IMG/VR virus record: IMGVR_UViG_3300013132_000135
Location: 1 to 33,738 of that record
Direction: 5' to 3' (one strand)
DNA: 33,738 bases
Origin: a virus
Below, in pieces: positions 1-33,738 of the stretch. The translations under genes and the position numbers were made by a program. Under the pieces are notes generated by a model. The model had not been told where the DNA came from. It was given only the letters and a program-made list of their open reading frames with translations, and did no database searches. Positions within the stretch are counted from its first letter, which is position 1. Each line of letters begins with the position of its first letter.

Positions 1-183
1 ACCTTGTGGGCCTTGTGGTCCCGCAGGACCCTGTGGACCCTGTGGACCTTGAACACCTTGTGGACCTTGTGGTCCCGCAGGACCTTGTGGGCCTTGTGGT
101 CCTGCAGGACCCTGAGGACCCTGAACACCTTGAGGTCCTATCGGACCAGATGGACCGCCAGTTCCAGAACTTCCAGATGTACC
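1..183 (-). repeat. 9-bp tandem repeat encoding collagen-like Gly-X-Y triplets
   Basis: Twenty consecutive imperfect 9-base units encode Gly-X-Y. From the N-terminal side the triplets are [15 protein letters not shown], then mostly GPQ with GPA every third or fourth unit and GVQ twice. The unit is much richer in G+C than the surrounding DNA. The array continues past the left edge. Such arrays often change copy number by slippage, which changes stalk length. Confidence 0.93.
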
Positions 184-2427
184 ACTACTAGTTTGACCAC
201 CATTACCCTCATTTATCTCAAAACCTCTATACAATATAAAATTAGCTTCTGACTCTGATAAAGCAAATAATACTGGTTTTGTTACTTGGCCTATAAAAGT
301 AGGTTCATTAATAGTATACGCTCCAGCGGTATATGGAGAAAGAAAATAAACATCTCCATCATTTAAAGACGATAAACCTGTTACTCTACCATTATAAACC
401 AAATCGAAATCATTACCATTTACGTCTTGTACTATACCGACAACCTCTGAAGTACTAACAGCATCTGCTTGAGCCTTGAACCACCCAACCGCATCATTAA
501 ATCCTAATAAATCTCCTAATTGAAAAGAATGGCCAACCTGAGTAAAAGTGCGTATTAATCTTTCTGCATCAGAAATAAAAGTACCAGATTGTATTTTAAG
601 TATGTTGTTTTCTAAAACTAAAAAATTATTACCACTAGTAGTTATGTCTGGTATTTTATCAAATACTATTTGATTATTTCCACTATACCTTAATGTTCCT
701 GTTGTAATAGTATCTTTATCACTAAAAACAGCTATATAACCACTTTTTCCAGAACCATCGATAACATATTTTCCACTGGTTATACCAGTTATTGCATTAA
801 TAATCGCTCCAGATGGAAATCGCAAAGTTTCTGAAAAATCTGAAAAACTACCATCTTGATATGAGGCGCGAACTTTTACTTCATAATTTTTATTAGGTTT
901 AACTTCGAATTTAATTTTAGGTTCAAATTCTGATAAAATAAAATTTGCATTACCAGTTATTCTTTTAGCAAATAAAATTCCAGTTTCATAATTTTGAACA
1001 ATCGGACCCGACCCTGCGGAACCAGCCGAACCAGCCGAACCTGTATATCTTACACCAGAATAAGTTCCAGTATATACTGTACCAGTATATAAACCACCAC
1101 TTGGAAGCAAAGCAAAAGAATTATTACCAGTTTGATAGGCATTAATAAAATATAATTCGCTACTATCTATGAAACCCGAAGGAATTCTTACTTCAGTTAT
1201 ATATTTATAATCTACTCCAGTATTATAAAAACCTAAAGGTAAAGAAGTATAATTATCAATATATAATGTATGATCATACCATTTTATACCCGAAGATCCA
1301 TATGTTTCAAATATAGCTTTATCTCCAGAATAATAATTAGAAGCTAAAGAATTTTTTGTTACGCCTGTACCTGTGCCAAAATTTATTGCAATAATTGACT
1401 CTACTTGTGGATTATTTGAAGAAAATATATAATTAGCATTATCTAAACCATCCTCGAAAACATATGTTTCAAAAGATAAAGCATTAGTTTGTTTTATAGA
1501 ATCCCATTTAACAATTGCTTGAATATCTAAATTTTTGTCATATTCATTTTGAGAACAACTTATATAACCTGTTATATTATCAATTCCAACCGGAACGCTA
1601 TCTGTTGAATAGTAAGAAGTTTTAATCCCAGAAGTTAATAAATACTGTCCAGAATTAAAATAATCATTCGGAACTAATACCAAATTAAACGGCAAAGAAA
1701 TTTCTAAAAACGGATCTTTATACGCTGGTATTTGTAAACTTAAAGATTTTCTATTACGAGAATTTTCATAATCAAAGTTGTAACTATAATATCCACTTGT
1801 TTTATCAGTGAAACCAGTTGAACCCGGAACAACTTTTCCATTTACAACTGAATAAACGTCAACACTTTTAATCCCAGATAAATTATTAAAAAGAGGAGTT
1901 ACTCGCAACGGATTAGAATTTATTATTTCAACTCCAGTTATTTTAACTTCTGGATAATTTAATAAGAAATGATATACATCAGTATTTCCAACTCGATCAT
2001 ATGTAGAAATATCGATGAAAAATTCTCTATAAGAATTTAAATTATCAGATCCAGTAACATTAACAATATAACTCTTTAAATCATCGCTGGTTAATGATAT
2101 TTGAGTATTTATTAATCCATCAAACAAATTACCTATATAAGTTCTGTTTTTTGAATATAAATCACATTTAATTCCAGAAAATGACTGCGCTAAAATATTA
2201 CCTTTTGAAATATCTAAATCTGTTTCTGGATTGTTAATTGTTAAATTAACAGTTAAATTACTTTGATTAATTGTGCCAGAAACTAATTTTGAAGAAACAG
2301 GTAACCCAAAAGATGTTGGATTTACAGTATAATTTAGATTAGAAAAAGAACTAAGATTTGAAATAGTAAAATCTACTATTTCAAACTTACCTTGACTATC
2401 TAAATTGGAACCTGTAATTATCGGCAT
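1..2427 (-). CDS. Tail-tip fibre with collagen-like repeats (3' end outside window)
   Basis: An open frame of 809 codons runs from an ATG at 2427 to the left edge with no stop, so the C-terminus is missing. It lies 8 bases after the gpJ-like gene, the usual place for side or tip fibres. The first ~650 residues are beta-rich, with many Thr/Ser/Asn and Ig-like segments (my reading, no family named). Around residues 670-740 there is a segment with '[13 protein letters not shown]' and '[12 protein letters not shown]', a pattern common in phage fibres. The last 61 codons in the window are unbroken Gly-X-Y triplets, mostly GPQ, GPA and GVQ, which should form a trimeric collagen-like stalk. A receptor-binding tip is expected beyond the edge. 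No Shine-Dalgarno is seen. Fibre role is inferred from position and collagen repeats; the receptor is unknown. Confidence 0.75.
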
Positions 2428-2435
2428 ATTTTAAA

Positions 2436-5400
2436 TTACACAGATATTATTTTATTTTCTTTATCATACAAGTAAAACTTTACATAAACAGATCCAGCTA
2501 AACTAATGCCTGAAACGCCAAATTTACCCAAAAATACACTTTTGTTAATTATATTATCGTTTTTCATACTAAAAACAATTGATTGATTGCCGCAAATAAT
2601 TTTACATAATAAGCCGCCTGAATCATTTAGTACGTTTTGTATTTTAGTATAATATGATTGTTTAGCATTACCAGAATCATTACTAAAATTATGAATTTGG
2701 TTAAAAAGAATTACCATATTTAAAAATAAAACATAATAATCTTTTGAATCTGATAAATTCATTACCAAAGAAGATCTTAACTCGCTAAAAGAATAATCTA
2801 TATCAATTTCTGATACTGAAGTTAGATAATAACCATTAATACTGTAAAAATTAATATTATCGACATCAATATTTGTAACGACATCTGAATTAGAAAACGC
2901 AATTGTATTTTTTTCAAAATTATCACTAATTTCAAACTTGTTGCTTGTTAATGCCTCATATTTTGCAGGATTATGTTTAATACAAAAAATTGAATATTCA
3001 TTATTTTCCAATTCTGAAATAGAAACTATTTTATACAAATTAACAGAATTGTTTTCATTTGTATCAATAATTATAAAAGGAGTAGATGCAATTACTCTAT
3101 TAAATAAATTAAAATTATAATCTTCTTTAAAATAAACCCTGCACGTATTATTTTCAATTCTATCTATTTTTAATTCAACAACCTGACTTGACTGTAAAGT
3201 GTCTAAATCAGAATCTGAAACTGAATCTAAAGCGTCCAAATCCGCAACTGTTTTAGGCGCATTATTAAATAAAAATTTGATGACTTTATTCGTTAAACTT
3301 AGATTTAATTGTCTATCAACAACTATATATTTATCATCATAATTTACATCCGCGACACGACCTTGTATTGTTAAATTATTTTTAAATTCGTCTTGAATTT
3401 GAATAATATCACTTGGTTTTAATAATAAACCTTGGAGATCTGTTGAGAAGGTTATAGATTGATTTTCTAATCTATTAGTTAATAACAACCATTGACCGAT
3501 TCTTCTGGCTTGATCTCTAGATGTTATACCGAATCCTAAAATTTCTTTAACAACTATACCATAGTCTTTAATCAGTTGAGAATCTTCAACAATTTCGACT
3601 TGTTCAGTAAAATTTTCATATTTGTCTTTAAACATTACTTTCGCAACTGTGTAATTGCCATCTAAACTTGCGCTAGAATAACTAAATAAACCATTTTTAA
3701 CATTTGAATTGTTAAATATATAACTAATAGGTTTATCAACATCAATTGTTGAAGTGATATAATTATTTTTATAATAAACTAAACCTCTAAAAACAGAAAC
3801 CATGTCATTTAATAACTTGAGAGATTCTGTTTCATTATCTATATATAAATTACATGAAAACCTTTGTTCAAAAGGATCTCTATAATTTAAAGATCTTGGT
3901 AAACATAAACCTTTAAATAATGAGCTTCCTGACTCTTCGATTTGATCAAGCAATGATTGCGGAAAAATATTTTCGCTAATCAAATTATTGTAAGTACTTG
4001 ATTTAGCTCTATACTTTTGTGCAATTTTTTGTAAAATAAAACTTTTAGCATTTCCTTCTGTATTTCTCTTACTGTTTTGTATTCTTTCGGTTAATGAAAT
4101 ATCGGTATCAACTTGAATGACTTCGCTTTCACAAAAAGATTTAAAAATGCCATTTGTATCTGTTTCAAAAAATTTTCTAGGCCCGAAATCATTTATTAAA
4201 TTTATTTTATAGTAAGAAGGAACTACATCAGTCCCCACAACAGTTTCATCACCGTTAGAATCCAATAAAATCGCCTCAACAGACCATATTATCTTTTTAT
4301 ATACTGTTTCGATTTTTGTTTCGCCGTATTTTATATCAAATAAATAAATTATGCTATTTTGAAAACCGCCATTTTGAGTTGCGAAACTTGCATTATTATC
4401 ATAAACCGGCGGATATTGAGCTTTTATTTCTTCTAAAGTTCTAGCACTTCCATTTTTCCCCTCAACTGAAACAATTAATGAATTAGGATAATTTATATTA
4501 ATAGTGAATTGATCTTCATAAAATTTATTCGGTGTAGCCACTTTGACTAATTCATCACAATATTTAGATATTTTATACAACTCCCATTTATTTAAATCTT
4601 TTTCAAATATCTTACCATTACCAATACCATATCTACTATTAGTACAAAGATCAAAAAATATCCAAGCTGGATTATCTGTCCATCTAAGAAAAGAACTAAA
4701 TGCTCCATTCCAATTACCACTGTATTCTCTACATTCCGGATCGTAATTCTGAGGAACCCGAATTTTCAAGAGTTTCAAATCAAAAGTTCTATCGGGGTCT
4801 TTATTAAAATGTCTTGAACTGACGCCTGATTTGACAATAGCACTAAAAGGATAAGAAAATATTTTATTCTTTATTCTTTCAACGACACCAGCTATACTTA
4901 CTTCTTTAAATACTGTGCCATTTGTAGGTAAAATTTTTGTAGAAAGACAGTAGATTTTAACAAAATAATTATTAAAAGTCACAGAATTCAAACTTAAATT
5001 AATAGGCAAATCAATCACGTAACCTGATTTAGAAATTCCAAAAACACGACAAATTGCAAAAAATCTATCTGCACTATTTTCTTCTGAAATTTCAACAATA
5101 AATAATAAATCAGACAAAGTTGTACTACCATTGGTGGTGGCAAATAATTGATCGGCGCGTATTTGAACTGATATTTGATCAGCGTATTTATTTTTTATTT
5201 TATGATTAAATTCTTGGCAATAATTCTTAGCTTCGTCTAATTCTTTTATCAAATTTGGATAACCGTTTTGTTCACTAAGTTTGAAATTAGTTTTTAAAGT
5301 CGAAGCAAATCCATTTTTATCATTAATATTGTTATTTAATTCAAAATAAAAATTATTTTGTTTAGCAAAACAAAAAACACCTTCCAAAGATGGAAATTGC

Positions 5401-5801
5401 GTTTCAAATCTATTAATTTCATTTAGATATAATTTTTGATTATAACGATGTATAGTTGATGCGTATTGATTCTTATATAAATTAAATTCCTCACCATATG
5501 CAATATTGAATCCAAGCGTTACGAAATTTAACTTATCAAGTTTAGAATCAATAAGTGGAACATCATTGTAATAAACACCTTTACCTAAAATTAAATTTTC
5601 TATATTTGAGTCATTAGAATCACTGACGTATTTCAACAATTCTCCATCTTTATTGACTAATCCCTCTATAGGACCTTCGCAAATAACATCAGTGCAAACT
5701 AGTCTTTCGTCCGATTCAAGAAGAGAACCGTTTCGCGTAGTTGTATAAAACGCAGAAATTTCTGAAGGAACGTCGCTAACAAAAAAAATTGATTCACTCA
5801 T
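2436..5801 (-). CDS. J: Central tail hub / tip attachment protein, lambda gpJ-like
   Basis: This 1121-residue protein matches the gpJ family, the trimeric hub closing the tail tip that carries host-binding parts. Visible family features are the N-terminal 'CTDVICEGPIEGL' (residues 36-48), 'YPFSAIVKSG' (317-326), 'IRVPQNYDP' (347-355), the 'WTDNPAW' and 'NSRYGIG' block (374-394), and a later segment with 'QWLLLTN' and 'LKPSDIIQI' corresponding to the hub beta-domains. Length is close to lambda gpJ (1132 residues). The C-terminal third is diverged, as usual for this host-interacting part. It starts 2 bases after the gpI-like gene and follows L, K and I in lambda order. No Shine-Dalgarno is seen, so it is probably translated by coupling. 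Identity is well supported; receptor specificity cannot be read. Confidence 0.9.
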   Translation of the reverse strand: MSESIFFVSDVPSEISAFYTTTRNGSLLESDERLVCTDVICEGPIEGLVNKDGELLKYVSDSNDSNIENLILGKGVYYNDVPLIDSKLDKLNFVTLGFNIAYGEEFNLYKNQYASTIHRYNQKLYLNEINRFETQFPSLEGVFCFAKQNNFYFELNNNINDKNGFASTLKTNFKLSEQNGYPNLIKELDEAKNYCQEFNHKIKNKYADQISVQIRADQLFATTNGSTTLSDLLFIVEISEENSADRFFAICRVFGISKSGYVIDLPINLSLNSVTFNNYFVKIYCLSTKILPTNGTVFKEVSIAGVVERIKNKIFSYPFSAIVKSGVSSRHFNKDPDRTFDLKLLKIRVPQNYDPECREYSGNWNGAFSSFLRWTDNPAWIFFDLCTNSRYGIGNGKIFEKDLNKWELYKISKYCDELVKVATPNKFYEDQFTININYPNSLIVSVEGKNGSARTLEEIKAQYPPVYDNNASFATQNGGFQNSIIYLFDIKYGETKIETVYKKIIWSVEAILLDSNGDETVVGTDVVPSYYKINLINDFGPRKFFETDTNGIFKSFCESEVIQVDTDISLTERIQNSKRNTEGNAKSFILQKIAQKYRAKSSTYNNLISENIFPQSLLDQIEESGSSLFKGLCLPRSLNYRDPFEQRFSCNLYIDNETESLKLLNDMVSVFRGLVYYKNNYITSTIDVDKPISYIFNNSNVKNGLFSYSSASLDGNYTVAKVMFKDKYENFTEQVEIVEDSQLIKDYGIVVKEILGFGITSRDQARRIGQWLLLTNRLENQSITFSTDLQGLLLKPSDIIQIQDEFKNNLTIQGRVADVNYDDKYIVVDRQLNLSLTNKVIKFLFNNAPKTVADLDALDSVSDSDLDTLQSSQVVELKIDRIENNTCRVYFKEDYNFNLFNRVIASTPFIIIDTNENNSVNLYKIVSISELENNEYSIFCIKHNPAKYEALTSNKFEISDNFEKNTIAFSNSDVVTNIDVDNINFYSINGYYLTSVSEIDIDYSFSELRSSLVMNLSDSKDYYVLFLNMVILFNQIHNFSNDSGNAKQSYYTKIQNVLNDSGGLLCKIICGNQSIVFSMKNDNIINKSVFLGKFGVSGISLAGSVYVKFYLYDKENKIISV

Positions 5802-5803
5802 GT

Positions 5804-6325
5804 TTATAAATTTTGAGTTTGGTATGCAGATAAATAACTACTATCATCATTTATCTTCGTAATAATTATATCATTTGTAATAACAGCGCTTCCTATTCTT
5901 AACCTACCATAACCCAAAGGAACTGGAATGTTTCTATTCAAAACGTTCCTAACACCTCCTAAAATAGTGGAATTTGTTTTAACATCTTTAGGTAATTTAG
6001 GGCTCAAAACCATCATCAAAACAAAAGATAAAGCAATTAAAATAATACCTATAGCTACTAACCATCCACCTTGAATGACAGGAACCACGTCAACTTTTGA
6101 ATCAGACTTGAGAATCTTACTTTTTAATAAATAGTATGGAATTATTTTTCCATCAACGTAAACAATAAAATGCGAAACAAATTTGTTCATATCTGAAAAA
6201 TATTTATTTATTTTGATATTATTAGCTTCAATAGCCTCAAATATTTCAATAATAGATTCAACTTCTAAAAGCCAATCTTTACCTAATTTTTTGCCCAAAA
6301 GGCCATGTAAAGTTATGTTAACCAT
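5804..6325 (-). CDS. I: Tail assembly protein, lambda gpI-like
   Basis: This 173-residue protein fits gpI. Residues 1-85 look like the small ubiquitin/ThiS-like beta-grasp domain of the family ('ITLHGLLGKKLG' start). A strong hydrophobic segment follows at about 87-107, and then the C-terminal signature 'PVPLGYGRLRIGSAVI' (about 134-149). gpI is needed to assemble the tail tip with gpL, gpK and gpJ, although its biochemical role is poorly defined. Its start lies inside the 3' end of the gpK-like gene (8-base overlap), and the gpJ-like gene begins 2 bases after its stop, so the block is translated as a unit. An alternative would be another short membrane-active tail protein, but the C-terminal signature and position make gpI the clear choice. 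Confidence 0.85.
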   Translation of the reverse strand: MVNITLHGLLGKKLGKDWLLEVESIIEIFEAIEANNIKINKYFSDMNKFVSHFIVYVDGKIIPYYLLKSKILKSDSKVDVVPVIQGGWLVAIGIILIALSFVLMMVLSPKLPKDVKTNSTILGGVRNVLNRNIPVPLGYGRLRIGSAVITNDIIITKINDDSSYLSAYQTQNL

Positions 6326-6659
6326 ATTTTTTAAAATAAAACTTATCTTTATTTACACTATATAGCAACATGTCCAAGCAAAAGTATTTTTGATTTTCTA
6401 TATCCCATTCAGAAAATCCATCCAACATACTGTGACTTGGATGACTATGAAATATAGCTATTTCTTTATCTAAAATATATTCAGATGGATTTATTAAGAA
6501 AAAATTTCTTTTATCAGGATGAACATTATTACAAGATATATATTCAGAATATAAATCTTGTTTTTTAATCAAAAAACCGCAAACTTCTTCCTCAGAAGAA
6601 ATAGAAATTTTCTTCAAATACAATAATAATTCATCTTTAACTGGGCAATTTGTAATCAT
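6318..6659 (-). CDS. K: JAMM/Mov34 metallopeptidase, N-terminal half of gpK type
   Basis: This 113-residue protein consists of a JAMM (MPN) domain alone. It has the conserved 'EEEVCGFL' near residues 23-30 and 'IFHSHPSHS' with a later 'FSEWD', giving the Glu, His-x-His, Ser and Asp of the zinc site. Lambda gpK carries a JAMM domain plus an NlpC/P60 peptidase; the second domain is absent here and is not encoded nearby. The Asp follows His-x-His after 12 residues rather than the usual 10, so the loop is two residues longer than the standard H-x-H-x7-S-x2-D. Its start overlaps the gpL-like gene by 23 bases and its end overlaps the gpI-like gene by 8. Expected role: processing or assembly of the tail tip. 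Identity is strong from motif plus order; catalytic activity is untested. Confidence 0.88.
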   Translation of the reverse strand: MITNCPVKDELLLYLKKISISSEEEVCGFLIKKQDLYSEYISCNNVHPDKRNFFLINPSEYILDKEIAIFHSHPSHSMLDGFSEWDIENQKYFCLDMLLYSVNKDKFYFKKYG

Positions 6660-8505
6660 AACCTACGGTTCCGGGAAAGCCTCCAAATGGAATATTAATA
6701 ATGCTTGTATTAAATCTTAATAAACATCCATTTAAATTCTTTGAACATTTATCTTCAACCCAAATATTCGTATTTGATAAAGGATGAATGTTTTTAGAAC
6801 CATTATTTGAAACGCAAACAAAAAAACGACTAGGCAATTCATAATTTTTGATCATATATTTTTCATTAAAATCAAAATTAATATCTGGATCTATTTTAAC
6901 AAAATCTCCTTGTTTATATTGCACATCGCTTTTATAATCTCCTTTCCAAACCAAACTTTTAATATTATAAGATTCATAATTTGATAATTTAGTATTAGTT
7001 GACGCTGTAGATAAAAATAATTTATTATTTTCATCCGCCATTGGAATGCCTAAATTACCATCTTCTGCATTGAAATAATCACGACTAGTTTTTTCAACAG
7101 TATTGAAATAAGTATTTGAAAAAGATATCGGTAAATTATATTTATTAGACAAATAAGAACTCACCGCCTTAATTTGAATATCAGTTAAAAGACTTTTGAA
7201 AACAATAACCTCATAAACAACAATATCGCTATTTTGATCATAAAAAGCTTCATTTATTCCTAAATTAGAAATAGAATGCGAATATGTGGTTCCCATCAAT
7301 TTTGTTTCTCCATTAACAATAAATTTTGTTTGCGAACCGCTTGACGTTGGTAAAACAGCTCCATAAGCTATTGGTTTATTTAAAACAGCCTCACAAGCAT
7401 TTTGAGGCCCTAATGGCAGAAAATTACCATTACTATATAACGTATCAGTTCTGAAATCGTAAAAACCTAAAACAAAATTTGAAGAACACAAACCTCTTCT
7501 TGAAACAGCACCATTAACACAAACTTGACCAGCACCTGAATTCGCAGCGTAAGCCTTATTGACCATTTCTGAAACATAAAAAATAGTTAAATTTACACCT
7601 GAATAACTTTGAGTAATCTTCATTTGATCAATTAAACTTACATGAGAAGCAAAATATACTCCATTTTGATTATTCAATCTACCCTCGTTCTTATATAATT
7701 TTGGCTTTGTGCTTAAAAAACTTGGATTTACAATCGCTGTACTTGTACTAGTTCCTTGATTAGTCCAACTAGAAACTAAATCAAAAGTGAATTTTTTATT
7801 TGACCCATACTGCAAAAAACTTGTTTGTCCGCTCGTGGAAATACCATCTGGTTTTAGCCATACAATTAAATTATCTGTTAAACTATAATCAGAATTTATT
7901 TGTGTTAATGATGTATACGGATTTGTTTCAATTATAACATTTGGCCCATCATAACCATTTACTTTACCATAATTACAACCACATCCTCTATACTGCCATT
8001 GACAGCTATCATTATAAATCTTTCTACTTGGAACAGATACGCCTTCTAAATCCAAAACATTAGCCAAAGCGAATTCTACTTTTTCTTTAGTTTCAAAATT
8101 CTTTTTTTGAATGATATATAAATCTGTAGATATGAAACTATTGCTTATTCCTTGTCCCAATGGATTTTTGGACTCACCTCCAAAATTAACGGGGTCTAAA
8201 TCTTTAGCTAATATTTTTCTTTTATAAAACTTACATCCTAATAAATCATTTCTATCTTTGATAAAATTAGTTATATAATTATTTATATTTGAAATAGTTA
8301 ATGTTGGCCTATTTTGTTTTCCATCTGAATTATATTCTAAGTTTGATATTTCACTTGGAATATATAGATATGTTCTATCATTAAAAACAATGTCTTTATC
8401 AAGATTTTTAGAACCATGGAAACGCAAATAACCCTCATAATCATTAATTTTTATCTCAAAAAGATCTAAAATTTCAGTGTTTTGTATTAAAAACAAATCA
8501 GCCAT
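6637..8505 (-). CDS. L: Tail tip protein L-like with inserted LamG/concanavalin-like domain
   Basis: Residues 1-180 match gpL: 'LFEIKINDYEGYLRFHG', 'RPTLTISNIN', 'LLGCKFYKRK', 'DPVNFGG', 'PSRKIYNDSCQWQYRGCGC'. The gpL C-terminus is also present ('DKCSKNLNGCLLRF', 'IPFGGFPGT', residues 585-612). Between them lie about 255 extra residues (205-460) with the pattern of a LamG/concanavalin-like lectin: 'LIVWLKPDG', a Trp strand, 'LTIFYVSE', 'KFIVNGE' and the ending 'VVYEVIVFKS...LSNKYNLP'. A Trp/Tyr-rich segment at 518-585 resembles a small CBM5/12-like module. Lambda gpL (232 residues) binds an iron-sulfur cluster; Cys168, 175, 177, 587 and 594 are the candidate ligands here. The protein is 2.7 times the lambda length. 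Its role is in the tail-tip hub, with added glycan binding inferred. Confidence 0.87.
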   Translation of the reverse strand: MADLFLIQNTEILDLFEIKINDYEGYLRFHGSKNLDKDIVFNDRTYLYIPSEISNLEYNSDGKQNRPTLTISNINNYITNFIKDRNDLLGCKFYKRKILAKDLDPVNFGGESKNPLGQGISNSFISTDLYIIQKKNFETKEKVEFALANVLDLEGVSVPSRKIYNDSCQWQYRGCGCNYGKVNGYDGPNVIIETNPYTSLTQINSDYSLTDNLIVWLKPDGISTSGQTSFLQYGSNKKFTFDLVSSWTNQGTSTSTAIVNPSFLSTKPKLYKNEGRLNNQNGVYFASHVSLIDQMKITQSYSGVNLTIFYVSEMVNKAYAANSGAGQVCVNGAVSRRGLCSSNFVLGFYDFRTDTLYSNGNFLPLGPQNACEAVLNKPIAYGAVLPTSSGSQTKFIVNGETKLMGTTYSHSISNLGINEAFYDQNSDIVVYEVIVFKSLLTDIQIKAVSSYLSNKYNLPISFSNTYFNTVEKTSRDYFNAEDGNLGIPMADENNKLFLSTASTNTKLSNYESYNIKSLVWKGDYKSDVQYKQGDFVKIDPDINFDFNEKYMIKNYELPSRFFVCVSNNGSKNIHPLSNTNIWVEDKCSKNLNGCLLRFNTSIINIPFGGFPGTVGYDYKLPS

Positions 8506-8537
8506 ACCTTAATATATTATTTATTTTTTTAATAAAA

Positions 8538-10046
8538 TCAACCTTGAGAACCCATAAGTATATTCATGTATGGATGACCAAACTTTATTGGAAATAATAA
8601 ATTTGAATTAGGCCCTGATTGACTAATTTGTAAATCTCCCGATGATTTAACCAATAAACTTCTGTATTTATATACTAAAGAATCAAGTATTTGAGCAGAT
8701 TGGTCTTCCATAGTTTTTTTACTATAAGAATTTCCATGTAAATATTCGAGTAAATAAAATTTAGGAGTATATCCTCCTCTGCTTGTATTTATAGCGTTAT
8801 TTCCTAATTTAATAGAATATGTATCTGTTGTTGGCAAAGATAATCTAGCAGGAATATATGGATCGTAATTTTGATAAGTTAATTGACTATTTACAAAAGT
8901 TTGAAAATATAAATTTTTATAATTTCCTCCAAATTTAGAAACACCAGTATCGAAAAAACTATGCATCTGAACAAAAAATAATGAAAAATAATTATAATTT
9001 GCTGCTGATCCATCATTTATAACAAATGGCGTTGCTGTAGATGGAGTACTAAGATTGTTAGGCAAATTATAAGCATTATAAAAATTATTTTGCTTTTTAT
9101 ATGACATTGTAATTATAGATTCTGCAGACCTCGGGCCATATTGATTTACTATTGTTTGATCTTCAACCCATTGATTAAAATTTGAATATGCTCTCGAATT
9201 AGGATTATTTGAATTATAGCATATAGACGATAGAGTAGAATTGTTGGGATTTTTCATATATTTTGCAGCATTTAACGTTGATCCATTAAATACAAATACT
9301 GGATACAATTCTGCTCTATCAGCAACTTCAGACCAATTACACACATTGTATACATCTATTCCAGATTGAGCGGAACCTACAAAGCGATGTATTATACCTA
9401 TTTTTGTTAAATCAGCTAAGTCTCCCGGAGATTTCTGAGAATCCGGCCAAGACGGAACCTGTAATGTAAAATCTTTTGCAACCGCAAATACTAAAATTGT
9501 ATAAGCAGGACTTAAAGTAGGATTCAAAACTACAGCATCATTTTTTACAAAATTTTGTTTTTTCAATTCAAGCATCTTTGTACCATATGCAGAAACAGAT
9601 TTTAAAGAATCTGCATTATTTCCAGTCAATGTAAAACTATTAAAATTTGTATCTGATGACCATGAACCATAAGTTGTTCCCGGAGCGCCTGCATTGTCTG
9701 CTGAAAATCTAAAAACGACACGGTTTTTCGAATATTCATATCTTTTGAAATTCAAATATATTTTCGGAAAATCTCCATTTGCTAAAGGAGTTTTTATTGG
9801 ACCCGGTTCCGCAGTATTTCCAGCAACTAAATAACTCTGATCTGAGGGTAAATCAACATCTGAAGAATCAATACTAGATAAAGTAACACCATTATTGACT
9901 ACGTTTTGACCTTGATTTGCGGAATTGCTAGTGGGATTAGGGTTTACTGGAACAGCTACAGTAACCCTTGTATCGGCGGTTCCATTTTTTCCAGCGGAAC
10001 CAACCGCGATACTAACTGTAAAATTCTGTGGATTTCTTCCTGCCAT
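8538..10046 (-). CDS. Virion protein, probable diverged LamG-like lectin fold
   Basis: I do not recognise a named family for this 502-residue protein. The first ~80 residues are low-complexity (Asn, Ser, Gly, Pro, Val) and probably flexible. From about residue 150 on, the strand order resembles a LamG/concanavalin-like fold: 'MLELKKQNFVKND', then 'YTILVFAVAKDF', and near the C-terminus 'KFYLLEYLHG' followed by a helix and 'LVYKYRSLL'. This is the same ending pattern seen in the clearer copies within the L-like and M-like proteins. It lies between a FnIII-like protein and the gpL-like gene, inside the tail-tip block, so a structural or receptor-binding role is likely. Its start follows the previous stop by 3 bases. 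The lectin assignment is inference from pattern only. Confidence 0.55.
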   Translation of the reverse strand: MAGRNPQNFTVSIAVGSAGKNGTADTRVTVAVPVNPNPTSNSANQGQNVVNNGVTLSSIDSSDVDLPSDQSYLVAGNTAEPGPIKTPLANGDFPKIYLNFKRYEYSKNRVVFRFSADNAGAPGTTYGSWSSDTNFNSFTLTGNNADSLKSVSAYGTKMLELKKQNFVKNDAVVLNPTLSPAYTILVFAVAKDFTLQVPSWPDSQKSPGDLADLTKIGIIHRFVGSAQSGIDVYNVCNWSEVADRAELYPVFVFNGSTLNAAKYMKNPNNSTLSSICYNSNNPNSRAYSNFNQWVEDQTIVNQYGPRSAESIITMSYKKQNNFYNAYNLPNNLSTPSTATPFVINDGSAANYNYFSLFFVQMHSFFDTGVSKFGGNYKNLYFQTFVNSQLTYQNYDPYIPARLSLPTTDTYSIKLGNNAINTSRGGYTPKFYLLEYLHGNSYSKKTMEDQSAQILDSLVYKYRSLLVKSSGDLQISQSGPNSNLLFPIKFGHPYMNILMGSQG

Positions 10047-10049
10047 AAA

Positions 10050-11405
10050 TTAAAGCCTTGGTAAATATTTTATTTGACCACCGGGAATAACAACATTATT
10101 ATTACCATCTGTTGTGTTATCTGTAATAATCCATCCTTTTCCACCACCCAAACCAGCATAAAAATAACTATTTGTGTCTTTATATATTCTATATTCTACA
10201 GGATAACCATTATATAAATAACTATCAAAATTAAAACAAGGTCCGCCATTTTGTGGTTGAGATTTTATCGTTCCATCAGGATTAAATTGCAAACCTTCGC
10301 CTCCGTATCCTAATAAAGCTGTATCTTCAAAATTCAACTCTATGGTAAACACATTATTTGTATTTACACTATATCTTAAATTTGAATTTGTAGGAATAAT
10401 GCAATTCATAGGAGCTACATTAACAGAACTAGCTCTATAGTAAGAAAAATTTTCTGAATTCGGATAAAATGATATATTTACTCCAGAGTATCTTCTAAAA
10501 TCAGTGGAATTGTTATTGTTGGCAACCATATATGCAAACACATCAAAATCAAATTCAGAATCATCATATCTATTTAAATATAAAATTTCCGGATTTATTC
10601 GTAAATTATCTCCCGCATATGTTCCATCGATAATGGAAGGAGTTAAAACAGGATTAACAACTGTAAATCCTGCAGCATAAGAATATGGGCCACTTTCATC
10701 ATCAGCGTTTACAGCTTTAATTCTTGCATAATAATTTGTAGCTAACGAGAAATTAGTTGCATAGACATTATAAGTTTTATTAGTGAAACCGTTATAATTA
10801 CCATATCTTGGATAATTAGCATCAGATGAGTTTAATGGTATATCATAATTATATGTGCTTAAAATAGAACCAAAATCAGAAGCCGTTGATATCTCTAATA
10901 CAAATTTTTTGACATATGTATCTGGTCTTTGTACTTGCCAATAAAAATCAAAATTGACACCATCTGTTTCTGTATAATTTTTATAAGCGTAAAAATGAGT
11001 TATTTTACCCGGCGTTGGATTATCGAAAACTCTTTGACCCGTAACAGATATTGATATAGGTAAATCATTATCTCCAAAAGAAGAATATGAATTGATTGTA
11101 ATTGTTGCGGTTTCTAAACCTGTGGCAGCGGCAGACGCATAAGGTTTATGTAAAATATAAAAAACTCCAGAATCGGAAACTGTTAAAGTTTTAGATAAAG
11201 AAAAATCATTTATATCAACTTCATCTTTTTCTAATGAAACATATAATGTGTTTGCTTGATCTCCCAAACCAACTAAAGTTGTTGTACTAATATTTACATC
11301 ATAAGTAACAGGAAAGTTACCACTGTTAACTAAAACAACTCCAGTATAATTACTAAAGCCCGTTGGTATCTTATTTAAAACTATTCCTGTATTATAAATA
11401 CTCAT
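10050..11405 (-). CDS. Tail-tip associated protein with Ig-like and FnIII-like domains
   Basis: This 451-residue, beta-rich protein has no recognisable enzyme motif. Residues 1-125 look like an Ig/ASPM-type sandwich ('YTGVVLVNSGNFPVTYDVNI'). Residues ~130-250 have a fibronectin type III pattern, starting 'PTPGKITHFYAY' with the Trp strand 'FDFYWQV' and ending 'YYARIKAVNADDESGPYS'. The C-terminal 200 residues are unassigned. Its ATG overlaps the stop of the M-like gene as ATGA, so the two are translationally coupled and may act together. FnIII and Ig domains commonly decorate phage tails and may bind carbohydrate weakly. No Shine-Dalgarno is seen. Domain calls are from fold pattern only. Confidence 0.6.
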   Translation of the reverse strand: MSIYNTGIVLNKIPTGFSNYTGVVLVNSGNFPVTYDVNISTTTLVGLGDQANTLYVSLEKDEVDINDFSLSKTLTVSDSGVFYILHKPYASAAATGLETATITINSYSSFGDNDLPISISVTGQRVFDNPTPGKITHFYAYKNYTETDGVNFDFYWQVQRPDTYVKKFVLEISTASDFGSILSTYNYDIPLNSSDANYPRYGNYNGFTNKTYNVYATNFSLATNYYARIKAVNADDESGPYSYAAGFTVVNPVLTPSIIDGTYAGDNLRINPEILYLNRYDDSEFDFDVFAYMVANNNNSTDFRRYSGVNISFYPNSENFSYYRASSVNVAPMNCIIPTNSNLRYSVNTNNVFTIELNFEDTALLGYGGEGLQFNPDGTIKSQPQNGGPCFNFDSYLYNGYPVEYRIYKDTNSYFYAGLGGGKGWIITDNTTDGNNNVVIPGGQIKYLPRL

Positions 11406-13264
11406 ATACTAAAATATAATCTGGTATCAAAAGCAGTTTGTATATCAAACGGCGCTTTTATTTCTTTCAATTTTATAACTATATCATTATTATCGTAAAA
11501 CTTGTAAGTATGATTCCATTCTGGGCAATAAACAATAATCTGTTTATTATATGGTTGCGGTAAAGTATATTTAAAAGTTTTAAAACCAGCCTTATCATCT
11601 AAAAATTTTAAAATAGCTCTTGCTTCTGAATTAGATCTATTATTGAATGAAACATTAATTTCTAATAAATTATAATTAATACCATCTTTATCATATTCAA
11701 TAGTAGAATTTTTAGCGTCGTTTACTTTTAATCTTATTTTACTATCAATTCCAAAATCAATATCTCCTTTAAAATAAAAATCTTTTGTAAACCAAGAATT
11801 ATTACCAGTGGGACTATTTTCCGGAGCTATAGCAGTTGGAAAGAAAATAGTATCTTCTGTGTTAGCGTAATTTTCTCCCGTATAAAAATAATATCCACGA
11901 TCACCATATGATACTGAATTATAATAAAAAATATCATTATAAGCTAATTGATCAATAGGACTGGAGTATGTCCTAATTTTTATTTCATCAAGCTCCACCA
12001 GCATTCCTTTATAATTAATTGAACTATCATATAAAGATTCAGCGGAAATTTGAATATTATTGATATTATTATAAGGACTATTATGATTAATATCCTTAAA
12101 ATATAATTCAGCGTTCTTTTTGTATGGAGTAAAAAGATTAATATTTACTCCTTTAAATCCCTCATATACACTTCTTTTAGGAGCCTCTGGAGTATTTTCA
12201 AAGAATGCAATTAAAGCTTTTGCTTGTATATCTGTTAAACCGTTATATGCAATAGTAAAATTACTATTTAAAGTATTTAAATTTTTAGCAACATTTGTTT
12301 GATATCCATCTCCCATATCAAGATTAGATAAAGCAGCGGTAAAACTAGCTGTACTACCATATGTCATTTTAAACAGGTCGTCTATATCTTGAGTCCAGTA
12401 ATTAGCACCCGTAAATGTTATTGGACTATATTGATAACCAGTAGGAACATCGCTTTTTGCAAAATATAATCTTTTATTATTGAAATATTTTTCGTATAAA
12501 TATTTTTCATATTTTACGATATCAGTCTCGGGCAGCACTCCGCTAAAATGTATTAACTCATAATATTTTAACGATTCATTATCATTATTGTCGCCTAATG
12601 TCAGTGTTGAATTAGACCAAGCGCTATTATAACTTGCATAATTACCTATTTGAATACCATTCTGCCTTAATTTTAATGAACTATCTGCATTATTTTGTAT
12701 AATAGTAAATATATTTTTAGAATTATATATGGAAGAAATCGCATTATTACTTTGATCATCAATAAATACTTTAGCATTATCTAAAGTATTAGATCCGCTT
12801 AATTTAATGAATCCATATGTATTACTTGTCCCAAACTTAAGTAATTTTTGAGTTTGCTGCGGATAAGTTATTCCACCCGCTTCAACTATTACAAATATAG
12901 TTCTTGAATTAGAAGCAAAACCAGTTCCAGAAATAGATTCTGGTCCATTAATATCAACATAATATTCGTTAAAATTTACAAAAGGACGTAAATTTACATT
13001 ATCATTAGTTTGAATTAATTTACCGCTATCTGTCACTAGATTCGTCCATCCCGTAACATTAAATCCGCCATCCGTTTGAAAATATTCTAAGCTATCATTA
13101 TTAAACCAAGTCGTTAATCCAGTTTGACCGAATCCAGTATAATTAGGATATAAAGAATAACCCGTATGTAATTGAAAATCTATTACATCGTATTTTGAAT
13201 AAGACAAACCAGAATTATATTCAAAAATATTTTTTATATTTAAACCTGATATAACAGCGCTCAT
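11402..13264 (-). CDS. M: Minor tail protein M-like, with LamG-like insertion and duplicated M domain
   Basis: This 620-residue protein lies between the tape measure and L-like genes, as gpM does in lambda. Residues ~300-395 match the gpM pattern: 'MGDGYQTNVAKNLNTLNSNFTIAYNGL', then 'ALIAFFENT' and a strand with 'NLFTP'. Residues ~500-605 appear to repeat it more loosely ('LLEINVSFNNRSNSEARAIL', 'IIVYCPEWNHTY', 'VIKLKEIKAPF'). Residues ~45-265 form a LamG/concanavalin-like lectin: 'GLTTWFNNDS', 'TIFVIVEAG', 'KYYELIHFSGVL', 'YLYEKYFN'. An aromatic segment (~440-495) resembles a CBM5/12-like module. Lambda gpM is 109 residues, so this is a greatly expanded version. Role: an adaptor ring between tube end and tip, with likely surface-exposed sugar-binding additions. 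The M assignment is moderately strong; the duplication is inference. Confidence 0.7.
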   Translation of the reverse strand: MSAVISGLNIKNIFEYNSGLSYSKYDVIDFQLHTGYSLYPNYTGFGQTGLTTWFNNDSLEYFQTDGGFNVTGWTNLVTDSGKLIQTNDNVNLRPFVNFNEYYVDINGPESISGTGFASNSRTIFVIVEAGGITYPQQTQKLLKFGTSNTYGFIKLSGSNTLDNAKVFIDDQSNNAISSIYNSKNIFTIIQNNADSSLKLRQNGIQIGNYASYNSAWSNSTLTLGDNNDNESLKYYELIHFSGVLPETDIVKYEKYLYEKYFNNKRLYFAKSDVPTGYQYSPITFTGANYWTQDIDDLFKMTYGSTASFTAALSNLDMGDGYQTNVAKNLNTLNSNFTIAYNGLTDIQAKALIAFFENTPEAPKRSVYEGFKGVNINLFTPYKKNAELYFKDINHNSPYNNINNIQISAESLYDSSINYKGMLVELDEIKIRTYSSPIDQLAYNDIFYYNSVSYGDRGYYFYTGENYANTEDTIFFPTAIAPENSPTGNNSWFTKDFYFKGDIDFGIDSKIRLKVNDAKNSTIEYDKDGINYNLLEINVSFNNRSNSEARAILKFLDDKAGFKTFKYTLPQPYNKQIIVYCPEWNHTYKFYDNNDIVIKLKEIKAPFDIQTAFDTRLYFSI

Positions 13265-13265
13265 T

Positions 13266-14060
13266 TTAAATTAAAGTTTTTTTGTCAGCTATTGTTTGTG
13301 AAATATTTGCTGACGCTATCATATATTGACCGTTTGTAACATCGTAAGATTGATCTATTAAAACCCCACTAATTGCAAATGTATCTAAAATATCTCCATA
13401 AGTATCTCTTAATGTAATTACAGAATTAACTGATTTGCCGTCAATATCAATTAAATCCCCTAACGCATTTGATTTCAAGGATACATTGCAGCGTCTATTT
13501 AATTTAGCAACACGAAATGGTAATTTTTCATCGACATAGAAAAACGAAGGTCTTTCGCAAGAAGCTGAATAATCGAAACTAATAATATTATTTATACCAT
13601 CTAAATTATTAGTGTTCATAAACGATCTATAGGCATTAGCTACATAATTAGGAGTTTGAAAATTATTAATATCTGATTGTGTATTTTCAACAAAACTTTG
13701 AACATTGACATTACCATACCAATCAAAATTCGCACTAATTACTATAGGCTGAAAAGGTTCAACTGAAAAACTTATATCTTTTGGATAAAGTCCAGTTATA
13801 GAAACACCTGCAAAAACTCCTGAAACCGCAGACTCATTCAAACCAGTTATATTGATATAAGACGGAAATGAACCAGTTAAATAAAAATCAACAGACAAAT
13901 TACCCAGAACAGCATTCTCAGGAGCATAATCCAATAACGAACCGTCATTCAATAATACAGGAGTAGGTGAACTTTTTGCTGATAAAGAAACTTTAGAAGC
14001 ATAATATTTTTCACCATTAAGTGAAAAAGTCAAATTGCGATAATTAATAAATTTCGCCAT
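13266..14060 (-). CDS. Tail-tube-like structural protein, paralogue of the 301-residue protein
   Basis: This 264-residue beta-rich protein has no named family that I can recall. Its layout matches the product of 15800-16705: an N-terminal 'LNG' strand, 'LDYAPENAVLG', a central segment 'ISFSVEPFQPIVISANFDWYGNV', and a second half with 'SFDYSASCERPSFFYVDEKLP'. The paralogue has 'LDYVPINVLG', 'SFSLACSVGDVPQLTSNFDIYGDI' and 'FNIAFSCPKMPIYG' in the same places. The repeated two-half plan is compatible with a tube- or ring-forming beta-sandwich at the distal tail. It lies 1 base after the fibre gene and 1 base before the M-like gene in the coupled series. Function is inferred from position only. 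Confidence 0.6.
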   Translation of the reverse strand: MAKFINYRNLTFSLNGEKYYASKVSLSAKSSPTPVLLNDGSLLDYAPENAVLGNLSVDFYLTGSFPSYINITGLNESAVSGVFAGVSITGLYPKDISFSVEPFQPIVISANFDWYGNVNVQSFVENTQSDINNFQTPNYVANAYRSFMNTNNLDGINNIISFDYSASCERPSFFYVDEKLPFRVAKLNRRCNVSLKSNALGDLIDIDGKSVNSVITLRDTYGDILDTFAISGVLIDQSYDVTNGQYMIASANISQTIADKKTLI

Positions 14061-14061
14061 T

Positions 14062-15798
14062 TTAAACTATTGTATATGAAATTGTAGAAACAACAGAAAA
14101 ATCTACAGGAAAAGTTTTAGTACCATCCTGCTCTGCTATTCTATATTGCAATAATTGACCAGAACTAAATGAAGTGCTTCCATTAAATTGATTTCTTGAT
14201 ATTGTTAAAAGTTGATTTGCATTCATACTTCCTAAAGAAGCGTAGCCGATGATACCACTTGTTGGATAAGAAGTTGGATTTGAAGGAGGACTAATACTAA
14301 ATCCTGATACAAAACCATCAGGAATTGAAGAGTTGTAAGTCGGTGTAACACTTACAATTTCAATTCTAGGACTATTAGATAAATTCAATATATCTGTATC
14401 AGAAGTTAATAATTGAATTTTTTCTATTCTACCAGCAAAAGGAGTAATAGAAAAAGGCGCTGAATTATTATTATGCCCGCTTGGATTTGTATTTGAACTA
14501 TTAAAGAAAGGATTAAAATAAATACAATTTCCAGTTACCCTTGTTTGATATATTTGAATAAATTTACCATGAACATAACTAGAATCAGTAGTTAAACTAC
14601 CTTTAATATCCAAATCACCATCTCTATTTAAAGAAGCTTTTACAGCAGAAGTGCTTGTGCCTCCATCTAATAAAAATGCAAACTCATTACTATAAGGTCC
14701 AGTGCTAAATAAACCACACGACCATCTTTTCGTAGGACTATTTACTGCGCCCGAAGCAAAAGTTATTATATTTGAAATAACAGGACCTGTAGTTCTATTA
14801 TTTAAAAATAAAATTTCGTTTTGACTGATATCATCTGCTTCAAAAGTTGCCGTTATGGTATCAGCGCTTTTTGCATGTAAAACAGTTTGAGGGCTTGATG
14901 TTCCAATTCCTAATCTTTTGGTTGAACAATCATATAATAAATTATTTGCAGAATTTACGGACGAAGGTCCAAAATTCAAATTATTTCCTAATAAACTTAT
15001 ATAACTTGTAGCGCTTGTATTAGTGATTGATAATTTAGTATTGACAGTGCTTGTATTATTGAATCTAACAAAATGGTCAGCACCTTTCACATCGAAAGTA
15101 TATGCAGGAGATGTTGTATTCACGCCTACATATGGAGTTGCCGCATTATCAATGTATAATACATTATTTCCTAAAACTATATCATCATTAGTTGATTTAT
15201 TAATATAAAATATATCACCAGCAATACTATTTTTTATTTCGCAAACACCCGGATCAAAAATTATACCAGAAACACCACTTTGAAATTTAACTGTTCCGCC
15301 ATTGATATACAGCTTATCGCTCAATGCAGAACTTCCATCATGAACACCGACATTTCCATTAGTATCGATATTAAAAACAGTAGTAAATGAAGATCCATCA
15401 GTAGATTTCTCAATATAATAATCAGTATCGCTAGCTTTTTTTGTAGATCTCCACCAAATTGTATTGTCAGTTAATGTATAAGAAGCTTGTCTGCTAGCAC
15501 CTCTACTTGCTAATCTTGTTTCAGCTATAGTTGCACTACCCTGATCACCAATATCTAAAGCTACAACAGGATTTGTTTTGTTTATGCCAACATAACCATT
15601 AGCACCTACAGTTATACCGCTTGGAGTTGTTCCACCAACAATATCAATACTAGATGAGGTTGGCGCTGTAAATCCAGTGAAACATTTTTGCAATTCGCCT
15701 AATGTGATCTGATCTGTACTAGTTGTTGTTGCAACAGCAAATACATGAGCACTGGATACAGACGAACTAGTAATAACTGGTAGATCAGTAAATTTCAT
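14062..15798 (-). CDS. Tail fibre / adhesin with repeated 'GIGT-P' beta units
   Basis: This 578-residue protein begins with a short attachment-like segment ('KFTDLPVITSSSV', then 'TDQITLGELQK'), common at the N-terminus of phage and viral fibres. It then carries repeated units: 'YVGINKTNP' near 69, 'NVGVHDGSS' near 149, 'YVGVNTTSP' near 223, 'RLGIGTSSP' near 295, and 'GDLDIKGSL' near 393. These are followed by alternating strands such as 'ALDIGD', 'TFDVKG' and 'VLHAKS'. This is the G-[IV]-G-x-x-x-P-x-x-x-L-[DH]-[VA] repeat of trimeric beta-helical fibres. The last ~170 residues differ and may be the receptor-binding head. No S74 autoproteolytic chaperone motif is visible. The gene sits between two paralogous tube-like proteins, an unusual place for a fibre. 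Confidence 0.7.
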   Translation of the reverse strand: MKFTDLPVITSSSVSSAHVFAVATTTSTDQITLGELQKCFTGFTAPTSSSIDIVGGTTPSGITVGANGYVGINKTNPVVALDIGDQGSATIAETRLASRGASRQASYTLTDNTIWWRSTKKASDTDYYIEKSTDGSSFTTVFNIDTNGNVGVHDGSSALSDKLYINGGTVKFQSGVSGIIFDPGVCEIKNSIAGDIFYINKSTNDDIVLGNNVLYIDNAATPYVGVNTTSPAYTFDVKGADHFVRFNNTSTVNTKLSITNTSATSYISLLGNNLNFGPSSVNSANNLLYDCSTKRLGIGTSSPQTVLHAKSADTITATFEADDISQNEILFLNNRTTGPVISNIITFASGAVNSPTKRWSCGLFSTGPYSNEFAFLLDGGTSTSAVKASLNRDGDLDIKGSLTTDSSYVHGKFIQIYQTRVTGNCIYFNPFFNSSNTNPSGHNNNSAPFSITPFAGRIEKIQLLTSDTDILNLSNSPRIEIVSVTPTYNSSIPDGFVSGFSISPPSNPTSYPTSGIIGYASLGSMNANQLLTISRNQFNGSTSFSSGQLLQYRIAEQDGTKTFPVDFSVVSTISYTIV

Positions 15799-15799
15799 T

Positions 15800-16705
15800 T
15801 TAATTTAAATATGATTTATATGTTAATTTTACACTTAATAAGTCATTCGCAGTGGAGTTAATTTCCTCAGATATGATTTTAGCATTAAAACCTGTAAAAT
15901 TAAATAGACCAACACTGTCACCTGATTTCATATAGGCATATAAAACTTCATCGTCCCACGTTGTTAATTCTTGACCATCCCACGTAGTTAGTGGAATATC
16001 TTTTAAAACAGTACCACTTATTTTTATAAAATATGAAGCATCTCCTGTTGAATATAAATCATCAAAAGCTTTTTTGGTTTGATAGTTGTCTACCTCCATA
16101 TCAAAAGAGGTTATAACCTCAATAGGTAGAATATTATGTACTTCTATTGGATATTCACCACTACCACTTACTAATCCATAAATAGGCATTTTGGGACAAG
16201 AAAAAGCAATATTAAAATTATTTACCCTATTAGTATTAAAATTTCTACCTGAAACAGTAATATCTTTTACTTGAGGTACAAAAACGCTTCCAGCATTGCC
16301 ATCTCCAGTTGGATTACTTAAAGGACCTATATCTCCATAGATATCAAAATTAGAAGTCAATTGTGGAACATCGCCAACTGAACACGCCAATGAAAATGAA
16401 TTAATATAAGCATTTTTAAATGAAAAATATTTAGTTTTATAATATAATCCTCCGCTAATACTTTGAGCAAGATTATCTCCCGCATTACCTGTTAAATTAA
16501 ATACAGGATCATTATTTACTAAATATCTTGTAACGCCGATATTTGCTTTTGGAACTGAAGCTAAAACTTGTTTAACATATCCTTTTCCTAAAACATTTAT
16601 AGGTACATAATCTAAACTATAAGAACCATTAACGGAACTTATACCAGACATGGCAACACCATTTAAGTAAAAAGTATTTTCGTAATTTGTAATTGCTCCG
16701 TTCAT
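15800..16705 (-). CDS. Tail-tube-like structural protein (distal tail), first gene after tape measure
   Basis: This 301-residue beta-rich protein is encoded 12 bases after the tape-measure stop. Visible segments are 'FYLNGVAMSGISSVNGSYSL', 'LDYVPINVLGKGY', 'SFSLACSVGDVPQLTSNFDIYGDI' and, in the second half, 'FNIAFSCPKMPIYGLVSG' and 'TSFDMEVDNYQ'. These align by layout with the 264-residue protein at 13266-14060, so I treat the two as paralogues. Its place directly after the tape measure suggests a distal tail ring or tube-cap role, but no family signature lets me name it. The tandem 'TTWDGQELTTWDDEVLYAY' near the C-terminus is a small internal repeat. No Shine-Dalgarno; the leader is TATAATATATAA before ATG. 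Confidence 0.6.
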   Translation of the reverse strand: MNGAITNYENTFYLNGVAMSGISSVNGSYSLDYVPINVLGKGYVKQVLASVPKANIGVTRYLVNNDPVFNLTGNAGDNLAQSISGGLYYKTKYFSFKNAYINSFSLACSVGDVPQLTSNFDIYGDIGPLSNPTGDGNAGSVFVPQVKDITVSGRNFNTNRVNNFNIAFSCPKMPIYGLVSGSGEYPIEVHNILPIEVITSFDMEVDNYQTKKAFDDLYSTGDASYFIKISGTVLKDIPLTTWDGQELTTWDDEVLYAYMKSGDSVGLFNFTGFNAKIISEEINSTANDLLSVKLTYKSYLN

Positions 16706-16717
16706 TTATATATTATA

Positions 16718-19700
16718 TTAGGTATAAGGACTCTTATAAAGTTTACCGTTATATCTTTGCTCATCAGAAAATTTAACGTTCATGAACTGACTAAGTTCGC
16801 GAGCCATTTTCTTACTGAATTGTATATCTTGTTGCTCATAGCTGTTTGTATCAGCACCAAATACAGATCTACCAGATTTATCTATGTTAATAGATATATT
16901 AGTAGCGTTATTGTTTGTACTATTGTTAGTAGTATTCGAAGTACTTGGACCGCCAGTTTGCATCATATTAACAGGACCTTCAGACATAGCGTATCTACGA
17001 GTAGCATTATTAGATAGAATATTTGTATTAGTATTGTAAGTTGACGCCATATTATCAGATATGCGAGATCCATATGGTATAGAACCTCCAGATTGATAAC
17101 CAACTAAACCGCCTAATTGATAACCTTTTATACCTGTATGTGTTACAGAACCGCCTGTTTGACCAGTTGTCTTCAGCGATAATCGTCTGCCAGACATTGT
17201 ATTTTTTCCAACAACACCTTTACCGCCTCCAGATTTAGTCAATGTTACTCCAGAAAGTCCCGCACTCAAAGATATACCGCCAAGCATTCCAACAATTGAA
17301 CTAACTAATTGTGCTTGTTTCATTTTACCTTCGTAATCGCTTTGAACTCTTTTAGCTTCATCTTCAACAGCTTGCTCACGAACTTTTTTGAAGTACTCAT
17401 CTTCAGCAAAAGCATATGCAGTATAATCTTCTAAACTGATTTTTTTCTTAGGTCCAGTATCTCTTAGCAATTGTCCAGTGAAGTCATATTGATCTCCTTT
17501 CAACGCTAATTCTGGTTGCATTGCTATTCCTCCACCTGTAGCAAATCTTGGCAACATTCCAAAATTCAATGCGTCTAAATTATCGTGACCAATAATTTGA
17601 GCAGCTCTTGAATTTACAACATATTCATTTGGTTCTAACAATGCTGGAATTTTATCGCCAGTACCAGAACCCGGCACAACAAATCCATTTTGACCGCGTA
17701 TAAATCCACCATTTTGAGCTTTTACTATTCCTCCTTGTTGAAATAATGAAGATATTGAACCACCTGCTGAACCTATAGCTCTAAACATTAATGCTCTAAT
17801 AGATTCTTGCATTATACTTTGACCAATATTTATAATCATATCAGTGAATGCATCACCGATTGATTTGACTCCTTTTGCTACGTCCATCAATGCGTTAGTC
17901 ATACCATCAGCAAATTTAACTGGTAATTCCTCGGCAATTAATAACGACATTTCTTGAGATTGTTTTTTCATTTCACCAAAACCCTTTTTCAAACGACCGC
18001 CATAAGTTATCATTTCATAATCTCTAGAGTTACGTTCTTTAATATTTTCATCAACTTGTTTGCGACTAATATTCAATATCTCTTTACGAGTGTCTAATTC
18101 ATCCATTAAATTTTTAATCGTAACTGCCAATTCAGTGTTGCCAGCTGCTTGAGCTTTATTTAATTGATCTGCTAAAAATGTTTTTTGACCTTGTATTTGT
18201 TCTGGAATAGAAAGTTTAGCATTTTCATTCTGCATTTTCTGAAAATTAGTCATGAAATCCGTAGTACTATACAGAGGATTTGTAGCTGCTTTAGCAACAG
18301 CTAAACTTCCCATCATTTGAGGACTAACGGCTGTTGCTTTTGTTGCGGCTTGCGTAGCCAAAACAGATTTATATAAATTTATTTTAGCAAGCCTATCAGC
18401 ATCTGTTGCTAATTTTGAAGCTTCTTCTAATTGTTGAGGAACAGGAGAATTTTCTAAAAAACCACTTTCTGTCAATTTAATTCTATCAATATTTTCAGGA
18501 GTCATAATAACTCGATTCAATTCATTTTGAGACATTCCATAATATGGATTTTCTTTTATTTGTGTCAATTCATCAGGAGTTAACTTATTTTCAATTTGCA
18601 TCAACAAAAACTTATTCATTACATCGGTCAAATCTTTAGTAACTTTAGTATTTTCTTGTTCGACCGCAATTTGTAATGCTTTAGATTGGATATCTTGCAA
18701 TAGATTTCTATCTTCGATATTTCGTTGCTCTTTTAAAACATCAGCATCCAAACCTACTCTTCGATCAAGAATTTCTTTAAGTCCTTTAAAATAATCTATT
18801 CTAAAATCTTCTTTCAATCCTTCGTATTTTAATATCAAAGCTTCACTTGTTGCATTAGCAATTTTCAAACCATTTCCAATTTGTTCAACAACACGTTTTA
18901 AAAATAAATTATTATTTAGTATTTTTTGATTAGCTTCTAATTGTAAAGATGTTGTGGATAATATTAATTGAGCATTTTCCTTTTCTAAGGCTTGGCGTAT
19001 TTCAAATTCTTTTTGAGCATTAGATAGCGCTATGTTATTATTTTCTTTATCTGTTTTTAAAATTTGAATTCTGTTATCTAAAATTTCTCTTGTAGTTGAA
19101 TTTTCAAAAGTAGATGTAAATAATGCAAAATTTCTTAATGATTCTATAAAATCAGCAATATCTTTATTTTCTTGAAATGTAAATTGTTGTGCGGGAATAG
19201 AAACTAAACTAGTGTTAATGGCTGGTGCATTTGTTTGAGTTGGCAACGTTACACTTGAAAGTGATGGCACATTTGGAATCAAAGATTGATAGGCTTCAGT
19301 TATCATTTTTTCTCTACCAGATGGAGTAGTAATATCCCCCCGAGATAAAATGCTTTTCAAAATAGGTTGTTTTTGTCCTATTTCTTCAACTTGACGAGTT
19401 AATTCAGTTCCTAAAGTTTCAATAATTTTTGTGGAATCAAATGAGATAGCGCCTGATTTTATTTGTGGAAAAATTGTTTCTTCATAAAACTTACCTAATG
19501 ATTGAGATTTAAGAATTGAATCTTTAAACTCTTTATTAAATTCTTCTGTTTGTTTTTGTTCAAAACTTCTTCTGTCTTTTTCTTGATTTAATTGAAACTC
19601 TAATCTATTTACTTCTAATTGATTCAATTGTCTGTAATATTTTGCAGAAGCGGCTTGTTTACCATACGCTGTTTTTAAAGGACCTTCGGGAAGATTAGAT

Positions 19701-22700
19701 TGAATAAAACTTTCCATTGTTTCAGCAAAAGAATTTCTAAATTCAACTAATGTTTTTTCTATTGACAGCATGCTTTGTCTTTGACCAAGTTCTCTTTCAG
19801 TTAATAATGCGGTCATTAAAATATTTTGTTCAATACGACGCATAATTGTATTGAAACTTTCTGTTGCGGCTTTTCTGACATTTTGTATTAATTTATTATC
19901 AACTCCTAATTTATATAAATCTTTCAAAGCAACTTCAATTTCCAAACTAGAAGAACCACCTAAAAGATCTGCTAGTCTTTGAACTTCATTTCTGAAATCC
20001 TCCGCACCAACAACTAAATCGGGAAAAGCTTCTTTAACTAAATTTTCTACTGTTGATATAAAAGCTTGTCCTTTTAAATTGAAAGCGTTAAATAAATCCT
20101 GTTCAACCTTTGTGCCGAAAAATGCTTGTGCTAAATTAGCAGCAGCAGTTTTAGGACTTTTTACTCCTTTTTGTGCGGTAGTTTGACCACCCATGAAATA
20201 TAGCGAAAATGCATTATCACTAGATTTTAAATTTGCTAAAGCATTTACTAAACCCTGACTCTTTTTGACTTCAATATTATATTTTTGTAATTCTTCAGAT
20301 AGTTTTTCTACATCACTTCCAGCGGCAGAAAGTTTAGCTGCTAATTTTACATCAGCAATTTCAGTAAAACTTAAAGCAACTTGATCGGAAGCCATTTTAA
20401 TTTTATCTTGACTTGCTCCCGAAACAATTAATTCTTGCAAATTACGTAAAGATTCAACATAACCAGTTCCTGCTTGACTTACCTCTTGCAGTTTTTGTAA
20501 ACGTTCATTTGATTTTTGAGCGATTTCTTCTAGACTTAATGAAGCTGATGTTGCGGCATCGGCTAGACCAATTAATCCACCCGCTATCGAACCTATGATA
20601 GTTCCGGGAAGACCGAAGAAAGAACCAAGACTCGCTCCGGTACTGACGGCGGTAATTCCTGTACTTAAAAGAGATTGCCCCATTCTTTCTTTTTGAGTCA
20701 ATTCTGTTCGTGGTTTATTCCCAAAAGCAGCTTGTTCTAATAATCCCGCGATTTGAGGTCCAGCAATCGCTAGAATAGTTCCATATTGACTCGTGCGACC
20801 AGCTTTAGCTTGCTTTCTTTCTTCTTGTAGATTAAGCAAAGCTTTTTCTTCAATAGCGCGAATTCTTTGTAACGAAGTTCCTTTCTTTGGATTTGTTATA
20901 TTTTCTGGTTTATCAAGTTCTTGTTCTAAATTAGCTCTAAAAGTTTCTATAGCTTTGCGTGTTACTTCAACGTCCGATTTTTTGAATATTCTACCGAAAC
21001 CACCAATATCTTTGGTAGCTTCTTTGATATTATCTTGTAACTGTTTAACTAGTTTATCAAAAACTTCTTCTTTGATGCCTAATTGTGAACCAGCGGTAGC
21101 TAAATTTATTTCTGGAGGTAAAGGTCTTTGAATTGCTGTAGGAGCATTTGGATCACCAAATCCACCAGTTGGCATTATACGTTCCCATAATTGACGACCA
21201 GATAATGCATTTTTGTATAATTTATAAGCGCTAACTGATCCAGTTTTCGTTTCAACAGATGGTTCTGTTTCAACTTTATTTCTATCTCTTTTGGCTTTTG
21301 ATTGTTCGTTTACCGGTATTACTTTTGTAGGATTAAGTCCCATCGCTTTTAATTTTTTAATTGCATCTTCTTTATTTTCAGCTTCAATTGGGCCTTTCTT
21401 TTCTCTACCTGTCGAATCCATTGCGGTAAATTTGAATTTGGCAAAATTAGGCACAAAACCATCATTTACTAAACCAGCCGCAATTTGATTATTATATGAA
21501 TCACTTAATGCTTTATTCATACCACCATGGTCAGCAACGGCGGCTGCAAAATTAGGTTGACTACTGTTACGAATGAAAGGGAATGGTCCAGTTGATGTAT
21601 CTAATATTGGCTTATTACCGCTAATACTTGATTCAAGACCCATTACTTTATTTAAATATCCATCAGCGAAATTAGGCAAATATCCTTTTGCAAATTTATC
21701 AACTAAATCAAAAACTCCTATTTTACCTGAATAAATATCTCTAGCAAAATCTTCTTTTTCATCAACTGAATCTCCATAATATTTTGAAAGCTCATCTAGT
21801 AATTGAGTGAATATGTTTTTACCAGACAAATTGAAAGACGTAAAAGGTTGTTTTCTAGATAATCTATATCTGATACCTGTATCTTTGCTGATGCCTCTTT
21901 CTCTATACATCAACTGAGGAAAAGCCATTTTCAATATATCTTTTAAAGATAAATCCTCTATTGGAACATTATCTTTTTTAATTTCACCGGTTATTAGATA
22001 TTTCATTTTCTTTTGAGGCAAAATAGTACTCGAATAAGATTTGACACCCATTCTTCTGGCCATTTTTGAATATCTATGAAACATTTCATGGCCTTCACCG
22101 CGTTCTAACGAATGAATAAAATCTAAATAAAAATGAGGTCCCTTTTCCTCATCTTCTGGAACATAAGAATATTTAAGAAAACTTCCTTTTTTGCTAACAA
22201 TTTCTTTACGTTTATCACCTGCTCGTCCTCTAGGAGTATTTTTAACTATTCTATATTTTCCAAAATTAGGTAGGAATCCTGAATTAAAATGCCCAAATCT
22301 AGGTCTCGAAGCACCATAAAAAGTTCTTCCAATATCGCTATTAAAACCAATATCAAATAATTTCAAACCTTCAATTTTTCTATTCATATCAAAAAAATCT
22401 AATTGTGGATCATCAATCATACCAACGCCAACATTATGACCTTCATTAAAATCACCTTCAGAAAGATTATAATTCGCTAAAAATTCTCTAATTTTGTGTT
22501 CAACATCGCTGAATCTTTTTTCCAAATGCAAAGTTTTTCTTCCATTAACCAATTTATTTCTTGGATAACTTGGTTTAAGAAACCATCTAGAACTTTTGCC
22601 AGTAAATTTTTCAAAATCTTTTTCTTTTGCTGAACGCATTTTTTCTAAAATACCCCATAAGAAATTATTTTCATCATATTCGAAACCTTTTGGTAAAATA

Positions 22701-25700
22701 TCAGAATAATTTTCTTGTGCAAAATAATCATTAGATAATATAGGAAACTCAACTTCATTTTGAGCGATACCTGCTTTATTCATTGCAATTTTTAATCCTC
22801 GTTTTTCATCCAATGGAATAAACATTCTAGATGAACCTTTTTTAACACCTTTAATTTTTAAAGATTGTATATATTTTAATAATTCTTTACCAGAAGAAAA
22901 AGAAGATAAAACTTTTGGATTCAAGCTAGAATTTAAATCAGCAAAATTAGGTAGAAAACCTTGTGAAAATTCATCGACAATCTGATCAACTCTTGTATCT
23001 CTTGAAAGTAATTCATCTCGAAGATGAATCATATCAATAGGATTTCGCTCGTCATAATAAGGTTTAACAGCTGAAACTAATGAAGAAAATATATTTTTAC
23101 CTTTTAACTTCTCATCATAAAGACCAGCTCTTTCAATAGTATAAGTAATATCACTATTTTTAGTAAGTCCTCTTTCGCGATATACAAGTTGAGGAAATGC
23201 CATTTTCAAAATATCTCTGATTGACATATTCTCAAGAACATATTTATGTCTTTGATGAAATTCGCTTAAAGAATCGAATTCATCTTTTGGTATAATATCA
23301 GATAATTTTGTTTGTGGCATTAACATTGAAGAATAAGACTTAACACCTAATCTTCTTGCCATCTTAGAATATCTATCAAACATTTCATGACCTTCGCCTG
23401 TTTTATATGAATTAATATAATTAAAATCCATATGACGCCCACGCACTCTATTACTTGAAACGTAAGAATATAATAATGAACTACCAGACTCGTTGGCCGC
23501 AATCGCTCTATTTCTTCTTCTTTGACCTTTATCTGCTGTTCTTACAATCTTATATTTAGCAAAATTAGGTAAAAAACCCCTATTTACTGTATCTAATAAA
23601 TCTGAAATTTCAAAACCATTATTAATTATATCATCATATAGAGATGCAGAATCTCCTTTATACATATACTCTGAAGCGCCAACAACTTTTTGTAAAATTT
23701 GTTTTCCAGAAATTATTTTTTCAATGACTCCACCTTGACTCAACCTACGAATCATTGTCAAAGATGTATTTTTACCTTTTCCTCTTTCTCTATAATTTAA
23801 TTGAGGAAATGCAGTTTTTATAATGCTATAAAAATCTGCTGTTTCTTTGTCTAATTCATCAAGCTCTCTTTCTTGAGGAAGAATTGTACCTGAAGCAATA
23901 TTTGATTTTAATCTACGAGCCATTTTAATAGCTCTAGCCCATAATTTCCAACCTTCACCTTTTTCTCTGGATTCAACATATTTAATATTCAATAATTTTT
24001 CATTTTTGTCATATTTATATTGCATATCACTTCCAGATGGCAAAGTAAGGAGATGTTGATCTCCATATAAACCAATACCACGTTTAATATTAAATGGAGC
24101 AAGATTCGGTAGAAATCCAGAAGACAAACCAAGCATTTTGGATGTCTCGTCTCCTTCATCCCATCTTATTCCAATTGGTAATTTTGCAACTCTAACAATA
24201 GCAAATATTTTACTAACTTCTTTTTTTGATAAACCACCTGCTGATTGAAAAAGTTTTTGAGCGTTAACGGGATTTGTTCTTTTCAATGCTTTACCAGCTA
24301 TCGCATCAGGATATAAAGAATGTTGAGATGAAACTGCTCGTATCAAACTTTCAGGACCTAATTCTGCTAATCTACTTATTGAAGCTCCGAATTCTGGATT
24401 TTTTTTATAAAAATCCAATATATCAGGCTCAATAAAAGGAGTAACAATTTCTCTAATTTTTTTCAAACCTAATACTTTATAAAACTTTTTAAACAAAGCA
24501 GTTAGATCATTTGTAGAAGTACCTTCTTGAACAAATTTTTTAGCTAATTTCGGATATGCTTGTTTTAGTTTTTCTATCACCATTTTATTTCCAGACAAAC
24601 CTTTGATTAAACCTCTATCGCCTTGAACAGTGCCAGCTTGAGCACCAAATATAACTCTCGATCCAGATTCAATATATGGTTGAATCATTTTAACCATATC
24701 TGTTATTTTAGATTTATTTAAAAATGCTGCACCCATTCCCGGTCTTACAAATGGATATTCAGGACCGCCTCCAAATTCTCCAGATAAGGCATCATATAAA
24801 GAACTGACAAATAAATTAGAACCTTTACCAACAATTCTTGGAGTTTTAGAACGTTTAGCAAAATTTGGAATATAACCTGTATTTTTTAATTCTTCTTTGT
24901 TTTTGCCATGAGAATTGACAATTAAAACGTTACTCCAATTTCTTAACTGTTCATCAAGATTATCTTTCAATTCACTGCGTACTCTTAAAAATTTGCTTTG
25001 TACGGGACCTGTATCGTAACCGCCACTTTTAGCTTCAAAAAATGTACCTGATACTGGATTAAAAAAATCAACAGAACTATTAGGACCACCGGGTATTTTT
25101 AAATCAAATGGAAAACTATTCATCTGAGCTGAATATGTATTAGGTTGCAAATAATTTAATGCTAATTTTTCAAATGTTTTACCTGATTTATCAGCTGTGG
25201 ATTCTGGACCGCCATCCAAATTCAATGTAGTATAACCGCCAAATTGAATATTGGATTTCATAAACGCATTTTTTAATTGCGCTGAAGACGCAGAAACTAA
25301 TTCGTCTCCAATTTTCCAATACGCTGTTTTGGGGCTACCCGGTGATGAATAAGTTTTAAGAGCGTCTTCTACACTTTCGAATCCTCCTAAAATAGAACGC
25401 ATTTCGTCTCTTGTAGCAGTTCTATCAACTTTAGGTTTTTCAGCTGCAAAATTAGGAACATAACCAGCAGATAAAATACTACCGCTTTTACCAGAAGATA
25501 TCATTTGTATGGCTTTTTTCATTCCGCCACCATACTTAGGAATTACTGCTGTTTCTCCAGAACCAGCGAAATTGGGTATTTGTAGTTCTTGATTATTAGC
25601 GATGAATTTCTTACCGCCTATTTTTCCGATTCCAGAAACAGCTTTAACTCCAGAATTTGCGCCTAAAGATTTAGCGCCCATCACCTCTTTTTTGACAGAA

Positions 25701-27361
25701 GGCACAAATCCATCACTACGAGTAACTCTCAATCCACCACCCGCAGTTTCACCAACAACGGTAGCTCCTTGATATGATAATTGAGAAGCTAGTGATTTTG
25801 CTAACGTACTTTGTTTTTGATATTCTGCAGTTTGTGCTCTGGCAATTTCTAATAAATATTTTGCTTGAGCAGCTTCATTTCCCATGTGACCTTCAAGAAT
25901 TCTAGCAGCATCACTTTGACTTTGCATTATTTTCAGAATAGCTTGTTCAAGATTTTTTCTATTCTGCGTTTCTGTTGTAATACCAATAATTTGAGGTATT
26001 GCAGCTGTAAGCTGAGTAAAAGATTTCTGTATTAACTTAAATAATGTAAAGAAAGCTAAAACAGCACCCGGACCTGCCAATACATTTCTGATACCTTTCA
26101 GTAATCCATTTGCAAATGTAGATCCTAAACCTTCACCTTCTAAAGTTTCATTTAATGTTTCAAATAAAGATTTGAATTTTCCTACAGCATATTTTGCCAA
26201 AGGTTCAAATGTTACTTTACCAATATTAGCGGCAAATTGTTGAGCAACAGTAGATGTTTGACTTAATAAAGCGTCTAATGATAAATTTAGTTTAGCAACA
26301 GCCATTTCAGCTTCATTCGAAGCTTCAGCTCCTTTTCTTAATGCGCCATTATATGCACTTTGCGCACCATCTAAATCAGATATAATACTTTTAAGAATGT
26401 TAACTTGATAAACACCTGCAACTTGTTCTGATAATTGCGCTTTTTGTGAATCAGCCAATCCTCTATAAGCTGAAGCAAAATTCTTAAGAATTGTAACTGC
26501 AGGTAAAATATTACCCTGCATATCTCTAACTTTAATATTAAAGTCTTCTAATTGATCAAGCGTTTCAGTTCTTTGTAAACGTGTGAAAATAGTTTTCAAT
26601 GCGTTACCAATTACAGCGCCACCACGAGCGGTTTTTTCTTGAGCTGCTGTTACTAATGCATTTAATTCATCTATATTTACGCCTGCTTCTTGAGCGGCCA
26701 AGCCTGTTCTAGAAAGAGCTTCTGCTAAGTCTCCAGCACTTACAGCGTAACTTTGTTCTACAGCGACTAATTTATTTAATACTTGAGTTGTTGTTATTCC
26801 AGTAGCCTTGAAACCATTAACAGTAGCAGTTAATGCTTCAATCGCATTACTGACATTCATTCCCGCTAATCTGGCAAGAGATAGAGCGTCAGTTGTTCTT
26901 TGTATAACTTCTTCAGCTTTAACACCTTGACGTGAAAACTCTAATGCAGCTTGAGATGCGTCTTTAAATGACGAAGCTGTCATTTTACTGACATTAAATA
27001 ATTCAGAACTGAATTTTTGTAATTCTTGAGTGGAAAGACCAAATACGCGATTAATATCAGTTAGATTCTTTTCAACATCTATTGTAACTTGTGCAATACT
27101 TTTAAAACTTCTTAGAACACCGCCTAAAACAGCTGTTGAAGCACCGAATGCAATAACACGTGCATTAGATGCTGCCAATGCTGCTTCGAAATCTTTGACA
27201 TCTCCCGTTATTCTGCCAAGAGGCTGAGAAAATGATCTTGCATTAATCCCTAAATTAATTTGATTCTGACTAGCAAATTTTTGATTATACGCTTGTATAC
27301 CCGCTTGTATAGATTGAACTAAAGCGGCTTGATTTGCAGCTACATTGATTTGAACAGCCAT
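16718..27361 (-). CDS. Giant tape-measure protein with internal domain array
   Basis: This 3547-residue protein sets tail length and leaves the tail with the DNA. The N-terminus (about 60-400) matches the phage minor-tail/TP901 tape-measure family ('FGASTAVLGGVL', 'FKDASQAALEFSRQG', 'DLAEALSRTG', 'NALKTIFTRLQ'). Hydrophobic stretches occur at ~425-450 and ~2190-2230. Residues ~2000-3250 are mainly helical and coiled. The C-terminus has the tape-measure ending 'ADGMTNALMDVAKG', 'GTGDKIPALLEPNEYVV' and 'FATGGG'. Residues ~550-2020 are atypical: ten PNFA-like motifs separate globular-looking blocks (annotated separately). Lambda gpH is 853 residues. By the lambda ratio, the non-array part (~2100 residues) would give a tail of about 300 nm and the full length about 530 nm. 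The start ATG follows a GTGTAAATA leader motif. Confidence 0.95.
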   Translation of the reverse strand: MAVQINVAANQAALVQSIQAGIQAYNQKFASQNQINLGINARSFSQPLGRITGDVKDFEAALAASNARVIAFGASTAVLGGVLRSFKSIAQVTIDVEKNLTDINRVFGLSTQELQKFSSELFNVSKMTASSFKDASQAALEFSRQGVKAEEVIQRTTDALSLARLAGMNVSNAIEALTATVNGFKATGITTTQVLNKLVAVEQSYAVSAGDLAEALSRTGLAAQEAGVNIDELNALVTAAQEKTARGGAVIGNALKTIFTRLQRTETLDQLEDFNIKVRDMQGNILPAVTILKNFASAYRGLADSQKAQLSEQVAGVYQVNILKSIISDLDGAQSAYNGALRKGAEASNEAEMAVAKLNLSLDALLSQTSTVAQQFAANIGKVTFEPLAKYAVGKFKSLFETLNETLEGEGLGSTFANGLLKGIRNVLAGPGAVLAFFTLFKLIQKSFTQLTAAIPQIIGITTETQNRKNLEQAILKIMQSQSDAARILEGHMGNEAAQAKYLLEIARAQTAEYQKQSTLAKSLASQLSYQGATVVGETAGGGLRVTRSDGFVPSVKKEVMGAKSLGANSGVKAVSGIGKIGGKKFIANNQELQIPNFAGSGETAVIPKYGGGMKKAIQMISSGKSGSILSAGYVPNFAAEKPKVDRTATRDEMRSILGGFESVEDALKTYSSPGSPKTAYWKIGDELVSASSAQLKNAFMKSNIQFGGYTTLNLDGGPESTADKSGKTFEKLALNYLQPNTYSAQMNSFPFDLKIPGGPNSSVDFFNPVSGTFFEAKSGGYDTGPVQSKFLRVRSELKDNLDEQLRNWSNVLIVNSHGKNKEELKNTGYIPNFAKRSKTPRIVGKGSNLFVSSLYDALSGEFGGGPEYPFVRPGMGAAFLNKSKITDMVKMIQPYIESGSRVIFGAQAGTVQGDRGLIKGLSGNKMVIEKLKQAYPKLAKKFVQEGTSTNDLTALFKKFYKVLGLKKIREIVTPFIEPDILDFYKKNPEFGASISRLAELGPESLIRAVSSQHSLYPDAIAGKALKRTNPVNAQKLFQSAGGLSKKEVSKIFAIVRVAKLPIGIRWDEGDETSKMLGLSSGFLPNLAPFNIKRGIGLYGDQHLLTLPSGSDMQYKYDKNEKLLNIKYVESREKGEGWKLWARAIKMARRLKSNIASGTILPQERELDELDKETADFYSIIKTAFPQLNYRERGKGKNTSLTMIRRLSQGGVIEKIISGKQILQKVVGASEYMYKGDSASLYDDIINNGFEISDLLDTVNRGFLPNFAKYKIVRTADKGQRRRNRAIAANESGSSLLYSYVSSNRVRGRHMDFNYINSYKTGEGHEMFDRYSKMARRLGVKSYSSMLMPQTKLSDIIPKDEFDSLSEFHQRHKYVLENMSIRDILKMAFPQLVYRERGLTKNSDITYTIERAGLYDEKLKGKNIFSSLVSAVKPYYDERNPIDMIHLRDELLSRDTRVDQIVDEFSQGFLPNFADLNSSLNPKVLSSFSSGKELLKYIQSLKIKGVKKGSSRMFIPLDEKRGLKIAMNKAGIAQNEVEFPILSNDYFAQENYSDILPKGFEYDENNFLWGILEKMRSAKEKDFEKFTGKSSRWFLKPSYPRNKLVNGRKTLHLEKRFSDVEHKIREFLANYNLSEGDFNEGHNVGVGMIDDPQLDFFDMNRKIEGLKLFDIGFNSDIGRTFYGASRPRFGHFNSGFLPNFGKYRIVKNTPRGRAGDKRKEIVSKKGSFLKYSYVPEDEEKGPHFYLDFIHSLERGEGHEMFHRYSKMARRMGVKSYSSTILPQKKMKYLITGEIKKDNVPIEDLSLKDILKMAFPQLMYRERGISKDTGIRYRLSRKQPFTSFNLSGKNIFTQLLDELSKYYGDSVDEKEDFARDIYSGKIGVFDLVDKFAKGYLPNFADGYLNKVMGLESSISGNKPILDTSTGPFPFIRNSSQPNFAAAVADHGGMNKALSDSYNNQIAAGLVNDGFVPNFAKFKFTAMDSTGREKKGPIEAENKEDAIKKLKAMGLNPTKVIPVNEQSKAKRDRNKVETEPSVETKTGSVSAYKLYKNALSGRQLWERIMPTGGFGDPNAPTAIQRPLPPEINLATAGSQLGIKEEVFDKLVKQLQDNIKEATKDIGGFGRIFKKSDVEVTRKAIETFRANLEQELDKPENITNPKKGTSLQRIRAIEEKALLNLQEERKQAKAGRTSQYGTILAIAGPQIAGLLEQAAFGNKPRTELTQKERMGQSLLSTGITAVSTGASLGSFFGLPGTIIGSIAGGLIGLADAATSASLSLEEIAQKSNERLQKLQEVSQAGTGYVESLRNLQELIVSGASQDKIKMASDQVALSFTEIADVKLAAKLSAAGSDVEKLSEELQKYNIEVKKSQGLVNALANLKSSDNAFSLYFMGGQTTAQKGVKSPKTAAANLAQAFFGTKVEQDLFNAFNLKGQAFISTVENLVKEAFPDLVVGAEDFRNEVQRLADLLGGSSSLEIEVALKDLYKLGVDNKLIQNVRKAATESFNTIMRRIEQNILMTALLTERELGQRQSMLSIEKTLVEFRNSFAETMESFIQSNLPEGPLKTAYGKQAASAKYYRQLNQLEVNRLEFQLNQEKDRRSFEQKQTEEFNKEFKDSILKSQSLGKFYEETIFPQIKSGAISFDSTKIIETLGTELTRQVEEIGQKQPILKSILSRGDITTPSGREKMITEAYQSLIPNVPSLSSVTLPTQTNAPAINTSLVSIPAQQFTFQENKDIADFIESLRNFALFTSTFENSTTREILDNRIQILKTDKENNNIALSNAQKEFEIRQALEKENAQLILSTTSLQLEANQKILNNNLFLKRVVEQIGNGLKIANATSEALILKYEGLKEDFRIDYFKGLKEILDRRVGLDADVLKEQRNIEDRNLLQDIQSKALQIAVEQENTKVTKDLTDVMNKFLLMQIENKLTPDELTQIKENPYYGMSQNELNRVIMTPENIDRIKLTESGFLENSPVPQQLEEASKLATDADRLAKINLYKSVLATQAATKATAVSPQMMGSLAVAKAATNPLYSTTDFMTNFQKMQNENAKLSIPEQIQGQKTFLADQLNKAQAAGNTELAVTIKNLMDELDTRKEILNISRKQVDENIKERNSRDYEMITYGGRLKKGFGEMKKQSQEMSLLIAEELPVKFADGMTNALMDVAKGVKSIGDAFTDMIINIGQSIMQESIRALMFRAIGSAGGSISSLFQQGGIVKAQNGGFIRGQNGFVVPGSGTGDKIPALLEPNEYVVNSRAAQIIGHDNLDALNFGMLPRFATGGGIAMQPELALKGDQYDFTGQLLRDTGPKKKISLEDYTAYAFAEDEYFKKVREQAVEDEAKRVQSDYEGKMKQAQLVSSIVGMLGGISLSAGLSGVTLTKSGGGKGVVGKNTMSGRRLSLKTTGQTGGSVTHTGIKGYQLGGLVGYQSGGSIPYGSRISDNMASTYNTNTNILSNNATRRYAMSEGPVNMMQTGGPSTSNTTNNSTNNNATNISINIDKSGRSVFGADTNSYEQQDIQFSKKMARELSQFMNVKFSDEQRYNGKLYKSPYT
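21311..21439 (-). other. Tape-measure segment resembling the GspF/PilC N-terminal motif
   Basis: Residues 1975-2017, directly after the last PNFA motif, read 'FKFTAMDSTGREKKGPIEA' followed by 'DAIKKLKAMGLNPTKVI'. This resembles the short cytoplasmic N-terminal motif of type II secretion/type IV pilus GspF/PilC proteins (F-x-Y-x-A-x-D-x-x-G ... A-x-x-x-L-x-x-x-G-x-x-P). The similarity is by eye and may only reflect a common small beta-alpha unit. Confidence 0.3.
21677..22258 (-). repeat. Tape-measure block F: third copy of repeated GNAT-like domain
   Basis: Residues 1702-1895. It begins 'KYRIVKNTPRGRAGDKRK' after PNFG, has 'HFYLDFIHSLERGEGHEMF' (GEG at 1755-1757), 'SKMARRMGVKSYSS', 'ILKMAFPQLMYRERG' ending at 1823, and 'GKNIFTQL'. 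Closest to block D. The kinase-like block E separates the two close copies, so duplication was either dispersed or followed by insertion. Confidence 0.5.
22271..22939 (-). other. Tape-measure block E: protein-kinase-like domain
   Basis: Residues 1475-1697 lie between PNFA motifs. The order of kinase-fold landmarks is present: 'RGLKIAMNKAG' with candidate ATP-binding Lys1524, 'AQNEVEF' with Glu1536 or 1538, a hinge-like 'FLWGILEKM' (1567-1575), a catalytic-loop-like 'GDFNEGHNVGVGM' with Asp1637 and Asn1643, and 'GLKLFDIGF' with the D-x-G at 1670-1672. Asp to Asn spacing is one residue longer than the usual D-x4-N. Kinase-like domains of this 'LKIA-N-G-QN-E' type occur in phage proteins; activity here is inference. 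Confidence 0.5.
22952..23557 (-). repeat. Tape-measure block D: second copy of repeated GNAT-like domain
   Basis: Residues 1269-1470. It begins 'KYKIVRTADKGQRRRNR' directly after PNFA, has 'HMDFNYINSYKTGEGHEMF' (GEG at 1322-1324), 'SKMARRLGVKSYSS', 'ILKMAFPQLVYRERG' ending at 1398, and 'GKNIFSSL'. It is very close to block F, with the 'GVKSYSS' and 'YRERG' segments identical in both. Confidence 0.5.
23570..24097 (-). repeat. Tape-measure block C: first copy of repeated GNAT-like domain
   Basis: Residues 1089-1264. Conserved with blocks D and F: a strand 'LLNIKYVES', the turn 'REKGEG' (Gly1135, Gly1137), a helix 'IKMARRL', then 'ILPQ', and 'FPQLNYRERG' (1185-1194), followed by 'SGKQIL'. The strand, GxG turn and helix recall the acetyl-CoA pyrophosphate loop (R/Q-x-x-G-x-G) of GNAT acetyltransferases. 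Only this copy keeps an Arg at the first position (Arg1132). It is the most diverged and shortest copy. Confidence 0.45.
24110..24856 (-). other. Tape-measure block B: unidentified globular domain
   Basis: Residues 836-1084 lie between PNFA motifs. The first part is alpha/beta-like, with 'GSNLFVSSLYDALSGEFGGG', 'FVRPGMGAAFLNKSKI' and 'SRVIFGAQAGTVQGDRGL'. The second part is largely helical ('FKKFYKVLGLKKIREIV', 'LAELGPESLIRAVSSQHSL') and ends with 'LPIGIRWDEGDET'. The repeated Gly-rich turns could bind a phosphate-containing ligand, but no family is recognised. Confidence 0.4.
24869..25444 (-). other. Tape-measure block A: PD-(D/E)xK nuclease-like domain
   Basis: Residues 640-831 lie between two PNFA motifs. 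The second half has the layout of a PD-(D/E)xK restriction-endonuclease-like fold: a helix with 'GKTFEKLALNYL' (Glu731), 'FPFDLKIPGG', 'SSVDFFNP' (Asp765), then 'TFFEAKSGG' (Glu776-x-Lys778), and a helix start 'GPVQSKFLR' (Gln788). The Glu, Asp, Glu-x-Lys and following Gln are the residues expected for an active site. The first half (640-720) is unassigned. The assignment rests on motif order seen by eye. Confidence 0.5.
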
Positions 27362-27367
27362 ACAAGA

Positions 27368-27376
27368 TATTTACAC
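27368..27376 (-). promoter_or_regulatory. GTGTAAATA leader motif before the tape-measure gene
   Basis: On the minus strand GTGTAAATA ends 6 bases before the ATG at 27361, in the 26-base gap after the 332-residue gene. The same kind of element precedes the genes starting at 29200, 33017 and 33580. It could be a translation-start signal or a -10-like element; the sequence alone does not decide. Confidence 0.3.
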
Positions 27377-27387
27377 AATAAAAAAAC

Positions 27388-28386
27388 TTAATTTCCAAAT
27401 ATTTTCAACATGTCTTCCATGCTTAAACTACCGCCTTTTTTCTTAGCTTCATCAGATAAAGATAAAGTTTTTTGACCGGGTTTAGTTATATTCAAAAATT
27501 CGAGATCTTCTTTTGTAGCGCCAACCAATGATTCTGCTCTATTTTCTTTATTACTATTTTTCTCTCTTAATTTCTTAGCATTTTCATTAGCATTTATGTA
27601 ATCAATAATTTTATCCGGATCCTGACGTATTTCAGCAGGCATATTTTCATTTTGCTGAAAAATATTTTTATAAAATCTAGCATATATCAATAATCTCAAC
27701 TGATTATATGATAATTCACTAACCGATTTGTTGAAAAACTCCAAAGGGCTTTCACAAAATGGCATATAAAGATTAAAAAACTCTTGTAAAACAATTCTCT
27801 GTATAGCATTATCAGTAATATCTCTATAAGCATTATTGTATTGTTTTATAATTTCAAATAATGTTTCTGAATCTATAGTATCAAAATCTTTTTCTTCATA
27901 CAAAGGCTCAGAAAATTTTTTATCTTTATAAATACATTTTATGATATAATAATCGTTAACCCTATCTTCAGCATAAGATTCGGCAGTTCTTGCAAATAAT
28001 GAAGCGCGAGTGTTTTTTAAATCATTTAAAGTTATTGTATTAGCTTCTATTTCTTTATTTAATCTTTCAATTTCAGATTTAAGAAAGGTATTTTTTTTCT
28101 GAGTGTGAAAACCTTGTATCATTTCCTCATATTGAGTGATTTTATTTTCTTGATTCTGAGTCCATTGCTTTTCTTCAACCAATTGCTTCAATACATCATT
28201 ATGTTCAGGAACACCCTTAGATTTAGCTTCTTCAAAATATTTATCATATATCAATTCAAGATCGACTTGATCATCAAAAGATATATGTTTAAGATAAAAA
28301 AAATTCTCTAAGATTTTAATCTCAGAGAATCCATTTTTTATCTCTTTGAAGATTCTTTTATATAAATTATTCTTCGACTTTTCCAT
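27388..28386 (-). CDS. Probable tail assembly chaperone, second gene of pair (gpT-like position)
   Basis: This 332-residue, mostly helical protein lies directly before the tape measure. Residues ~65-140 are a charged coiled-coil-like region ('FLKSEIERLNKEIEANTI'). The C-terminal half has 'LSYNQLRLLIYARFYK', and the end 'KGGSLSMEDMLKIFG' looks like a short docking tail. In lambda this place holds T, made as a frameshift fusion G-T, which binds the tape measure during assembly. Here the ATG overlaps the upstream gene by 20 bases and has no Shine-Dalgarno. The frame is +1 (equivalent to -2) relative to the upstream gene, so either coupled re-initiation or a +1/-2 frameshift could make it. The chaperone role is from position only. 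Confidence 0.5.
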   Translation of the reverse strand: MEKSKNNLYKRIFKEIKNGFSEIKILENFFYLKHISFDDQVDLELIYDKYFEEAKSKGVPEHNDVLKQLVEEKQWTQNQENKITQYEEMIQGFHTQKKNTFLKSEIERLNKEIEANTITLNDLKNTRASLFARTAESYAEDRVNDYYIIKCIYKDKKFSEPLYEEKDFDTIDSETLFEIIKQYNNAYRDITDNAIQRIVLQEFFNLYMPFCESPLEFFNKSVSELSYNQLRLLIYARFYKNIFQQNENMPAEIRQDPDKIIDYINANENAKKLREKNSNKENRAESLVGATKEDLEFLNITKPGQKTLSLSDEAKKKGGSLSMEDMLKIFGN

Positions 28387-29143
28387 CTATTTCATTGATA
28401 ATTCTATCAAATTCCTCTTCATCAATTGCACTAGTAAAGAACCAATAGCTAATAACACTTGCTAATTTAGAATAGCATTTTTCGTAAATTTCATTTACAT
28501 TTTCTTCATATTCATACATTACTGCTTCTTTAGCTTCAAAAGTTTTGCCGGGAAAAAGAGGTTCAAAATCTACATTCTTTTTAGAAGAATCTTTAAAATA
28601 AGTTAAGTTCAATACATACCAAAGAATAGCTCTATTCTGTGCCTTAATATCGGCGGTATGATTGAATAATGTGATATAACTAGTTTCTTTTTCAATCAAT
28701 GTCTTACGTTTCTGAAGTATTTGAGAAGTAAGATCGTCTATCTTAGATTTATCTTCGTCATCTCTTTCTGATTCAGGTTTTAAATTTAAAATAGTAAGTT
28801 TAGCTTGTAAATCACGAATTTCATCAGCTGAATTAACCATTACCTTTGCATCAGCTTCACTAATAAGACCGCCGGTATCATTATATTTATTCAACAACAT
28901 CGCTTTAGTAAGAATACCATTTCTGATACAACGGCTCATCTCTATACTAAATTCCATATCTGCATCTTGAATCTGCTTACGAGATGGTTGATTGATCTGA
29001 ATTTGTACAGGAATTTCTTTTTTGATCTTCTCTTTATATGTACGAGTTACAGTTTCTCCGCTTTCGTTAGTAATTGTTTCTGTTTTTTCTTCTTCGATTT
29101 CAGCTAACTTTTGAATTGTAAATTTGTATAAAACTTTGGCCAT
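28367..29143 (-). CDS. Probable tail assembly chaperone, first gene of pair (gpG-like position)
   Basis: This 258-residue protein opens the minus-strand tail operon. It has an acidic N-terminal hairpin with 'NESGETVTRTYKEKIKKEI', then 'QIQINQPSRKQIQDADMEFSIEMSRCIRNGILTKAML', a pattern I associate with chaperone-like proteins preceding tape measures in long-tailed phages. A coiled coil (~105-155) and a helical C-terminus ending 'DGKVEE' follow. Its gene is divergent from the head-closure-like gene, with 56 bases between. It overlaps the next gene by 20 bases. It could instead be a small structural protein; position before the tape measure is the main support. Confidence 0.5.
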   Translation of the reverse strand: MAKVLYKFTIQKLAEIEEEKTETITNESGETVTRTYKEKIKKEIPVQIQINQPSRKQIQDADMEFSIEMSRCIRNGILTKAMLLNKYNDTGGLISEADAKVMVNSADEIRDLQAKLTILNLKPESERDDEDKSKIDDLTSQILQKRKTLIEKETSYITLFNHTADIKAQNRAILWYVLNLTYFKDSSKKNVDFEPLFPGKTFEAKEAVMYEYEENVNEIYEKCYSKLASVISYWFFTSAIDEEEFDRIINEIDGKVEE

Positions 29144-29199
29144 AGTTTAAATAATGATATAATATATTCTATAGTTTTTCAACCAGTGTAATAATAAAT
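29144..29199. promoter_or_regulatory. Divergent intergenic region, candidate promoters both ways
   Basis: This 56-base A/T-rich gap separates the minus-strand tail operon from the plus-strand neck-tube block, so both need start signals here. On the minus strand, TTGAAA (29177-29182) and TATCAT (29154-29159) are 17 bases apart, a good sigma70-like pair, but transcription would start only a few bases before the ATG at 29143. On the plus strand, TATAAT (29158-29163) has only a weak partner upstream. A GTGTAATAA motif (29186-29194) sits 5 bases before the plus-strand ATG. None is proven. Confidence 0.4.
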
Positions 29200-29655
29200 A
29201 TGGCAATTAGTTTATTAACAGCCGCTGAAAAAACAGCGTTGAACGCCGTTATTGCAGATGTCCATGAAACATTTGCTCGTGAAATAACTGTCTTCAAAGA
29301 TGCTTCAAAAGTGGTAATTATAACAGATCCTAATTTTAATCCACTTTATAATACAGCTGGTCAAACAACTTCAATAATAAATACACCAGTTTACAAGACT
29401 TTTAAAGCAAGAATATTATACGAAGATGATTTTAAAAAACAATATTGGAGCGAAGGAAGCTTAAATACACAAATTAAATTAGAAGCAGTTGTTGGTTCAG
29501 TAAGATTAAAAATTACTGCCGAAGATTATGAATATATTAAAGATGCTAGACGTGTAGATTTAGACGGTAAACGTTTTGTATTAAATTCCTCATTCAGAGG
29601 ACACGGTTTATTTGATAGTCAATTCTATACTTTATATCTAAAACCTGATCCATAA
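29200..29655 (+). CDS. Probable head closure / head-tail joining protein
   Basis: This 151-residue protein is first in the plus-strand block. It has a helical start ('LLTAAEKTALNAVIADVHETF') and then a beta-barrel-like body with 'VYKTFKARILYEDDF', 'IKLEAVVGSVRLKITAEDYEYI' and 'DLDGKRFVLNS'. The mix of a metric-like 'VRLKITAEDY' strand and a final 'YTLYLKP' resembles small neck stoppers (the SPP1 gp16 / lambda gpFII class) in size and layout. Its position ahead of completion, terminator and tube genes fits. The ATG is preceded by GTGTAATAATAAAT with no Shine-Dalgarno. The family is inferred mainly from position and length. Confidence 0.5.
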   Translation: MAISLLTAAEKTALNAVIADVHETFAREITVFKDASKVVIITDPNFNPLYNTAGQTTSIINTPVYKTFKARILYEDDFKKQYWSEGSLNTQIKLEAVVGSVRLKITAEDYEYIKDARRVDLDGKRFVLNSSFRGHGLFDSQFYTLYLKPDP

Positions 29656-29656
29656 T

Positions 29657-30244
29657 ATGGATAGAGATCTATTATACGTATTAAATAAATTATACGATCA
29701 AGATTCTTATCGCAAATTTGAAGAAAATTTGATTGATGAAGAATTTAATAAAGTTAAAAAAGTTATCTTGAACGATTTTAATAATAATCCTATAACTAAA
29801 GAATTAGAAGAAGGAATATCCGCAACAAATATATCAAATACTTTATCTGGCATAACCAATTTATATTCTTTTATTGGATTTGAAGCTGGAACAGATCCCA
29901 TATCTCCAATAAGAATGTTATTAGAAAAATCTTCATATCGTATCCTAAGAAAAAAAAGAAATGCAACTGCAACAGTTATTTTTGAAATACCAACTGCTGC
30001 AGATATTTTTTTAGTTACGCCAATGCCATGGGCAACTGGCAGAAGTTGGGCTAAAGGTATCGAAAGCGGCATTTCTGGTCTTGGATATTATTTAAAAGTT
30101 ACTAAAAATAGCCGATCTGGATTAGGTATTCAAACTCCAACTCAAAAAAGGCAAAACGTAAAATTTCAAAATAAACCTTATATTTCTCAATTAATTAATA
30201 AATTTAATTTGGAATTAAAAAAAATAAATAGATTAATAGTATGA
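29657..30244 (+). CDS. Probable tail completion protein, HK97 gp10-like
   Basis: This 195-residue protein starts 1 base after the previous stop. Its C-terminal half reads 'PMPWATGRSWAKGIESGISGLGYYL' (split across residues ~125-150) and then a basic, helical end. The aromatic 'W-x-x-GI-x-x-GISG' segment is of the kind seen in gp10/gpZ-type completion proteins, which join the tail to the head after tube assembly. The first half is acidic and helical. Its stop overlaps the next ATG as ATGA, so the two are coupled. Evidence is a short motif plus order; another neck role is possible. Confidence 0.5.
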   Translation: MDRDLLYVLNKLYDQDSYRKFEENLIDEEFNKVKKVILNDFNNNPITKELEEGISATNISNTLSGITNLYSFIGFEAGTDPISPIRMLLEKSSYRILRKKRNATATVIFEIPTAADIFLVTPMPWATGRSWAKGIESGISGLGYYLKVTKNSRSGLGIQTPTQKRQNVKFQNKPYISQLINKFNLELKKINRLIV

Positions 30245-31101
30245 AACCAGTATTTTCACATGATGTAATAAATAGTTTCTTTTTGTGGTTCGATAATTTT
30301 GCAATGAAAAAAGGTGATGCATATACCACGTATACCACCAAATTCTATCCAATGACAGATGATAGATTAGGCGGGGGCAGGGTTTCTTATTCTTCTCCAT
30401 ATAAACAATGGGCTTATGATAAAAACATAACTGGATTAACAATACCATCTGGATTAACAATAAATGGCGTTTTTACTCCCACAGGCACAAGTGGAATGAC
30501 ATTTGATTTTGATAATGGCAGAGTCATATTTAACAGCGGCGTTTCATCTAATTTAAACATATCAGGTACATATTCTATAAAAGAATTTAATACTTATATA
30601 ACAGATCAACCTGAAGATAATTTGATCATTGAAAATAAATTTGAATTAAATAGTAGATTTACAGTAACTGAAAGTGGAATTACGCCTTATAACCCAGTAA
30701 CACCTGCAGTTTTTGCATCTATCGAATCAACTCATAATAGTCCATTTGCATTTGGTGGCGAAGATGAAACATTATGCAACATCAAGGTTGTTGCGTTTTG
30801 TGAATCTCTATATCAATTAGATGGTTTACTAAGTGTATTTTCAGATTCATTTAATGAATGTTTAAGTTTGGTTCCTATGACTAAACATCCATTAGGTGAA
30901 TTCGGCGCAATTAAAACTGGTTTATATTCAACAGGTTATGATTATAATGCAGTAAGTACGCAATATAATTCAAATAGATTATTTATTAGTCATGTTGAAA
31001 CTTCTAAAATAAGAGATAATGTATTAAGAGAATTAAATCCTACTTTACACATTGGCTTCTTAGATTTCGACATAAAAGCGTTTAGATATCCTAGATTATA
31101 A
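30241..31101 (+). CDS. Probable tail terminator protein (gpU position), enlarged
   Basis: This 286-residue protein lies between the completion-like and major tube genes, the place of the tail terminator that caps the tube. The N-terminal part is beta-rich with 'LTIPSGLTINGVFTPTGTSG' and 'MTFDFDNGRVIFNSGV'; the segment 'STYSIKEFNTYI' style strands continue to ~residue 120. The second half, 'CNIKVVAFCESLYQLDGLL' to 'LHIGFLDFDIKAF', has the helix-strand mix expected of a terminator fold. Terminators are usually 130-150 residues, so an extra N-terminal beta domain seems to be present. Coupled to the preceding gene by ATGA. The call is from order only. Confidence 0.4.
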   Translation: MKPVFSHDVINSFFLWFDNFAMKKGDAYTTYTTKFYPMTDDRLGGGRVSYSSPYKQWAYDKNITGLTIPSGLTINGVFTPTGTSGMTFDFDNGRVIFNSGVSSNLNISGTYSIKEFNTYITDQPEDNLIIENKFELNSRFTVTESGITPYNPVTPAVFASIESTHNSPFAFGGEDETLCNIKVVAFCESLYQLDGLLSVFSDSFNECLSLVPMTKHPLGEFGAIKTGLYSTGYDYNAVSTQYNSNRLFISHVETSKIRDNVLRELNPTLHIGFLDFDIKAFRYPRL

Positions 31102-31159
31102 TTTCCCATGATTAATTATTTAATGTAAAAACAAATAACATTTTAACAAATAAAAACAT

Positions 31160-32425
31160 ATGGCAAGAAATCGTGTAATATATCAAAGTCAAGCTTTATT
31201 CATCGCTCCAACATCCACAGGAGCCCAAGTTTCTGGATTCAGTGCTGCAGCTACTGGTCCTTACGGTCCATCAAGCGATGGAACCCTTCTAGCTGGTGGC
31301 AGTCTATTAAAGAAACTAGATCGCGTTCAAAATTGTAATTTCAACTTTACAATTAATCGTCAAGACATCAATGAATTCGGTAGACTATCACGTTTGGATT
31401 CTATTGTTATGGAATCTCCAACAGTTGGTCTGGATTTCAGTTATTATGTAACCGACGGTTTAAATGAAAGACTACTTGGTTTTAATATTACTGGTGGTAC
31501 TAATAACACATCAGTTGTAAATAGCGCTCAATCTGTTTCTGGATTATTAGCTGATTTAGAAGGTAATAATTACTATATTTTAACTGTTCAAGAAGGCGAA
31601 GACGTAATCGGATCAACCTCATCTACTCCTCCAGTCAATTCAAATACAGTAGTTGGAATTGGTAACGGATTCATCAGTGAATATTCATTCGAAGCTTCTG
31701 TTGGTGCTATTCCAACAGCTACAGTCACAGTAGAAGGTTTCAATATTAAAGCTGATGCAGGAGTAGGAAGTGCTTTAGGAGCAATCACAGGAACTTCGCC
31801 AGCTATCGATATTACAGCTAGCCCAGCAACTAAATTAACTTCATTAGCAACAGCTTATGCATTATCTGGAGCGTTCACAACTGGCACATCAACAGTTACC
31901 GCTTTAAGACCCGGTGATATCGTACTTACATTACCATCAACAACCGAAACAGTCGGTGGCTTCTCTGAACTTGATGGTGCAGGTGCTGCACATATTCAAT
32001 CGTTCTCTTTCACACTTCCATTAACAAGAACTGTTTTAGAAAGACTTGGAAATACATTCGGTTTCGCTAGAGTTGTTGATGTTCCAATCAATATGGATAT
32101 AACAATTAGCGCAATTGTTTCTGAACTACAAAGCAAGAATATATTTGACAATCTGTGCTCTGCTGAAAAACAAAATATTCAAATCCTTCTTAAAGATTGC
32201 AACAGCACAAATAAACTTTGGTTCGGAATTTCAGGCGCTATCTTCCAATCTGAAACTTATTCAGAAACTCTTGGTGACAATCAAACAGTTGACATCACAT
32301 ACACAGTTCAATTAGGTGGTGCAAATGATATTCAAAACGGTCTATTTATGTCTGGATCGTTTACAGCTGATTCAATCATCAATGACTTCTTCAAGCTTGG
32401 TACAGCTAAAACTGGCATTGTCTAA
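31160..32425 (+). CDS. Major tail tube protein
   Basis: This 421-residue protein is the likely main tube subunit. It has paired beta-rich halves: 'CNFNFTINRQDINEFGRLSRLDS' near the N-terminus is typical of tube proteins and is echoed later by 'HIQSFSFTLPLTRTVLERLG'. 'FISEYSFEASVGAIPTATVTVEGFNI' (~residues 172-198) resembles the tube strand in which subunits pack. Codons end in C or G more often than in its neighbours, as expected for a highly expressed virion gene. It has its own 58-base leader and is followed at once by a strong terminator, both fitting high expression. It is longer than lambda gpV (246 residues), with an insertion in the middle (~200-270, Ala/Thr/Ser-rich). Position before the chaperone pair and tape measure (after correcting strand) supports the call. 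Confidence 0.75.
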   Translation: MARNRVIYQSQALFIAPTSTGAQVSGFSAAATGPYGPSSDGTLLAGGSLLKKLDRVQNCNFNFTINRQDINEFGRLSRLDSIVMESPTVGLDFSYYVTDGLNERLLGFNITGGTNNTSVVNSAQSVSGLLADLEGNNYYILTVQEGEDVIGSTSSTPPVNSNTVVGIGNGFISEYSFEASVGAIPTATVTVEGFNIKADAGVGSALGAITGTSPAIDITASPATKLTSLATAYALSGAFTTGTSTVTALRPGDIVLTLPSTTETVGGFSELDGAGAAHIQSFSFTLPLTRTVLERLGNTFGFARVVDVPINMDITISAIVSELQSKNIFDNLCSAEKQNIQILLKDCNSTNKLWFGISGAIFQSETYSETLGDNQTVDITYTVQLGGANDIQNGLFMSGSFTADSIINDFFKLGTAKTGIV

Positions 32426-32441
32426 TCAACACTAAACAAAG

Positions 32442-32469
32442 AACCCCAGCCGAAAGGCTGGGGTTTTTT
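32442..32469. terminator. Intrinsic terminator between convergent genes, likely bidirectional
   Basis: A perfect 10-base-pair stem (AACCCCAGCC paired with GGCTGGGGTT) closes on a GAAA loop and is followed on the plus strand by TTTTTT at 32464-32469. It ends the neck-tube transcript 16 bases after the tube gene stop. Read on the minus strand, the same hairpin is followed by a T-rich run with two interruptions, so it can also stop transcription from the connector-like gene. Confidence 0.95.
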
Positions 32470-32501
32470 ATTGTCTTTATTTATTTAATAAAATTACAAT
32501 A

Positions 32502-33017
32502 TTACAAATAATTTCCATATCCATAAGGATAATAGAAATAACCAGATCCAGTATATAATGGCGAACCATCTTCACCTGCTACTTGAACTGGCGCAGCTTG
32601 ATAAATTGTATATGAAGTTATAAGCTTATCTAACTCAGTCATTGCATCATTAGCTAATGTTCTGTATGTTTTAGCTAATTCATTTTTATTTGTGCGAGTA
32701 ATTGAAGTATCGCCTTCACGTAGACTAATGAAGTCTACAGCAGAATCTACACCACGTAATACTTGACGAGTTTTCTTTGTATAAAACTCATATAAATACA
32801 TTTGTTTATATATGGCGCGTTCTTCTTGCCTAAATCTACCAGTTGGTTCGAAATTACCATTCTCAACTTCAAATGAACTATATATTCTATTATTGAGTTG
32901 ACCAATATTATTGGCTAACCAGCCACTAATAAAATAAAATTGAGCATAACCACTGTCATACTCAAACTCATTGGCAAAAATTTCGTCTGCCAAATCATGA
33001 ACGCTATATGAGACCAT
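32502..33017 (-). CDS. Possible head-tail connector / adaptor protein
   Basis: This 171-residue protein is mostly helical: 'VHDLADEIFANEFEYDSGYAQFYFISGWLANNIGQLN', then 'EERAIYKQMYLYEFYTKKTRQVLRG' and 'ELAKTYRTLANDAMTELDKLI'. The C-terminus is Tyr/Gly-rich ('YFYYPYGYGNYL'). Size and helical plan fit the adaptor proteins that sit under the portal, and its location just outside the neck-tube block agrees, but no signature lets me confirm it. The ATG follows GTGTAATAATATAT, nearly the same leader as the gene at 29200. It is convergent with the tube gene across the terminator. An alternative is a tail or head decoration protein. Confidence 0.4.
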   Translation of the reverse strand: MVSYSVHDLADEIFANEFEYDSGYAQFYFISGWLANNIGQLNNRIYSSFEVENGNFEPTGRFRQEERAIYKQMYLYEFYTKKTRQVLRGVDSAVDFISLREGDTSITRTNKNELAKTYRTLANDAMTELDKLITSYTIYQAAPVQVAGEDGSPLYTGSGYFYYPYGYGNYL

Positions 33018-33022
33018 ATATA

Positions 33023-33031
33023 TTATTACAC
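33023..33031 (-). promoter_or_regulatory. GTGTAATAA leader motif before the connector-like gene
   Basis: GTGTAATAA on the minus strand ends 5 bases before the ATG at 33017. The stretch from this motif to the start codon differs by only one base from that of the plus-strand gene at 29200. Same class as the motifs at 27368-27376 and 33589-33597. Confidence 0.3.
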
Positions 33032-33580
33032 TTACAAGATTGGATATGTACCGGAAGTATATAAATATCCATTACCTGTAATTGTATATTCACTATTTGA
33101 AACAACTACAGAATAAGCACCTGTTTCTGATTCTGCAGCGTTAGAAAGAGTATATGTATTAGTTGTCGCGCCAATAATATTTACTCCATCTTTTTTCCAT
33201 TGATATGAAAATGTACCAGTTGGGTAAGATTCAGCATCACAACTAAAAACATAATCCATTTGACCACTATATTCATAAGATTGTGGATACTGTGTGAATT
33301 TTAAATAATGTTGCCAATCTAAATTAACTTTTTTTAACACCACATCAGATAAATATTTATAATCTTCTTCATCTGTTTGATCACATGGCCAATTTTGCCA
33401 ATCAGGCCCGTCAATTCGAACATACTGCGCATCAAATGGTAAACCATTTGGGTTAAACATCTCAACCCATAAACAAGGCCCACGAAGTGGACCCATAAAA
33501 TCGAAATTACCTAATGTACAGCGAAGTTGGGCTACATTTCTTTCGCTAGTTGGTTGCGTATTTATAATAACTGTATCCAT
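33032..33580 (-). CDS. Virion protein with C-terminal Ig-like domain
   Basis: This 182-residue protein has an unassigned N-terminal half with several Trp and Cys ('CTLGNFDFMGPLRGPCLWVEMF', split in the gene order; 'DGPDWQNWPCDQTDEEDYKYL'). From about residue 95 there is a clear I-set-like Ig domain: 'QPQSYEYSG'-type first strand, 'YVFSCDAES', 'FSYQWKKDGVNI', 'NTYTLSNAAESETGAYSVVVSNS'. The Cys, Trp and the D/E-x-G-x-Y pattern of the Ig core are all visible. Such domains decorate capsids, necks and tails and may bind surface carbohydrate. The GTGTAAATA motif lies 8 bases before its ATG. Confidence 0.7.
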   Translation of the reverse strand: MDTVIINTQPTSERNVAQLRCTLGNFDFMGPLRGPCLWVEMFNPNGLPFDAQYVRIDGPDWQNWPCDQTDEEDYKYLSDVVLKKVNLDWQHYLKFTQYPQSYEYSGQMDYVFSCDAESYPTGTFSYQWKKDGVNIIGATTNTYTLSNAAESETGAYSVVVSNSEYTITGNGYLYTSGTYPIL

Positions 33581-33588
33581 ATATTAAC

Positions 33589-33597
33589 TATTTACAC
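33589..33597 (-). promoter_or_regulatory. GTGTAAATA leader motif before the Ig-domain gene
   Basis: GTGTAAATA on the minus strand ends 8 bases before the ATG at 33580, in the 41-base gap after the LamG-like gene. Same class as the motif before the tape-measure gene. Confidence 0.3.
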
Positions 33598-33621
33598 TAT
33601 ATAATAATATATAGAAAAAAA

Positions 33622-33738
33622 TTACAATCCAAATCTGCCTTTTAATGTATTATAATATTGTAAAATTTCTGAAGCTGTTAATGCTTTATTATATGCTGAT
33701 AATACAGCTATTTGTCCTGCAAAAACGTCACAACATCC
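33622..33738 (-). CDS. C-terminal end of a LamG/concanavalin-like protein (start outside window)
   Basis: A minus-strand frame of 38 codons plus TAA runs in from the right edge. Its sequence, 'VFAGQIAVLSAYNKALTASE' and then 'ILQYYNTLKGRFGL', is the characteristic end of LamG/laminin-G3-like lectin domains (G-x-I-A-x-[VL]-x-x-Y-x-x-x-L-[ST]-x-x-E-[IV]-x-x-x-[YF]-x-x-x-K-x-R). The rest of the protein is beyond the window. It is followed by the Ig-domain and connector-like genes on the same strand. Confidence 0.8.
   Translation of the reverse strand, partial: GCCDVFAGQIAVLSAYNKALTASEILQYYNTLKGRFGL

Follow-up and report, generated by a model that had tools for sequence, protein, structure and literature searches.

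Tape-measure proteins (TMPs) are regarded as rulers and channel formers. A viral DNA of 33,738 nucleotides (IMG/VR record IMGVR_UViG_3300013132_000135), hereafter called the window, raises the question whether such a protein may also carry enzymes. The initial annotation had proposed that about 1470 residues in the middle of its TMP form distinct globular domains separated by PNFA-type motifs, and that this array could be an effector payload delivered with the genome.

The tape-measure protein and its boundary motif

Judged by its sequence, the ORF on the minus strand at 16718-27361 is a siphovirus tape-measure protein, as had been assumed. A Pfam scan matched PF10145 to residues 124-316 (E 2.9e-27, above the cut-off), and eleven PHROG tape-measure families matched the ORF. 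Minor tail, tail assembly and J proteins are encoded downstream in a lambda-like tail operon, in which no sheath gene was found around the TMP. The Pfam scan of the window TMP did not reveal DUF4157, a domain that marks some effectors of contractile injection systems. The ORF upstream of the TMP was compared with recombinases of Lactococcus phage phiL47 and Bacillus phage 2S-4; this assignment was rejected, as there was neither similarity nor a Pfam match. The parts of the protein are as follows.

16718..27361, minus strand: TMP gene, 3547 aa (PF10145 and PHROG matches)
25727..27361, minus strand: conserved N-terminal region, residues 1-545 (identity in relatives, HMM)
25436..25723, minus strand: N-side flanking linker module, residues 547-642, with weak motif 596 and strict motif 636
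21440..21691, minus strand: C-side flanking linker module, residues 1891-1974, with motifs 1896, 1936 and 1971
16718..21439, minus strand: C-terminal part, residues 1975-3547 (comparison with relatives)

The claim that the middle is not tape-like agrees with its composition, since proline plus glycine (0.124) and aromatic residues (0.108) are more frequent there than in the N part (0.084 and 0.059) and the C part (0.083 and 0.058). All ten predicted PNFA-type tetrapeptides were located in the TMP, at residues 596, 636, 832, 1085, 1265, 1471, 1698, 1896, 1936 and 1971. Eight of them satisfy the strict seven-residue motif G-[FY]-[LIV]-P-N-[FL]-[AG], versus 0.0002 copies expected from composition; the two weaker copies at residues 596 (LQIPNFA) and 1936 (SSQPNFA) both lie inside the flanking linker modules. 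Outside the TMP middle, the whole window did not contain a single strict copy in any frame. The motifs lying outside the C-side module and following the weak copy at 596 are:

25445..25456, minus strand: PNFA motif, residue 636 (GYVPNFA)
24857..24868, minus strand: PNFA motif, residue 832
24098..24109, minus strand: PNLA motif, residue 1085
23558..23569, minus strand: PNFA motif, residue 1265
22940..22951, minus strand: PNFA motif, residue 1471
22259..22270, minus strand: PNFG motif, residue 1698

Within the window TMP, the N-side and C-side linker modules share homology (domain E 9e-7), and in most relatives conservation ends at residues 638-650. The C-side module is about 60% identical in relatives and was present as a single copy in 161 ORFs and twice in three. 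The motif codons are close to background synonymous usage except for a CCT bias at proline, and 127 motif copies comprised 52 distinct 18-mers. Thus, it is at the protein level that the motif is kept.

The six cassettes

Between the motifs at residues 636 and 1896, the expected six blocks of 180-253 aa were recovered, and the domain types suggested for them were supported by residues, profiles and two models:

24869..25444, minus strand: cassette 1, residues 640-831, PD-(D/E)XK-nuclease-like (conserved active-site residues)
24110..24856, minus strand: cassette 2, residues 836-1084, unassigned
23570..24097, minus strand: cassette 3, residues 1089-1264, GNAT-like, paralogue of cassettes 4 and 6
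22952..23557, minus strand: cassette 4, residues 1269-1470, GNAT-like (predicted structure, profile)
22271..22939, minus strand: cassette 5, residues 1475-1697, kinase-like (predicted structure, stand-alone homologues)
21677..22258, minus strand: cassette 6, residues 1702-1895, GNAT-like, 44% identical to cassette 4

Structure prediction covered two of the six blocks, the kinase-like and one GNAT-like block, but not the 1470 residues as a whole. An alignment combining the blocks, meant for a multi-domain model, was discarded because it placed GNAT-like rows on the kinase-like block. Instead of a continuous helical rod, both modelled blocks are globular alpha/beta structures, and in both the motifs form low-confidence ends outside the fold.

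The assignment of cassette 1 as PD-(D/E)XK-nuclease-like is supported by its active-site residues, its fold not having been predicted. E731, D765 and E776-x-K778, which match the helix Glu followed by D and ExK, were invariant in an alignment of six sequences. A search for further stand-alone copies of this cassette returned only the TMP loci already known. For cassette 2 there was no Pfam match, no phage tblastn match at E 10 and no relative among the retrieved loci; a nucleotidyltransferase cassette considered as its counterpart was unrelated by BLAST.

Cassette 5 was modelled by AF2 with a pLDDT of 77 and a pTM of 0.76, its motif ends remaining below 50. The kinase residues G1509, K1524, E1538, D1637 and D1670-x-G1672 could be assigned, and the columns of the Gly loop, beta-3 Lys, alpha-C Glu, catalytic Asp and DxG were invariant in 20 sequences of this family. 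The best 50 VIA rows were kinase-fold proteins including SAICAR synthetase (Z 6.7-8.2, 116-158 aligned), as were nearly all of the best Foldseek rows (best E 4e-3). Against PDB sequence profiles, the window's kinase-like family weakly matched the secreted effector kinase SteC (E 0.009). The cassette also occurs as a stand-alone gene of 195-276 aa in other, unrelated phages. A protein-kinase-like fold is therefore supported for cassette 5, by structural matches that are modest; its activity is untested.

Cassettes 3, 4 and 6 are likewise supported as GNAT-like, again with modest structural matches that need motifs and profiles beside them. Cassette 4 gave an AF2 pLDDT of 68 (motif ends <50), all 50 VIA matches listed were acetyltransferases (Z 5.4-7.0), and hhalign linked it at 95% to the profile of a GNAT cassette family that itself matches acetyltransferases in the PDB. 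Cassette 3 contains RxxGxG; cassettes 4 and 6 have only GxG without the canonical R/Q of the acetyl-CoA motif. The single HExxH string of the window (residue 1758) lies within a helix of a GNAT-like block. No match of the window's GNAT-like family to PDB sequence profiles was obtained, and a Pfam scan of the window blocks yielded nothing useful. No Foldseek E value was below 1e-3, and VIA Z scores of 7-8 are in the range where the tool warns of chance. Because the structural matches are modest, the domain calls rest on motifs and profiles too.

Exchange and distribution of the cassettes

Near-identical TMPs differ by the gain or loss of entire cassettes, with borders precisely at the motif. 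A clear case is the pair L033/L034, which differs by a clean in-frame insert of 528 nt with breakpoints within GFIP|NFA. In four near-relative pairs, DNA identity was mostly 0.77-1.0 up to the motif, about 0.15-0.5 in the extra cassette and 0.85-0.97 right after the last motif. These breakpoints, together with the position of the motifs outside the modelled folds, support the motif as the cassette boundary. Recent mosaicism in tape measures, which a survey of mosaic phage proteins reported being unable to confirm (PMC10684548), is clearly seen in L033/L034.

The TMP N-terminus (residues 40-480) is 69-86% identical in 35 contigs, in which the blocks are swapped; conversely, cassettes 73-76% identical were found on TMPs whose N-termini share only 38-44% identity. 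The C-terminal part (residues 1975-3547) is mostly 25-31% identical to relatives and was replaced as a unit past the last motif in three near-relative pairs. Total TMP length varies from 2203 to 3547 aa, and cassette gain is not compensated elsewhere in the protein (correlation 0.08). Because cassettes are swapped, the whole middle region has no close relative in IMG/VR or INPHARED.

The motif marks about 300 sampled IMG/VR loci in 24 TMP lineages, and the TMP N-terminal HMM was present in 186 of 257 motif ORFs. Two copies were found in 44 of 120 loci with the real motif, versus none of 44 loci with a permuted control motif. The blocks at these loci fall into 94 families, including P-loop, HAD, kinase-like, ART-like, GNAT, GHKL and zincin types; most of the 94 families lack a Pfam counterpart. 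In several families catalytic motifs are retained and are among the most conserved positions. The density of Walker A, HEXXH and HAD motifs in cassettes exceeds that in the flanks of the same proteins 3- to 9-fold or more, and HEXXH occurs in four block families of relatives. PDB sequence profiles gave no match to the HAD-like and kinase-like K10 families. At the level of sequence, the arrangement is confirmed and general, extending across hundreds of contigs of uncultured aquatic phages, for whose hosts MAG bins offer aquatic Flavobacteriia as a first guess. Among cultured phages none with an array was seen (best N-terminal identities about 28%), and the literature without subscription papers and preprints neither named the motif with a tape measure nor described such arrays.

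Possible role of the array and comparison with known systems

Modularity, exchange and conserved active-site residues are established at the sequence level. The best explanation, to which we assign a probability of roughly two thirds in the absence of protein data, is that the TMP carries an exchangeable array of enzyme domains, whose delivery into the host with the phage DNA is inferred. By extrapolation from TMP biology, a varying complement of enzymes probably enters the bacterium through the tail along with the phage genome. A siphovirus TMP has acquired small enzyme domains, which lie after its conserved N-terminal domain and before its C-terminal rod. Each cassette is presumably a globular domain complete in itself, and the flexible linker behind it bears G-[FY]-[ILV]-P-N-F-[A/x]. 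Phages gain, lose and exchange cassettes with breakpoints at the motif while the protein ends stay, and repetition of the motif may also provide a homologous seam for recombination. The array may be located in the head-proximal tail lumen, stretched or partly unfolded, may exit after the C-terminal rod and before the DNA, and may refold in the host. There, the cassettes could act within the first minutes on host nucleic acid, proteins or nucleotides, in counter-defence or take-over. Least certain is the inference that the motif serves as a joint in the protein, to which the tail tube or a tail chaperone binds in packing, or which is cut after delivery. That all this represents a widespread and undescribed delivery platform of uncultured aquatic siphoviruses, in which a TMP chassis has a plug-in site and the dedicated GFIPNFA motif allows varying enzymes to be loaded into the tail lumen and injected, covalently linked, before the genome, appears to us slightly better than an even bet.

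Virion presence, injection and activity of the cassettes are without protein data. A folded domain of 200 aa hardly fits the tail tube alongside the TMP trimer, which obliges one to assume unfolding or special packing.

It is possible, but rather doubtful, that the delivered array is a polyprotein, with the motif acting mainly as a protease site at which it is cut to free enzymes in the tail or host. Seven residues kept at the protein level, located in predicted disordered linkers and repeated at every boundary would suit a protease. However, the motif also repeats in the flanking modules holding the TMP together, where cleavage would break the tape apart; none of the genes near the TMP could be recognised as encoding a protease, though several neighbouring ORFs are unassigned, and the RNA polymerase of P23-45 remains in the full-size TMP in virions (PMC10770324). 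Action at the envelope or on the passing DNA of the phage itself (DNA processing, channel modification) instead of in the cytoplasm is unlikely. TMPs do form or line the injection channel (PMC10770324, PMC13190303), and the P23-45 polymerase was proposed to work at the pore, but no substrate is obvious there for the kinase-like, ADP-ribosyltransferase-like and acetyltransferase-like types, and the speed of cassette exchange resembles adaptation to host targets.

The uncompensated variation in length might also be read as structural filler that tunes tail length or flexibility with borrowed, inactive enzyme folds. This is very improbable, as conservation in several families is highest at the active site and a linear coiled coil would be a better ruler. 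Selfish inserts in a neutral site, such as inteins or homing nucleases, would explain why the inserts are precise and many of them nuclease-like, yet hardly deserve credence: many block types are not nucleases, blocks accumulate one after another, the boundary motif is preserved at the protein level, and Pfam and NCBIfam scans revealed no intein family.

If the exchangeable enzyme payload is correct, about 94 block families are candidates for early take-over or counter-defence functions. The arrays also offer a way to test how folded proteins pass along a long tail that does not contract, and whether a short linker motif controls packing or release.

Embedded peptidoglycan hydrolase domains are known from the TMPs of mycobacteriophage TM4 and phiIPLA35; as far as the citing passages in PMC13277306 and PMC11329794 tell, these are single domains with a cell-wall target. 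The crAss001 cargo proteins are likewise stored in the tail, with proposed ejection after partial unfolding, but are separate proteins without TMP fusion or cassette exchange (PMC10172136). The contractile injection system effectors Sle1 and Tme share a tape-measure-like carrier, diverse domains and delivery through a tube; they belong to bacterial systems and have one C-terminal domain each, whereas here a phage TMP holds 2-6 internal cassettes in series (PMC13277306). During injection, the lambda TMP was labelled at the inner membrane (PMC13190303).

Closer is Thermus phage P23-45, whose RNA polymerase is fused to the N-terminus of the TMP, resides in virions within the full-size protein and is active on pre-early genes (PMC10770324, Chaban et al. 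2024), an association described there as unexpected. Both cases place an early-acting or potentially early-acting enzyme in the N-terminal part of a siphovirus TMP. P23-45, however, has one conserved polymerase, no exchangeable array and no boundary motif, and the window TMP lacks the polymerase signature DxDxD. Here the idea recurs in at least 24 TMP lineages, in the form of an array of several enzymes that can be exchanged. Polyvalent proteins, for which injection together with DNA is predicted (Iyer et al. 2017, PMC5512222), also combine several disparate enzyme domains in one polypeptide, and kinase, GNAT, ART and nuclease classes overlap with the window or its relatives; for zincin, a peptidase class that would serve release, the overlap rests on the HEXXH motif in relatives. 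The comparison drawn in the initial annotation is thus apt in kind, while membership has not been demonstrated; the word "tape" is absent from PMC5512222, whereas here a TMP is the carrier, its scaffold is fixed, and a boundary motif delimits what is exchanged. A payload resembling polyvalent proteins but arranged within a tape measure, as an array open to exchange, is a new form.

Tail genes and the motif array

The array resides within one gene of the tail region:

16718-27361, minus strand: tape-measure protein (TMP) gene, 3547 aa

The first part of the TMP matched PhageMin_Tail (PF10145; residues 124-316, E 2.9e-27) and eleven PHROG tape-measure families, and genes for a minor tail protein, a tail assembly protein and central fibre J follow downstream. 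Because no sheath gene was found among the window ORFs scanned, the phage, a 33.7-kb IMG/VR virus entry, is most probably a siphovirus. Immediately upstream of the TMP gene, two minus-strand ORFs (28367-29143 and 27388-28386) overlap by 20 nt, the pattern expected of frameshift-made tail assembly chaperones (G/GT type); neither PHROG nor Pfam supported this function. For five tail-region ORFs (8538-11405 and 13266-16705, minus strand), PHROG gave no match and Pfam none of significance. Directly upstream of their TMP genes, Lactococcus phage phiL47 (L384:6086-7078) and Bacillus phage 2S-4 (L385:6200-7186), both distant but with a related TMP N-terminus, encode a Phage_integrase-type tyrosine recombinase (E about 1e-20); the window ORF at this place is unrelated to it.

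Ten PNFA-type tetrapeptides, the number claimed by the initial annotation, were counted in the TMP (residues 596 to 1974). Eight fit the strict motif G-[FY]-[LIV]-P-N-[FL]-[AG], against an expectation of 0.0002 from composition. The copies at residues 596 and 1936 are weaker, each lying inside a flanking linker module. Since the C-side module (residues 1891-1974), a type present in 164 ORFs, is homologous to the N-side module (547-642), the array is bracketed by related linkers. The codons of the motif varied about as much as background, apart from some preference for CCT, and 127 copies comprised 52 distinct 18-mers; the motif is therefore conserved as protein. We infer that its repetition may also assist recombination.

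Identity of the cassettes

The nuclease-like, kinase-like and three GNAT-like blocks proposed for the array were supported. In cassette 1, E731, D765 and E776-x-K778 are common to six sequences and form a PD-(D/E)XK signature. Several further cassette families, among them the largest (154 members), carry this signature too. Cassette 2 could not be assigned to a family by Pfam, phage tblastn or comparison with the fetched loci. Cassettes 3, 4 and 6 are paralogues; with a model of cassette 4 (pLDDT 68), all 50 best listed structural matches were acetyltransferases, albeit with modest scores (Z up to 7.0). Profile comparison linked this family at 95% to another cassette family, whose PDB matches are acetyltransferases. 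The structural matches listed for cassette 5 (pLDDT 77, pTM 0.76) were nearly all kinase-fold proteins, again with modest scores, and glycine loop, Lys, Glu, Asp and DxG are invariant across 20 sequences. Elsewhere, its homologues are mostly entire genes (195-276 aa) without the motif; its position thus corresponds to gene ends. Motifs falling inside folded domains would have refuted the proposed array; in the models of cassettes 4 and 5 they lie in low-confidence tails outside the fold. The kinase-like family (GIAQNEVE motif), for which Pfam has no family, was encountered in numerous phage contigs (L341-L366) as short free-standing genes and also inside proteins of 700-1870 aa.

In cassettes of relatives, motif conservation pointed to P-loop NTPases, HAD-like hydrolases, protein-kinase-like and ADP-ribosyltransferase-like proteins and more nuclease-like families. 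Pfam yielded GNAT at E 1e-3, a GHKL ATPase at 3.8e-5 and, above the cut-off of the family, a cytidyltransferase-related region at 3.5e-8. Compared with the flanking parts of the same proteins, cassettes were several-fold richer in Walker A, HEXXH and HAD motifs. That catalytic residues are retained is an argument for enzymatic activity, which is inferred without protein-level data. In one relative's cassette (L083:4865-6145, minus strand), a P-loop is paired with a HIGH-type nucleotidyltransferase region (PF16581) in an order reminiscent of NadR-like NAD enzymes; a 576-aa cassette of another (L059:5021-6748, minus strand) joins a GHKL ATPase-like region to a HExxH zincin-like motif.

Exchange and distribution of cassettes

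The middle region as sole query found no relative. Searching with the N-terminal region yielded 35 IMG/VR contigs (69-86% identity), an unbiased set, whereas sampling by the motif favours motif carriers. All of those with a complete TMP (2203-3137 aa) contain the motif. In most, identity to the window TMP (65-73%) persists until residues 638-650, ends near the first motif and resumes at the C-side module; in the remainder, the first alignment continues beyond the motif at reduced identity because a related cassette is common to both. Between-motif blocks of this group formed 28 clusters of varying order and number, the window's six cassettes being the highest number observed.

L034 differs from its relative L033 by a single 528-nt in-frame insert, one complete cassette; its breakpoints lie within GFIP|NFA, and the two flanks are 98% and 94% identical. 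In four near-relative pairs walked outward and inward, DNA identity was mostly 0.77-1.0 as far as the motif, about 0.15-0.5 within the extra block and 0.85-0.97 past the last motif. In three pairs identity dropped again about 70 codons further, at the linker-module end, so the C-terminal part is likewise exchanged as a unit at this point. This replacement was seen in L007, L006 and L026 versus L016 and L013, where it begins at the final linker-module motif. Between TMP lineages with N-termini only 38-44% identical, one cassette shows 73-76% identity.

DNA patterns for GFIPNFA, GYIPNFA and GFVPNFA each matched at least 120 IMG/VR loci. Among the matches listed, 302 loci had the motif in an ORF, 243 of them with two or more copies in that ORF; the TMP N-terminal profile was present in 186 of 257 non-redundant motif ORFs, most others being cut off N-terminally, and the motif TMPs formed 24 lineages at 50% identity. 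A search of the whole collection with the permuted control GFINPFA gave 44 loci, and at none of them was the pattern present twice; for the first true pattern, 44 of 120 listed loci had two or more copies. No cultured phage (INPHARED) matched the TMP N-terminus above about 28%. Ten MAG contigs carry TMPs of the window clade, several with the motif; half of these contigs were binned as Flavobacteria, though binning of phage contigs is unreliable. Two MAG contigs binned as Neomarinimicrobiota (L367) and Halobacteriovorax (L368) encode TMPs longer than 3500 aa, in which the motifs are variants (GMVPNYA, GLIPNFA) and lie further apart.

Possible delivery and known systems

TMPs occupy the tail lumen and exit during infection. 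The diffocin TMP has its N-terminus toward the collar (PMC11329794), labelling during injection located the lambda TMP at the inner membrane (PMC13190303), and partial unfolding in the tail was proposed for crAss001 cargo (PMC10172136). By analogy, and lacking protein data, the array would exit after the C-terminal rod and ahead of the DNA. Cassette gain is uncompensated elsewhere in the TMP (correlation 0.08); thus, tail length either varies with the cargo or disregards it. The motif may serve as a packing joint or as a cleavage site.

Our literature search, which did not cover most subscription papers or preprints, turned up no TMP with an internal array of exchangeable enzymes delimited by a motif; within this limit such an array appears undescribed. 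Single enzymes in TMPs are already known, whereas the window TMP holds a multi-enzyme array. Polyvalent proteins are likewise multi-enzyme, but the carrier here is a TMP, and unlike the known TMP-like CIS effectors, the array lies inside a phage TMP.
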